A stretch of DNA of 49,270 nucleotides from a virus: positions 1-49,270 of IMG/VR virus record IMGVR_UViG_3300035670_000323; one strand, given 5' to 3'. Numbering within the stretch: position 1 is the stretch's first letter; each line of letters opens with the position of its first letter. The notes below the pieces were generated by a model. It ran no database searches and had not been told where the DNA came from. It saw nothing but the letters and a program-made list of their open reading frames with translations. Position numbers and translations under genes: made by a program. Below are positions 1-49,270 of the stretch, one piece after another.

Positions 1-127
1 ACCCAAGTCGTCCTCGGTGCGCCAGAAGCGCACTTCGCTGTCCTGACGTTCGTGGAATTGGAAGTCGTCGCTCTGACGCTTTCCAACGAAGAAGGCCGCC
101 TCGGCCGCTTCGAGGTAATCCCAATCA
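1..127. repeat. Terminal direct repeat, left copy (circular contig overlap)
   Basis: Bases 1-127 are identical to 49144-49270. The capsid reading frame continues without interruption from base 1 into base 49143, so the repeat marks a circular or circularly permuted molecule of 49,143 bp. 127 is a common maximum assembly k-mer, so this is more likely an assembly overlap than a biological terminal repeat; that origin is inference. Confidence 0.95.
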
Positions 128-897
128 ATGACCGACACCAATTTGTAATACGGGTTGATGTCGTTGAGCTGACTGTTGGGGTATTTCTCGGTGCCCACCA
201 GGCGGTCGGCCTGGAAACGCTGTGCACCCGGGCGCACAAGGATCGTGTCGCAGGGGTTCTGCACGACGTTGTCCCGCTCGTCGCGGTTGTTCGTCGAGGT
301 GTGGAGGACATACAGCGTTTCAAAGTCCGACGGGGTGACCGTCAGAGCCGCGACGCTGTTGTAATACGTCCCGCCACCTTTGGACGACCGGGCGTTGCCG
401 GTGAGGTTGAAGAGCGGGAAACCATCATAGAGCAGGTTCCCGTTGGCCGCGGTGTTGCCGATATGCGAGCCGTTGAACACGACGTCGCCGGTGAGGTTAC
501 CGCCCTCATTGAACACGCGCGCCGCCCACTCTTCCTTCTCAATTCTCACCATCCGGCCCCACGTTTTCGCGAGGTCTTTGATGAGGTTGCCGAGCTTGGT
601 GGTGTCGTCCACGGCCGTCTTGGTGAAGGCCAAGCCGTCCGAGAACGTCCAATACTTCACGAGAAACTCCCATCCCTGGACGGGGCTCTTGAAGTTGATT
701 TTCTGATCTTCCGTCAAATGACGGGTCAGGCGTCCCGCGCCCAACATCTGCGTCATTTTGTCGCCGGCTCCGGTCACGCCGCTGACGACTTTGAAGATCT
801 CGTTGTATTTCGTGGGCATTTCCTTGTAGCCTTCACGTTCGGCCTTATACATATCTTTCATGTAAATGGCCACTTGGTCGTTTGTGATACCTGGCAT
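1..897 (-). CDS. Major capsid protein, N-terminal 299 residues (continues at 49143)
   Basis: The ATG at 897-895 is preceded by an ideal AAGGAGA site and begins MPGITNDQVAIYMKDMYKAE. The frame stays open to base 1 and, on the circular molecule, continues from 49143 to a TAA at 49062-49060, giving 326 aa. Length and position directly after a scaffold-like gene and a small decoration-type gene, in the usual order terminase, portal, scaffold, decoration, capsid, identify it as the shell subunit. I do not recognise a specific capsid subfamily by eye, so HK97 fold is expected rather than shown. The antisense strand also has a long open frame, which is a codon-bias shadow. Confidence 0.85.
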   Translation of the reverse strand, partial: MPGITNDQVAIYMKDMYKAEREGYKEMPTKYNEIFKVVSGVTGAGDKMTQMLGAGRLTRHLTEDQKINFKSPVQGWEFLVKYWTFSDGLAFTKTAVDDTTKLGNLIKDLAKTWGRMVRIEKEEWAARVFNEGGNLTGDVVFNGSHIGNTAANGNLLYDGFPLFNLTGNARSSKGGGTYYNSVAALTVTPSDFETLYVLHTSTNNRDERDNVVQNPCDTILVRPGAQRFQADRLVGTEKYPNSQLNDINPYYKLVSVIDWDYLEAAEAAFFVGKRQSDDFQFHERQDSEVRFWRTEDDLG

Positions 898-961
898 GGC
901 TAAATCTCCTTAATGCGTTTTGGTTGAATTGACCTTCCCGAAGCGTTCCCCTGGGTTTCGC

Positions 962-1450
962 TTACGCGACGCCCGTGGCGAACATCTTCGCCGGTGCCAG
1001 GCCCACCTCGACGATGGACAGGTCGGCGTTGCCGTCGTAAATCACAAGCACGTCGGTCGCGCTCGCGTTCTCGTTGGCATACTGCCTCGAGGACACGATC
1101 TCGAGGTCGCACGTTTTCCCGCGCAGGCTATCCGCGTAGGTTCCGGTGCAACCCATGATGAAGCGAGCATTGAAATCGCAAATGATGAGCGAATCAATGC
1201 CGCCGGTCGGGATCGTGATGGCGCCCGTGCTCGCAGGGGTCAGGTGCGCGAAAGTCTCGGCCCACCCTTCAAGCTGCGTGTCGCCGGCCACGGCAACGTC
1301 GTTGGATCCAGCGCCGTCGCGAGCGACGAAACGGCCGCTCTGCTGATAGAACACTTCGGCGGCTTTGAGCGTGTGAACGTATTTGCTCACGGTGCCCGGG
1401 TCGTTCAACAGCCCATATTTGATGGGCTTCTTTTTCATGGTGCTCAACAT
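962..1450 (-). CDS. Probable head decoration (cement) protein
   Basis: 162 aa starting MLSTMKKKPIKYGLL; a second ATG four codons in is a possible alternative start. An AAGGGGAT site lies upstream. The protein is rich in beta-prone stretches (for example GAITIPTGGIDSLIICDF and LEIVSSRQ), with no signal peptide, membrane segment or catalytic motif. A short gene between scaffold and capsid is the usual place for a decoration or stabilising protein in HK97-like phages. The function rests on position and size only; an unrelated head accessory protein is possible. Confidence 0.6.
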   Translation of the reverse strand: MLSTMKKKPIKYGLLNDPGTVSKYVHTLKAAEVFYQQSGRFVARDGAGSNDVAVAGDTQLEGWAETFAHLTPASTGAITIPTGGIDSLIICDFNARFIMGCTGTYADSLRGKTCDLEIVSSRQYANENASATDVLVIYDGNADLSIVEVGLAPAKMFATGVA

Positions 1451-1462
1451 CGGATTATCCCC

Positions 1463-2713
1463 TTATTTTTTGTTGGCTTTAGCCTTCTCGTCGGCCTCTT
1501 CCTCGGCCAAGAGCTCGGCGTAGAGCTCATATTTGCGTTCATCCGAAACCGGAGTGCCGTCAAACTTGCGAAGAGCCTCCTCCTTCTCGGTAGCCGTTAA
1601 AGCCCTGGTGGTAGCCTTGCCTCCCTGCGCGCCGGAGTTGCCTTTGTTTTCTGGCCCTTCGCTCGATTTCTCCCCGAGAATCTTTCGGTTCTCTTGGCCG
1701 GCCTTAAAGGCCTCATCACGAGCTTTCTTGAGGGCCGAATCAAAGTTCTTGCCCTTCGCCCAATACACGATGTCTTGAATCGAGTATTCGGGATGGACAA
1801 CCTCGGCGTCGCTCGCCTGGTCCAGGATGGGCTTGATTTCATCCAGGAAAGGCTTCGCATCGTCCGGTAGGTCCAAGAGAAGTTTTGCCCGTTTGGATTT
1901 GGCCTCTTCTGCCATCTCGGTTTTGCGCTTTTCGACCACCGCTTTTACGCGGTCCTGGTATTCCTTCTTGGCGATACCAAAAACCTCGTCGTCGTCCTTG
2001 TCGCCGAGCTCCGGGTGGACCTCGCGATAGGCCGCCAACATGGCCGGTCGGGCTTCTTCGTAGCTGATCCACTTGTCGTTGATGAACACCTTCTCGTCGA
2101 TGGGGCCGGCGGCCAGGCGTTCTTTCGTCTGCTTGGCTTCCTCTTCCATCTGCGAAACCCGGCGAGCCTGGTGCCGTAGGGCACGGGCCATTTTGACCGG
2201 GTCTTTTTGGTATTTATCGACGATGTTGCGTTCGGCTTCGAGAGCCTTCCTCGCTTCCTCGATGGTAATTTTCTCGGCGTCGGCGTAGAGCTTGGCCTGT
2301 TCATCCAGGTCGGCGTCTTTGGCTTTGGCGAGCTCGGCCTTCCGCGCCTTCTCGGGCTCGGTAAGGTCTTTCTCGTCCTTTGCCAGGATCGCTTCGTCGG
2401 CTTTGGCCTGCTTTTCCGCTGCTTCCGAGGCCTCTTTTTCCTCTCGGGCTTTCTTCTCGGCCTCCGTCTCGGCCGGTTTAGCAGGTTCGGGCGTGCCGGG
2501 TTTTGCCGGGGCCTCCTCCTTCTTGTCACCGGTCGGCTTGATGGGCTCTTCATTCTTCTCAGGGTTTTCACCACGCGCTTTGGCTTCCTCGGCCGCTATC
2601 TCTTTGGCCGCGTCCTCGCGCAACTTCTGCTCGACATCTGTTCCCAGAGGTCCTGGTTTATCCTTCAAAGCCTGAACATCCACCTTGCCGTCTGCTGTTA
2701 GGGCGACCGTCAT
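1463..2713 (-). CDS. Capsid scaffolding protein
   Basis: 416 aa, extremely charged and helix-prone. Residues from about 25 to 150 are almost entirely Lys, Glu, Ala and Pro, with long predicted coiled coil; a more structured segment lies near 170-320, and the C-terminus is basic and charged (ends EEEADEKAKANKK). This composition, a start with AGGAGGT at ideal spacing, and the position just upstream of decoration and capsid genes are typical of internal scaffolds that assemble the procapsid in the cytoplasm and then leave or are degraded. No protease domain is visible. Confidence 0.8.
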   Translation of the reverse strand: MTVALTADGKVDVQALKDKPGPLGTDVEQKLREDAAKEIAAEEAKARGENPEKNEEPIKPTGDKKEEAPAKPGTPEPAKPAETEAEKKAREEKEASEAAEKQAKADEAILAKDEKDLTEPEKARKAELAKAKDADLDEQAKLYADAEKITIEEARKALEAERNIVDKYQKDPVKMARALRHQARRVSQMEEEAKQTKERLAAGPIDEKVFINDKWISYEEARPAMLAAYREVHPELGDKDDDEVFGIAKKEYQDRVKAVVEKRKTEMAEEAKSKRAKLLLDLPDDAKPFLDEIKPILDQASDAEVVHPEYSIQDIVYWAKGKNFDSALKKARDEAFKAGQENRKILGEKSSEGPENKGNSGAQGGKATTRALTATEKEEALRKFDGTPVSDERKYELYAELLAEEEADEKAKANKK

Positions 2714-2786
2714 TTCACTACCTCCTGTTTCGAGGGCCGGTTAAAACCGGGTGCCTCTGTTGCTTTAGGGCCGATCACTCGGGTAC

Positions 2787-3233
2787 CTAAAATCTGTTTG
2801 AACCAACCAAGGCTACGGCGTTGGCTTTGGTCTTTGCCAGGGTATCCTGGACAATCCGTATCGCCTCCGCTTCCACCTTCCGCACGTCATGTTCTTGAAT
2901 GTGTATTCCGCACCGCACTCTCAGGCACCTGGCTATCTCGGCCACCGAAAGGTATTGCCCCCGGTCCCCGACATAGCGGAACGGGTTGACTCTCAAAAAG
3001 AGCAGGATCTTGTGTTTCATGTACTTGTCCGGCACCAAGGAAATGCAGTAATTCAGGTACTCAAGCCTCTGCGGCTCCGTCGCTGAGGTGACCCCCTCCT
3101 CCATCTTTCCTTGAGGGAACAGCTCGCGATCGATGATGCCACGGTCCGCGTCAGCAGATATCTTCTTCAGGTAGGTTTCTGCCTCCCGAAGGTTATTGAT
3201 GGTGACCTGTTTAGGCTTCTTCTCTTCGCTCAT
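2787..3233 (-). CDS. Small protein with sigma region 4-like helix-turn-helix
   Basis: 148 aa, ATG at 3233 overlapping the stop of the preceding 40-aa gene (ATGA). The C-terminal part (YLSVAEIARCL, then DVRKVEAEAIRIV) resembles the sigma-70 region 4 pattern in which a helix-turn-helix is followed by RQIEAKALRKL, but the turn carries about ten extra residues. The N-terminal half is charged and has no recognisable motif. It lies in the head gene cassette between portal and scaffold, so it could be a regulator or a structural protein that merely looks helical. Function is unknown. Confidence 0.55.
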   Translation of the reverse strand: MSEEKKPKQVTINNLREAETYLKKISADADRGIIDRELFPQGKMEEGVTSATEPQRLEYLNYCISLVPDKYMKHKILLFLRVNPFRYVGDRGQYLSVAEIARCLRVRCGIHIQEHDVRKVEAEAIRIVQDTLAKTKANAVALVGSNRF

Positions 3234-3352
3234 TTAATGCTCCACCAGCCCTTCGTCGCGCCGTGCATCCACAGCCAAAAAGCGCCGAAGAAGAACGCGA
3301 ATAGCGACACGGCGGTGATAAGCAAAGGCTTTAAGTCGACCTCAATAATCAT
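3230..3352 (-). CDS. 40-aa single-span membrane protein
   Basis: Short gene starting MIIEVDLKPLLITAVSLFAF, followed by an uninterrupted hydrophobic stretch to about residue 29 (FFGAFWLWMH) and a basic, aromatic tail. Its ATG overlaps the stop of the upstream 107-aa gene and its TGA overlaps the ATG of the downstream 148-aa gene, both as ATGA. Translational coupling on both sides argues that it is real. A tiny single-span protein could be a holin, antiholin or lysis accessory, but nothing proves this. Confidence 0.65.
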   Translation of the reverse strand: MIIEVDLKPLLITAVSLFAFFFGAFWLWMHGATKGWWSIK

Positions 3353-3672
3353 ACCGTGTGCGTTCCCTCAACCCCACGCGCCTGGCGCTCTTTCGTTCTA
3401 GCCTCCAAGATCTTAGCCGCCTCGCGCAGGTGCATGATAGCGTCCGCGTTGTAGTCGCACTTGAACTTGGTCGACTGATAAAACTCGAGCCGGCTGATGG
3501 CCGCCGCGAGCAGGTCCTCGACAAAGCATCCGTTCTGTCCGCGCCGCTCCGCTCCCATGAGGCCCAGGGGCCCGTTCTGGAAGTCGAGCTCGATCCCGAC
3601 ACCCCGGACCGAACCGCCGGCCGGGTTGCCCTTCTCGTCTTTCCTGTGCTGAATCTCGAGCTTTTGAAGCAT
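3349..3672 (-). CDS. Small phage protein, candidate Acb2/Tad1-type anti-defence protein
   Basis: 107 aa. The ATG at 3672 overlaps the TAA of the upstream 36-aa gene. A central segment contains IELDFQNGPLG and GQNGCFVEDLLAAAISRLEF; the C-terminal helix has HLREAAKILEARTKER followed by RGVEGTH. From memory, the combination of FQNGP, an EDLL.A...RL helix and a terminal RT..R..RGVEGTH is a widespread small phage family, grouped with the Acb2/Tad1 hairpin proteins that sequester cyclic nucleotide signals of CBASS and Thoeris. That family link is recalled, not tested. The gene is clearly real; the function is a hypothesis. Confidence 0.55.
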   Translation of the reverse strand: MLQKLEIQHRKDEKGNPAGGSVRGVGIELDFQNGPLGLMGAERRGQNGCFVEDLLAAAISRLEFYQSTKFKCDYNADAIMHLREAAKILEARTKERQARGVEGTHTV

Positions 3673-3782
3673 TACCGCACCCTCCCTATCAGGTTAAAGA
3701 ACCACACTTGCCACGTTAGCGTCGCCACCACGAACGACGCCGGTATCGCCACATACCAAAAGGTGTTCCAGGCCTTCCTCAC
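3672..3782 (-). CDS. 36-aa single-span membrane protein (GTG start)
   Basis: The GTG at 3782-3780 overlaps the TGA of the upstream 78-aa gene (GTGA), and its TAA at 3674-3672 overlaps the next ATG. The product begins MRKAWNTFWYVAIPASFVVA and continues hydrophobic to about residue 30 with a short basic end. It fills what would otherwise be a 106-nt gap in a tightly overlapping cassette. A minimal holin or antiholin role is plausible alongside the neighbouring 78-aa and 40-aa membrane proteins. Confidence 0.6.
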   Translation of the reverse strand: MRKAWNTFWYVAIPASFVVATLTWQVWFFNLIGRVR

Positions 3783-4015
3783 GCCGTCCTCGTGGTCGGC
3801 ACGCCAAGCCTCTCGCTAATCCGGTAGAGCTGTGCCTCTATCCGGTCGTATTGCTTCTCGAGGGTTTGAATCTTTACCTCGTGCTCCGTTACCGCTTTCG
3901 CGTTGTCGGCGGCGGCGCTCCAAGAAAATACGGCGATAAACCCGATTACCGCCATCCCAATACTCGCGACCGATATTAAAACGGGGCGAGGTAAGCGCTC
4001 GACGTTCGCAGGCAT
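3779..4015 (-). CDS. 78-aa membrane-anchored coiled-coil protein (lysis candidate)
   Basis: ATG at 4015 with AGGAGG seven bases upstream. One membrane span (about residues 13-35, VLISVASIGMAVIGFIAVFS) is followed by a coiled coil with heptad spacing (EHEVKIQTLEKQYDRIEAQL, then YRISERLG). This topology, N-terminal anchor plus short coiled coil, is common in phage inner-membrane lysis accessories such as i-spanins and XhlA-like proteins, though XhlA has the reverse order. It sits in a head cassette rather than next to the transglycosylase at 12.5 kb, so lysis is only suggested. Confidence 0.6.
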   Translation of the reverse strand: MPANVERLPRPVLISVASIGMAVIGFIAVFSWSAAADNAKAVTEHEVKIQTLEKQYDRIEAQLYRISERLGVPTTRTA

Positions 4016-4351
4016 TTAGGCCTCCTTTTTGGGTTTTTGGGCCTTACCTGCGAGGGGTTGAAGGCCCACGTTCTCGACATCGTTTATCAGCGCGTCGAGG
4101 GACCGCACCCTCTCGAATATGTTGTTCACAAAAAAGGCATACCGCACGGGATCCATCATCGGTAAATAGGCCGCCTCTTGCATGAGAGCTTCGCGAGCCG
4201 CCTTGTATTTCTCCTTGAAACGCTGAAAGGCCTGGGTCGCCATGCAGCGCCGGGCCATTTGAATCGCTTCGTTGTAGAGCGCGTCGGACTTGGCCTTAAT
4301 CTCGGCCGATTGCTTCTCGTCGACGGGAACGTAAGGGTTATTTTTGGACAA
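4016..4351 (-). CDS. Hypothetical helical head protein (TTG start)
   Basis: 111 aa. The start codon is TTG at 4351-4349, supported by AGAAGGAGA seven bases upstream; no ATG exists in the first 30 residues. It overlaps the end of the portal gene by 14 nt. The protein is helical and charged, with ARRCMATQAFQRFKEKYKAA and a basic tail (GKAQKPKKEA). Its position immediately after the portal suggests a head-assembly or connector role, but I recognise no family. Confidence 0.6.
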   Translation of the reverse strand: MSKNNPYVPVDEKQSAEIKAKSDALYNEAIQMARRCMATQAFQRFKEKYKAAREALMQEAAYLPMMDPVRYAFFVNNIFERVRSLDALINDVENVGLQPLAGKAQKPKKEA

Positions 4352-6551
4352 GCGGGTTCTCCTTCTGTTCCTTCTCTCGCTGTTTCACAACCTCCGGGCT
4401 CGGGGGTGTCGCGCTCTCGGCCATGAGGTCGGACATGAGAGCCATGAGTTGTTGAGCGTCAATCTCGGGCTCTTGGCCAGTAACCTTCGCCTCTTGAATC
4501 TTGGCCTCGATATACTGCCGGACACCCTGGGCGACCATCTGTTGCTGTTGGGCCTGGAATTGCTTTAAGGGCGGGAGGATTTGGTCGACAAGATTTCTCC
4601 ACTTCTTCGACCACCCCTTAATGACCGATTTTAGAAGGACGTAAACGGCGTCCGGGTTACGGGCTATGAGCGGTTCTTGCCTGATCGTCTGCAAGAGCGA
4701 CAGGTCGGCCGCCTTCTCGTTCGCGTCCTCAAAATTGAAACTCTTGGCCTGGCTTTGGATATTGGTGCGCGCCACCATATCGGACCGCTCGAGGGTCGCG
4801 AATGGGTTTGAGCCTACAACGCGCTCGGGCCGCGGGCGGTATTTCAGGCCTTCCTTCGCCATTTGGTAGTAGAGCTGAAGGATGGTGTCGGCAATCCGTG
4901 AGAAGGCCGGCATGAGGCTGTCGATATAGTCCTCGATGTTGATACCGCTCTGCCGGAGCAGGGCGAGGGTCTTGGCCGCCGGCGCTGACGGGTCAAGCTG
5001 TGATTCCTGGCCGGTGACCGTGTCATTGACGCCCGATACCTGGCCGTCGTCGCGGTTCAAATACTCAAGCAGTTGGATAAGGCGCGAGCTGTCAAACTTG
5101 GGCATATACTCGCCCAGGAAGCGAATCTTGCCGGGGTCCGCTTCCATCGGAACGCCGTGCATCCACCGCTTGTCGAGGAATTGGGTGTGGATAGGGTCAT
5201 TCTTCGGGGCGATCGGTGTAATGATGTTGGCCGTCATGGCCCCCTCGAGCGTGAAATTGAGGATGGCATTCTCGGCGATATTGTTGTCCGTGAGGTATTC
5301 GGCCATGCCCGGCTGATAGAAGCCCGGCCAAATACTCGCTATGTAATGCGGAATGTAGGGCGTGTTGACCGCGTAATACGGGTATCGGATAGAGCCAACC
5401 ACGATCCACTTCTCTTCGGCAATCCAAACGATAATCTTGGTTTCGTCCTCATCCTTGCCGGTGAGATTGAAATAATAGGTGCACTCGAGAATGTCGTATT
5501 TCTCTTTGGTGTAATCCTTCTTGAGCTTCCGGTCCTTCGGCGCCGTGGTCTTTTTGCCGGTCCGGTTGTCGTCGTCATACATGAGCTCGTCAATGTCGTA
5601 AAACTTCTGTTTGGCTTCCTTGCGCTTGAGCTCCCACCAGGTATATTTCCGGCGCTCGACGACGAGCTTGGTGGTGCAAAGGCCGTCATAGCCCTCGGTG
5701 TCTGTCCTGACGTAGAAATCCTCGAGTGGGATATTTCGGGGCATGGGGTCGTTGTAGACGATCTCGTCATACTCGACGACCAGGGTAATCTTCTTGCCTT
5801 CCATGAGCTTCTTGACGAAGCCGGCGTGCTGTCCGTATTGGGCCTCGGGGTGGTTCTTGATGAAATCTTCAAGGCCGGTGTTCTTTACTATGGGCTTGCC
5901 GTCGCGCCCAACCGCGGGAGCCGGCTGCCCCGTCTTGGGATCCAGGGCCAGGACCGGCACGGGGTTTCCCTGGTAGCACTCATCGCGCTTCTTGCGGTCA
6001 ATCTTGACCTCATGGGTGATTTTGAGTATGCCGGTGCCCTTCACCACGGCTGAATGGATGGTCTTGCGCTCGGGTTCGTAGAATGGAATGTCCTCGTCGA
6101 GCTTATAGTCCAGGAAATCCTCTTGGGCTTCGCATACCTCGCGACCGCCTTCCCTCTCAAACTCGGGCCGGGCTGTGATGGAAAACTTGGGGTCTGACTT
6201 CCAGGCCGCCTTCATAATGAGCCGTTCGGCGCCGTCGCACTTCATCTTGGTCACCTGCCGGCAAAGGTTGAATTGCCGAAGGCTGTCCTCGGTGGCCTTG
6301 CCCTCGTATTGGTTATCCAGGGCCTTCCATTTCTTCTCGAGCTTGGCCGCCTCGCGCTCGTCCTTGATGGCCTGCCACTCGTCCTTGACCTCTTCGAGGA
6401 TCCGCTTCTTCTGCTCCTCGGTTAGGGTGAGCTTGACCATGTAGCGCGGGGTCTGGTCGTCCTGGGCCTGTGCCGCCGGCTTCTCGGTGATGGTCTTATT
6501 CTGGACGTTGGTGTCGCCGGCGGTGCCGGGCTCGGTGTTAAGAATGGGCAT
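4338..6551 (-). CDS. Portal protein
   Basis: 737 aa, close to the length of P22-type podovirus portals (about 725). ATG at 6551 follows a GGAGAT site. Features consistent with a portal: a long charged N-terminal region, a mixed alpha/beta core, the segment YLTDNNIAENAILNFTLEGA followed by a helix-rich stalk-like region, and a Gln-rich coiled C-terminal end (LPPLKQFQAQQQQMVAQGV). It lies one small gene downstream of the large terminase, the conserved portal position. The portal dodecamer forms the DNA entry channel at one capsid vertex and docks the terminase. The reverse strand also shows a long open frame, which is a shadow. Confidence 0.85.
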   Translation of the reverse strand: MPILNTEPGTAGDTNVQNKTITEKPAAQAQDDQTPRYMVKLTLTEEQKKRILEEVKDEWQAIKDEREAAKLEKKWKALDNQYEGKATEDSLRQFNLCRQVTKMKCDGAERLIMKAAWKSDPKFSITARPEFEREGGREVCEAQEDFLDYKLDEDIPFYEPERKTIHSAVVKGTGILKITHEVKIDRKKRDECYQGNPVPVLALDPKTGQPAPAVGRDGKPIVKNTGLEDFIKNHPEAQYGQHAGFVKKLMEGKKITLVVEYDEIVYNDPMPRNIPLEDFYVRTDTEGYDGLCTTKLVVERRKYTWWELKRKEAKQKFYDIDELMYDDDNRTGKKTTAPKDRKLKKDYTKEKYDILECTYYFNLTGKDEDETKIIVWIAEEKWIVVGSIRYPYYAVNTPYIPHYIASIWPGFYQPGMAEYLTDNNIAENAILNFTLEGAMTANIITPIAPKNDPIHTQFLDKRWMHGVPMEADPGKIRFLGEYMPKFDSSRLIQLLEYLNRDDGQVSGVNDTVTGQESQLDPSAPAAKTLALLRQSGINIEDYIDSLMPAFSRIADTILQLYYQMAKEGLKYRPRPERVVGSNPFATLERSDMVARTNIQSQAKSFNFEDANEKAADLSLLQTIRQEPLIARNPDAVYVLLKSVIKGWSKKWRNLVDQILPPLKQFQAQQQQMVAQGVRQYIEAKIQEAKVTGQEPEIDAQQLMALMSDLMAESATPPSPEVVKQREKEQKENPLVQK

Positions 6552-6741
6552 TAGGTATCTCCAAATAGCGTCGGCCGTTGCCTTCGCGGTATCCCTGCTT
6601 TTCGAGGTGCTTCAATAGTTTTCCGAGCCCACGCGTGCCGAGCCCTGTTTCCACGAACAGGTCAAAGTGGATCGGTTGCTTCTTCTTGGCCAGGTCGAGC
6701 ACTTTATCAATCGCCCTTACCCTCTCTTCTGTGAGTATCAT
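6538..6741 (-). CDS. 67-aa winged-helix-like small protein
   Basis: ATG at 6741 overlaps the terminase stop (ATGA) and its end overlaps the portal start. The sequence begins MILTEERVRAIDKVLDLAKK and ends in a GYREGNGRRYLEIP hairpin preceded by helices GLGTRGLGKLLKHLEKQGY, the pattern of a small winged-helix or phage DNA-binding domain. A gene here between terminase and portal might encode a terminase accessory or a regulator. No family is recognised. Confidence 0.55.
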   Translation of the reverse strand: MILTEERVRAIDKVLDLAKKKQPIHFDLFVETGLGTRGLGKLLKHLEKQGYREGNGRRYLEIPNAHS

Positions 6742-8582
6742 TCAAATCCAAAACCTGCGTTCTTCTTGACGCGCCGGCTGTCGATAAGGTCGGTGCGCTT
6801 GGCGGTGTTCACGCTCTTGGGCTCGTATGGGAGCTCGCGGATAACCGCGCCGCCGATAGCGGTGGCCAGGACGCCGTCGTCTTTAAAATCCCCGTCGGCC
6901 TCCGGCTTGCCTCCGCGTTTGGCGTTACGGATAAACGTGCGCGCCTGGTCGATTAGGACCTGAAACCGGAGCTCAATCTCGGCCTTGTCTATCTGCGCGG
7001 CCAGGTGGTTGAGCATATCCGGCCGGCTTTTAAGGTCGGTTGTGAAGCCCCGCTTGTGCGTTACCTTCACGGATCCGTCGACCGTTTCGTCCTTCCGGGT
7101 GAAATAGAGCTTCACATGGGGCTTGTCCTCGAGCTCTTTGCAGGTCGTATACCCGTGGTTATTGTTCTCGGGCGCGCCGTCGGCCTCGTTGTAGAACCAG
7201 GCCGCGAGCTGAATGAGTTTGGCAAACTCTTCCGGCGCCCATTGGTTGTGAAAGATGGCGACCACGTTGCCGGTTACCTTGCAGCGGACCACACCAAAGG
7301 ATTCGTCGCCCTTCGGAAGGCCTTCGCTTGAGTCGGCCGACACGACGTATTGATAACCCTCTTTGGGGAGCTCTGCAATCATAAGCCACCCGTCGACCGC
7401 GTCCTTGATTCGGACCTTGTCCTGGAGCTCGATCACGTTGGCTCGGATATACCGGCCGTATGGGATAGGGTCTGTCGGGAGGGCGCGTTTAAACTCGGTC
7501 CAGGCCTTCTGACGGGCCAGGGCTCGGGCATTGAAGAACATGGAGCCGGAGCGGTGATAGTCAATATCGACCTCTTGGGCCAGGTCCGCGTCCGTCCGGC
7601 GCTCTGCCTCGGCCTCATACCAGGGAGAGAATACCTTCTTGGATTCACGGCCAAAGGTCGTGCTCCAAATGTTGAAGGCTGATTTGTAGTCTTTTTTGAG
7701 GTCAATGGGTATGCGGATCCCATTGGAAACGTAATACGCGCCGCGCGCCTTGTCCGGGTGAAGCGTCCAATGCAGGGTCAAGAGCTTGATTTTCTCGTCA
7801 TGGCCTTTGGCAAGACGGGCAAACTTATTGGCCGAGCCAACCGGCGTTGAGATTGGGATTCGGCACTTGGTAACGTCCGCGGTGGAGGTCCAGGCCTGGG
7901 CGTCGACACCCGATTCCCACTTGGCATACTCATCCATGACCACGGCCTTTGACCGGCCGCCGGATCCGAAGTGCGGGTTGGCTGACTCGCCCACGATGGA
8001 ATTGAACCGCTCGGGGTTATTCAGGCGCATATAGGTCGTGTTGTCGTTGAAATTGGTCTGCTCTTGGAAGCCGGCCGGGAGAAGGAAGAGGGGCTGCCGG
8101 CCCAGGTTCCACCGTATCTTCTCGAGCATGGTGTCCATGACGCCGAGCTTATCCACAAACTCTTCCTTGCGGGAGCCGACGCGAAAGTCCGCGCCCTCGT
8201 AGAATTGGAACTGGTGTTGGAGGACGTAGTCGACGATCCAGGAAGCGCCCATGTCGCGGGATTTCTCAATGAGAAGGTCGAAGCCGGTATTGACGGCGCG
8301 CTCAACCTCGAGCAGGGCCTCGGCTTGGATGGGATAAGAAATGAACGGGAGCACCGCATCCGCTCTGCGCGGGTCTTTGGTCCAACAGAAATTATCCACC
8401 CAAAAGACGATGTCCTGGGCGCAGGTCCGGGCGAGCTCACGGGCAAAGCCGGGATCACCCGAGGCCTTGTCCAAGAGCTCTGCGCGAAACCGCAGGTTCT
8501 TGAGCGGGTCTATGGGGTAATCGAAGAGCTTACTTAAACTGCTTCGATAGCCGGTCGTTGATGGTTCGGATAGCGTCTGCAA
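6738..8582 (-). CDS. terL: Terminase large subunit (packaging ATPase-nuclease)
   Basis: 614 aa. The ATPase half shows a Walker A-like EKSRDMGASW (about 106-115) and Walker B VVMDE (about 214-218). The RNase H-fold nuclease half shows VVSADSSEGLPKGD with catalytic Asp near 417, and a late acidic pair in DGDFKDDGVLATAIGG (near 568). The enzyme pumps DNA through the portal and cuts the concatemer. No ATG lies near the N-terminus. The likely start is TTG at 8582, overlapping the small terminase by 53 nt, with GAGG or AAGGG nearby but at imperfect spacing; the exact start is uncertain. Confidence 0.93.
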   Translation of the reverse strand: MQTLSEPSTTGYRSSLSKLFDYPIDPLKNLRFRAELLDKASGDPGFARELARTCAQDIVFWVDNFCWTKDPRRADAVLPFISYPIQAEALLEVERAVNTGFDLLIEKSRDMGASWIVDYVLQHQFQFYEGADFRVGSRKEEFVDKLGVMDTMLEKIRWNLGRQPLFLLPAGFQEQTNFNDNTTYMRLNNPERFNSIVGESANPHFGSGGRSKAVVMDEYAKWESGVDAQAWTSTADVTKCRIPISTPVGSANKFARLAKGHDEKIKLLTLHWTLHPDKARGAYYVSNGIRIPIDLKKDYKSAFNIWSTTFGRESKKVFSPWYEAEAERRTDADLAQEVDIDYHRSGSMFFNARALARQKAWTEFKRALPTDPIPYGRYIRANVIELQDKVRIKDAVDGWLMIAELPKEGYQYVVSADSSEGLPKGDESFGVVRCKVTGNVVAIFHNQWAPEEFAKLIQLAAWFYNEADGAPENNNHGYTTCKELEDKPHVKLYFTRKDETVDGSVKVTHKRGFTTDLKSRPDMLNHLAAQIDKAEIELRFQVLIDQARTFIRNAKRGGKPEADGDFKDDGVLATAIGGAVIRELPYEPKSVNTAKRTDLIDSRRVKKNAGFGFE

Positions 8583-9048
8583 ATCCCTTGTCCTCTACGT
8601 CGGCCGCGAGGCCGGTGAATACTTGTGTTTTGGAATTGTCCACGTTGACCTGCGTGTTCACGTCGCCGGTCGTCTTGATATGGCCCTTCACTTGCAAAGC
8701 GGTAACGACAAACTTGTGGCGCGTCGGGTGATCGTCTATCTCCACCTCGACCTTTCGGACCTGGCCGTTTTCCATGATGTCGTCTGTCTCGACCATCACG
8801 GGCTTCTTGGCATTCAGGCCTTCTTTGATTTTTTTCGCGAGCATTGAATCAGATATGCCGGCCTTCTCGAGAGCTTGTGTCATTACGGATTGAACCAGGG
8901 GAGTGTCAAGTGCTTTGGAAACTGCTTGGCGGGAGACACCGAGCTTTCTGCCTGCCTCGGCGAGATTGCCATTTGATTCAATGACAACCTGCGACAACTT
9001 GGTCGCTTTCATTTTTTTTGCCGGTGATGGTTTTTTTTCTTTTGGCAT
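8530..9048 (-). CDS. terS: Terminase small subunit
   Basis: 172 aa, ATG at 9048 with a GGAGAG site. After a Lys-rich start it has a clear helix-turn-helix, NLAEAGRKLGVSRQAVSKAL (about residues 28-47), followed by an oligomerisation-type region. That is the layout of small terminases that recognise packaging sites and regulate the large subunit. It is directly upstream of and overlaps the large terminase, and it is the first gene after the promoter at 9167-9196. Two runs of eight T lie in its first 45 bases of coding sequence (plus-strand view), which could be slippery, but the frame is intact. Confidence 0.85.
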   Translation of the reverse strand: MPKEKKPSPAKKMKATKLSQVVIESNGNLAEAGRKLGVSRQAVSKALDTPLVQSVMTQALEKAGISDSMLAKKIKEGLNAKKPVMVETDDIMENGQVRKVEVEIDDHPTRHKFVVTALQVKGHIKTTGDVNTQVNVDNSKTQVFTGLAADVEDKGFADAIRTINDRLSKQFK

Positions 9049-9166
9049 TCACTCTCCGAAAAAGAGAGGGGGGAGACACCACGCGCTCGCGAGCGTAATA
9101 TCTCCCCTCGTAAAACATTTGCCCCGTAACCACACGGAGTATGAACCTGGCCGGGTCCACGGTGCC

Positions 9167-9196
9167 ATAATAGGCACGGGCCGGGCGTTTTGTCAA
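9167..9196 (-). promoter_or_regulatory. Sigma70-type promoter for the late operon
   Basis: On the minus strand TTGACA (9196-9191) and TATTAT (9172-9167) are separated by 18 bases: a perfect -35 and a one-mismatch -10. The expected start near 9160 leaves about a 110-base leader before terS, which contains the palindrome CGCTCGCGAGCG (9084-9095). It sits in the largest gap between the early and head genes (9049-9241), with no credible gene in it. Activity is inferred from sequence. Confidence 0.7.
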
Positions 9197-9241
9197 CTAA
9201 TTGTTACAAGTGCTTACTTTTGCTTGTGGAAAACCTGTTGA

Positions 9242-9436
9242 TTAAATGCCGTCGGGCATGGTGCATGAGTGCCCATATTCCTTCACACCATTTGCTTTTG
9301 CGTAGGCGTCTGCCGCTTCACATTGGCACGGCCGGCAACGACAAGATTTGCATATTGGCTTTTTCCTACACCGCAAACATTGGCACGTCGGAAGGCACGC
9401 GCCGACAGGAAAATTACCCCTGCTCTTTTCGCCCAC
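9242..9436 (-). CDS. 64-aa Cys-rich putative zinc-binding protein (GTG start)
   Basis: The GTG at 9436-9434 has AGGAGG six bases upstream, a better start than longer in-frame alternatives. The product has ten cysteines, mostly in one run (ACLPTCQCLRC, PICKSCRCRPCQC), and ends GHSCTMPDGI. Such density suggests zinc coordination or a disulfide-rich fold; there is no signal peptide, so zinc is likelier. It is the last gene of the early region and overlaps the upstream 34-aa zinc-finger gene. Function unknown. Confidence 0.6.
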   Translation of the reverse strand: MGEKSRGNFPVGACLPTCQCLRCRKKPICKSCRCRPCQCEAADAYAKANGVKEYGHSCTMPDGI

Positions 9437-9518
9437 GGCATTCCTCCTCGTGCTCAATGCACTCTTGCCGGTCCTCGAAGCCCTTCCCACAATGATCGCA
9501 CGTCCACCGCTCTTTCAT
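9414..9518 (-). CDS. 34-aa C2H2-like zinc-finger microprotein
   Basis: The ATG at 9518 overlaps the TGA of the upstream 61-aa gene (ATGA); the gene ends at 9414. The product starts MKERWTCDHCGKGFEDRQEC and continues IEHEEEC: CxxC, then His and Cys at zinc-finger spacing. It is shorter than usual annotation limits, but coupling to its neighbours and the intact finger support it. It probably binds nucleic acid or a host protein. Confidence 0.6.
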   Translation of the reverse strand: MKERWTCDHCGKGFEDRQECIEHEEECRGRKEQG

Positions 9519-9700
9519 TCTGCCACCGTGAATAAGAGCACGGCGTAGACGTAGGAGCCGGCGGCTGAAAAGCGAAGGTCGAAAATCGAAGAGCCTCTCG
9601 GTAATTGGGTGGTGATGAAATCATTAACCTGGGTGTCCAGGCTTGATATGCCGGCGAGCGTGTTTGGTGCGCGGAAGGTTTTGATTTTGTCGATGAACAT
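9515..9700 (-). CDS. Hypothetical protein, 61 aa
   Basis: ATG at 9700 with GGAGG about ten bases upstream. The sequence starts MFIDKIKTFRAPNTLAG and ends with a beta-prone, moderately hydrophobic stretch (GSYVYAVLLFTVAE). No motif is recognised. Its stop overlaps the start of the 34-aa zinc finger. I support it as a gene from its RBS and coupling only. Confidence 0.5.
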   Translation of the reverse strand: MFIDKIKTFRAPNTLAGISSLDTQVNDFITTQLPRGSSIFDLRFSAAGSYVYAVLLFTVAE

Positions 9701-9702
9701 GA

Positions 9703-9936
9703 TTAAGAGGCCTCCTTCTCGGTTATGCTGACGACCACTTCTCTGCGCCGGGCTTTCACCTTCGGCTGCTTCCAGGTGCCGTCGGGATTCAATTTGCCGG
9801 CGTTGTAGAGCTTTTTGACGCGCCGAAAAAGAGTGTGCATAGGCACGCGGTTCTCCGGCGGTGTGTTGAGGTAACCCGTCCGCGCCAGGTGGACGAGCAT
9901 GTTCTTCCGTAGGATTTTCGCTCGGGTGCCTCTCAT
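9703..9936 (-). CDS. Small basic hypothetical protein, 77 aa
   Basis: ATG at 9936 overlaps the stop of the upstream gene (ATGA). It is strongly basic (KILRKNMLVHLARTGYL, KQPKVKARRREVV). The pattern of two helices followed by a basic beta segment could be a DNA-binding fold, but no family is recognised. It belongs to the row of small early genes. Confidence 0.55.
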   Translation of the reverse strand: MRGTRAKILRKNMLVHLARTGYLNTPPENRVPMHTLFRRVKKLYNAGKLNPDGTWKQPKVKARRREVVVSITEKEAS

Positions 9937-10193
9937 GCTTTGGTGACTCCTATTTTGATTTTGGCCGCGGTAACCTTCACGGAGAGCCGGCGTCCGCGTA
10001 GTTTGATCGCCAGGCGCCCCGCGTTTTGCATGGCCTCGATGAGTTTTCCCGCCACTTCGTTCTTACGCTCGTCGAGCTCTTGCTGTTCTTCCAAGAGGCC
10101 GACGTATTTCTCGGCGAGCTGATCGGCTTCTGTGCCGGCGACTGGTGGAAACAATTCCTTTTTTTCCTTCTTGAGCTTGTATTTTGTCGTCAT
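9933..10193 (-). CDS. Hypothetical coiled-coil protein, 86 aa
   Basis: The chosen ATG (10193) starts MTTKYKLKKEKKELFPPVAG; it overlaps the stop of the upstream gene and has CGGAG upstream. Residues about 25-60 form a Glu/Lys helix (EEQQELDERKNEVAGKLIEA), followed by a basic beta region (LRGRRLSVKVTAAKIKIGV). Phages often carry proteins with this layout, but I cannot assign a role. Longer in-frame extensions cover the upstream gene and look like shadow. Confidence 0.55.
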   Translation of the reverse strand: MTTKYKLKKEKKELFPPVAGTEADQLAEKYVGLLEEQQELDERKNEVAGKLIEAMQNAGRLAIKLRGRRLSVKVTAAKIKIGVTKA

Positions 10194-10498
10194 AAAATTA
10201 CTCCGTTTCCGTATTGGTCGACGAGGCCGCGCCCTTCGTCGGTTTTCTGTTTGTGTTGGAGGGGCCGGAAGCCGTTCGCCACAAGGGCTTCTTGTATTTG
10301 CCCGAGCACCGCCGCGCCGGATGATGGATTCCACCCCTCGTCAATGATCCATTGTTGAACCGAAGAGATTGTCTGCTCGGCCGAGAGCCGACTGTAAAGC
10401 AAAACGAGCACGCCCTTATCCTTGTGATATTTGACGTAGCCGTGCTTGTGCATGAGATAAAGCACCGGCTTTGAGGTCTTTTCGGCGTTCTCTTTCAT
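10190..10498 (-). CDS. Hypothetical protein, 102 aa
   Basis: ATG at 10498 preceded by AAGG and overlapping the stop of the upstream membrane-protein gene. It starts MKENAEKTSKPVLYLMHKHG and has mixed alpha/beta character with a central helix (SSVQQWIIDEGWNP). No signal peptide or catalytic motif is visible. It stays between translationally coupled neighbours on both sides. Function unknown. Confidence 0.55.
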   Translation of the reverse strand: MKENAEKTSKPVLYLMHKHGYVKYHKDKGVLVLLYSRLSAEQTISSVQQWIIDEGWNPSSGAAVLGQIQEALVANGFRPLQHKQKTDEGRGLVDQYGNGVIL

Positions 10499-11001
10499 CG
10501 GGGCCTTGCGAGCGCGTATTGAAGCATGGCCGGCACCAGGAAGAGCGACACGGCCAATAGCAGGTAAATCGTCGCCCGGGTCCAGAATGTCGCCGTCTGC
10601 TCAAGATAAACCTGGGTAACCGTCGTGCCCTTGTCCTCGTAATGCTTTTTGGTCCGGTAGTAAAAGAAGCGCCCAAGATAGGATCCGGCGTCATAAGGCT
10701 GTGTTGTTGGGATGCCGTATCCCATCGACAACACGCCGAACGCCGGTAGCCAGGCGGGTAGTGTCCATTGGTCGTGTGTGATTGCAGCCACTACTCCGAC
10801 CCACACTAAAGGCACGCCAATACGGCGATATGCCTTGTTTCCCCCGTCCTCGCCTTTCGCACCGCCGGCGGCCCACAGGTAGGCCGAGGCGACAGCAGGG
10901 ACGATGGCTAACCATCCTATCCTGAACGCGGATAACGCGCCCACAACAAAACCGATCTTCATTTCCTCTTCGTTTAAAGCCTCGAGCGCCGGTAGCCTCA
11001 T
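10495..11001 (-). CDS. Multi-pass membrane protein, 168 aa
   Basis: The ATG at 11001 (MRLPALEALNEEEMKIG) has AGGAGGA six bases upstream and overlaps the stop of the RHH gene. About four hydrophobic segments are visible: near residues 15-45 (AFRIGWLAIVPAVASAYLWA), 60-75 (VPLVWVGVVAAI), 82-98 (LPAFGVLSMGYGIP) and the C-terminal YLLLAVSLFLVPAML. Charged loops lie between. It has no recognised transporter or holin signature. It might act on the host membrane, for instance in exclusion, but that is speculation. Confidence 0.6.
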   Translation of the reverse strand: MRLPALEALNEEEMKIGFVVGALSAFRIGWLAIVPAVASAYLWAAGGAKGEDGGNKAYRRIGVPLVWVGVVAAITHDQWTLPAWLPAFGVLSMGYGIPTTQPYDAGSYLGRFFYYRTKKHYEDKGTTVTQVYLEQTATFWTRATIYLLLAVSLFLVPAMLQYALARPR

Positions 11002-11177
11002 TGTGTCCTCCTGGGTCCCGTGAAATAGATTTCCCCCTGGTGGCGCTTGAAATGCCACAAGAGGTATGCCGACGCGGACGAGAAACCGTCGCGATCGGCG
11101 GCCTTCTTGATTTGCTTCTTATCCGACTTTGACAGCCGGACGTGAAGCCACTCTGTTTTCCGTTCCGTTATTTTCAT
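10998..11177 (-). CDS. 59-aa ribbon-helix-helix-like DNA-binding protein
   Basis: ATG at 11177 with a GAGAGG site; the TGA overlaps the next ATG (ATGA). The product starts MKITERKTEWLHVRLSKSDK, giving a short strand, then two helices (KKQIKKAADRDG, SSASAYLLWHFKR). This is the strand-helix-helix pattern of RHH regulators and MobC-like proteins. The last dozen residues are basic and unstructured. Such a protein could regulate the early operon; the target is unknown. Confidence 0.6.
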   Translation of the reverse strand: MKITERKTEWLHVRLSKSDKKQIKKAADRDGFSSASAYLLWHFKRHQGEIYFTGPRRTQ

Positions 11178-11547
11178 AATGCCTCTCGATTAGGTCCGCG
11201 ATTTGTTCCCTGGTCCATAGGTGGTCGTCGTTCAAGTGAATGATGAGCCCCATGAGCCGGTGTTTCTTTTTGAATGCCGGGCGCTTGTCGTAGTCGCATT
11301 TCTCGTCGCCGGGGCATTTGATCGTTTCGTGCTCGAGCACTTCAAACTTCGCCCTCAAGAGCGCGGTAAAAGAATGAAGGTCCTCAACACAAAACACCTC
11401 TTCGCCGAGTAAAGAGTAAACCGCCGCGCCCAGGGCGCACGCGCTTGTCTCAACCCCCGATAGGGTTGTTTTCTTGCTGAAATAGTCACCGACCGCCTGA
11501 ACGGGAAGGGCTTCGCACCCTTTCCGTATTGCCTCGCATAGCCTCAT
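11119..11547 (-). CDS. Hypothetical phage protein, 142 aa
   Basis: ATG at 11547 overlaps the stop of the upstream gene. It begins MRLCEAIRKGCEALPVQAVG, has a Cys pair (CPGDEKCDY), and near its end the segment GLIIHLNDDHLWTREQIADL. HLNDxHxWxR.xIAD is a motif I recall from uncharacterised phage proteins, with no known function. Its tail overlaps the RHH gene by 59 nt in another frame. Confidence 0.6.
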   Translation of the reverse strand: MRLCEAIRKGCEALPVQAVGDYFSKKTTLSGVETSACALGAAVYSLLGEEVFCVEDLHSFTALLRAKFEVLEHETIKCPGDEKCDYDKRPAFKKKHRLMGLIIHLNDDHLWTREQIADLIERHYENNGTENRVASRPAVKVG

Positions 11548-11807
11548 AGGCCCACCGCCTTTGCTCTTTTGTCCTCTGCTGTTTGGTCGTGCTTTCGCCA
11601 CATTTCCGCGAGCTCGTTGGCGAGCTCACTCATTTCGTCGAACGTCAAAACCCCTCGGTCGTATGCCCTGGTCAACACGCCGGCCAGGACCGGACGCCCG
11701 TGGTTCTTGCACGCGTAGCACCCAGGCGAAGGCGCCAGGTGTCCGCACTTGGCGTATCGGATTCCCTGGACCCATGCCTGGTTGTCGTAGTCGTAGAAGG
11801 TTATCAT
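11544..11807 (-). CDS. Cys/His-rich small protein, 87 aa
   Basis: ATG at 11807 (MITFYDYDNQAWVQG) forms ATGA with the upstream stop; an ATG four codons earlier is an alternative. The motif YAKCGHLAPSPGCYACKNHG (CGH, CxxC, H) looks like a single zinc site. The C-terminal half is helical and acidic (MSELANELAEMWRKHD). It is one of several zinc-type microproteins in this region. Function unknown. Confidence 0.55.
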   Translation of the reverse strand: MITFYDYDNQAWVQGIRYAKCGHLAPSPGCYACKNHGRPVLAGVLTRAYDRGVLTFDEMSELANELAEMWRKHDQTAEDKRAKAVGL

Positions 11808-12067
11808 CGCGTTTCCCATCCCTTCCTGGCTCCGCACGCTTGCGCGTGCTTTGCCCCCTTCGATTCGTAGTGCTCGACCACGGTGTAGAACCCAAACTCG
11901 GGCCGCGAGTCGTATTTGCTCACCTGAACATAGCCGGCCAGCATATATTCGGCGAGCTCTTGTGCTTCCTTCCGCGCCGCCTCAAGCGTTTCAAAGTGAC
12001 GCGTTTCGTTGACCGTTGGCGTTCCGTTTTCGCGAAATGCCTTTATCGCGTAGGGTGGGTAGCTCAT
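11804..12067 (-). CDS. Hypothetical protein, 87 aa
   Basis: The ATG at 12067 (MSYPPYAIKAFRENG) makes ATGA with the stop of the 43-aa gene, which decides this start over an upstream in-frame ATG. It has an Ala/Glu helix (LEAARKEAQELAEYMLAGY) followed by aromatic beta-prone sequence (FGFYTVVEHYES). No signature is recognised. Confidence 0.55.
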   Translation of the reverse strand: MSYPPYAIKAFRENGTPTVNETRHFETLEAARKEAQELAEYMLAGYVQVSKYDSRPEFGFYTVVEHYESKGAKHAQACGARKGWETR

Positions 12068-12195
12068 ACGCGCACCATCGCTTGATACGCGGTGTCCAGG
12101 GTTACCCTGTTTCCTGGCTTTCCCATACTCGACCGGTATTTTGACCGGACCGTTTTTCCCTCTGTCGCGCAGAGGTCGCATATATTTACCTTCAT
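12064..12195 (-). CDS. 43-aa CxxC microprotein
   Basis: ATG at 12195 with AAGGAGGAA upstream, one of the best RBSs in the window. The product starts MKVNICDLCATEGKTVRSKY and is strongly basic; one CxxC pair is present. Its TGA overlaps the next gene's ATG. The leader (GTAACCACAAGGAG) is shared with the gene starting at 16859. Probably a zinc or nucleic-acid binding microprotein. Confidence 0.55.
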   Translation of the reverse strand: MKVNICDLCATEGKTVRSKYRSSMGKPGNRVTLDTAYQAMVRV

Positions 12196-12222
12196 GTGTT
12201 CCTCCTTGTGGTTACAATGCAA

Positions 12223-12241
12223 GTGTATCACATTGTATCAC
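12223..12241 (-). promoter_or_regulatory. Repeated GTGATA-type site in intergenic gap (possible operator)
   Basis: On the minus strand this reads GTGATACAATGTGATACAC, two GTGATAC units ten bases apart, in the short gap upstream of the 43-aa gene. A 17-of-19 match (GTGATACAAGGTGATATAC) occurs inside the giant gene at 25885-25903. A tandem unit with one-turn spacing is what a phage regulator might bind; no protein is known for it. Confidence 0.35.
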
Positions 12242-12252
12242 GGAGTTAAAGA

Positions 12253-12687
12253 CTATTTTCGGGCCCTTAAAATATCCCTATACTTCTCGATATATTCCAG
12301 GGATTCCTGGGGCGGGTTCTTAACCTTCCCCGCGCCGGCGTTGTAGGCGACCAGGCGTGTCTCGAGCGTGTCCGGTAACCCCAGGGCCCTCAAGAGCTGT
12401 GGGATCCGCTTATTGATATACCATTCGGCGATGCGCCGGCTGACGTCCGGGCGCATGAGGTCCACCTTCGAGTATTTGGCCGCGCGCGCATTGGCATTGT
12501 AGTCGCGCCGGCAAATATCCGTGATTTGGTATAGGCCCCTGGCGCCGGTCCTGGCGTTGAATGCCTTCGGATTACCGCTCGACTCGATTTGAGCGATAGC
12601 GTTCATGTCTATTTTCACTTCAGCGGCCTGTGCTTCCATAATCCCTCCGATCACAAGAAGCGCCACGAGTGCGAGCTTCTTAACCAT
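12253..12687 (-). CDS. Secreted lytic transglycosylase (endolysin candidate)
   Basis: 144 aa. The N-terminus MVKKLALVALLVIGGIMEAQA is a Sec signal peptide or signal anchor. The SLT-type fold follows: catalytic Glu near 35 in AIAQIESSGNPKAFN, GARGLYQIT, and the AYNAGAGKV motif near residues 114-122. Members cleave the glycan chain of peptidoglycan, forming 1,6-anhydromuramic ends. A Sec-exported or SAR-type endolysin needs no large holin pore. It lies mid-early-region, away from the membrane-protein cassette at 3.2-4.0 kb. A virion-entry role is less likely, given the gene's location. Confidence 0.85.
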   Translation of the reverse strand: MVKKLALVALLVIGGIMEAQAAEVKIDMNAIAQIESSGNPKAFNARTGARGLYQITDICRRDYNANARAAKYSKVDLMRPDVSRRIAEWYINKRIPQLLRALGLPDTLETRLVAYNAGAGKVKNPPQESLEYIEKYRDILRARK

Positions 12688-12865
12688 GTGTATCCTTCCT
12701 TTCCTGTTCTTCCCTGGCCGGCCTATCCGGTAAGGGCCCCTTCTTTTCCCTGCAATCGTGCGGTGTTCCGTCCGGGTTGGTCTTGACCCACCGCCCGTAG
12801 GAATTGAAGAATTGGATCTTCTTCCGACAGCCGAAGCACTTCGGTGCGCGCCGGCTCGTCACCAC
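12680..12865 (-). CDS. Small zinc-binding-type protein, 61 aa (GTG start)
   Basis: The GTG at 12865 follows AAAGGAAAA with short spacing; no ATG is available. The sequence VTSRRAPKCFGCRKKIQFF has CxxC and a later HDC (TPHDCREKK) that may complete a zinc site. A highly charged tail follows. It overlaps the transglycosylase start by 8 nt. Function unknown. Confidence 0.55.
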   Translation of the reverse strand: MVTSRRAPKCFGCRKKIQFFNSYGRWVKTNPDGTPHDCREKKGPLPDRPAREEQERKDTHG

Positions 12866-13242
12866 TTTTCCTTTGGCACAACCACCTCAACCAACCGGGG
12901 GCTTCTCCAAGAGCCTTTATAGATTTCGAGAAGGCCTGGACCTGATTCGCGCCATATCTTGAGCTTGGCCTTGTAGTCTCGTGTCTCGACGCCTTTGGCC
13001 TCGACCCAAACCTTCTTTGCGTTTGGCTGGTCGATATAAGAGAAGTCAACCTTCCAATAAATCGGCCTAAAAACGATTTTCCCCGTTAACTCATAGGTAA
13101 TTTTCTCGGTTGCCAAGAGCACGCGCACCTGCTTTTGGATGGAGGTAATCATGCCGGCTTTCTCTTTAAGGCAAAGAATTTGGTAAACTGACGCCTCGAG
13201 CTTGGATCCCATACCGTTCGTGCGAATGTTGCCGTATTTCAT
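12859..13242 (-). CDS. DUF1064-type PD-(D/E)XK nuclease (resolvase-like)
   Basis: 127 aa. ATG at 13242 forms ATGA with the upstream stop. It begins MKYGNIRTNGMGSKLEASVY; catalytic residues of the fold are visible as E16 (SKLEA), D66 (WKVDFSY) and E81-x-K83 (WVEAKGVETRDYKAKLKIW). Phage DUF1064 proteins are small endonucleases, predicted to act on branched DNA or as homing-type nicking enzymes. Together with the RecB-like and Cas4-like genes nearby it forms a recombination set. Confidence 0.8.
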   Translation of the reverse strand: MKYGNIRTNGMGSKLEASVYQILCLKEKAGMITSIQKQVRVLLATEKITYELTGKIVFRPIYWKVDFSYIDQPNAKKVWVEAKGVETRDYKAKLKIWRESGPGLLEIYKGSWRSPRLVEVVVPKEKW

Positions 13243-13541
13243 AGAAGCCTCGCCGGCTGCTGTTTCTCTAAAAGCCAAATGCGGAGCGCCTTCTCATGGG
13301 CGCAGTTACCGCGCTTATGGTAGCCCTGGCAATTACAGACGTAACCGCGGTGGTCGTCGCGCCGCTTGAGTTTGTAGGTCCTGGTGTTGTAACCCGGGAT
13401 CGGAAGGCACTCGTAATGGTGCTCTTCCTGAACCGGCGCCTGCCGGAACAGGTCGTTGTGGACCAGGGTATAAATCTTAACGTTGCTTTCCTCGACCAGG
13501 CACCCCTTTTCATGGTCAAGGTATTGGACGAGATATTTCAT
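13239..13541 (-). CDS. SWIM-type zinc-finger protein, 100 aa
   Basis: ATG at 13541 after an AGGGGTG site. Near the C-terminus YVCNCQGYHKRGNCAHEKAL fits the SWIM pattern CxC-x(n)-CxH, a zinc finger that binds DNA or protein and is common in proteins working with recombination or helicases. The N-terminal half has mixed strands (MKYLVQYLDHEKGCLVEE). It is the first gene below the origin-like region. Confidence 0.7.
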   Translation of the reverse strand: MKYLVQYLDHEKGCLVEESNVKIYTLVHNDLFRQAPVQEEHHYECLPIPGYNTRTYKLKRRDDHRGYVCNCQGYHKRGNCAHEKALRIWLLEKQQPARLL

Positions 13542-13759
13542 ACACACCCCTGTTAATTGATTGTGGATAACTCTATGGATAACTTTTTACTCTAAATAGC
13601 GTCTTTTCTTGTGGTTCCAACATATTAAATACTACCTATTGTGGAGCTGTGAATTATTCACAGAAATACCCCCTCCCCTACTATTACTGTCTTTTAATCT
13701 CTTAAAGATAGTAAATAAGTAGTAGGGCCTGTGGATAAGGCACAATTCTGTGGATAACT
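13542..13759. other. Putative replication origin with DnaA boxes
   Basis: The most AT-rich noncoding stretch in the window, 218 bp between two divergently neighbouring but co-oriented genes. TTATCCACA, the consensus DnaA box, occurs three times on the minus strand (13562-13570, 13730-13738, 13749-13757), with a one-mismatch TTATCCATA at 13574-13582. TTATTCACA occurs on the plus strand at 13654-13662. Between the box clusters are A/T-rich tracts (13583-13640, 13681-13725) suitable for unwinding. No replicative polymerase or initiator gene is recognised, so replication may depend on host DnaA and replisome. Function is inferred. Confidence 0.7.
13647..13663. promoter_or_regulatory. 17-bp perfect palindrome in the origin region
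   Basis: CTGTGAAT-T-ATTCACAG is a perfect inverted repeat that contains the TTATTCACA DnaA-like box. It could be a two-sided DnaA site or the operator of a phage regulator. It lies at the middle of the origin-like region, which is unusual for chance. Confidence 0.5.
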
Positions 13760-14434
13760 TCAAAACCCGAGCCCCCTCTTCTCGTTTTCGTATTTGCAAT
13801 ACGCGCATTCTCCGCCCGAAGCCGGAAGGTGCGGGGCCTCAAGGCACGCGATCGCCTGGTCCATGAGCGCGAGCGCCGCGCCCGGGTCTGCCGGTATAAC
13901 AAAACCCTTCGATTTGAATTGAAGGGTGCCGTTGTCGCCGGCGGCCGGCCAAAAGAACAAGAGCACGCCAAAGCCAGGGGTTTTAATCCCGCAACCCTCA
14001 AGCTGTGCCGTGTAGATATTGACCTGCTTTTGATAGTAGCGCAGGGCGAAGTCCGCGCCAGGCTCTTTACCGGTCGTCTTGTAGTCGAGCATGGCCATCA
14101 TCCCATCCTTCACAAGGCAATCATCAAACGCTCCGATGAGCTCATATTGGTTTTTCCGAACCTTATAAGGGTTCGAGTTCCAATGGCGCATTTTCTTGAG
14201 TAGGATCCGGTCACTTAAAAGTTTCCAACCGGTAATCTCGGGCAAGGCGAGAAGCCCTGCCGGTAGGTCGCCGGTCGTCCGCAATGGGTCCAGGTTCCCT
14301 TTCAGGATTTCGTCAACGGCCGTCGGCATACTCGACTTAATACCGTCGGGCCGGCGTGTGTTGTATTTCTTCTCGAGGTAGAAGCACCTCGGGCAATCCA
14401 AGAACGTCGAGAGCGACGAATAGGATAGGCGCAT
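13760..14434 (-). CDS. Cas4/RecB-like PD-(D/E)XK nuclease with 4-Cys cluster
   Basis: 224 aa. ATG at 14434 with GGGAGGAT at good spacing. Begins MRLSYSSLSTFLDCPRCFYL (C14, C17), the YSxLSTFxxCP signature of AddB/Cas4-family nucleases. Catalytic positions: GAFDD (about 102-105), LDYKTTG (D117, K119) and QKQVNIY (Q137, Y141). The final pair C210/C213 (GECAYCKYE) would close a 4Fe-4S cluster with C14/C17. Members are DNA exonucleases that process ends for recombination. Here it sits directly beside the DnaA-box region and downstream of the annealing-protein candidate. No CRISPR array or other cas gene is present. Confidence 0.85.
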   Translation of the reverse strand: MRLSYSSLSTFLDCPRCFYLEKKYNTRRPDGIKSSMPTAVDEILKGNLDPLRTTGDLPAGLLALPEITGWKLLSDRILLKKMRHWNSNPYKVRKNQYELIGAFDDCLVKDGMMAMLDYKTTGKEPGADFALRYYQKQVNIYTAQLEGCGIKTPGFGVLLFFWPAAGDNGTLQFKSKGFVIPADPGAALALMDQAIACLEAPHLPASGGECAYCKYENEKRGLGF

Positions 14435-14436
14435 GG

Positions 14437-15288
14437 TCAAATCCTCCCCGAGGTTTCTTGGTAAAACTCAATGCCCGGGATTTGGCTCACACCGTCGTAG
14501 TTCTTCGCCAGGTCGTTCAGCGCGGACACCTTAAAATCTACCGCATTGAACGGGATCAGCCCCTCGCTCACGGACCGACAGGCCAACAGAGGGTTCTTGA
14601 CCCTCGCCTTCCAAATGAGTTTCTTGGGGGCCAAGGCCGGCGGCGGGACCGGGCGCGGGATAGCCGGCAAAGCCTCTTCGGTCTTGGCTTTGATTTCGGC
14701 GATCTTCTGTTCGCCTTCAGCCTTCACTTCCTCGATTTTTGTATCGAGCTTGGCGACCTCTTTGGCGGCGATACCGGCGACCTTCGCGTTTCCGCTCGCC
14801 GTCGCCTGTTGTTGAAGGGCCTCCTTTTCAGCCTTTTCCTTTTGGAGCTTTTCAAACTCTTCGAGTTGCCGGCGTTCTTCGGCCTCGATAGCCGCCTTCT
14901 CTTCAGCTTCGCGCTTGGCCCTCTCTTCTTTCTCGCGCTGTATGCGCTCGCGCTCGCGACGGTCCGCTTCGTCTTGGATCCGTTTAGCCTCGGCCGTGTC
15001 GTAGCCCTTCACCTTCTTGGTGATGAGCTCGATGGCCTGGTCGATAGGGACGTAGAAGGCGTTCTCGGTTTCCTTCAAGTCCTTCCATATCTCGTAGGCC
15101 TTCTCGCGGTTGGCGGTCGGCTTGAAGCGGTCCTCGATTTTGGTTTTGAGCTCGCGCAGCGCCCGGACGAATCCGACGGCGTTCTCGCGGTGCTCGGGTT
15201 GTGTGATGGTCATGGCTTGGGCCTGTTGAAGGGCCGGCGCCACCTCGTTGTCGAGGGTTGTTTTCTGTTCAGGTTCAAGTAGCAACAT
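14437..15288 (-). CDS. Coiled-coil phage recombination-associated protein
   Basis: 283 aa; ATG at 15288 with AAGGAG nine bases upstream. Begins MLLLEPEQKTTLDNEVAPAL. Residues about 95-200 form a long Glu/Arg/Lys/Gln coiled coil, and the C-terminal domain is small and globular (PLLACRSVSEGLIPFN, GIEFYQETSGRI). Proteins with this layout are commonly found beside phage recombinases and exonucleases, but I know no biochemical role. It is between the RecB-like and Cas4-like nucleases, suggesting a partner or scaffold. Confidence 0.65.
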   Translation of the reverse strand: MLLLEPEQKTTLDNEVAPALQQAQAMTITQPEHRENAVGFVRALRELKTKIEDRFKPTANREKAYEIWKDLKETENAFYVPIDQAIELITKKVKGYDTAEAKRIQDEADRRERERIQREKEERAKREAEEKAAIEAEERRQLEEFEKLQKEKAEKEALQQQATASGNAKVAGIAAKEVAKLDTKIEEVKAEGEQKIAEIKAKTEEALPAIPRPVPPPALAPKKLIWKARVKNPLLACRSVSEGLIPFNAVDFKVSALNDLAKNYDGVSQIPGIEFYQETSGRI

Positions 15289-15928
15289 ATTGGCTAACTC
15301 CTTGTGTGGTTTGGTATTTGTTTCGCTTCTGCCAATGAAGGTGCAGAGCGTAAAGAAAGTCCGTCCGGTCGACCGGGTCCCTGAAAGGGCAAAGGTCATA
15401 ACCGCCGGTTGGTTTGAGCAGTAGGCCGTAGCGGTCCTGGATTTTGATTTTCAGGCACTCGTCCAAAAGGATCGCGTAGGCGGCGAGCTGCGCGCCCGTC
15501 GACTTGAACATTTTAAACGTGCACTTGTAGTCAATGAGGACGCGCCGGCCGTTCCGCGTGGCGATATGGATTCCGTGCTCGTCGGGCTCACCGTGAAACT
15601 TCCACTTGAGGGACCAAAGCCGGCCGGGCTTGCGCTCGGCGTCAAACTTGTCCATCACGCGAAACTTCCGGTAGGCCTCGAGATACGGCACGCATTCTGG
15701 AAATGAGGCGTTGAAATGTTCCTCGTCCAGGTTGCACTCATCCAATAACTCGGTCGCCGCGTGGACCCGCGTGCCCAGGACCCTCTTTCTATCGAGGACC
15801 TGGGGCGGGACGCCCGTGTAGTCAATGAGCCCAAACTCTTGAAGCAGTTGGGTCACCGACGGCCACACGACACCCTTGTAGGTGCCGATATGGGTTTCCG
15901 GGTCAAAGGCGAAATCAGGCGCAATCAA
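15275..15928 (-). CDS. RecB-like PD-(D/E)XK exonuclease (TTG start)
   Basis: 217 aa starting at TTG 15928, with a GGGGTGAGG site; no ATG occurs in the first 90 residues. Motifs: PSVTQLL, GTRVHAATE (H56), GEPDEHG (D116), LIDYKCT (D133, K135) and GAQLAAYAIL (Q147, Y151). This is the full RecB/lambda-exonuclease-like series. The enzyme likely resects DNA ends to feed the adjacent candidate annealing protein, which overlaps it by 14 nt. The non-ATG start may limit its level. Confidence 0.82.
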   Translation of the reverse strand: MIAPDFAFDPETHIGTYKGVVWPSVTQLLQEFGLIDYTGVPPQVLDRKRVLGTRVHAATELLDECNLDEEHFNASFPECVPYLEAYRKFRVMDKFDAERKPGRLWSLKWKFHGEPDEHGIHIATRNGRRVLIDYKCTFKMFKSTGAQLAAYAILLDECLKIKIQDRYGLLLKPTGGYDLCPFRDPVDRTDFLYALHLHWQKRNKYQTTQGVSQYVAT

Positions 15929-16859
15929 AGTGCCTCACCCCTTTCTCGTCGGAGAAGATAGCTTTCGTGCCCTTCTTGACGACCGTTCCACAGCCCTTGC
16001 ACTTGGTATCTTCAAGCACGTCGATACCGTCATAACCGGCCGGTAGCGGTTGCCCCATGGGCGTGGCCGGCGCCGGCTCGGGAGCCTGGGTTTTGGGCTT
16101 CGGCATTTCCGGCTTCTCGCCCTTCTTCGGGTCGAATTGAAGGTCGACCGTCGTGTCGCCATTTTTGATGGCGGTGTGAACGCCGATCATGGTTTCGATT
16201 TCGGCCAGGCCAATATCCTCAAGTGAGGTGAGCTCGAGGAAGGTGAGGATTTGGTCTTTGGTGACGGACATTTTGGAGAAGGCGACAAGCATTTCTTGCC
16301 GTCTTTCGCCAAGCGTCTTTGCGGTTCCGACCGCTGTTTGCTTGGCCTTCTCGTAAACGTCTTTGGCGTAGGTGAACGGGACCGTCTTGAATATCGCGTT
16401 GCGAAGCGCGATAGAACAGGCGGCGTTCTTGGTTACCATAATCATATCGTCGCCGAAACGCTTGCCGTCCTTCTTGGTGATTCGGCGCGATACCTCGATG
16501 GTTGAAAAGACGTTCTGCTCGAGGTCGTGGCATACGCCCTGCGCTATAACCTCGCGCTCGCTCTCCGCGATGATTCGCGCGCCATACCGCAGGTTTCCCC
16601 AGGCATTTGCGACGATCTCGGCCAGGCGAACGGACGGACCTTCAATGAAGGTCTTGCCGTCCTCGCCGGTGCGCTTGAGTTTGTAGAAGCATGAGGCCGC
16701 GACTTCGCGGTCGCACGTCGCCATCGAGAGAGCGTCTTGGCGAAACTTTGCAAGGCTTCTCGGGTAACGCTTTGCGGTGCTGATTTGAATATCAATCTCG
16801 GCGCGGGTAATGTCCGATATTGAGCTAACGACTTCCAGGTTCCCTGGTTGTTGTGTCAT
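15915..16859 (-). CDS. Candidate single-strand annealing/recombination protein with zinc ribbon
   Basis: 314 aa. ATG at 16859 preceded by AAGGAGAA. The core (GPSVRLAEIVANAWGNLRYG, GDDMIMVTKNAACSIALRNA) belongs to a phage family I recall seeing beside exonucleases, so a RecT/Red-beta-like annealing role is inferred from context. After a Pro/Lys-rich linker (about 235-270) the C-terminus is a zinc ribbon, CKGCGTVVKKGTKAIF with a final HFDC. Its end overlaps the exonuclease gene. I am confident of the gene but only moderately of the function. Confidence 0.6.
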   Translation of the reverse strand: MTQQPGNLEVVSSISDITRAEIDIQISTAKRYPRSLAKFRQDALSMATCDREVAASCFYKLKRTGEDGKTFIEGPSVRLAEIVANAWGNLRYGARIIAESEREVIAQGVCHDLEQNVFSTIEVSRRITKKDGKRFGDDMIMVTKNAACSIALRNAIFKTVPFTYAKDVYEKAKQTAVGTAKTLGERRQEMLVAFSKMSVTKDQILTFLELTSLEDIGLAEIETMIGVHTAIKNGDTTVDLQFDPKKGEKPEMPKPKTQAPEPAPATPMGQPLPAGYDGIDVLEDTKCKGCGTVVKKGTKAIFSDEKGVRHFDCA

Positions 16860-17397
16860 TGTGTTTCTCCTTGTGGTTACGGTTGTATTCACGAAGCACC
16901 GCGAGTAGGCGCTTCTTCTTGCTTTTGTCTAATTCCCTGGTGTAGCGTGCCCCCAGGTTTCCGAGCGCAGCGTAGTAGACACGTTTGCACTCGGCCTTAA
17001 TTTCTGCGAGCTTCTCCTTCAATTCCGCGTGCTGTATTTGGAACGCGTTCTTTTCGTCCGAATAGAGCTTCGGGAAAACCTCTTCCGCGTGGTTGTCCTC
17101 GAGTAACCGGATGGCGTGCTCGAGCGAGCGGACCTCCAGGCTGTAATCGAATAAACCGCGGAGCAGAACCTTTTCGTTGTGGATCTTCTGCCCAAGAAAA
17201 ATCGGAAAGCGAAATCTCTCGGGGCCGGCGTAGTCGTGCGGACAAAAGACGCAAACGTCTTTCAGCTTCTTCCGCTCTTCGTCGGTGAGCTTATATCCGC
17301 AATCCCGACACCGCACTTCGAGCTCGTCAAACTTCTCGATGAAGGGCGTGAGCTTTACTTCGGGATGGGCTTGTTGGAGTTCGTCGTGGTGTTTCAC
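16825..17397 (-). CDS. Hypothetical zinc-motif helical protein, 190 aa (GTG start)
   Basis: The GTG at 17397 makes GTGA with the stop of the 41-aa zinc finger and has AAGAGGCG upstream, so it is preferred over longer frames. It starts VKHHDELQQAHPEVKL, carries two Cys pairs (VRCRDCGYKL, VCVFCPHDY), then a long helical half with coiled-coil character (HAELKEKLAEIKAECKR) and a basic tail. It overlaps the next gene by 35 nt. No family recognised; a nucleic-acid-binding protein of the early operon is plausible. Confidence 0.6.
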   Translation of the reverse strand: MKHHDELQQAHPEVKLTPFIEKFDELEVRCRDCGYKLTDEERKKLKDVCVFCPHDYAGPERFRFPIFLGQKIHNEKVLLRGLFDYSLEVRSLEHAIRLLEDNHAEEVFPKLYSDEKNAFQIQHAELKEKLAEIKAECKRVYYAALGNLGARYTRELDKSKKKRLLAVLREYNRNHKEKHNDTTTREPGSR

Positions 17398-17519
17398 TTC
17401 TTCGCCTCTTGCACTTTTCGTAGCGCCCAAGCTGCGGTCCGGCACGACGCCGAACAAAACTTTTGCCAAAAAGTCTTTGGCGTAAACTGCTTGGCGCATA
17501 CCTCGCACCGCTTTTTCAT
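17394..17519 (-). CDS. 41-aa Cys4 zinc-finger protein, first early gene
   Basis: ATG at 17519 with AGGAGAA; ends at 17394 overlapping the next GTG. The product begins MKKRCEVCAKQFTPKTFWQK and continues FCSASCR: two CxxC-type pairs around a short aromatic knuckle, a common small finger in phage and host proteins. It is the first gene behind the early promoter, so it would be made first after infection and may act on host factors. Confidence 0.65.
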   Translation of the reverse strand: MKKRCEVCAKQFTPKTFWQKFCSASCRTAAWALRKVQEAKK

Positions 17520-17548
17520 TTATCGTTTCTCCTAATGGCTTAAACGAA

Positions 17549-17576
17549 CGTCAAACGATAGTATAACGTGCGTCAA
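17549..17576 (-). repeat. Two direct TTGACG repeats in the early promoter region
   Basis: TTGACGCACGTTATA (from 17576) and TTGACGTTCGTTTAA (from 17554) share TTGACGnnCGTT and are 22 bases apart, bracketing the -10 box and start site. Two copies on about the same helix face are typical of operator half-pairs. No repressor gene is identified, so this is a candidate only. Confidence 0.4.
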
Positions 17577-17588
17577 TGTTTAGGTCAA
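17560..17588 (-). promoter_or_regulatory. Sigma70-type early promoter
   Basis: TTGACC (17588-17583) and TATACT (17565-17560) are separated by 17 bases, one mismatch from consensus in each hexamer. Transcription would start near 17553 and reach the first early ATG at 17519. The promoter directly abuts the upstream terminator, a compact punctuation between late and early regions. Confidence 0.75.
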
Positions 17589-17589
17589 T

Positions 17590-17620
17590 AAAAAACCCCG
17601 GAGGGTGCGGTCCTCCGGGG
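17590..17620 (-). terminator. Rho-independent terminator at the end of the late operon
   Basis: On the minus strand CCCCGGAGG (17620-17612), a seven-base loop and CCTCCGGGG (17604-17596) form a perfect nine-pair stem, followed by six T (17595-17590). It is the only strong intrinsic terminator I see, and it follows the last late gene (17663-18025). Confidence 0.92.
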
Positions 17621-17662
17621 AAACTGTGCGACGTGGCGGTCGGCAGTTTTTTATCTCGGCGA

Positions 17663-18025
17663 TCAGCTGACCTTCTTGGTGAACACGCCGGTCTTGTTGA
17701 ACACGGCGACGGCGCTGTCGATAGCCCACGACGCCACCCGGCGAAACACGATCCGCTCGATGAAGTCGGGAAGAGCCTTGATATTGGCATACTCGAACCA
17801 AAGCGATTCGGCGAGTTGCATGGCAAAGTCCTTTTTCGCCACGCTCGTCCAATCGTCCTTGTTGGCTTCGGAGTAGGCTTCAACCTCCATAGCAACCGCC
17901 TTCGTCACCTCCTCGAGGTAGTTCAGGGCCCCCTCAAAGTCCCACTTGGCCGGCACCGGCACGCCCGACACGGCACTTACCACGTTCTCGATCGACTCCT
18001 TAACCATCTTCGGAGTGATTTCCAC
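17663..18025 (-). CDS. Hypothetical helical protein, 120 aa (GTG start)
   Basis: GTG at 18025 with AAGGAGGT at ideal spacing. Begins VEITPKMVKESIENVVSAV; the whole protein is predicted helical and amphipathic (LNYLEEVTKAVAMEVEAY, RVASWAIDSAVAVFN). It is the last gene before the terminator. No motif identifies it. Confidence 0.6.
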   Translation of the reverse strand: MEITPKMVKESIENVVSAVSGVPVPAKWDFEGALNYLEEVTKAVAMEVEAYSEANKDDWTSVAKKDFAMQLAESLWFEYANIKALPDFIERIVFRRVASWAIDSAVAVFNKTGVFTKKVS

Positions 18026-18169
18026 TTAGAACCTCCTTGTGAAAGAGAACCAAATCTCCACGATCTTGTTCCCCGCACGTTTTATGTAGAGTGTCAGGCC
18101 CTCTTTGCCACATCGAAAAGCGTCCTGGGCCTGTTTGAGGACGCCTCCAAAACTGTATGGGTCGCTCAT
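18026..18169 (-). CDS. Hypothetical protein, 47 aa
   Basis: ATG at 18169 forms ATGA with the stop of the holin-like gene, so translation is probably coupled; it has no clear RBS of its own. The product starts MSDPYSFGGVLKQAQDAFR and is basic at its end (FSFTRRF). No family recognised. Confidence 0.5.
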   Translation of the reverse strand: MSDPYSFGGVLKQAQDAFRCGKEGLTLYIKRAGNKIVEIWFSFTRRF

Positions 18170-18375
18170 TTGGGAGGTTGGGTCTTTTGCCCAAAGTAAA
18201 AGCCGAGCCCCAAAAGGAACCCGGAATAGAGCGGTTCGGTGATTGCCACGCGGAAGCCGGACAGAACACAAACGGTGAGCGTCATAAGGATCGCGAGCCA
18301 CGCCCGGACAGACACGCCGTAAAGGCGTGAATCATGCGACGGGGAGGGCGCCGGCTTCGGCTGTTCTTCGAGCAT
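18166..18375 (-). CDS. 69-aa two-span membrane protein (holin-like)
   Basis: ATG at 18375 with AGAGGAGGAA. After a Pro/Ser-rich start there are two hydrophobic segments (about 26-45, WLAILMTLTVCVLSGF; 50-63, YSGFLLGLGFYFG) and a short polar tail. Size and topology fit class II holins, which would release or activate an endolysin. It begins inside the end of the giant polyvalent gene (44-nt overlap). Confidence 0.65.
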   Translation of the reverse strand: MLEEQPKPAPSPSHDSRLYGVSVRAWLAILMTLTVCVLSGFRVAITEPLYSGFLLGLGFYFGQKTQPPK

Positions 18376-21300
18376 TGTTTCCTCCTCTTACGAGAAAAGT
18401 CTCGCGGTAGTATTTCATGGCGCGGTCGAGCTTTTCCTTGTCTTTTGTCCCGAGCCACCGGTTAATAAACTCGGCCCTCTCGCCGCTTCCCTCTTTGAGC
18501 TTATAGAGCGGGTTCGAGCTCTCGAGCGACCGTTGCAGTTGGTCGTATGTGACATGGAGCTCTTGCATCTTCTTTGAGATTGCCTTCTCGGCGTCGGCGT
18601 CGCCGAAGCGCAGCGCGCGCTTGTATTGCCGGTAGAGGATGGAGCGCGCCGAGTAGTGGTCCGCGCCGCCCGATTCAATGCCCTTTGATTCAAGAAACTT
18701 GTATTTCTCGCTCACGATATAGCGATAGGCGTTCTCTTCGGGATCCGTGGTCGTGATGAAGGCCTCGGCCAGGGAGCGGAAATAACCCCGGCTCGGGTTC
18801 TTAACCAGGGCGTCGTATTCGTTTTCGAGTTGGAGCATTTTGAGGAAATGCCGGTTCTTGTCCTCGATGGTCTGCGGCCTCTCATCCCAAATAGGAAGGG
18901 TCTTTCCGGTCGCGAGCTCGGCGGTCACCTTGTAGAATGGGTTGATTCCCCGGAGTATCTTCTGCACCGCCGGCTTTAAGCCAATGCGCCCGGTAACCAG
19001 GGGGATATTCCCGAACACGTCCTCGAGCGAGGCTTTGCCCTCAAAGTATTCGCGGAAGAGCTGCGGAGCGTCGTTCAGGCCAAACCACTCCAAGAGGTCG
19101 GAGAAAGCGCCCTGGCCCCGGAGGATCATAACCTCGCCTTTGGCGTTTCGGCCCAGGACAATGTGCATACGGTTTTGGTCGTATGGCCCCAGGTCCGCTT
19201 CCTCGTCGCCGTGCAAGAGGAAATTGTAGAGCGAGACAATGGCTGTTAGCCCCACGAGCTTCATCCAAAACTTCGCCAGGAAGGCCCCGCCCTTCATGCC
19301 GGCCAGGTAGCCGGTGGACTTGAAGCCTTTCTGGAAACTCTCGTCAAAATTGTTCTTAATGAGCTGTCCATACCGCTTGGCGTTGACCTCGAGCCACGAG
19401 TAGAACGGTATCAGGGTTTCTCGAATGTCTTTGCCCATAGCCGTTACGTTGTGGTAGTCGCCCAATAACTCGGTCGCGACCTTTGAGGCGCGGTCCAGAG
19501 GGTCCTTGATGGCGTCCACCTCCTTCGGATCCGACGCGCCGTATTCCTTGCCGCCGGCCACAAACAGGTCTTTGTAGTAGAGGTATGCGGCGTAGCGAAG
19601 GACCGATTCGCGGTAGTTGGTAAAGCCGGTGACCGCGTTCCAATAGGCGTCCAGGGCCTTGAGCGGCGTCGATATGTCCGAGGTAATGGACGTGTCCGGT
19701 CGGTAAAGGCGTTGGAACGATTCGAGGTTCTTGAGCTCCGGTAGCTCCTGGATGGTGAGCGAGGCCGAGAGCCCGCCCCTCTCAAAAAACTCGCGCATGG
19801 CCGGCGTCATTGGCTTGCCGGCATAGAACACGTCCGTCAATTCCCCAACGGCGGTTTTTAGGTGCGAGAGGATCCGCGGGTTGCCGGCGACGACCGCGTC
19901 AAAGTCGCCGATGAAGTTCTGGAAATTGTATTTGAACGCCCGGCGCGGGTTAAACAGGACCCAACGCTTCCACCCCTGGGTGAGCTTCTTCGATATGACC
20001 GTGATGAAGTTCTCGGGCTTCTTAACCCAAAGGCTGTCGAGGGTGTCGGCGACCTCTTGGCGCACAACAAACTCTTTACGCATACGTCCGACGGCGAGTA
20101 TCTTCTTTAGGTCTGGCATTTCAATCTCGGCCGCGGCGTCCTCGAGGATTTGGTTCAGGATCCGTTGGGGCACCGATAGGGCGGTGAAGAATTGCCGGCC
20201 TTCCTTCGGCTGCCAGGTCGTCCACCCTTCGGGGATGAGCTCGTGCCAATCGACCTTGTTCTGCGGGGTAGACTTGGCCTTCGCCTCGTCTTTCAGGCGT
20301 TGGGCGATATTCAGGTCCGAAAACTCAATCTGCTCGATGTTCTTGGCTGTCTCAATGTCGTGTAGGGCCTGGGATAGAACCTGAAACTCGGCCTCGACAT
20401 AGCTTGAGTTGATGTCGAATGTCGAGCCATGCCGGCGCTTGGCGTAGGCCGGGTTCGGGGTCTTGAGCTTTTGGCCGGTGCCCTGGGTCGCCCTCTGCTT
20501 GGCCTGTTGGTATTCAAGAACCTGGTGCCTGAAATAATCCTCTTTGAGCTGTTCTTCTTTGAGGACGCCGTAGTTGACCAGGTCCCGGCGCACCGCGTCC
20601 CATAGGGCCTCGCGCTTGAGAAGCGCGGCCTCGATGTCGGGGTTGGCGGTGACGACCTTATTGACCGTTTCCAGGTCCAGGGCCAGGCGGTCCTTCTCAA
20701 TGACGAGCTTGCCCTTCGGGTCGTAGTAGGAATACCCGAATGGAATGGCGCGGCCGGCCTCGGCTTCCCGGGAAAGGTCCTCGAGGATTACCTTGCGCGT
20801 GAACACGTCGAGCTTCTTCGGACCAAAGCCGGCGGTCAAACCCTCGAGCATACGAACCGTGCGCTCCTGGGCGATCTCTTTGTTCTTGGCTTGCCGGCTC
20901 AATATGTTGCGGAGCTCGGCGTATTCGGGTGTGTTGGGAAGGTGCTCGTATACCCGGGTGGCTTTATGCCATACCGATTCCATGATTTCGCGGAGCTTCG
21001 CCGTCCAGGCCTCGGGCTTTAGGCCGTGGGCCTCCCGGTAGCGGCGCTCGGTGTCGGGGTCTGAAAACTTGACCTCGCCGGCGAATAGCTTGTCGTTGAC
21101 CGGCTTCTTCTTGCTCGTCGGGAAAGGGATACCGCTGTGAAGGGCCTGGGCGTTTGAAACTGACCCCTGCTCGATCTTCTGCTCAACCTCGCTTACGGTC
21201 TTGGGCTTGTTGTGCTTGGCCTCGTATTCAGAAATGATTTGCCGGGCGCCCTCAACCTTGTCCTCGACACCCTTCTTCTGCGCGGCGAGGCTTTGAACCT

Positions 21301-24300
21301 CTGCGCGGTATTCGTCAATCCGGCGGTTGAGCTCTTCGATGGCCGAGGTGTGCCCCTCAATCCTGGTGGTCGGGCCGTCCAGGTCGGGCTCTTCGTTATT
21401 CAGTTGAGCTTCGCGCTTGCGGTCCTCGATTTCCTTTTCGTATTCGGTAATCTTGGCCGAGCGGTCGTTGACCTCTTGGACGCGCTTTTCTATGAGCTCG
21501 CCGTTGTAGTCGATTTTGGCCTGGAGGTCCTTAATCTCCCCTTCGCGCATGGTGTATTCGCGCTTGGAGATCCAATACTTTTTGACCTCGGGGTTGATGG
21601 TGAGAGAGTTTGAGAGCTCTTCATAGGACAGGCCGGCGTCCTCGTCCAGGTTGATGTTGGACACGCGTTGCTCGTTCGAGAGCCAAAGGGCCTTGTTCCA
21701 AGAATCCTTTTTCGCGAGCTTGTCATACATGAAGGCGTCGAGGGACCCCTTCGTGACGTAGTTGTAAATATCGACAATCTCGTTCTTGTTCCCCTGGCGA
21801 ACCCCGCGGCCGTTGCGCTGTGTGAGCGCGTCCGGCGTCCAGGGAACGTCGACGTTATGGATTGCCACGGTATCGGCCTGGAGGTTCATGCCCTCGCCCA
21901 TGCTTTGCGTGGTGCCGATAACGACCTTGAGCTTGCCGGTATTGTAGGCCTCGGAAATGGCCTGCTTGGCCTTCGTGGTGTTATTCGATTCGCCGTTGAT
22001 GATGGCGATTTGGTCTTTCGGTATTCCGTTCTTGGAAAGGATTTGCCGGATCCGCTCGTGATAGTTCACAAGGACCGGCCGCTCGGGGAGCATCCCGGTT
22101 TCTTTGAAGGCGATACGGTCGCCGTCCGTTAGCGCGCGCCGGCCCTTGTAAATGTCGAGGAAGATTAGCTGACCGGAGCCGGTCTTTTTGAATATGTCCG
22201 CGACGCCGGCCGTTACCTTCGCGAGCTTCGAGTTGGGCGAAAACCAATTCTCGTATGTTCCGGCGTCCCAAATGTCCGCGCCCACCGAGGCTTGCCGGCC
22301 CTGGGTTGTGAGCGACAGCATTGAGATACCCTGCTCTTTGGCCTTCTGCGAGTTTGATTTGACGAAGTCCACCTCGGAAGCAATCTTGCCGTAAATGTCC
22401 ATCTGCTCTTGAGAGATGGGCACCTCAACCACGTTGTATTTGGCGTCGGGGCGCTTGAGCTCGGCCATCGAGGCGACCGGCCGGAAGTCGACATACCGCT
22501 TAAAGATTTCGCGGAGCTCGTCGAGGTTCTTGTAGCCGGCCACGACGTTCTTTGGCGCCGAGGTGCCGTCGACGTTGACCACGTCGATATTGCCGATGTC
22601 CGCAAACCGGTCCAGGAAGTCGCCGGCGTTCATAATCCCCAGGTCCGTCCACACGTCCGGGTTGATGTATTTGAGCATGGCATAGATTTCAATGGGGTTG
22701 TTCGGCGTCGGGGTAGCCGTGAGAAAGAAGGTGCCCTTCTTGCCTTCCTTGTGCAGGTGCCGAATCTTGTAATCCAGGTCGTTCGCGCGGTCGGAGAAGT
22801 TCTGCGTGGTGATCCCCTGCTCGCCGGTGTAGGTTCCCCAATCCAGGTAGACGTTCTTGTAGTTGTGCGCCTCGTCGACGTAGATAGAATCGAAGCCCAT
22901 ATCCTCAAAGAAAATGGTGTTCGTTTTCTTCATGTCTTGAAGGGCTTTGAGCGATTCCTTCTTCTTGGCAATCTTCTCCTGGAGCTGTCTCTCGGTTGCC
23001 TTCCGGCCGCGGCCCCCGCCCTTCTGCGAGTTCATCCGGCGAATCCGGTCCTCGTAGGCCGCGATGTCTTGCTTCATAAACTCTTCCGAGGCCTTGAGCG
23101 GGATAATCTTGAGGCGGTCGGTGGACACCAGGGCGAAGTCAAACTCGTTCATGGCGATCTGCTGAAACATCTTGTTGGCGTTCTTCGCGTCCAGGTTTTC
23201 CAGGGACATGATCTTTGAGCCCGGGAACAGGAAGGACATTTCCTTCGCCCAATTCTGAATGACCTTTGCCGGCACGACGAAAAGGGGCCGGCGCTGCAAG
23301 CCCATCTGCCGGCGCGTCTGTGAAAGCACGATAGCCGCCAGGGTCTTGCCACCACCGACGCCGTGCGCGTCGATTCCGCGGCCCTCATAAACCATCTGCC
23401 ATATCCACTCCCATTGATGGGGCATGATTTTGAGTGGCTTGCCGTAGAATGAGGACGCCAGGCCTTTGAGCTGAAAGGCCTTTGATTCGGGCGCGCGCCG
23501 GCGAAACGACCGGTAAAGCCGGTTGTATTTGGCTGTGATTTGGGCCTTTGCCTCTGCGCCTTGACCCTTCATCCAGGCCGAAAAGAGCTCGTCGACCTTC
23601 TTGAGGGCTGCGGTTTTCTCGGGCGACATGACCTTCTTGGCATACCGGTCACCGTTTGCGGTGTAGGCCTCAACCTCTTCGTATTCCTTTTCGTGATTAA
23701 GGTATTTCAGGATGGCTTCGATGGGCGAGTTGTTGCCAATGCGGAGCTCTTCGGGACCGCTCCATTTGTTGAGGTAGCCGTCTGTCTGAATATCCCATTC
23801 GAGGACACCGCTGACCGGGTTTACCTCGCGAGTAAGGCGCGCCGGGATCCCAATATCGTTAAGCCAAGCGGTCTTTAGGTCATTGCTGATATAGGTTGCC
23901 AAAAGCGAAACCTCGACCTGGTCAAACCGGGCTTGCTCGGGCAACACGAGCTTGAGCTTCTCGGCCTGGTTCTTTAGGCCGGCGGCCTCTGCCGCCTCAA
24001 TCTTTTGGTGAATGTCGCCGTATAGGTATTCCTCGTCCGGCACCACCTTATCGCCTTCGAGGTTCATGCCTGGTAGCTCCATGAGCGCGCTCTTGGCGTC
24101 GCCCGGGTAAAGGGCTTTTACCTTGTCAAAGTCGTAGCGGCCTTCCGATTCCTTGATGAACCGGACCACGTCGGCAATATCGTCGACGTTGGCCGGCGCG
24201 ACCTCCCGATCGGGCAGATAGAGCGTCGGCTTTGTGAGGATGTCCGCGAGCTCACCGTCCTTTGTCATAAGGCCGGCCAGGCGGTAGTAGCGCGGATCCG

Positions 24301-27300
24301 TAGAAATGACGTTTAGGCCGATGGTGTCATAGCCAATGGATTTGCCGTGCGCCTTACGGTAGCCCTCGACCAGGCCTTTGATTTCCTTTTGGAGCTTGGC
24401 GTCGAATGTCTTTGACCCAACCAGGCGGTCCAATTTCTCGAGCACGTCCAGGGCGACCGGCACCTTCTTCTCGCGCCCGGGCCCAAGCTGAACCTGGGCC
24501 TCGTAGAGCTCGTTTCCAATGCCCATGACGTAGAGCTTACCGCCGGACATTTTGTAACCGCCGTAGGGGGTCGACGCGTCGCCGGCGATCTTGTTGGCTT
24601 CTGCGATTACCTCATCCTCCGAAGTGTATTTGGTGTCGCGTGGGACAAGCGCCGCGCCGTCCTCGAGGGCCTTTGCCATGCGGTCGGCCAGGTCGTCGCC
24701 ACCGACCACGCCGGTCTGATGGCCGAATTGACCGCGCTTACCGGTGAGCGTTCCCCATGCGTTCTCGGGGTGCTCTTTAAAGAACGTCGAAAGGATTGAT
24801 TCAAAACCGCTGTCGCCCTTGCCGAGAGACTTCACAAACTCGGGCTGATAGTCCGATTCCTTGAACGCCGCGATTTCCTCCGGTGTCCGCTTCCTGAAAA
24901 ATAGAACGTCGGCCGGCCCGTCGTATTGGGTGTTCTTTTTGAAGATACCGTCGGGCAACCGGTAGGCGGTAATAAACTCGGCCTTCTTGTTCATCATGCG
25001 CCGCGCGCTGTCGTCGAGCTTGTCCATCGTGCCGATCGAGGTAATCACGGCCATAACGCCGTTGGGCCTCAATAGGTCCAGGCGCTTTGTGAGGAAGAAA
25101 TCATGGATGGTCGATATTTGCTTGTAGTCGGCGGCGGCCGGGTCATATCGTAGGTCGCCACGGAAATTGCCGAAAGGGTCGTTGCCGATGGAAATGTCGT
25201 AGAGCCGGTTCGGGGTAAACTTCTCGAACGGCATATTGTAGTGCCGTTGATTCGGGTAGAGTATAGAGGCGATTTTAGAGGCTGTCTCGTCGAGCTCAAC
25301 CGCGTCAAACTCCACGCCGGCCGGCTTGAAGCCCAGGAAATTACCTACTCCCTCGGCGGCCTCAAGAGCTTTGACGCCATCCAAAGAAACCCCGAGGCGA
25401 GCGAGTTTCTTCCAAATCCAATCAATGACCTGGTAGCTCGTGTAATGTTGGTTAAGGACACCCTGCTCGGCTTGTTGTAAGCCGCCGGCTCCGGTGTAGC
25501 GCCGTAAGACTTCTCGGTCTGCCGGAGTAATTTCTTCGCTTGGCTTCGCGAGGATTTCTTTAGCCTTTTCATTGAGCGACCTCCTTTGCGCTTTGGAGAG
25601 TTCGACGGGCCGCTCAACAGAAAGAACCGTGTCCGGTTCCTTCTCCGCGTCTAATAAACCTCGGGCTGTATCTTGGCCTTCACTTCCAGACTCATCGGTG
25701 TTCCCAGGAGCAATTCGTGTGTCCTGTCCGCGAGCAGGTTTTCTTCTCCGAACCTTTCCACCATCAGAGGGTCGAGCGTCTTGAGCCAATCCCGCGCTCT
25801 CGCTCGGCACCACTCCACCCTCTCGGCCTCCGTCTTGAACTCCGGTATTGTCTTGTTCACCTGAACCACCCCCCTCCGTTAATAGTATATCACCTTGTAT
25901 CACATCTTTCAAGCGACCGGCGGCCTCTTCCGGGGATAGGTCCGAGCCGCCGGTGTTTCTCAACGTGTCTTGGATTACACCGTTCTCATCCACAAAATCG
26001 ACCGTGGCGCTCTTGATTCTTCCGCGGTCCACCCGCTTTAAGCGGTCGAGCACGCGCTCGTCCATAGCCGGCGTGCGCTTGTAGGTATACCGGACGTGGC
26101 CGGGAACATGATAGTCGATGTGCGCGAATCCCTGGATCCCGACGATCTCGTCAATGGGCATATCCTCGACGGCGCCGCCAAACTTGACCGGCACACCGTT
26201 CGGGGTAATGAGGTCCGGGGTATTGGGCTCTGCGAAATACTGCTCGACGTGGCGAACGTCGGCTTCGGGTAGGATTTCTTTTTTGATTCTGACGGCTTCG
26301 ACGCCGCCCCGGCCGTAGACGATCGCGGCCGTCTTGACTATTATGCGGGGTTTTCTTGGGGCTTCTTGAAGAGGTCTTTCTGGAGCTTGGATTTGAGCCG
26401 GTCCGCGCACTCCTTCGCCGACTTCCCGATTAAGGAAAGTTTTGGCTTGGGCTTCTGTGATTTCGCCGGTTCTGTGTTTTTCACTTATCCATTCCTCCAG
26501 ATGCTTTCTTAATCCATCCTGAGTATACATCTTAACCGGGAGCTCTTCAAGTGATTCGACAAACTTCGCTTCTGTCAAGTCCTTTCCGTTGTTGTCGACG
26601 AATATAAACTCAATCCGTTCGTTGCCCTTGTATTTCGTGACGAGCTCTTCCATCGCCTTCTTCGCTCCGGCATTCTTGATATGGACCGGAATAGGGACAA
26701 TGCGGTGCTCGGGGTGGTCAACGAATCGTTTATAGACGCCCTGCTTGAACGCGACAATCGGGTCACGGTCGATATAGATAATGACGACCTTGCGGTCCGG
26801 GTCTGATTTCAAAACCCGTTCAATGATAGAAGCCCCGCTGTCCGGGTCTGCCGTATTCGTATCGACGACCGCAGCATAGGGCTCGGTTTCAATTCCCAGG
26901 GCTTTAAGAGAAGAGGTTTTGCCGGCGCCCGACACGCCACCCATGAGCGCAAAGGGCTTGCCGGCATTCTCCGGGTCCGCGAGGCGTAGCTGTAAAATTG
27001 TTTTGATGAGTGCGCTTGAAGCCGCGTGACGAACCTGCGATAAGGTTGAATCGAAAGGTTCCCGGCCCTCAATGTCCATCGTCCGGGCCAGGTCCGCGGA
27101 GAGCACATTCGGCACTCCGGTCTTGTATTCCACCATCGAGGCGGCGTTGTAGGTTTCGATCGCGAGCTCGAGGTTATTCCGAATGAAATCAATCTCGGCC
27201 TGCTCGGCCCCCCGTTGGCTATCCGGTAGCGGAGCTTTTTTGAGGTATGAATCGAAGATGGCAAGCGTCGCTTTCCTTTCCCGCTCGGCGTATTTCTCGA

Positions 27301-30300
27301 AGGTGGATTTATAGAACCGCGCCACCTCCGGCGAATCCATCCGGCCGGTCGGCTTATACTGCGCGTCCCACGCGTCTACCTCGGCCTGGGTGTCGAAGCG
27401 TTTAACGTCCATGAGCCACCCGCGATAGCGAACCTCCCAATACCACCGGCCGTTGCCGTCGCCGGTGTGTGGCCCGAGGATCCGTGTTTTGTAATCCTTC
27501 GGGTCAATAATCTCGGGCGTTGCGGTGTATGGGACCACCGCGCCGGCCTGGTCGTTCTCGACAATTTGGCCCTGAACCTCTTTGGCCTTCTTTTCTTTGA
27601 CGGCCTTCTCAACCCTGGGAACAATAATCTCGTCGACAACCTTTTGGCTTTTCTCGACGGCCACGGCTTTCCGGCCGGCTTTTACCGCCTCTGCCGGCGC
27701 GACGCCGGAACCCGCGAACGGGTCAAGAACGGTGTCGCCGGCCTTCGTTCCTTGCTGAATAAGAGAGCGCAGCAGGTCTGCCGGCTTCTCCGTCTGATAA
27801 CCACCCTCGGGTCTTTGGAGCTTAAAATTGAGGTTGCGGGTAAGGTCCTTCTCTTGGAAATTGCCCGACTTGTTCAGGAGCCATATCTTCTCGGGCTCCA
27901 TCACGCGGCCAAACATCTGTTGAGGCTTGCCGGCCTGGTCGGTCTTTAAGAAGTCACCGTCCGCAATGAGCTTGAATCCTGAATCCAAAAGCACCTTGTT
28001 GTATTGGAGCATTTGGCGAACGCCGCTCTTGGCCTGGGACCACATATAGTAAACCGGCGTGTCGTCCGTCTTAACGATTTGGCCGATGGCTTCCATAACG
28101 GTCTTGAAGTCCGCGGTTGAGATAAGGTCGTATTTGACGCCACGGTTACCGCCCCGGACCGCGGCTGTGTTGTAGGGAATATCGAGAAACACCATGTCGA
28201 CCTTGAGGCCCTTTTTGACGAGCTCGGGCAGGACCTTAACGGAATCGCCGGCCTGGATATAGGCAAGGTCTTGGGCGCCGTCGTTGAGAATATAGACGCC
28301 CTTGTCGACGCGTTTAAAGGTGCCCTGCTTCTCTCCGACGCCCAGGATCCGGCGCACGTTCGGCTCGAGAATCCCGGTTTCCTCGGCGACCTTCTTAATA
28401 GGCTTGGGTTCTTTGGCGACCGCCTCTTTTACTTTTTCCTTTTGGGTGGGCTCTTTTTTTTTAGGGCTAAATAGGTTTTTAAGTTCGCCCTTGAGCATAT
28501 AGTCATAGGGCGCGTCGTCGGCCATAATGTCGTTGCGCTGTTTGACCGTGAGCTCGGCGGCGCGCTCTTTTATAATGTCCTGGGCCTGTGAGTTGAGATA
28601 GGTGTATTTGACCCCGTAATCGTTTTTCGCCAGTTCAAGTGCGGTTTCAAGCGTCGTGTCATTATCGAGCTTTTCTTGGAGCTTGGCTTCTTTTGCCTCG
28701 CGCTCTTTCCGCGCCTTGAAATCGGAGGCGACGCGCTCTTTATAGTCGTCGGGACGAAAAATGGCCGGAGCGCCTATGACGTAGGGCTTCCCTCTGAAAC
28801 TGACTTTGAGGCCTGTCATATCTCCGCGCTTTGCCTCGTCTTTATTCCATAGCTCGTGGAGCTCTTGAATCTTGGAGTAGGTCTTGCCGGTAAATTGGTC
28901 TGCCGGGATTACCTCTGAAACGCGGGCCTCATAACCCACACTCCCGGTCTTGACGTAGAGCTTGCCTTCCCACTCAAAAGGCTTTTGTATCTTCCCGCTG
29001 TCTACCGTATGCCCCGAAGAAGAGTCCTCTACTGCGCCCTGCTTGCCAATATGCTTTCCACCCTCCCAGGTTTTTTGGGCCATCATTTCTTTCGGGACGT
29101 AAATAGCTTTGGCGTCCTTTTCCTTCATGGCGTCGAAATACTCTTTCCCGCCGGCCATGAGCTCGCGGTCCTCCGGGCTTAAATCCCCGTAGGCGGCGAT
29201 CTCGTCCTTGATTACATCGCGCACCGAAGTCTGCCAATTTGATTCAATGCCTGGGCGCTCTTGGATGGAGAGCTCTACCTGGGCCACGAGGTCGCTCAAT
29301 TCGTCCTCGGATATACCGGCCTTCTTTGCTTCCTCGTGAATATAGGCATTGAGGTCCTCATTGACCTTCATTTGGTCCTCTTCGGCGACAGCGTCAATAG
29401 CTTCGGCTTCGGCTTCGAGCTCTTGGATCTTCTTGTTTATAGGCGTCTTTTCCTTGCCCTTCTTACCCGCGAGCTCCTTCTGAAGGTCCGCGATCGCCTT
29501 GAGGATAGGGGCTTTCTGCTTGCCGGCGGCCTCTTGCAAGGCTTCCCAGCGGGCATGAAGGTCGGACACGGGGCGGTCGAGAAGGTCCTGGGCTGTGAGG
29601 CTGATAGCCTGGTCCGGCGGTGTGGCCGGCTTCTTGGGGGCCTCGCCTTTGGCTTCCGGCTTGCTTGGGCCTTCGATTTTGACGTTGACCGGCTTCTCTG
29701 CCTGGCTTGCGGTTTTGGTGGTCTGCGGGGCCCTGGGAAACGAAATGCCAATGTCCCCACCCTTGCGGAGCTCGGCGGCCAGGGCGTATACGTCGCCCGG
29801 CTTGATGGGCTTTCCGTCCTTGACCATATTGAACACGCCGTTGACAAACCGGCTCGCTTCTTCCTTTGCGAAACTTTCAGGGAATCCCCTGGCAACCATG
29901 TTGTCGACGACCGCGTCGTGGAGCCCGTTTAGAGCCGAGGTCTTATAGGCGATCGTGAGATTATGCCGGTTGAGCAGGCCAAACATACCGAATATGACGG
30001 CCTGTGCTCCGGCGTTGATGTTGTCCGCGCCTTGCAGTTTCGCTGTCGCGAAGCCGTAGGCCGCTTCTGACGGAATCCGTAGGAGCGGTGCCGGGATGGT
30101 TCCGACCGCACCCAAGCCGGCGCCGAAGGCGGTATGGCTCACCGCCTCCCCGATTACCTGCTTGGCTCCTACCTCCTTATCACCACCCGCGATACGAGAC
30201 ATATTATCGACCAAAGACTTGATACCGAATGTCGAGCCGCTTTGCGCCATGTTCGCGCCGGCGTGACGGGCGACGGCGTTAAGCCCGGCCCCGAGCCCGG

Positions 30301-30856
30301 GGATCTTGTCGAATACCTGGGCGCCCCTGATAACTCCGGCCATTGGGGCAATAACCTTTCCAATGCCGACGAGGCCGGTAATGTCGCCGGCCATCTTTTG
30401 AAGGGGGAAGGCGCGGGAGAGCTCGGGGGGTGCGGTGGGGTCCGCGATAATCCCGCTCATAAAAGCCTGGACCTTGAGGTCGCCGGAGGCCGGGTCGTTT
30501 CGTAAGGCCCGGACCTCGCGCCTGGCGTTGAGCTCGCGCAAAAGGTCTTTCGGTGCCGGCGTGGCCTTCGGATCCGCAGCTGATAGCCTGACCTCGGGCG
30601 ACATAAGCGCCTTGCCTATTTCCTTTTCGTCGCCTACATCGTCCGTTCCGGTAAAGCCCCGGATGAAATTGGTGACGTTCTCGTGGAAGGTCGGGCCTTT
30701 TGGGCCCTCTATCTTGATTTCGGTTGGCTTCTCGACGGAAGACGCCGGCGCGGCCGGCTCGTCAAAAAGCCCCGTGACGACCTTAGTGGAAGGGGCGGGT
30801 GCCGGCGCGGCCGGCTGTTCGGGCGTGCTGTCGAAGAGGTCTTTGATTACGGCCAT
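18332..30856 (-). CDS. Giant polyvalent protein: methyltransferase, zeta-like kinase, second MTase fold, SNF2-type helicase
   Basis: 4174 aa, about 25% of the genome. Domains in order: Ala/Gly-rich helical N-terminus with hydrophobic stretches (about 150-250); winged helix (about 800-860); beta-class methyltransferase with DIPYN at 892 and DPFAGSG at 1045; zeta-toxin-like kinase with GGVSGAGKTSS, K1313; second methyltransferase with EGVGNFLG near 1835 and NDPFG at 1892; SNF2-type helicase with GGGKT K2504, DEAH 2661-2664 and an R-rich motif VI near 3014; coiled coil to about 3200; C-terminal polyvalent-associated region with PFYSWLEVN near 3820 and a hydrophobic stretch near 3860-3885. Known polyvalent proteins are ejected with DNA and counter host defences; that role here is inference. 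The Walker and MTase motifs look intact except NDPF. Confidence 0.88.
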   Translation of the reverse strand: MAVIKDLFDSTPEQPAAPAPAPSTKVVTGLFDEPAAPASSVEKPTEIKIEGPKGPTFHENVTNFIRGFTGTDDVGDEKEIGKALMSPEVRLSAADPKATPAPKDLLRELNARREVRALRNDPASGDLKVQAFMSGIIADPTAPPELSRAFPLQKMAGDITGLVGIGKVIAPMAGVIRGAQVFDKIPGLGAGLNAVARHAGANMAQSGSTFGIKSLVDNMSRIAGGDKEVGAKQVIGEAVSHTAFGAGLGAVGTIPAPLLRIPSEAAYGFATAKLQGADNINAGAQAVIFGMFGLLNRHNLTIAYKTSALNGLHDAVVDNMVARGFPESFAKEEASRFVNGVFNMVKDGKPIKPGDVYALAAELRKGGDIGISFPRAPQTTKTASQAEKPVNVKIEGPSKPEAKGEAPKKPATPPDQAISLTAQDLLDRPVSDLHARWEALQEAAGKQKAPILKAIADLQKELAGKKGKEKTPINKKIQELEAEAEAIDAVAEEDQMKVNEDLNAYIHEEAKKAGISEDELSDLVAQVELSIQERPGIESNWQTSVRDVIKDEIAAYGDLSPEDRELMAGGKEYFDAMKEKDAKAIYVPKEMMAQKTWEGGKHIGKQGAVEDSSSGHTVDSGKIQKPFEWEGKLYVKTGSVGYEARVSEVIPADQFTGKTYSKIQELHELWNKDEAKRGDMTGLKVSFRGKPYVIGAPAIFRPDDYKERVASDFKARKEREAKEAKLQEKLDNDTTLETALELAKNDYGVKYTYLNSQAQDIIKERAAELTVKQRNDIMADDAPYDYMLKGELKNLFSPKKKEPTQKEKVKEAVAKEPKPIKKVAEETGILEPNVRRILGVGEKQGTFKRVDKGVYILNDGAQDLAYIQAGDSVKVLPELVKKGLKVDMVFLDIPYNTAAVRGGNRGVKYDLISTADFKTVMEAIGQIVKTDDTPVYYMWSQAKSGVRQMLQYNKVLLDSGFKLIADGDFLKTDQAGKPQQMFGRVMEPEKIWLLNKSGNFQEKDLTRNLNFKLQRPEGGYQTEKPADLLRSLIQQGTKAGDTVLDPFAGSGVAPAEAVKAGRKAVAVEKSQKVVDEIIVPRVEKAVKEKKAKEVQGQIVENDQAGAVVPYTATPEIIDPKDYKTRILGPHTGDGNGRWYWEVRYRGWLMDVKRFDTQAEVDAWDAQYKPTGRMDSPEVARFYKSTFEKYAERERKATLAIFDSYLKKAPLPDSQRGAEQAEIDFIRNNLELAIETYNAASMVEYKTGVPNVLSADLARTMDIEGREPFDSTLSQVRHAASSALIKTILQLRLADPENAGKPFALMGGVSGAGKTSSLKALGIETEPYAAVVDTNTADPDSGASIIERVLKSDPDRKVVIIYIDRDPIVAFKQGVYKRFVDHPEHRIVPIPVHIKNAGAKKAMEELVTKYKGNERIEFIFVDNNGKDLTEAKFVESLEELPVKMYTQDGLRKHLEEWISEKHRTGEITEAQAKTFLNREVGEGVRGPAQIQAPERPLQEAPRKPRIIVKTAAIVYGRGGVEAVRIKKEILPEADVRHVEQYFAEPNTPDLITPNGVPVKFGGAVEDMPIDEIVGIQGFAHIDYHVPGHVRYTYKRTPAMDERVLDRLKRVDRGRIKSATVDFVDENGVIQDTLRNTGGSDLSPEEAAGRLKDVIQGDILLTEGGGSGEQDNTGVQDGGREGGVVPSESAGLAQDARPSDGGKVRRRKPARGQDTRIAPGNTDESGSEGQDTARGLLDAEKEPDTVLSVERPVELSKAQRRSLNEKAKEILAKPSEEITPADREVLRRYTGAGGLQQAEQGVLNQHYTSYQVIDWIWKKLARLGVSLDGVKALEAAEGVGNFLGFKPAGVEFDAVELDETASKIASILYPNQRHYNMPFEKFTPNRLYDISIGNDPFGNFRGDLRYDPAAADYKQISTIHDFFLTKRLDLLRPNGVMAVITSIGTMDKLDDSARRMMNKKAEFITAYRLPDGIFKKNTQYDGPADVLFFRKRTPEEIAAFKESDYQPEFVKSLGKGDSGFESILSTFFKEHPENAWGTLTGKRGQFGHQTGVVGGDDLADRMAKALEDGAALVPRDTKYTSEDEVIAEANKIAGDASTPYGGYKMSGGKLYVMGIGNELYEAQVQLGPGREKKVPVALDVLEKLDRLVGSKTFDAKLQKEIKGLVEGYRKAHGKSIGYDTIGLNVISTDPRYYRLAGLMTKDGELADILTKPTLYLPDREVAPANVDDIADVVRFIKESEGRYDFDKVKALYPGDAKSALMELPGMNLEGDKVVPDEEYLYGDIHQKIEAAEAAGLKNQAEKLKLVLPEQARFDQVEVSLLATYISNDLKTAWLNDIGIPARLTREVNPVSGVLEWDIQTDGYLNKWSGPEELRIGNNSPIEAILKYLNHEKEYEEVEAYTANGDRYAKKVMSPEKTAALKKVDELFSAWMKGQGAEAKAQITAKYNRLYRSFRRRAPESKAFQLKGLASSFYGKPLKIMPHQWEWIWQMVYEGRGIDAHGVGGGKTLAAIVLSQTRRQMGLQRRPLFVVPAKVIQNWAKEMSFLFPGSKIMSLENLDAKNANKMFQQIAMNEFDFALVSTDRLKIIPLKASEEFMKQDIAAYEDRIRRMNSQKGGGRGRKATERQLQEKIAKKKESLKALQDMKKTNTIFFEDMGFDSIYVDEAHNYKNVYLDWGTYTGEQGITTQNFSDRANDLDYKIRHLHKEGKKGTFFLTATPTPNNPIEIYAMLKYINPDVWTDLGIMNAGDFLDRFADIGNIDVVNVDGTSAPKNVVAGYKNLDELREIFKRYVDFRPVASMAELKRPDAKYNVVEVPISQEQMDIYGKIASEVDFVKSNSQKAKEQGISMLSLTTQGRQASVGADIWDAGTYENWFSPNSKLAKVTAGVADIFKKTGSGQLIFLDIYKGRRALTDGDRIAFKETGMLPERPVLVNYHERIRQILSKNGIPKDQIAIINGESNNTTKAKQAISEAYNTGKLKVVIGTTQSMGEGMNLQADTVAIHNVDVPWTPDALTQRNGRGVRQGNKNEIVDIYNYVTKGSLDAFMYDKLAKKDSWNKALWLSNEQRVSNINLDEDAGLSYEELSNSLTINPEVKKYWISKREYTMREGEIKDLQAKIDYNGELIEKRVQEVNDRSAKITEYEKEIEDRKREAQLNNEEPDLDGPTTRIEGHTSAIEELNRRIDEYRAEVQSLAAQKKGVEDKVEGARQIISEYEAKHNKPKTVSEVEQKIEQGSVSNAQALHSGIPFPTSKKKPVNDKLFAGEVKFSDPDTERRYREAHGLKPEAWTAKLREIMESVWHKATRVYEHLPNTPEYAELRNILSRQAKNKEIAQERTVRMLEGLTAGFGPKKLDVFTRKVILEDLSREAEAGRAIPFGYSYYDPKGKLVIEKDRLALDLETVNKVVTANPDIEAALLKREALWDAVRRDLVNYGVLKEEQLKEDYFRHQVLEYQQAKQRATQGTGQKLKTPNPAYAKRRHGSTFDINSSYVEAEFQVLSQALHDIETAKNIEQIEFSDLNIAQRLKDEAKAKSTPQNKVDWHELIPEGWTTWQPKEGRQFFTALSVPQRILNQILEDAAAEIEMPDLKKILAVGRMRKEFVVRQEVADTLDSLWVKKPENFITVISKKLTQGWKRWVLFNPRRAFKYNFQNFIGDFDAVVAGNPRILSHLKTAVGELTDVFYAGKPMTPAMREFFERGGLSASLTIQELPELKNLESFQRLYRPDTSITSDISTPLKALDAYWNAVTGFTNYRESVLRYAAYLYYKDLFVAGGKEYGASDPKEVDAIKDPLDRASKVATELLGDYHNVTAMGKDIRETLIPFYSWLEVNAKRYGQLIKNNFDESFQKGFKSTGYLAGMKGGAFLAKFWMKLVGLTAIVSLYNFLLHGDEEADLGPYDQNRMHIVLGRNAKGEVMILRGQGAFSDLLEWFGLNDAPQLFREYFEGKASLEDVFGNIPLVTGRIGLKPAVQKILRGINPFYKVTAELATGKTLPIWDERPQTIEDKNRHFLKMLQLENEYDALVKNPSRGYFRSLAEAFITTTDPEENAYRYIVSEKYKFLESKGIESGGADHYSARSILYRQYKRALRFGDADAEKAISKKMQELHVTYDQLQRSLESSNPLYKLKEGSGERAEFINRWLGTKDKEKLDRAMKYYRETFLVRGGNNARRTAEAGALPVA
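25885..25903 (-). promoter_or_regulatory. Second GTGATA-type site, inside the giant gene
   Basis: GTGATACAAGGTGATATAC on the minus strand matches the intergenic site at 12223-12241 at 17 of 19 bases and encodes residues near 1652 (DVIQGDI). It may be a binding site for the same regulator, or chance. Confidence 0.25.
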
Positions 30857-31561
30857 TTACAAATGGCCTTTGCGCTTGAGGGCGTTCACGACCTCGTCCC
30901 TTGTCTTTCCATAGGCCTTCATGTTGTCGGCAATCATGGCTTCCTGGTCCGCGGTGTATCCGGTCGCGGCGGTCTGCTCCGGCGTCCCGCGCGCCGACGA
31001 GAGCATATTCCTGGCGTTTGCAAACTCGGCCTGAATGTCGGCCTGGGTGACCTGACCGCTGTAATCCCCGCCGGCAATCTTCTTTTCCTTCGCCATTTTC
31101 TCGGCGACGGAGTAGATGTTTGAAGGGGCAAAGCCCGGGCCGGCTGCCGTTCCTGATGGGGGCCGGTAGGTGAGCTTGCCGTCTGCTGACACTCCGATCC
31201 TGTCTCGTTTGGACGGGTCATTGATAACCGTGTCGAAAAAGTCCATCGCTTGTTTGTGCTGACGGACCGTGTCGCGCAGTTGGATTTCCTTCTGCTTTAC
31301 GGTCACAAGTCGCATTTGGTCGAGGGCCTTCTGCGCCTTGATTTTTGATTCCGTTTCCTGGGTCTTGAGGGCCAGGGTTGCCGGGTCTGTTTCGTATTCG
31401 AGCTTTTGGAGCTCGAGCTTTGCCTTCTTGGCCTCGATTTCGTTCTTGGCCGTCTGTGTCTCGATTTCGTGCTTTTTGATCATTATGTTGAAGAGGTTGG
31501 CGGTGGCCTTCTCGGTCCCTTGAGCCAACCCTTCAAGAATACCCAAACCTACGTCGCTCAT
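30857..31561 (-). CDS. Probable internal virion (ejection) protein, coiled coil
   Basis: 234 aa; ATG at 31561 with AGGAGG. Residues about 25-105 are a nearly continuous Lys/Glu/Gln/Thr coiled coil (KNEIEAKKAKLELQKLEYET), followed by a Gly/Pro-rich and helical C-terminus. It lies directly upstream of the giant gene, with only the stop and start adjoining (TAAATG), in the position of podovirus internal core proteins. Charged, helical and without signal peptide, it fits an ejected core component; this is positional inference. Confidence 0.6.
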   Translation of the reverse strand: MSDVGLGILEGLAQGTEKATANLFNIMIKKHEIETQTAKNEIEAKKAKLELQKLEYETDPATLALKTQETESKIKAQKALDQMRLVTVKQKEIQLRDTVRQHKQAMDFFDTVINDPSKRDRIGVSADGKLTYRPPSGTAAGPGFAPSNIYSVAEKMAKEKKIAGGDYSGQVTQADIQAEFANARNMLSSARGTPEQTAATGYTADQEAMIADNMKAYGKTRDEVVNALKRKGHL

Positions 31562-31570
31562 GGTAGCCTC

Positions 31571-32251
31571 CTATGCGAATATCGTTGCGAGCGCAAACGG
31601 GTTATCCGCGATATTCGAGGTTCCCTTTGAACCGCCGGCGGCGCCCATAAAGGCTTTTGCTATAGTGTTCATGCCGTAGATATTCGAGGCCGCGCCCACC
31701 GCGCTCGAGAGGATATTCGACCACATGGACGTTTTGGCCGCCTTGTTCTTGGCGTCGAGCTCTGCCTGTTGAGAGGCCTGGCTCGATTCGATCTGCGCCT
31801 TCCCAAGAGCGTAGTTGTTTTTCGCGCCCATGTATTGAAGCGACCGACCGCTGACACCGCCAACGGTATCGAGGCCGGCTCCGAGCAAACGCACCTTGCC
31901 CTCGTTTGCGCGAACAAGGTCCTCCCACCGAAGTTGTTTTGTCACGTCCGCGGTTGCCTTCGACACGGCTGACAGGACGGCGCCGCCGGGAGCTCCGGTC
32001 TTGGCCGCGAGCTCGAGCGCGCTTCGCTCAATGTCGCGGTTTGTCATGCGAACCACGTCCTCAAAGGCCTGGCCTCCGGTTTCGCCTATCGACTTGTAAT
32101 AATCGTTTGGCTTGCCGGCGAGCAGGTTTGAGCCAAAATCATAGAGCTCGTCTTGTGTCTTTCCGAAGAGAGGATCGTCGGCCCACGCGGGGATAGTGGG
32201 GAAATTGATGGTGGTCGACTTGTCTTTCTTTCCGAATCCGAGGAATGCCAT
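31571..32251 (-). CDS. Probable internal virion protein with Ala/Gly-rich hydrophobic end
   Basis: 226 aa; the ATG at 32251 (MAFLGFGKKDKSTTINF) has AGGGGGA upstream. It has a helical middle (RDIERSALELAAKTGAPGGA, then SAVSKATADVTKQL) and a C-terminus with weakly hydrophobic Gly/Ala segments (WSNILSSAVGAASNIYG, AFMGAAGGSKGT). Such segments occur in podovirus ejection proteins that insert into the host membrane. It precedes the coiled-coil protein and giant protein; the three probably travel together. Confidence 0.6.
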   Translation of the reverse strand: MAFLGFGKKDKSTTINFPTIPAWADDPLFGKTQDELYDFGSNLLAGKPNDYYKSIGETGGQAFEDVVRMTNRDIERSALELAAKTGAPGGAVLSAVSKATADVTKQLRWEDLVRANEGKVRLLGAGLDTVGGVSGRSLQYMGAKNNYALGKAQIESSQASQQAELDAKNKAAKTSMWSNILSSAVGAASNIYGMNTIAKAFMGAAGGSKGTSNIADNPFALATIFA

Positions 32252-32252
32252 T

Positions 32253-32624
32253 TTAGTCCCCCTGCTCGGTGACTTGCTCAAAAACCACACCCTCGGCTTT
32301 GAGCGAATCCATCGCGAGCTTTCTCATACGACGCTTGATCGCCTTTTCTTCCTGGCTCAGTTTCTTTTTCGCGTTTTCGGCGGCGTCCTCTTCGGGCGTG
32401 TTCACATGGGCGCTCACGACGCCGTTGGAGTATTCCGCTTTTCGTAGCGGAATGTCCTGGGTCGATTTCACTTGCAATTCACCCCGCGATTCCATCCCGG
32501 TTTGATAGTAAGGTTTCCCCTGCTTATCAATGACCTTTCCGTCCTTATCCACAAGGTAGTAAAAGTCTTGTGCAAAAGCCGGTGTTGCCATAAATAATAC
32601 AACAAAAACGAGCATTTTTCTCAT
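32253..32624 (-). CDS. Secreted hypothetical protein, 123 aa
   Basis: ATG at 32624 with AAGGAG eight bases upstream. A clear Sec signal MRKMLVFVVLFMATPAFA ends in an AFA-QD cleavage site. The mature part is charged, with a DKDG start and a coiled-coil C-terminus (AENAKKKLSQEEKAIKRR). No family recognised. It sits between tail-collar and internal-virion genes, which makes a periplasmic destination unexpected. Confidence 0.65.
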   Translation of the reverse strand: MRKMLVFVVLFMATPAFAQDFYYLVDKDGKVIDKQGKPYYQTGMESRGELQVKSTQDIPLRKAEYSNGVVSAHVNTPEEDAAENAKKKLSQEEKAIKRRMRKLAMDSLKAEGVVFEQVTEQGD

Positions 32625-33434
32625 TTATTCCACTCCTTGCCGCATGATGAACGCGAGCGCGTAGTATTTCGGGTATTTGTGTGTGTGTGTTGATTCTGAT
32701 TCGCTTGAGCCGTCGGTGCCGTCCGGCTGCTCCTTCGCTGAATCGCTCGCGTCCGCAGTTCTTAGAGTGGAGCCCGAGCCGGTCAAGTCACCGCCATACG
32801 TCCCAACCGCGCCAACCGTCGAGCCGCTCTTGGTGCCAATAACAAACCGGTCCGATAGGTCCGGCGTTCCGTTGGTGCCATCGCAAAGCACATAGCCGGG
32901 CGGGATACTCGAGAGGTAGCCCGAGAACATCTCGATAATGCCGCCGATTTCAATGTCGCCGGATGAGTTGTTGTAGAAGGATCCGAGCTTGCGGTAGTAG
33001 GTCGCGCCGGTCGGAGTTGTCGACGACGCGCTGATTAGGATTGTGAATCCGTCAATGTCGGTGTCTGCGACAGCATAATAATAATAGACGGTGCTGTTGG
33101 CCTCGGCGCCGGTGTCAATATCCGACCATGTCACGGTCGTCGCCGAGGTGTTGGAGCGCATTTTTCGGACCGTGCCGGCCGCGTTGGAAATCATCACGTC
33201 GCCGGCCGACACCTTGAATTGGCTCGCGCTGTCGTAGTAGCCGTATGCGCCCGTGCGATAATTCTTGAGCATACGGTCCAGGGCTCCGTTATTTTCTTGG
33301 ACAATAGTGTCGATGTCCGAGCGTTGGTCGGATCCCTGTGGTGCTGTCTTATCCCATTGGTCGGCCGCCAACACCGGCGACACAACCGTCGCCAGGAGGA
33401 GCGCGACGCCGATAATACGCTTCCATGCCTTCAT
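32625..33434 (-). CDS. Signal-peptide-bearing tail fibre protein with tail-collar domain
   Basis: 269 aa; ATG at 33434 with GGGAGGGC. The N-terminus MKAWKRIIGVALLLATVVSP followed by VLAADQ is a Sec signal. The C-terminal part is a phage tail-collar domain: GGIIEMFSGYLSSIPPGYVL, CDGTNGTPDLSDRFVIG and a final THTHKYPKYYALAFIMR. Tail-collar proteins form the tips of receptor-binding fibres. Having an export signal on this domain is unusual, because fibres normally assemble in the cytoplasm. Alternatives are a surface-exported decoy or an adhesin. Confidence 0.8.
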   Translation of the reverse strand: MKAWKRIIGVALLLATVVSPVLAADQWDKTAPQGSDQRSDIDTIVQENNGALDRMLKNYRTGAYGYYDSASQFKVSAGDVMISNAAGTVRKMRSNTSATTVTWSDIDTGAEANSTVYYYYAVADTDIDGFTILISASSTTPTGATYYRKLGSFYNNSSGDIEIGGIIEMFSGYLSSIPPGYVLCDGTNGTPDLSDRFVIGTKSGSTVGAVGTYGGDLTGSGSTLRTADASDSAKEQPDGTDGSSESESTHTHKYPKYYALAFIMRQGVE

Positions 33435-33436
33435 GT

Positions 33437-33640
33437 TTAATGCCCTCCCGCTGTTAGTCTTGTTTCGTGGTCCGCGAGCTCTGCCCTGATTTGCCTTAAT
33501 TCTTCATTCAAAACCGGTAGCGATTCGTCTTTGAATGACGTTATCGTTTCCCCGTTAGAGAAAACAGGCAACGGCCCAATCGCGCCGCCCAATACGACGC
33601 CCAACAAAAACGCGCTAATTATTGATAGGTTCAACCGCAT
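33437..33640 (-). CDS. 67-aa membrane-anchored coiled-coil protein
   Basis: ATG at 33640, CGAGGTG upstream, starting within the end of the 813-aa gene in another frame. One hydrophobic N-terminal segment (MRLNLSIISAFLLGVVLGGA) is followed by a short coiled coil (NEELRQIRAELADHETRL). It resembles a spanin-like or anchored chaperone layout. It is placed between tail genes; function unknown. Confidence 0.55.
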   Translation of the reverse strand: MRLNLSIISAFLLGVVLGGAIGPLPVFSNGETITSFKDESLPVLNEELRQIRAELADHETRLTAGGH

Positions 33641-36056
33641 AGAGCACCTCGATTTTATCCACGTTCCAAACGGTTGTGCCGCTCTCCGTGATGTTAAGTT
33701 TCCAGAATTGCCCGACTGGCGCGCCCTGCGTTGCTGTGTTTGCCGGCGTGTAGTGCACATAGATTTTGTTGGTATTGTCGCCCTGGTAATTGTCCTCTCC
33801 AAGAGTGACCGTGTTCGCTGACGGGTCCTGTGATAGATCGATGGTGAAAGAGTTGTCAACGTCGTCCTGGTCGTTACGGTAATTGACCGTCATGGTTCCG
33901 TCGGTCCCGCGGTAGAATACCTTGATTCTGCGGATCCACTTCTTGAATCCTGGGGCCTGGAAGTCTCTCCAACCGCTCTCCCAAATACTCGGGATTGTCG
34001 TTTCGGCCTCATCGCCAGACCGCTCATAAGTGATTTTAAACATATAGCCGTCGTTGACGTAGAGCTCCGGGGTTACCGTGATGTCTGACGTTGAAAGCGA
34101 AATCTTGACCTGAATGTAGACGCTCGCCGTTACGGCTGAAATATCCGAGCCGGCGGGGTTGGTGAATGACGATGAGTAGGACGCGGCGGCCAGGGCGCCG
34201 AGTGTGGCCCCGGTCCTGATTTGGAAGGTGACGTCCCCGTAGCTATTCAGGTCCTCGTTCCATTGTAGAAGCGTAAGGCCTGTGGCGTTGATTTGGTAGG
34301 CCGGGCTCGTCCAGGTGCCGGAGGTGGCGAGCCGGTCGATGATTCCAGTTTCCGTGTCGATGGTGCCGGCCGAGCCTCCGTCAATAGTCTCGTCCTCGCC
34401 GATCGAAAGAACGGGGGACGTTTCTTCCCCGCTGGATACGGTCGCCGAAAAAGTGCCGGCGTCGAGCTCGCTTTTTAGATTTTTGATGAGGATGGGCGTG
34501 GCCGCTTCCTGGGCGAATATCCTACCGGTTGTGTCTGACGCTCCCTCGTAGAGAATGCCGAAGTCCGTGCCGGATGAGAATGTCGCAAAGCAGTTGACGT
34601 TTCGCGTGTCCACGCTATACGCGTCACGGGTCGTGTCATAGACAAGCACCCTGTCGTTGTGGGTGGCGCCGGTCGATCGCGAGGTATACGCGAGCTGATA
34701 CTCGTTTTTGAACCACATCCCCCAGGCGTTGTCCAGGGCGACCTCGAGAATGTCCCTGATTTTCGGCGTAACTGCGTCTGAAATGAGCGAAGAGTATTGG
34801 CCATTGAAATTATATAGCCCATCCCGGCCAACATAGAAGATGCCGACCGGGGTATTGGCGACGGAATAGGGAGCCGGACACCCTACGAAAGAAAGCGGCG
34901 CGGAGGCTTGCCATGTCGACGTGTCGCCTTCCGTATAAAACTTTTGGATGGTGTTCGTTTTCCCGACCGTGAGAATGCCGAGCTGTTCCTTGAGGAAGGT
35001 AATCGCGTCGCCGTCATTCCTTCGGATAGAGACATAGTCGGTCGGGTCGAATACGTCGGGGTTAAAAAGGTCGGACCAATAAATGTTTGAAGGGTCCGTG
35101 TTGTTTCCGGTTGCAAAAAGACGCTCTTTATGGATGAGGTTGTATTTGCCTTTCGGTGGCGTTCCGTTGACGCCGGCCGATACCGTTGCCCAGGTTGGCG
35201 CGGCGTCCGCTGTAATTGTTGCGTCTGCGACGTTGTCAATGTAGGTGGTTGTCGTGTTGTCTGCGATTGAGCCGACCTGGTAGTAGCTTGTGGCCGCTTC
35301 GGCGGCTGCCTGGCTTGCCTGTCCTTCGGTCCGGTAGATATAGCGCGTCGTCGTGCCCGTTGGCCCAAGCGGGACATCGGTTAGCTTCGCGGCCTTGAAT
35401 GTTGAGCCGGTCTTGAGCGCGTTGGTCCTGGCTGTGGAGTAAATATAGGTCGAGCCGTCGTAGTAAGCAATTCGCCAGGTATACCAGGAGGTCGCGTCGA
35501 GGTTTGAGCCGGTATCGAGCTCTGCGAATGGCGCTCCCAGGTCTGCGGTAACCGCCGTTGCGGTCCTGGCCTCTTCGGTGTCGTCGGTTATAAGCGTCTT
35601 TCCGTCGTATTTTTGGGTGTTGTCGTAGCCGTTTGAGGCGATCAGAATGTCTTTGTAGGTGGAGAATTGCCATCGCTTGCCGTCGGTAAGGCCGGTCTTG
35701 ATGGTCTGAAACGTGCCGGCGGTATCGTCGCCGACGTAGAGCTTTGTTGAGCTCGCGGCGATCAGTTTCTTTGTGCCGTCTGATTTGTAGTAACGGTAAA
35801 GGCCGTTGACCGCAGCGCTCGAGCCAATGGTCCCATAATTCAGGACAGAGGGCCGCTTGGCGACTGTGCCGTAGGCGTTGTTGAACCGGACGTTCTGCGC
35901 GATCGTTCCCTGGTTGTCGCCGACCACATAGGGCGAAGCGTGGTCGTTCAAGCCCTTCTCGAACGAGCTTATGACGTAGGAGCGCGTCGCCTCTTCCGCG
36001 AATCCTACCCCCGAAAAGAGATAGGCGAATAAAACAAAAAGCGAGAGTTTTTTCAT
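33615..36056 (-). CDS. Tail/connector (nozzle- or stabilisation-type) protein with Sec signal
   Basis: 813 aa; ATG at 36056 makes ATGA with the adaptor gene's stop. MKKLSLFVLFAYLFSGVGFA is a textbook signal sequence with a VGFA-EE cleavage site. The mature N-terminus (SFEKGLNDHASPYVVGDNQG, then NVRFNNAYGTVAKRPS) and many Thr/Ser/Asp-rich beta segments fit podovirus tail-nozzle or P22 gp10-type stabilisation proteins, which follow the adaptor. A cytoplasmically assembled connector should not carry an export signal. Function is by analogy; the signal is directly visible. Confidence 0.65.
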   Translation of the reverse strand: MKKLSLFVLFAYLFSGVGFAEEATRSYVISSFEKGLNDHASPYVVGDNQGTIAQNVRFNNAYGTVAKRPSVLNYGTIGSSAAVNGLYRYYKSDGTKKLIAASSTKLYVGDDTAGTFQTIKTGLTDGKRWQFSTYKDILIASNGYDNTQKYDGKTLITDDTEEARTATAVTADLGAPFAELDTGSNLDATSWYTWRIAYYDGSTYIYSTARTNALKTGSTFKAAKLTDVPLGPTGTTTRYIYRTEGQASQAAAEAATSYYQVGSIADNTTTTYIDNVADATITADAAPTWATVSAGVNGTPPKGKYNLIHKERLFATGNNTDPSNIYWSDLFNPDVFDPTDYVSIRRNDGDAITFLKEQLGILTVGKTNTIQKFYTEGDTSTWQASAPLSFVGCPAPYSVANTPVGIFYVGRDGLYNFNGQYSSLISDAVTPKIRDILEVALDNAWGMWFKNEYQLAYTSRSTGATHNDRVLVYDTTRDAYSVDTRNVNCFATFSSGTDFGILYEGASDTTGRIFAQEAATPILIKNLKSELDAGTFSATVSSGEETSPVLSIGEDETIDGGSAGTIDTETGIIDRLATSGTWTSPAYQINATGLTLLQWNEDLNSYGDVTFQIRTGATLGALAAASYSSSFTNPAGSDISAVTASVYIQVKISLSTSDITVTPELYVNDGYMFKITYERSGDEAETTIPSIWESGWRDFQAPGFKKWIRRIKVFYRGTDGTMTVNYRNDQDDVDNSFTIDLSQDPSANTVTLGEDNYQGDNTNKIYVHYTPANTATQGAPVGQFWKLNITESGTTVWNVDKIEVLYAVEPINN

Positions 36057-36757
36057 CGGACGGCCGGGCCCCCGTATTTGTTGTATCGGCTGTTCTGGAT
36101 GGCAAGATTACGCATGAGAAGGCCGGTAACGCGCTCGATCTCATTGTCGTAATCCTTGCGCGCGCCCAGGATTTCGGCCTCGCCTTTATTTAGGATAAAC
36201 TGCGCCTGCCACCGGAAATGAAGAACGATTGCCATGTCCAGGACGGTTAAATGCTCATACTCGGAGGTCCCATAGAACGGATAATTCGTGTCGTCGGCCA
36301 TGTTGTAAGCCTTCTGCCCGAAGTAAAGCCAAAAGGCGTTGGCGAGGCTCGCGCTTGGCTTCGGGTGAATGACCAGGTCCGAGCCTTCCTGGGCGAAATA
36401 CTGCGGGGCGTCGCTGTCCGCGTCGCGCCAATTTGCGATATTTTCGTCGAGCCACTTAATTGACACCGGGATCAGTTGCTTATAGTCCGGCGTGTCGGCC
36501 GTTCCCTGGTTCCAATAGAGCCCGGGAGGGCCGATAACACAAAACCGGCTGACGACCGTATTAAGGCTGTATTTCTGTTGGTCCGCGACCGCATTAAACT
36601 TGCTGTCCGTGATGAGGGCGCAGGTAAGATAGGCTGTTTCGTCGGCCGCTTTCTGAACCATGAGGTCGATCGTCGGCTTCCCACCCGATATTTCGCTGAC
36701 TTTTAGGCCGGCCGCGAAGGCCATCGCCAAGTTTTCAAGATTTGCCCGTGTTGCCAT
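36053..36757 (-). CDS. Head-to-tail adaptor protein
   Basis: 234 aa; ATG at 36757 with GGGAGGAA. It starts MATRANLENLAMAFAAGLKV and has the repeated aromatic, Pro-rich pattern of podovirus adaptors (IPVSIKWLDENIANWRD, APQYFAQEGSDLVIHPKPS) and a helical C-terminus that ends AIQNSRYNKYGG. It has no signal peptide and directly precedes the tail/nozzle gene. It would bridge portal and tail. Confidence 0.65.
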   Translation of the reverse strand: MATRANLENLAMAFAAGLKVSEISGGKPTIDLMVQKAADETAYLTCALITDSKFNAVADQQKYSLNTVVSRFCVIGPPGLYWNQGTADTPDYKQLIPVSIKWLDENIANWRDADSDAPQYFAQEGSDLVIHPKPSASLANAFWLYFGQKAYNMADDTNYPFYGTSEYEHLTVLDMAIVLHFRWQAQFILNKGEAEILGARKDYDNEIERVTGLLMRNLAIQNSRYNKYGGPAVR

Positions 36758-36766
36758 AATTCCTCC

Positions 36767-39475
36767 CTATGAAAAACTGACCGGACCGCTAAAAGAACGC
36801 GGCCCCGAGTGTCGCCCGTGCGCAACCTGCGCGGCTTCCGTCTGACAAGTGCTTGAGCACCCATCGCCGTTGTCGGTATTGTTGTCGTCGCATTGCTCAA
36901 GATACTCGACAATGCCGTTTCCGCAAACCGGGTTCTCGATTTGGCACGTTGCCGAGCAACCATCAAGCGGGTCCGTATTGCCGTCGTCGCATTGCTCAAG
37001 ATACTCCACGATAGAGTTGCCGCACGTTGGCGTTTCGGTCTGACAAGTGCTTGAGCACCCGTCTAAATTATCGGTGTTCCCGTCGTCGCATGATTCGCCG
37101 GCCTCAATAATCGAGTTTCCGCACACCGAGCCGCCTCCGGCTTCGGTTATTGTTATCCCGGTAATTTGGTTGTAGGTGGTTGACGCGGTTCCGTCGTAAT
37201 ACTCGGCCACCTTGATCCCGTCCTGGTCCTGGGTTTCGATGTAAAAGACGCCTGTAACCCCTGCCGTGACGGGGTTCTTCACGTTTGAAATGGTGAACGT
37301 ATAGGTGCCCGGAAACTCCGACTGGCCATCTCCAACGCGCGTTGCCGTAATGGATTGACCGGAAACCGCACTTGTCCATGTTCCTGAAATCGTCGAGCTT
37401 GAAACCGTTGAGGCGGCTCCCGAAGAAAGGGTGTATGTCGCAGGGAAGGTAAACTTAATTTTCCAATTATAGAGCAGGGCCGTTACCTTCTCGGGCATGG
37501 TGAACGTGACCGTATAGGTTACGACCTGGCCGGCCACATAGCTCGACGGCACGACCGATACGCTTGTGAGGCCGGCGTAGTCTTTGTGATAACCCATGTC
37601 CATATTGACGGAAATATCGTCGATGGCCCCGCTCGCGCGCGTGGACCCGCGCACACCTTTTGGCCCGATGTCGTAAGAGACAGTCGCCGGCAACCAAGCT
37701 GGAATGGTGTAAGGTGTTTCGGTCCCCGCGTCTATGGCCGGAGAGCCGTCGCCGAGCGCCGGGTTTGCAGAATCTCCGTTGTTCACGAGCAGAGGGTCGG
37801 AATTGATAGAGTTAGCGTCCTCTCCGGTTGCGCTTTGGAAGCCTGCCAGGGTATAAAAGGGCGAGCCTCCACCGCTCGAGGCCCAAAGGTTTGTCGATCC
37901 CCCGCGGCGATAGTAGATGTTGTAGTCGGCCTCCATAGCCGTTGTTAGCGTGCTCCCAATTCCGTAGGCGTAGACGTAGGCCGAATCCGCAACAATCACA
38001 TTGTTTTTGAATTGGAGGTTGTGAGCTGTCGGGTCTATTGAGCCGAACGAGTAGACCATATCGAACGTGCCGGCGTCGTAGGCGAGAATCGTGTTGTTTA
38101 TCCAATTATGGTTGTAGTTGTTATTCGGCTTGGTGTTGCCGTCCGGTGGGCATTCACTTGTAGAGGCGTAGCATATTTCCTGGGATCCGATTGCGGCCCA
38201 ATGGGTCTTATAGATGAGCGAATTGATAACATAGGCGTTTTCGACCGGCTTCGTGGTCGGGTGCTCGCTTCCCAATAAAATGCCGGTCCTGGCGTTGCCG
38301 GCGGTGCCCGACCCAACCCCGCTGCTGTATGCGTGGACGCCGTAGAAAAACACCTCGCTTGCCCCGTCTGCGTAAATGTTGGCGTCGTATGATGGGTCTG
38401 ATTTGGCGAGGCCGTTGTTCGTTACCTCCGTTCGCATCAACCCGCTGTGGGTTACGTTTGTTGCCGCGTTAAAGTCGAGAAAATCTACGCCGGCCATAAA
38501 ATTGTCATGGCTGAAAGGGCGGCTTCCACCGATATAGCCGACGGCCCACATATACGGACCACCCCAGGATGTCCACCCCTGTCCAGAGCCCCCTCCGCCG
38601 TTCGCGCCGGCGGCGTTATACGCGTATTCGTCGTAGTAGTTAACGCCATCAGAGCACGCCCCGAGGAATCCCAGGTGCCAACACAGAAAACCATCCTGAC
38701 CGGCTCCGATAACGCGGACACCCGCCGACCTATCGCCGACGCCGTTGAACGAAAACCCGACCCCGTTTGCCCCCAAAACCGTGATGTCGCGGAAATACTG
38801 ATAGCTCGAGTAATCCTCGTCCTCTGCTCCGCGCAGAAGGCCGTGGGATCCGTCGCCGGATGAGTGCGAGAAATTGCCAATGCGGACGTTGGAAGTGGCC
38901 GGGTCCGCGTCGCCTGGCAGGTGAATATAAAGCGTTGTGCCTGACCGCTTGTATGTCCCGGCCGGAAGCGTCGTAACCGTTCCTGACCAATAACCGAGCG
39001 CTCCATGACTACCGCCAATGGTGTATGCGACAGTCTTTAGGTGGGTTTGGCTTTGGCCGGTTATGCTGTAAATGCCGCCTCCGGTATTGGTCCACCCGCC
39101 AGAAGTTACTGCCGCGCCGGCCAAAATAGGGTTTTCGCCCGTTCCGTATGCCTGAATGTAGATAGGGTTTCCAGAGCACCCCTGGCTCTTTACCTCAACC
39201 TCTGCCTCGGATCCTTCCCATACGTCGCCGCGCTTGAAGTTTATTGTGTCTCCGCACGAAAGCGCGCCGGTGTTGTCGAGGGTGGTGCCTTTAAAATCAT
39301 GGCACGGGTGGGCCTGCGAGCACGAGTAAAGACCTTGATTCGCGTTGTCGCCGGTAGAGCTCGAAAAATAATAGTGTGTCGGCACTCCTTGAACGGCCGT
39401 CGTGAAGATGGCGGCCAATGGCGCGAACGCGAGCCAAGACAGAACGATATAGGCTATTTTTTTGTGTGTTTTCAC
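36767..39475 (-). CDS. Secreted beta-helix protein with DUF4215 Cys-rich repeats (GTG start)
   Basis: 902 aa. The GTG at 39475 makes GTGA with the upstream stop. A signal segment (VKTHKKIAYIVLSWLAFAPL) is followed by a right-handed beta-helix type region (PTHYYFSSSTGDNANQG, CGDTINFKRGDVWEG), an Ig-like region (about 640-790), and three tandem DUF4215 (Myxococcus Cys-rich) repeats of the type CGNSIIEAGESCDDGNTDNL and GCSSTCQ, then a short Ser-rich end. Beta-helix proteins are typical fibres or depolymerases that bind polysaccharide. The DUF4215 repeats are disulfide-bonded and usually on secreted bacterial proteins, so oxidising export is implied. Confidence 0.75.
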   Translation of the reverse strand: MKTHKKIAYIVLSWLAFAPLAAIFTTAVQGVPTHYYFSSSTGDNANQGLYSCSQAHPCHDFKGTTLDNTGALSCGDTINFKRGDVWEGSEAEVEVKSQGCSGNPIYIQAYGTGENPILAGAAVTSGGWTNTGGGIYSITGQSQTHLKTVAYTIGGSHGALGYWSGTVTTLPAGTYKRSGTTLYIHLPGDADPATSNVRIGNFSHSSGDGSHGLLRGAEDEDYSSYQYFRDITVLGANGVGFSFNGVGDRSAGVRVIGAGQDGFLCWHLGFLGACSDGVNYYDEYAYNAAGANGGGGSGQGWTSWGGPYMWAVGYIGGSRPFSHDNFMAGVDFLDFNAATNVTHSGLMRTEVTNNGLAKSDPSYDANIYADGASEVFFYGVHAYSSGVGSGTAGNARTGILLGSEHPTTKPVENAYVINSLIYKTHWAAIGSQEICYASTSECPPDGNTKPNNNYNHNWINNTILAYDAGTFDMVYSFGSIDPTAHNLQFKNNVIVADSAYVYAYGIGSTLTTAMEADYNIYYRRGGSTNLWASSGGGSPFYTLAGFQSATGEDANSINSDPLLVNNGDSANPALGDGSPAIDAGTETPYTIPAWLPATVSYDIGPKGVRGSTRASGAIDDISVNMDMGYHKDYAGLTSVSVVPSSYVAGQVVTYTVTFTMPEKVTALLYNWKIKFTFPATYTLSSGAASTVSSSTISGTWTSAVSGQSITATRVGDGQSEFPGTYTFTISNVKNPVTAGVTGVFYIETQDQDGIKVAEYYDGTASTTYNQITGITITEAGGGSVCGNSIIEAGESCDDGNTDNLDGCSSTCQTETPTCGNSIVEYLEQCDDGNTDPLDGCSATCQIENPVCGNGIVEYLEQCDDNNTDNGDGCSSTCQTEAAQVAHGRHSGPRSFSGPVSFS
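36840..37120 (-). repeat. Three tandem DUF4215 Cys-rich repeats
   Basis: Within the 902-aa protein, three units of about 35 aa each share CGN(S/G)I-E--E-CDD-NTD--DGCS-TCQ. The DNA repeats are also near-identical on the plus strand (for example TCGCATTGCTCAAGATACTC twice), so the copies arose recently by duplication. Confidence 0.9.
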
Positions 39476-40203
39476 GATACGATTATGACCTGCCCTGTTG
39501 ATGTTGCCGCCGGGTCAAAAGATACGTTGAACACCGACCAGTTTTCAAGGTTCACGACAGTCCAATCAACCTCTTGGGCACCGGCCGTCGCCTTCACAAT
39601 GTAGTCGGCTGAATACGCCTGATGGTTTGCGGCGGCATTTGCGCTTGAGCGGTCTGTGAATGGAGACACCACCGTCCATGCTCCCCAATTCTGATTTCCA
39701 TTGGCAAACGTCACTATCCCGCACCCGTCTACCGTCGTCGTAATCGAGGTATCCGCTATGCCGTCCGATGCCTCTTGGCCGTTTTGAGAGTTTTGCGCGT
39801 CCGGTTGCGAGGCCTGGTCTGCCCCTGTGTATGAGAGCGACAGGCCAATAATGCTGTCCTTTGATGCCGCAAATGTAATAACAACATCATTCGTCCCTGT
39901 GTCCGGCGCAATGAGATACCACACGCTTGAACGGGCGTTGACATAATCCTGTCTGGTATCCGTCAGCTCGGTCATGTTCGTCCCGTTATAGGTCACGGAT
40001 GTCGGGTAAGCGGCCCCCGATGTGTAATGTCCGCTCGCCCAAACAAAAAGAATCCTGTCGGATCCTGCAACCGTATGAGAGTAGGTCAGGGAAGCCGATG
40101 AAGTATTTGACGAGGACGCCTTGTTGTCATAGGCGATCGCCGCAAAGGCTGTGCTCTGGACAAAAAGGCCGATAAATGCGATAGCGAATGCTTTATTGAG
40201 CAT
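39472..40203 (-). CDS. Secreted beta-sandwich protein, 243 aa
   Basis: ATG at 40203 with TGAGGT upstream. The signal MLNKAFAIAFIGLFVQSTAF ends AFA-AIAYD. The mature region (VTYNGTNMTELTDTRQDY, SSVWYLIAPDTGTNDVVITF) matches a widespread phage and bacterial beta-sandwich that I recall from fibre-like proteins. No catalytic motif is visible. It is one of a chain of secreted genes with stop/start overlaps. Confidence 0.7.
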   Translation of the reverse strand: MLNKAFAIAFIGLFVQSTAFAAIAYDNKASSSNTSSASLTYSHTVAGSDRILFVWASGHYTSGAAYPTSVTYNGTNMTELTDTRQDYVNARSSVWYLIAPDTGTNDVVITFAASKDSIIGLSLSYTGADQASQPDAQNSQNGQEASDGIADTSITTTVDGCGIVTFANGNQNWGAWTVVSPFTDRSSANAAANHQAYSADYIVKATAGAQEVDWTVVNLENWSVFNVSFDPAATSTGQVIIVS

Positions 40204-41560
40204 CGACGGTATACCTCACACACACATTGCAGAAATCGACCGTGCCAGTTTCAGTTCCGGTATCAAACTCCATGCGCTCGTTGGCGGTAAAGGTGCCGTT
40301 TGTGATTGAGCCGTCGTCTGCCTGGCCGTCGCTGTCGCAAACGACCTCCTCGAGCGCGTTCGTTCCATCGGATATTGTGATTCCTACCGATGTGCCCCCC
40401 TGGGTCCGGCAATACACTCCTGTTATTGTGATAGCGTCCGTCGGTGACCAAAACGGCACGTTGTCATGGGTGGTGCCGTCCGGGCTCTGAACCGTGAAAC
40501 ACTTGTCTTGTGTGTATGGAATTACTCGCTTTGCCGCGCCGTAATAGACAAGCTGATCGTCTGTCGTGTCGACCGCGACCTCGCCGGCGGCGTCCACCGT
40601 CGGGCCGGTCCCGTTCGGGATCTCGACCGAGGTTGCGCCACCTGCGTCAATGGCGCCGGCCACCGTTCCGAGCGTTGTCGTGCCGGCTGATAGGTTAGAG
40701 GCCGCGCCTGTCGTGATTCCGATTGAGGTTAGGGAAATGCCCGTAACGCCCGTGGACGAGCTGATAACAGCCGTATTGGCTGTGTCGTCCAGGTTGAGGG
40801 TTAGGTCCTCGTCGGACCCGTCGCCGTTGGCCGTGATGGTGAGCGCGCCGTCGGTGTCGTCTGCAAGGGTGATGGTGCCGATTTGGTTGGTCGCCGAGCC
40901 GGATCCGGTAAGCGTCATAACCCCGGCATTTGAAATCGTAAGAACGTCGGTTCCGTCTGATTGCTCGAATATGGCAAGGCTCGCCGTTTGCGTGGCGTTG
41001 CCTCTGACGACAAACTGCGCCTGGTCGCTTGTCCCCGTAACCGATAGCTTCCCGAGAGCGGACCCGCCAATTCCAACCGCGTCCGTTGAGGTTGAAAGGT
41101 TAATTTCTGTCCCGGCATCTGCCCACCCGTTTGAGCCGGTAATGAGCTTGGCCGAAAAGGTGTTGGTCGATTGATCGTATGACAGGGCGGTGTTGGCCGC
41201 GGTCGTGTCGGGCACGGTCCTGGGCGTTCCACCATTTACGTCGTCGGCGACAAAAACCTGGTCGTCGGCGAATGATTCTGTTCCGAAGTCGGTTGCAAAG
41301 TCGCTACCGGCCCCGGCCCCAATCTCGGTTACGGTTCCCGAAGAGTTCATGGTGTAAATCTTCGTTCCTCCGCTCCCGTTGTCTTTGGCATACATTTTCA
41401 TCCCGTTGGTTTCAGGTGCCACCGGGTCGGTGTCGAGCTCCGAAAAGTAGATGTCGTTCTTTTGGAGCCGTAATTCCCCTTCGTTGAAGCCGCCCAGGTT
41501 CCAGGCGTAGCAGTTCGCCGCGCAAAAAAGGCCGACGGCGACGGCGAGTGTTTTTTTCAT
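40193..41560 (-). CDS. Secreted fibre-like protein, 455 aa
   Basis: ATG at 41560 with GGAGGAC. The signal MKKTLAVAVGLFCAANCYAW is followed by a Gly/Thr/Ser/Asp-rich beta-repeat body (STGVTGISLTSIGITTGAA and similar), typical of trimeric fibres, and a C-terminal Cys-containing domain (KCFTVQSPDGTTHDNVPFW, FCNVCVRYTVDAQ). A fibre or adhesin role is plausible. No lyase or hydrolase motif is recognised. Confidence 0.65.
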   Translation of the reverse strand: MKKTLAVAVGLFCAANCYAWNLGGFNEGELRLQKNDIYFSELDTDPVAPETNGMKMYAKDNGSGGTKIYTMNSSGTVTEIGAGAGSDFATDFGTESFADDQVFVADDVNGGTPRTVPDTTAANTALSYDQSTNTFSAKLITGSNGWADAGTEINLSTSTDAVGIGGSALGKLSVTGTSDQAQFVVRGNATQTASLAIFEQSDGTDVLTISNAGVMTLTGSGSATNQIGTITLADDTDGALTITANGDGSDEDLTLNLDDTANTAVISSSTGVTGISLTSIGITTGAASNLSAGTTTLGTVAGAIDAGGATSVEIPNGTGPTVDAAGEVAVDTTDDQLVYYGAAKRVIPYTQDKCFTVQSPDGTTHDNVPFWSPTDAITITGVYCRTQGGTSVGITISDGTNALEEVVCDSDGQADDGSITNGTFTANERMEFDTGTETGTVDFCNVCVRYTVDAQ

Positions 41561-41572
41561 GTTGTCCTCCGG

Positions 41573-42355
41573 TTAACTTCCAACGCCCAAGAGCGTCAAG
41601 TCTCTGTTTGCACCGCCAACGGGAGGCGCATACTCATAAAAAGTAATAATGGACGATGTGCCTAAGTCGGGTGCAACATCAACCTGATTTTTTGATACGT
41701 TACCCGTAGCTGTAGACGCAGATGTTGAAATGTAATGAGCAAACGTGCATGAGCCATCGTTTCCGCCATTGTTTCTGTATTGATTTCCACCAGTTTCAAC
41801 CCACCCAGTTCCAGACAACGAAGTCCATGTGTTGTCGTCCGGCGTAAACCATCCGGCTATGGTTACGGTGCTTGTCTGCCCCGTCGTCTGTCCGGTAATT
41901 GTGACGGTGTATGGAGAGCTTGGCGCAGAGAAATCAAGTTCAACCTGCGCTTGGTCTACGGCCCATAAGTTTGCCGAGTCTGTTGGATTAAAGACGTGCA
42001 TAACAACAGTTGCTAAACCTGTTCCGGTGACGTTGAAAGATGGGTTTGCCGACCACGTTCCGTTGAATCGACACCAATGGATACGGGCTGATGTGTTTGT
42101 TGTGTTTACGCTACTCAATGACGACCACGTCTGCCCGCCGGATTCCGATACTGTGCTTGACATTGACGAGTTTCTTGTCATGGTGGCAACGTAGACCAAG
42201 TCTCCACTCGTCATTGATCCTGGCGGAGTAACAGCGACCGTTCCGGTTCCCACCGACCCATTGTCCGCAGGATTAGACGCTGAGTTGAAATAAGCAATAG
42301 TCGCCCAAGCAGGTGTCGAGGCAAACAAGAAAGCGATTAAGAGTAGTTTTTTCAT
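41573..42355 (-). CDS. Secreted beta-sandwich protein, 260 aa
   Basis: ATG at 42355 directly overlaps the upstream TGA (TGATG) with no clear RBS of its own. The signal MKKLLLIAFLFASTPAWA is followed by Thr/Ser/Gly-rich beta structure (SSTVSESGGQTWSSLSSV, NTTNTSARIHWCRFNG) similar in style to the 243-aa protein downstream. A carbohydrate- or surface-binding role is possible. Base use is a little more AT-rich than its neighbours. Confidence 0.65.
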   Translation of the reverse strand: MKKLLLIAFLFASTPAWATIAYFNSASNPADNGSVGTGTVAVTPPGSMTSGDLVYVATMTRNSSMSSTVSESGGQTWSSLSSVNTTNTSARIHWCRFNGTWSANPSFNVTGTGLATVVMHVFNPTDSANLWAVDQAQVELDFSAPSSPYTVTITGQTTGQTSTVTIAGWFTPDDNTWTSLSGTGWVETGGNQYRNNGGNDGSCTFAHYISTSASTATGNVSKNQVDVAPDLGTSSIITFYEYAPPVGGANRDLTLLGVGS

Positions 42356-44289
42356 CAGATGTTTGCCACGCTCACATAGGTTATGACGCCGCTGACCTGC
42401 CCTGTGCTTGACTGATCAATACAAACATTGTCGGCGTCGGTTGAAGTCTTGGCCCACCCACCTGGATTGAAAGGAAGCACGAAACCGCCGTTGGCGGCGA
42501 GGTTCTGCCCTGTGGCCGCCGTTGAGCCGCCCAAAAGACCTGTGGGGCTTGTCGCGCACACCGACCCCGTCCCGTCTATGACCGCCACGTTTTGAGCGGT
42601 AGCCGATACAAGCATGGCCGAGCAAATGTAGATGCGTTCACTCGCTGTCCCGGTGATTATTTGAGCGTCAGTGGCTTGGTTGATTTGTGCGTAAAGAGGG
42701 ACCTCTCTTTCGCAGGGGCCGGCTATCACGGTCGCCCCTCCCTTCTGCGCTACGTTGATAGGCTCATTGTCAGGGAAGGTTCCGATTGTGAGAGAGTCCG
42801 AGCCTCCGATCTGAACGTCCAGGTTCGTCGCCTGAACGGTCACGGTGTCTGAACCGCCAATCTGCACGTCGAGGTTGGTGGCCGTCACCGTTGTCGTTGG
42901 CATGGTTAGGACATCGACCTGGAGCTCGCCGGAAGCGTCGGTCTTGAGCGCCCGGGTGTTGGTCCCATCCGTTCCACCGATAAAAGCCGCATTGGCCGGG
43001 ACGGTCGTTCCCGTAGCGTCTGTGAAGGTTGGGTCCGAAGCGGTGATTGACCCGGAGTCCACAATCACGTTCAAGGCCCCGGCACCGTCGCCAACAACGA
43101 ACGTCCCGGATCCCGCGTTAGCCGTCACGGTCCCGGTGACGGTGACGTCATTGTTTGTGCCGAGGTTCACCAAGAGGCCGTCTGCTGCTGTTCCTGGGGC
43201 CGCCACAAGAGCGTTCCCGGCCCCCTCCATCATCATCGCCGTCCCGGTGATCGTGGCGTCGGTATCGCCTTCTGTGTATTGGGTTCCCGCTCCCGCGGCG
43301 ATGTAATCTCCGTTGGTGTCGGTCAGACGAACGGCTAAAGGATTTGAGTTGGTGTAATCCAGAACCGTCGCCTCGATTGACGAGGTTACTCCGTCTTGGA
43401 TTGCTCCGTCACCGGCCCCTCCGGCGACGAGATTGACCTTCAAGGCGTCATTGGTGTCGTCGATCATGGAGTCGCCAAGCGGAGTGAGAATCCCACGGAT
43501 TCCGATATCGTCCGAGGCATAGTCGATGTCTCGGACATCAAGATTTGTCGCTTGAACTGTCAATGTATCGGACCCGCCGATCTGAACATCAAGATTTGTT
43601 GCGGTGACCGTCGTTGTCGGCATGGACGTAACACTCACATCATTATTCGCGCCGAGGTTGACAAGCATACCGTCGGTCGAATCGCCTTTTAACCTGTCCC
43701 AATTCGTGCCGTCAAATACCACAGGAAAGGCGTAAACACTCGGGGCTGTTGGAGCCGCCGTATTCTCTGCGGAAATCGCCGCGGCCGTTGGGAGCTCGGT
43801 GTCTGCGGTTACGCTGCCGCTGACGGGTTGGGTCGCCTGCCAAAATGTTCCAGTTACGGCCAATGAGCCGTTTGTGATGTTGGCGTCAACGTCGTTGTCG
43901 GTCGTCGTTTGCGAGATTGCCACGGTTCCGCTATCGACTATGGTGTTCAGGGCGCCGGCGCCATCGGTAACTGTGACGGTCCCTGATACGGGCTGAGTCG
44001 CTTGCCAAAAAGTCCCTGAAACCGGCTGCGTGGCCTGCCAAAACGTGCCGGTGACTGGTTGTGGTGTGGTTCCGGTCGGATCCACGCGAAGCGGCGCTCC
44101 CGCAGTTCCAACCTCGTTCCCGGACGAGTCGTTGACGGAAATGCGCTGAACCTGCTTTGTCGTGGCGTCCTCGGAGATCGAATACGTCGCGATCTCTTTC
44201 CCGGAGCCCTCGGTGACGTTGATTGAAGAAGTCGCCGCGATGGCCGGGGCGCACAAAAGAAGGGATAAGGCGACGATTAGGTTTTTCAT
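42355..44289 (-). CDS. Secreted repetitive fibre-like protein, 644 aa
   Basis: The ATG at 44289 has AAGGAT upstream and overlaps the preceding stop; longer frames upstream are shadow. MKNLIVALSLLLCAPAIAAT is a Sec signal. Internal repeats dominate: GTFWQATQPVSG three times and TMPTTTVTATNLDVQIGGSD copies later. The Ser/Thr/Gly/Asp content and repeat period fit a beta-helical or trimeric fibre. A C-terminal domain (CEREVPLYAQINQATDAQII) may be the head. Exact function unknown. Confidence 0.7.
   Translation of the reverse strand: MKNLIVALSLLLCAPAIAATSSINVTEGSGKEIATYSISEDATTKQVQRISVNDSSGNEVGTAGAPLRVDPTGTTPQPVTGTFWQATQPVSGTFWQATQPVSGTVTVTDGAGALNTIVDSGTVAISQTTTDNDVDANITNGSLAVTGTFWQATQPVSGSVTADTELPTAAAISAENTAAPTAPSVYAFPVVFDGTNWDRLKGDSTDGMLVNLGANNDVSVTSMPTTTVTATNLDVQIGGSDTLTVQATNLDVRDIDYASDDIGIRGILTPLGDSMIDDTNDALKVNLVAGGAGDGAIQDGVTSSIEATVLDYTNSNPLAVRLTDTNGDYIAAGAGTQYTEGDTDATITGTAMMMEGAGNALVAAPGTAADGLLVNLGTNNDVTVTGTVTANAGSGTFVVGDGAGALNVIVDSGSITASDPTFTDATGTTVPANAAFIGGTDGTNTRALKTDASGELQVDVLTMPTTTVTATNLDVQIGGSDTVTVQATNLDVQIGGSDSLTIGTFPDNEPINVAQKGGATVIAGPCEREVPLYAQINQATDAQIITGTASERIYICSAMLVSATAQNVAVIDGTGSVCATSPTGLLGGSTAATGQNLAANGGFVLPFNPGGWAKTSTDADNVCIDQSSTGQVSGVITYVSVANI
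43800..44060 (-). repeat. GTFWQATQPVSG repeats in the 644-aa protein
   Basis: Imperfect tandem copies of a roughly 36-nt unit encode GTFWQATQPVSG and variants. I recall this motif from many environmental phage proteins. Similar two-fold repeats (LDVQIGGSDT with TATNLDV) lie near 42780-42900 and 43520-43640. Confidence 0.8.
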
Positions 44290-44471
44290 GTAAGTTGCAT
44301 CCTTTTGGTTTGTCCTTCGAGTGTTCGATAGGACCATTGGTAGCCGTCCGTCACCCAAGAATCCTCTCGGGACGGCGCCGTTGGGTCCGCGGCAAGCTGC
44401 GGATCTCTCGGAACGCGCTCGACCTCGGCGTATGCCGGGGCGCACATTAAGAGCAAAAAAACGATAATCAT
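44286..44471 (-). CDS. Small secreted protein, 61 aa (tandem paralogue)
   Basis: ATG at 44471. MIIVFLLLMCAPAYA-EVERV is a short signal sequence. The rest matches the upstream 88-aa protein: EV-RV-R-PQ, DP--P, D-WV, YQWSYRT-E--T and the last LT. The two genes overlap by ATGA, so this is a recent tandem duplication. Function unknown; it might be a small envelope-associated factor. Confidence 0.6.
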   Translation of the reverse strand: MIIVFLLLMCAPAYAEVERVPRDPQLAADPTAPSREDSWVTDGYQWSYRTLEGQTKRMQLT

Positions 44472-44734
44472 GTAAGCGTTGCCCTCACTGTTGTCGCCTC
44501 TTTGGTTCTGTATGAGTATTGATAGGTCGTCCCAGCTCCGGCATAGGTAATCCCGGCAAGCATACCGATAACCGCTCCGCCGCCTCCGCCTGTCGTTTTA
44601 AGCACCCACGCATCGCCTGGCGCCGGAGAGGCAGGGTCGCTTGTCACCTGCGGGACGCGCAACACGCGCTTAACCTCGGCGTGAGCCGATGTCGCGAACA
44701 GGGCAAGCGTCAACAATAGAATCGCTGTTCTCAT
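44468..44734 (-). CDS. Small secreted protein, 88 aa (tandem paralogue)
   Basis: ATG at 44734. The signal MRTAILLLTLALFATSAHA precedes EVKRVLRVPQVTSDPASPAP. Compared with the 61-aa copy downstream it has a Gly-rich insert (GGGGGAVIGMLAGITYAGAG), absent from the shorter paralogue. YQYSYRTKE and a final ATLT are shared. No known family. Confidence 0.6.
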   Translation of the reverse strand: MRTAILLLTLALFATSAHAEVKRVLRVPQVTSDPASPAPGDAWVLKTTGGGGGAVIGMLAGITYAGAGTTYQYSYRTKEATTVRATLT

Positions 44735-45198
44735 GTGTAATAGGTGAATGTCACACCTTCCCCGTTTACGGTTGAATCAATCCATACGTCCGAAAGATTA
44801 TCAATATCAATCGTTATCGAATCCAATGCTCTAAGGGGCACGCCAACACGGGTTCCGGCGCTTGCAATAACCCCCGCGCCCCCCACAACAACCGTCCCGG
44901 TGTTTGTCGCCAATGCCACGATGTCGACCTTATTGCAGGCCGTTGAAGCGGCCAATGCTACGCGCGTCCCGGCGGTTGTGACGATCTTTCGGCCTTCTGC
45001 AATGCCCGTATTTCCAGAAACCCCACCACTTACAATGTTTACGTCCTGTGTGCCGGACGGGATATTGCGCGTGACCATGCCAATCTCGGTGCCATCCGGG
45101 GCGTATGCCTGGGTGGCTACATCATCGCGGAAACAATACCCGGCTTGGGCTCCGAGTATTGTCCCGCAAACAATGAGGGGGAAGAGCTTCTTAATCAC
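44731..45198 (-). CDS. Secreted hypothetical protein, 155 aa (GTG start)
   Basis: The GTG at 45198 (VIKKLFPLIVCGTILGAQAG) overlaps the upstream stop and gives a proper signal peptide; the longer TTG frame would bury it. The mature protein is a beta-rich Thr/Val/Gly sequence (GTRVALAASTACNKVDIVAL, VVVGGAGVIASAGTRVGVPL), similar to phage head or tail surface proteins. Role unknown. Confidence 0.6.
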   Translation of the reverse strand: MIKKLFPLIVCGTILGAQAGYCFRDDVATQAYAPDGTEIGMVTRNIPSGTQDVNIVSGGVSGNTGIAEGRKIVTTAGTRVALAASTACNKVDIVALATNTGTVVVGGAGVIASAGTRVGVPLRALDSITIDIDNLSDVWIDSTVNGEGVTFTYYT

Positions 45199-45598
45199 GT
45201 CCCCATTTTTCCTGTCTGGAAATATGGGCTTCAATCGTCACGTCCGCGCCGGAGCCGGCTTGGCCGTCCAGGTGCAGGCGCATATACTTGAGCGCGATAG
45301 GCGAAATGGCGATATGGTGCCAATTCGTATCGGTGAGCGTGAGCAGAGGATCCGTAACACCCGTCGGCACAACCCACTTGGCGTCGCTCGCGCCTTCCGT
45401 AGTCGGAGGCACATGGCTCTGCTGTAAGTGGATCTTGACGTTCGGCGTGGTGCCGGTCGCCTTAATAGCGAGCGCGAACACTTCCCCGTAGGTCGTCTGC
45501 ATACTCTTGGTGTAGATCTGCTCATCGGCATTTACGCCGATTGCTGTTGCAATCCCGTCGGCCTCTGTGACTTGCCTTGATTCAGGTCCAAAGTTCAT
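45191..45598 (-). CDS. Hypothetical beta-rich protein without signal, 135 aa
   Basis: ATG at 45598 with AAGGGGGAAA. MNFGPESRQVTEADGIATAI begins a beta-rich protein (TTYGEVFALAIKATGTTPNV, TLTDTNWHHIAISPIALKYM) resembling phage decoration or fibre-associated proteins. It lacks a signal peptide, unlike the following genes, so it marks the boundary of the exported block. Function unknown. Confidence 0.6.
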   Translation of the reverse strand: MNFGPESRQVTEADGIATAIGVNADEQIYTKSMQTTYGEVFALAIKATGTTPNVKIHLQQSHVPPTTEGASDAKWVVPTGVTDPLLTLTDTNWHHIAISPIALKYMRLHLDGQAGSGADVTIEAHISRQEKWGRD

Positions 45599-46497
45599 GT
45601 TGCTTTCCCCCCTTTTTCTGCTTCTTTGATGTTTCGTTCCCTTGTATCCAGGACGCCGGCCTTCGCCGATAGCGCCCTCTCCCAAGTCTTGAGCCGGGCG
45701 TCCTCGTCCGCGAGCTTCGCCAGGCCGTTTTTGATGTCGTTGAGCTGTTCGGTGTTCTTTCTCTGAATGATGAGCAGGTTTTCCTTCTCTTCCGAGAGCT
45801 TTGCCAGGTCCTCGCGCGCTTGTGCCGTGGCTTCCTCGGCCTCTTTCTTCAAAGTCTCAAGCCGGGCCTGGGTTTCCGCGAAGGTCGCCCTTTGGACCGT
45901 CATAGTGTCGAGCTCGATCTTGAGCTCTTGGCGCTGCTGACGCACCCGGAGCTCGAGAGCTTGCAGGTCGCCCATGTTCTTTTCGTAAAGGTTCTGCGCC
46001 TGGACCAGGCGGTCCTCGCGCGCCTTCAAATCCCCGTCCTTAGCCGAAACTCGAAGCCCATAGTCGTCAACACGCTTGGCAAGGGCCTCCATATCTGCCC
46101 TTTGAGCTCTGATTCCCTCCAAAATGCTGTCATTGCTGTCAATGAGGGCCCGGATTTCGGCCCGTTCTTTCGCGTTTTGGGCCTTCCAGGCGGCCTTTTC
46201 CCGGTTGAAGGCCTCTATGTCCTGGCCGAGCCTGATTTCGCGGCCGTCGACCTGGCTACGTTGCAGGGAAATAGCCTTCTCGTCGGCCCGAAACCGCTCA
46301 TCACGGCTTTTATAGGCCTCTTCAATCTCGCGGTCCAGGTTCAGAAGGCGCTCTCCAAGGTCTTTCGCCTTCTTTTCGAGCTCGGCAATGACGGCCTGGT
46401 GCTTCCTGACCTGGTCTGCCCTCTGTTCCCTTATGGCCTCGGCCGTAATGACCGGCGCCGTGGCCTCAAAGCCCCCCTGAAATCCCCCGCTTCTCAT
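45595..46497 (-). CDS. Long coiled-coil protein, 300 aa
   Basis: ATG at 46497 (MRSGGFQGGFEATAPVITAE) with AGGGGG and an ATGA overlap. From residue 25 to nearly the end it is an Arg/Glu/Ala/Gln coiled coil (HQAVIAELEKKAKDLGERLL and so on). No signal peptide. It could be a rod-like tail component or a partner of the O-antigen ligase next to it. It is far too short for a siphovirus tape measure. Confidence 0.6.
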   Translation of the reverse strand: MRSGGFQGGFEATAPVITAEAIREQRADQVRKHQAVIAELEKKAKDLGERLLNLDREIEEAYKSRDERFRADEKAISLQRSQVDGREIRLGQDIEAFNREKAAWKAQNAKERAEIRALIDSNDSILEGIRAQRADMEALAKRVDDYGLRVSAKDGDLKAREDRLVQAQNLYEKNMGDLQALELRVRQQRQELKIELDTMTVQRATFAETQARLETLKKEAEEATAQAREDLAKLSEEKENLLIIQRKNTEQLNDIKNGLAKLADEDARLKTWERALSAKAGVLDTRERNIKEAEKGGKAT

Positions 46498-47702
46498 AGT
46501 TGCCCCCTGGTTTTTGCCGTGCACATCGCGAAAAAGGCCACCAACAGGAAGCCTGTCTGCACCATCCTGGTCGGAAAGGCTGCCATGGCATTGACGCTTA
46601 TACACGCGAGGCCGGCCAGGAGCTCATGCTGATAACCCCTGGCAAGGCGACGGACAAGATTGACAAAATAGCCGATAAAGATTGACAAACCGATAAGCCC
46701 GCCCTCCCAGGCGAGTTGAAGCCAACAGTTGTGCGCTTGTGGGAAGGGGTTCGGGTCGTGCTTGAATATCGGGAAAAGGTAAATGAACGTGTCCAGGCCA
46801 CGGCCAAAGAATAGGGATTTCACGTCAAAGGGCCCCGTCTGTGAGATGCCGAAGAAATCGGGCGAGCCCATAGGTCCGGCAGTATTGAATAGCCAGGTTT
46901 TGACAATGACCATCCATATCTGAAGGCGCCCGTCGCCGGCCAGGAAGGCCGCGTAGAAGGATCCCCAATCCCACAAAAGAAGGCAAACCGATAACCCCGC
47001 GATTGAAAGCCCGACCAGGGGACCGCGGTATCTCCGGTCCATGTTGAGCCAGGTGAGCGTCACCGCGCCGGCCAGGAGGGCCGTTGAGAGCCCGGCCGAT
47101 TTCGATAGGTAGGCCAGGATAAAGAGCGGGATGAAATAGAGCCGGCTCCGGTAAATGAGAAACGGCGCCATCACGGCGAAAAGAGAGCCCAGGCGCATTT
47201 GTTGTCGCACGGTCCCGAGGAAAAACGAGCCCTCTTTGGCGACGGCCTGTATGTCGATAAGGGATCCGCTACCGTCGTTTACCACGGTATACTTCGACCC
47301 AAAATCCATGAGGCTGTCGTGGCCGGTAAGTTGCATGACGACCAGGGCGAGCTCAAACCAAAACACCGCTTCGATAAAGCGCGTGATGATATTAAAGTCG
47401 CTTTTAAGAAGGGCCATATAAACATAGGCCGCCAGGATAAACAGGGCGACCGCGTTGAATGAGGCGAATGGAGCGGTGCTCAAAAAGGCGGTTAGCCAAA
47501 GGTATATGACAAGGGCCTTTAGCCAACCGCCCATTGAGTTGCAATAAACCAGGAAAAACCCAAAAAAGCCGGCCAAAACAACCCCCGCGAGCCAAAACAT
47601 CGGCTCGGTTCGGATTGACAGGGTATACGGGATCGGAGGAAGGACCGCCATAACGGCGAGCCACACCCCGAAGGCGTATGAGGCCAGGGTCTTTCCGTTC
47701 AT
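46494..47702 (-). CDS. O-antigen ligase/polymerase-like membrane protein
   Basis: 402 aa from ATG 47702, two bases after the previous stop; an upstream in-frame TTG would overlap that gene. About ten to twelve hydrophobic spans are visible. WaaL/Wzy-type features are GSFFLGTVRQQMRLGSLFAV near 158-177, GDGRLQIW (R259), FFGRGLDTF and AHNCWLQLAWEGGLIGLSIF (H324) in the last third. These enzymes join or polymerise undecaprenyl-linked glycans on the periplasmic face. A phage copy inside the late operon could alter the host surface. The family is clear; whether ligase or polymerase is not. Confidence 0.85.
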   Translation of the reverse strand: MNGKTLASYAFGVWLAVMAVLPPIPYTLSIRTEPMFWLAGVVLAGFFGFFLVYCNSMGGWLKALVIYLWLTAFLSTAPFASFNAVALFILAAYVYMALLKSDFNIITRFIEAVFWFELALVVMQLTGHDSLMDFGSKYTVVNDGSGSLIDIQAVAKEGSFFLGTVRQQMRLGSLFAVMAPFLIYRSRLYFIPLFILAYLSKSAGLSTALLAGAVTLTWLNMDRRYRGPLVGLSIAGLSVCLLLWDWGSFYAAFLAGDGRLQIWMVIVKTWLFNTAGPMGSPDFFGISQTGPFDVKSLFFGRGLDTFIYLFPIFKHDPNPFPQAHNCWLQLAWEGGLIGLSIFIGYFVNLVRRLARGYQHELLAGLACISVNAMAAFPTRMVQTGFLLVAFFAMCTAKTRGQL

Positions 47703-47704
47703 GC

Positions 47705-48748
47705 TTAGACGTGTCCCGCGATCGTCGCGTTGGTGGACCGAATAATCCAACCAATCGTGTCGTCGACGTAGAGCAGGTCCGCGTATTCCAGGGCCGCGTC
47801 AAAGGTGAGCTTGTTCCATCCGGTCGCTGTGGCCGGAGTAACGATCCACGAGCTTCCCGACGCGAGACTGTCTACCCGGATAACGAGCTGGGCCCCCGGC
47901 TTTCCGTTTGCAAGTTCGGTTCCGACGCCGGCATTGTCATTTCCGGCACCGCCGATATTCTTGCGAATGAGAGCGTAAGGGACATTGGACCCCGTTATCG
48001 CCGTAGACGAGGACGCGAGGGTTAAGGTCGCGTTGACCCGCCCGGTCACCTTGAGCGTGCCCTGCGTGTAGAGGTCGCCCCCCACATACACATCGTTCGC
48101 CGGGTATGACGAGCTGCCGATGTCGTAGGACGTGGCGGTCGTCGGGACCAGGTCGCCGTCGTTTTGGACGGACCAACGCTGATTTCCAAGACACGCTTCG
48201 TCTGTCGACGCGCAGTTGCCGGCAAACGCCGGCACGCTGACCAGGATGGCCAACAGAAGGCCTGCCAGGACCCGCGCCACACCCTTCGCTCCCGGCACAA
48301 ACTCAAACACGCCGGTTTTCTTGTTCTTCGCCGGGACCTCGTCAATGACGTTGCCCTCCGCGTCTTTCACTTCGACATACCAACCGCCCCACCCGTGGAG
48401 CTTTCCGCTCTCCTGGTAGGTCTTGAGCTGATCGGGCGAGGTGATTTCGATGTCCTCGGTTTCGGCTTCGGCCGACTTCTTGGCCTTCGGAGGAATAACC
48501 GAGGCCTTCTTGGCCGGGGCCGGCACGGCTTTCGCGCCGACTTCCGCAGCCAGGTCCTCGGGCAACCCGACCGGCTGAACGCCGGCGTCCTTGGCCGCCT
48601 TCACTTTGGCGAGCAGATCTTCCGTGCTTTCGATGTCCGTATAGGACACCGCATAACCTTCGCAAAGCGTCCGGGCTCGGATGAGGGCTTTTTGGGCCTC
48701 CTCATTGGCCTGTTCGCTCGCTTTCTTTTTGTTCTCGAGCTTCGGCAT
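47705..48748 (-). CDS. Two-part protein: soluble N-terminal domain, internal signal-like segment, secreted-type C-terminal domain
   Basis: 347 aa; ATG at 48748 with an ideal AAGGAGAAA. Residues 1-156 are soluble, Lys/Ala/Glu-rich, and include HGWGGWYVEVKDAEGNVIDE. Then VARVLAGLLLAILVSVPAFA (157-176) looks exactly like a signal sequence with an AFA-GN site, followed by a fibre-like beta region (SSYPANDVYVGGDLYTQGTL). A GTG at 48280, with GGGAG eight bases upstream, could start a separate 191-aa secreted protein from this internal point. Either a fused gene or an internal start is possible. Confidence 0.65.
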   Translation of the reverse strand: MPKLENKKKASEQANEEAQKALIRARTLCEGYAVSYTDIESTEDLLAKVKAAKDAGVQPVGLPEDLAAEVGAKAVPAPAKKASVIPPKAKKSAEAETEDIEITSPDQLKTYQESGKLHGWGGWYVEVKDAEGNVIDEVPAKNKKTGVFEFVPGAKGVARVLAGLLLAILVSVPAFAGNCASTDEACLGNQRWSVQNDGDLVPTTATSYDIGSSSYPANDVYVGGDLYTQGTLKVTGRVNATLTLASSSTAITGSNVPYALIRKNIGGAGNDNAGVGTELANGKPGAQLVIRVDSLASGSSWIVTPATATGWNKLTFDAALEYADLLYVDDTIGWIIRSTNATIAGHV

Positions 48749-48758
48749 GACTTTCTCC

Positions 48759-49037
48759 TTATTCGCTGATCGTCCGTTTAAATCCGACACGGGCTCGGAA
48801 GGCTTCTTCCTCTCCATGCCGGTCCGCACTTCGCAATGACTCCCGACGGTTTTCTTCCGACTGAATACAGTATTCGCACATTGGGACCCCCTCGAACATT
48901 TTCAGGACTTCGCCCTGGGGTAGGGTATTCAGGTTGTCCTGGGCGTCCGCGTCGGTCAAAGCCGACGCCGGATAGTCCGGTCCTGAACCACCGCACCGGT
49001 GGCATTTCCCGAAAATATCAAGAGGGTCCCGTGCCAT
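48759..49037 (-). CDS. Small Cys4 protein, 92 aa
   Basis: ATG at 49037, 22 bases after the capsid stop, no strong RBS. Two CxxC pairs (GKCHRCGGSG and PMCEYC) suggest one zinc site. The C-terminal part is charged and helical (CIQSEENRRESLRSADR). A small zinc protein after the capsid gene could be a head-completion factor, but this is a guess. Confidence 0.6.
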   Translation of the reverse strand: MARDPLDIFGKCHRCGGSGPDYPASALTDADAQDNLNTLPQGEVLKMFEGVPMCEYCIQSEENRRESLRSADRHGEEEAFRARVGFKRTISE

Positions 49038-49059
49038 TACTTATTCGGTCGGAGCGAGC

Positions 49060-49270
49060 TTACGCGCTCGTGCCGCCGCCCCTGCTCCACACCCTCCAGT
49101 TCTTGATGAGGATGCCGAACCGGACGTTGATGGACGCCTTGTAACCCAAGTCGTCCTCGGTGCGCCAGAAGCGCACTTCGCTGTCCTGACGTTCGTGGAA
49201 TTGGAAGTCGTCGCTCTGACGCTTTCCAACGAAGAAGGCCGCCTCGGCCGCTTCGAGGTAATCCCAATCA
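49060..49270 (-). CDS. Major capsid protein, C-terminal part (joins 1-897)
   Basis: This is the end of the capsid gene split by the contig junction: bases 49143-49060 complete the protein (YKASINVRFGILIKNWRVWS, RGGGTSA, TAA), while 49144-49270 repeat the first 127 bases. The frame is continuous across the join, which supports circularity. The whole protein is 326 aa. Confidence 0.85.
   Translation of the reverse strand, partial: DWDYLEAAEAAFFVGKRQSDDFQFHERQDSEVRFWRTEDDLGYKASINVRFGILIKNWRVWSRGGGTSA
49144..49270. repeat. Terminal direct repeat, right copy
   Basis: Identical to bases 1-127, as described for the left copy. Confidence 0.95.

Follow-up and report, generated by a model that had tools for sequence, protein, structure and literature searches.

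The window, a stretch of 49,270 nt of viral DNA which constitutes the whole virus record, raises the question of what kind of protein is encoded by a single gene that takes up a quarter of a phage genome, and what such a protein is for. The gene runs from ATG to TGA on the minus strand, exactly where an initial annotation, which named no strand, had placed it, through 4174 codons containing neither internal stops nor Ns; shuffling the window 100 times produced stop-free runs of at most 343 codons. Since the first 127 bases of the window recur at its end, and a gene split over the end junction is one unbroken ORF in a relative (L176), the genome is complete at 49,143 nt, 25.5% of which is occupied by the giant gene, in line with the quarter previously given. 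On the evidence below, the product is likely to belong to the giant DarB-like class of phage-type polyvalent proteins, and to be synthesised late, taken up into the virion head and ejected with the DNA, which it would protect.

When analysing the protein from its N-terminus, the N-terminal region was found to be followed by a beta-class methyltransferase, a zeta-type kinase, an LPD36-like motif, a gamma-class methyltransferase with an SNF2 ATPase and a C-terminal module of ~960 residues (Table 1). No relatives were found of aa 1–790. In the first methyltransferase motif IV (DIPYN, aa 892) precedes motif I (DPFAGSGV, aa 1045) in the alignment with CcrM and RsrI, and this order of a DPPY-type and an FxGxG-type motif, together with the Pfam match, agrees with the beta class of N6/N4 methyltransferases proposed initially. 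It was found in frame with a DarB dyad in none of 93 related records, and this fusion is new here. The kinase region is homologous to aa 1181–1428 of a relative (L047), itself matching Pfam Zeta_toxin at 7e-7, and a two-sequence profile matched zeta1 of N. gonorrhoeae (PDB 6EPH, E = 1.3e-9) with the Walker A motifs aligned; the zeta-type assignment was thereby upheld, although Pfam alone gave E = 0.07. A scan of viral contigs with the zeta alignment returned no matches. Zeta toxin kinases phosphorylate UDP-sugars and are toxic if free of antitoxin.

Table 1. Positions of the giant gene, its segments and neighbouring genes in the window
Feature	aa	Position	Strand	Basis or remark
Giant polyvalent gene	1–4174	18332..30856	-	4174 aa; stop codon 18332-18334
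N-terminal region	1–790	28487..30856	-	Gly/Ala-rich stretches ~aa 150–300
Possible winged helix-turn-helix before the beta-class methyltransferase	805–865	28262..28444	-	Sequence read by eye
Beta-class DNA methyltransferase	866–1100	27557..28261	-	Pfam N6_N4_Mtase 9.7e-15; CcrM/RsrI alignment
Zeta-toxin-type P-loop kinase	1250–1500	26357..27109	-	Walker A GGVSGAGKTS at 1306
LPD36-like segment	1750–1800	25457..25609	-	GXGU motif as GAGG at 1789; motif and alignment
Gamma-class adenine methyltransferase of DarB dyad	1801–2000	24857..25456	-	Motif I LEAAEGVGNF 1831; motif IV NDPF 1892
SNF2-type ATPase	2477–3071	21644..23428	-	Pfam SNF2 1.7e-14; Helicase_C 4.2e-8
Charged linker, probably coiled-coil	3100–3213	21218..21559	-	Composition; phmmer 3e-6 to L010 (weak)
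Conserved C-terminal module	3214–4174	18335..21217	-	Common to 63 viral ORFs
234-aa gene		30857..31561	-	Stop codon abuts the ATG of the giant gene
Tail collar/fibre-like gene		32625..33434	-	PHROG matches to about 5e-10
Terminase large subunit		6738..8582	-	PHROG 5989 3.7e-6; tblastn matches to terminases

The second methyltransferase and the SNF2-type helicase of the initial annotation proved to be the dyad of phage P1 DarB (PHROG 10089, E = 7.5e-152), with LPD36, whose GXGU motif is defined in PMC5512222, an EcoKI/TaqI-like methyltransferase and the ATPase in the same order, as seen both from this match and from an alignment with 163 relatives. All SNF2 motifs are intact in that alignment (Walker A at aa 2500, DEAH at 2661 and motif VI, QRNGRGVRQG, at 3013). 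The core matches 130 deposited phage records; those that carry a name are mostly described as methylase or DarB-like antirestriction. To our knowledge, protection of injected DNA from type I restriction by a DarB dyad has been demonstrated for P1 only. The dyad reads YTS and NDPF here, compared with the TP motif and NPP(Y/F) active site that define it; relatives mostly have YTS and NVPF, and P1 DarB itself has NVPF, not NPP(Y/F). In motif IV the catalytic Asn, the Pro in third position and the Phe are all kept and the second position holds an Asp seen in 0 of the 163 relatives; motif I has Ala where 159 of them have Pro. A degeneration of this methyltransferase, first suspected from NDPF and YTS, lost weight since NVPF and YTS are found in the majority of relatives, among them P1; the only unusual residues remaining are the Asp of motif IV and the Ala/Glu of motif I.

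Comparison with known systems showed that P1 DarB (2255 aa) shares the dyad at 26–30% identity and lacks the beta-class methyltransferase, the zeta kinase and the C-terminal module; P1 also has helper Dar proteins. The closest dyad relatives, with 35–36% identity over ~1500 aa, come from two contigs of uncultivated phages, 107 and 110 kb long (L009 and L010), and differ in cargo, with a histidine phosphatase in both and a HATPase domain in L009, and in having another C-terminus. Among the Bcep22-like/Lastavirus podophages, the DarB-like giants JC1 gp69, SopranoGao, VvAW1, PalY7 and Atu_ph08 (4877 aa) resemble the present protein in being single ORFs of 3.6–4.9 kaa, 21–28% of the genome in four measured cases, in the dyad, in an LPD38/LPD39-type C-terminal region and in their location after tail genes, but the identity is ~25–29% and limited to the dyad, the C-terminal module being only remotely similar. 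In SopranoGao a lytic transglycosylase stands in place of the beta-class methyltransferase and zeta kinase. The size and genome share, previously described as extreme, are ordinary for giant DarB-like proteins (PMC9144972; PMC6630229; PMC5512222), as 27 of the 169 relatives sampled reach or exceed 4174 aa and similar shares are seen in VvAW1 (3640 aa in 38.7 kb, 28%), PalY7 (4675 aa in 57.7 kb, 24%), SopranoGao (4369 aa in 61.6 kb, 21%), JC1 (4515 aa, 22%; PMC9144972) and the contig L171 (4090 aa in 40.1 kb, 31%).

A pattern-seeded scan revealed the C-terminal module as the end of 63 viral ORFs, ranging from 1118 to over 4300 aa, in which the cargo upstream varies and includes the DarB dyad, a Strawberry-notch ATPase with InPase or ParB, a PBECR3 RNase with RadC, kinases and methyltransferases. 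This presence of the module on varying cargo is new here; the initial annotation had overlooked the C-terminal quarter as a shared module. Dyad and module occur together in one ORF in 12 other distinct contigs, among them L171/L049, L190, L198, L219, L234 and L235 (3.7–4.4 kaa), of which L234 also has the zeta kinase in frame and none the beta-class methyltransferase. Scans of viral contigs with the whole protein or the C-terminus as single sequences gave no matches, and finding relatives required searches with the dyad and the C-terminus each as an alignment.

The module has no match among Pfam models, solved structures or, by tblastn, deposited phage sequences. Its profile was compared with that of LPD38-bearing C-termini, giving a probability of 85% at P 6e-6, against P 0.49 for the reversed control, and a fold search with a structure model of the module (pLDDT 83.5, pTM 0.84) gave 81 BFVD matches at E ≤ 1e-3, many of them named large polyvalent or LPD38. 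An earlier model from 6 sequences was poor (pLDDT 54.7) and its fold search was not relied on. The match concerns the longer C-terminal profile only: in hhalign the LPD38 domain of 180 residues by itself gave a probability of 0.3%, a direct search with Pfam LPD38 gave no match and no Pfam LPD model reached threshold. The polyvalent-associated C-terminus suggested initially is supported by profile and fold. Kinship with the C-terminus of P1 DarB or of the N4 vRNAP was rejected at the sensitivity of the comparison, with no match, so that a packaging role of the module is not carried over from a protein in which it was tested. The module would be the packaging and ejection part of the giant.

A chiefly structural function would make the giant an internal protein on which DNA delivery depends, for ejection or as a conduit, with its enzymatic domains as passengers of secondary importance; this is the strongest of the alternatives, though we consider it unlikely. 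The constancy of the module in the 63 ORFs, where the upstream parts are very different or short, and the lytic transglycosylase domains of related podophage giants, which fit ejection (PMC6630229), speak for such a role, but the dyad is kept across the family with intact ATPase motifs, which argues against mere passengers, and no likeness to a known conduit protein was found among solved structures. Less probable still is protection without methylation, with the SNF2 ATPase and the bulky protein blocking or displacing restriction enzymes around a dead gamma-class scaffold; the unusual Ala and Asp and the NVPF of P1 DarB point in this direction, while the retained Asn, Pro and Phe of motif IV, and motifs IV and I of the beta-class methyltransferase, point away from it.

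In the surroundings of the gene, the tail collar/fibre-like gene lies 1.8 kb upstream and co-directional, at a distance equal to that of its relatives in L007 and L075 before their giants, and the position of the giant after a tail-fibre-like gene is the same as in VvAW1. No relatives of the intervening 234-aa gene were found, and profile searches, also when relatives were included, did not single out a portal or major capsid gene. Most virion genes of the window were not recognised by PHROGs, so that an argument from a late operon is only partial. That the protein is instead a fused intracellular modification and takeover enzyme, made during infection, acting on replicating phage DNA and not borne by the virion, is improbable: many phage beta-class methyltransferases are ordinary intracellular enzymes, but the C-terminus groups with LPD38 polyvalent proteins by fold and profile, and comparable giants occur in virions (PMC9144972, PMC9024508). 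A misassembly joining separate genes, which the initial annotation had named as a refutation, is very improbable in spite of a dip in GC3 to 0.59–0.60 over aa 1201–1800 (0.66–0.80 elsewhere) and a beta-class methyltransferase junction without precedent in the sample, since 12.5 kb run without a stop, codon usage in every segment correlates with the rest of the genome (0.89–0.96) and most domain junctions recur elsewhere, dyad with module in the 12 contigs and zeta kinase with dyad in L047 and L234.

The assignment to the polyvalent proteins sensu Iyer and colleagues (PMC5512222) was retained from the initial annotation together with its named domains, in contrast to its view of the size. Disparate activities (two DNA methyltransferases, a zeta kinase, an SNF2 ATPase and the module) are combined in one polypeptide, the gene is linked to structural and packaging genes through the tail-fibre-like gene and the terminase in the genome, and LPD features are seen in the GXGU motif and the LPD38-like C-terminus. 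The HExxH of zincin-like metallopeptidases, common but not universal in polyvalent proteins, was not found in the protein, and self-processing is therefore not predicted.

The best-supported idea in the proposed function is that the protein may be carried in the virion, by analogy with P1 DarB, which is capsid-borne and for which the N-terminal 30 residues suffice for targeting (PMC9024508), and with JC1 gp69, recovered from CsCl-purified virions by mass spectrometry with 51 unique peptides (PMC9144972). The giant would be made late in infection, packaged into the head via the C-terminal module and possibly the N-terminus too, and ejected into the host together with the phage DNA. As the DNA enters, the SNF2 ATPase might then travel along it and the fused methyltransferases might mark it or screen it from restriction, a putative defence shield in a phage known from metagenomic sequence only. 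The beta-class methyltransferase may now provide the methylation perhaps lost from the divergent gamma-class enzyme, and the kinase may target a host nucleotide-sugar or similar substrate.

More tentatively, as a reading that we hold somewhat short of even chances, the C-terminal ~960 residues could be a portable phage carrier for packaging and ejection of swappable N-terminal cargo, as a mirror image of polymorphic toxins, the beta-class methyltransferase having been added here as that of the dyad diverged. If the module drives cargo into capsid and cell, it would offer a bounded sequence of ~960 aa, with an alignment of 58 members and a confident model, for testing how giant proteins are delivered by podophages, for which no solved structure is available. 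With a beta-class methyltransferase in frame beside a divergent gamma-class one, the protein may likewise provide a handle on whether methylation is required for DarB-type protection.

The giant gene of the window is real and complete, and its product is a giant DarB-like polyvalent protein, a variant of an already known class. The position given in the initial annotation was recovered exactly, reading from ATG to TGA on the minus strand with no internal stops, and shuffling the window 100 times gave stop-free runs of at most 343 codons. The window is the entire virus contig and its initial 127 bases are repeated at its terminus, while the gene split by the end junction is one uninterrupted 342-aa ORF in the related contig L176; the genome is therefore complete at 49,143 nt, of which the giant gene takes 25.5%. 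A 234-aa gene ends, with its stop codon, immediately before the start codon of the giant gene. The junction-spanning gene (60% identity to L176 13684-14709) is the most conserved among the head-block genes and is perhaps the major capsid protein gene; a PHROG search gave it no name.

Features of the giant protein (aa) and of the window (nt)
Feature	Position	Strand	Basis or remark
Giant gene	18332..30856	minus	4174 aa
Beta-class DNA methyltransferase	aa 918-1077		Pfam match
PHROG 10089 'DarB-like antirestriction'	aa 1789-3056		4647-position profile, E=7.5e-152
SNF2 ATPase and its helicase C-terminal domain	aa 2710-3022		Pfam
C-terminal module	aa 3214-4174		last ~960 residues
Junction-spanning gene	1-897 and 49060-49270	minus	~340 aa, circular junction
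Genes with Sec-like N-termini	32253-32624, 32625-33434, 33615-36056, 36767-39475	minus	presumed tail block
DUF4215 protein	36767-39475	minus	902 aa, Pfam 2.2e-20
Multi-pass membrane protein	46494-47750	minus	Wzy_C E=1.3e-4

Both the length and the quarter-genome share had been regarded as extreme, but neither is, since relatives and known phages match or exceed both. Among 169 ORFs bearing the dyad (gamma-class methyltransferase and SNF2 ATPase, as in phage P1 DarB), taken from loci fetched out of viral and genome contigs, 27 equal or exceed 4174 aa, with lengths of up to 5.5 kaa. The same layout is found in the phages SopranoGao (4369 aa in 61.6 kb), PalY7 (4675 aa in 57.7 kb), Atu_ph08 (4877 aa, PMC6630229) and VvAW1 (3640 aa in 38.7 kb, where the protein's share of the genome is greater than in the window). 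The JC1 protein has 4515 aa, occupies 22.1% of its genome and gave 51 unique peptides in CsCl-purified virions (PMC9144972), and Iyer and colleagues mention a plasmid-borne polyvalent example of 12,242 aa (PMC5512222). The size is thus ordinary for the class, and what stands out is that a beta-methyltransferase lies in frame and that the C-terminal module is widely shared.

In the first methyltransferase motif IV (DIPYN, 892) lies ahead of motif I (DPFAGSGV, 1045), which is the beta-class order, and both motifs can be aligned with CcrM. When comparing 50 module-bearing records (among them L047, included because of its zeta domain) and 43 others, mostly with the dyad, a top-scoring portion of a larger family, this Pfam family was confined to separate frames of 34-496 aa and never found inside giant ORFs; the in-frame copy is unique within these records. 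Divergence keeps Pfam alone from recognising the P-loop at 1306 (E=0.07). The region around it, however, has a homologue in the 4288-aa L047 protein, a stretch (residues 1181-1428) that Pfam identifies as Zeta_toxin (7e-7), and a two-sequence profile picked up the zeta1 toxin structure 6EPH (1.3e-9), the Walker A motif being aligned.

Alignment with 163 distinct relatives showed the ATPase motifs of the dyad to be intact, and the GXGU motif of LPD36, described by Iyer and colleagues (PMC5512222), appears as GAGG. Motif IV of the gamma-class methyltransferase reads NDPF, retaining Asn, Pro and Phe, while its second residue is Val in 113 relatives, Pro in 33, Ala in nine and Asp in none; in motif I an Ala replaces the Pro of 159 of the 163. 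Since P1 DarB itself has NVPF, deviation from NPP(Y/F) alone is no sign of decay, and the Asp and the motif I changes are only suggestive of it.

The C-terminal module has no Pfam match, and among 50,697 deposited phage records three different tblastn queries found none. Scanning viral contigs with alignments as seeds revealed 63 distinct ORFs carrying it at the extreme C-terminus (median 13 residues beyond; at most 40 in 55), with lengths of 1118 to 4165 aa if the 5' side is complete and above 4300 aa if cut. Thirteen of these (12 distinct contigs) also harbour the dyad; others combine Strawberry-notch ATPases with InPase or ParB-like domains, and further cargo includes PBECR3 and RadC. Because neighbouring genes are seldom common to these phages, the module appears to travel between unrelated phage genomes. 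In L174 (ORF 4076-13921) a LAGLIDADG-like stretch at aa ~2637-2949 interrupts the module, a possible intein or homing-endonuclease insertion within a polyvalent protein.

A profile of the module matched the C-termini of LPD38-bearing DarB-like giants over 557 collinear columns (probability 85%, P 6e-6; reversed-profile control, P 0.49). A confident structure model from 58 sequences (pLDDT 83.5, pTM 0.84) matched no solved structure (best E 0.15) but gave 81 matches at E<=1e-3 among viral predicted structures, with TM-scores mostly of 0.3-0.5. Many of the matched entries carry one of the names large polyvalent protein associated domain, LPD38, RelA/SpoT, LT_GEWL, zeta toxin or helicase, and proteins of cultured phages, e.g. 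PTXU04 and Alix, are included. The profile and fold matches therefore point to kin in phage-type polyvalent proteins, and the module, as modelled, is a divergent branch of their common fold rather than kinless. Comparison with the C-termini of P1 DarB and N4 virion RNA polymerase gave no match.

The closest dyad relatives, L009 and L010, have different N-terminal cargo and a different C-terminus, while the closest module relatives, L179, L180 and L181 (48-49% identity), lack the dyad, so parts of the protein differ in history. GC3 is 0.59-0.60 over aa 1201-1800, which hold the zeta kinase and the linker after it, and 0.66-0.80 elsewhere; this would fit a later insertion of that stretch. Both L009 (ORF 3656-18133) and L010 (ORF 5696-18241) carry a histidine phosphatase domain upstream of the dyad, L009 also a HATPase domain. 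In the DarB-like giant of L047 (ORF 5108-17971) aa 625-740 form a 2H phosphoesterase also matching anti-CBASS Acb1 (E=8e-4), putative counter-defence cargo adjoining the anti-restriction dyad.

Four neighbouring genes of the window have N-termini resembling Sec signal peptides, e.g. MKKLSLFVLFAYLFSGVGFAEE, a feature unexpected in virion proteins, whose assembly is cytoplasmic. One of them ends in three cysteine-rich DUF4215 repeats, known chiefly from Myxococcota and relatives and a possible hint to the host. The membrane protein weakly matches O-antigen ligase/polymerase, below the curated cut-off, and could alter host surface polysaccharide.

We infer every functional step of the mechanism proposed here. 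From the likeness to P1 DarB, which is carried in the capsid and of which the first 30 residues suffice for targeting (PMC9024508), and to JC1 gp69, the giant protein would be packaged and ejected. The packaging/ejection role would fall most naturally to the constant module, by analogy with the C-terminal 1,400 residues of the unrelated N4 virion polymerase (PMC5512222). The giant protein contains no HExxH metallopeptidase and self-cleavage is therefore not predicted. The zeta kinase might impair cell-wall synthesis or have another nucleotide as its target; Iyer and colleagues found zeta-like kinases in polyvalent proteins of conjugative elements and fused to MuF in phages. Inside the cell the SNF2 motor would travel along the incoming DNA, which the methyltransferases would mark; Iyer and colleagues put forward such a scheme for the dyad (PMC5512222).
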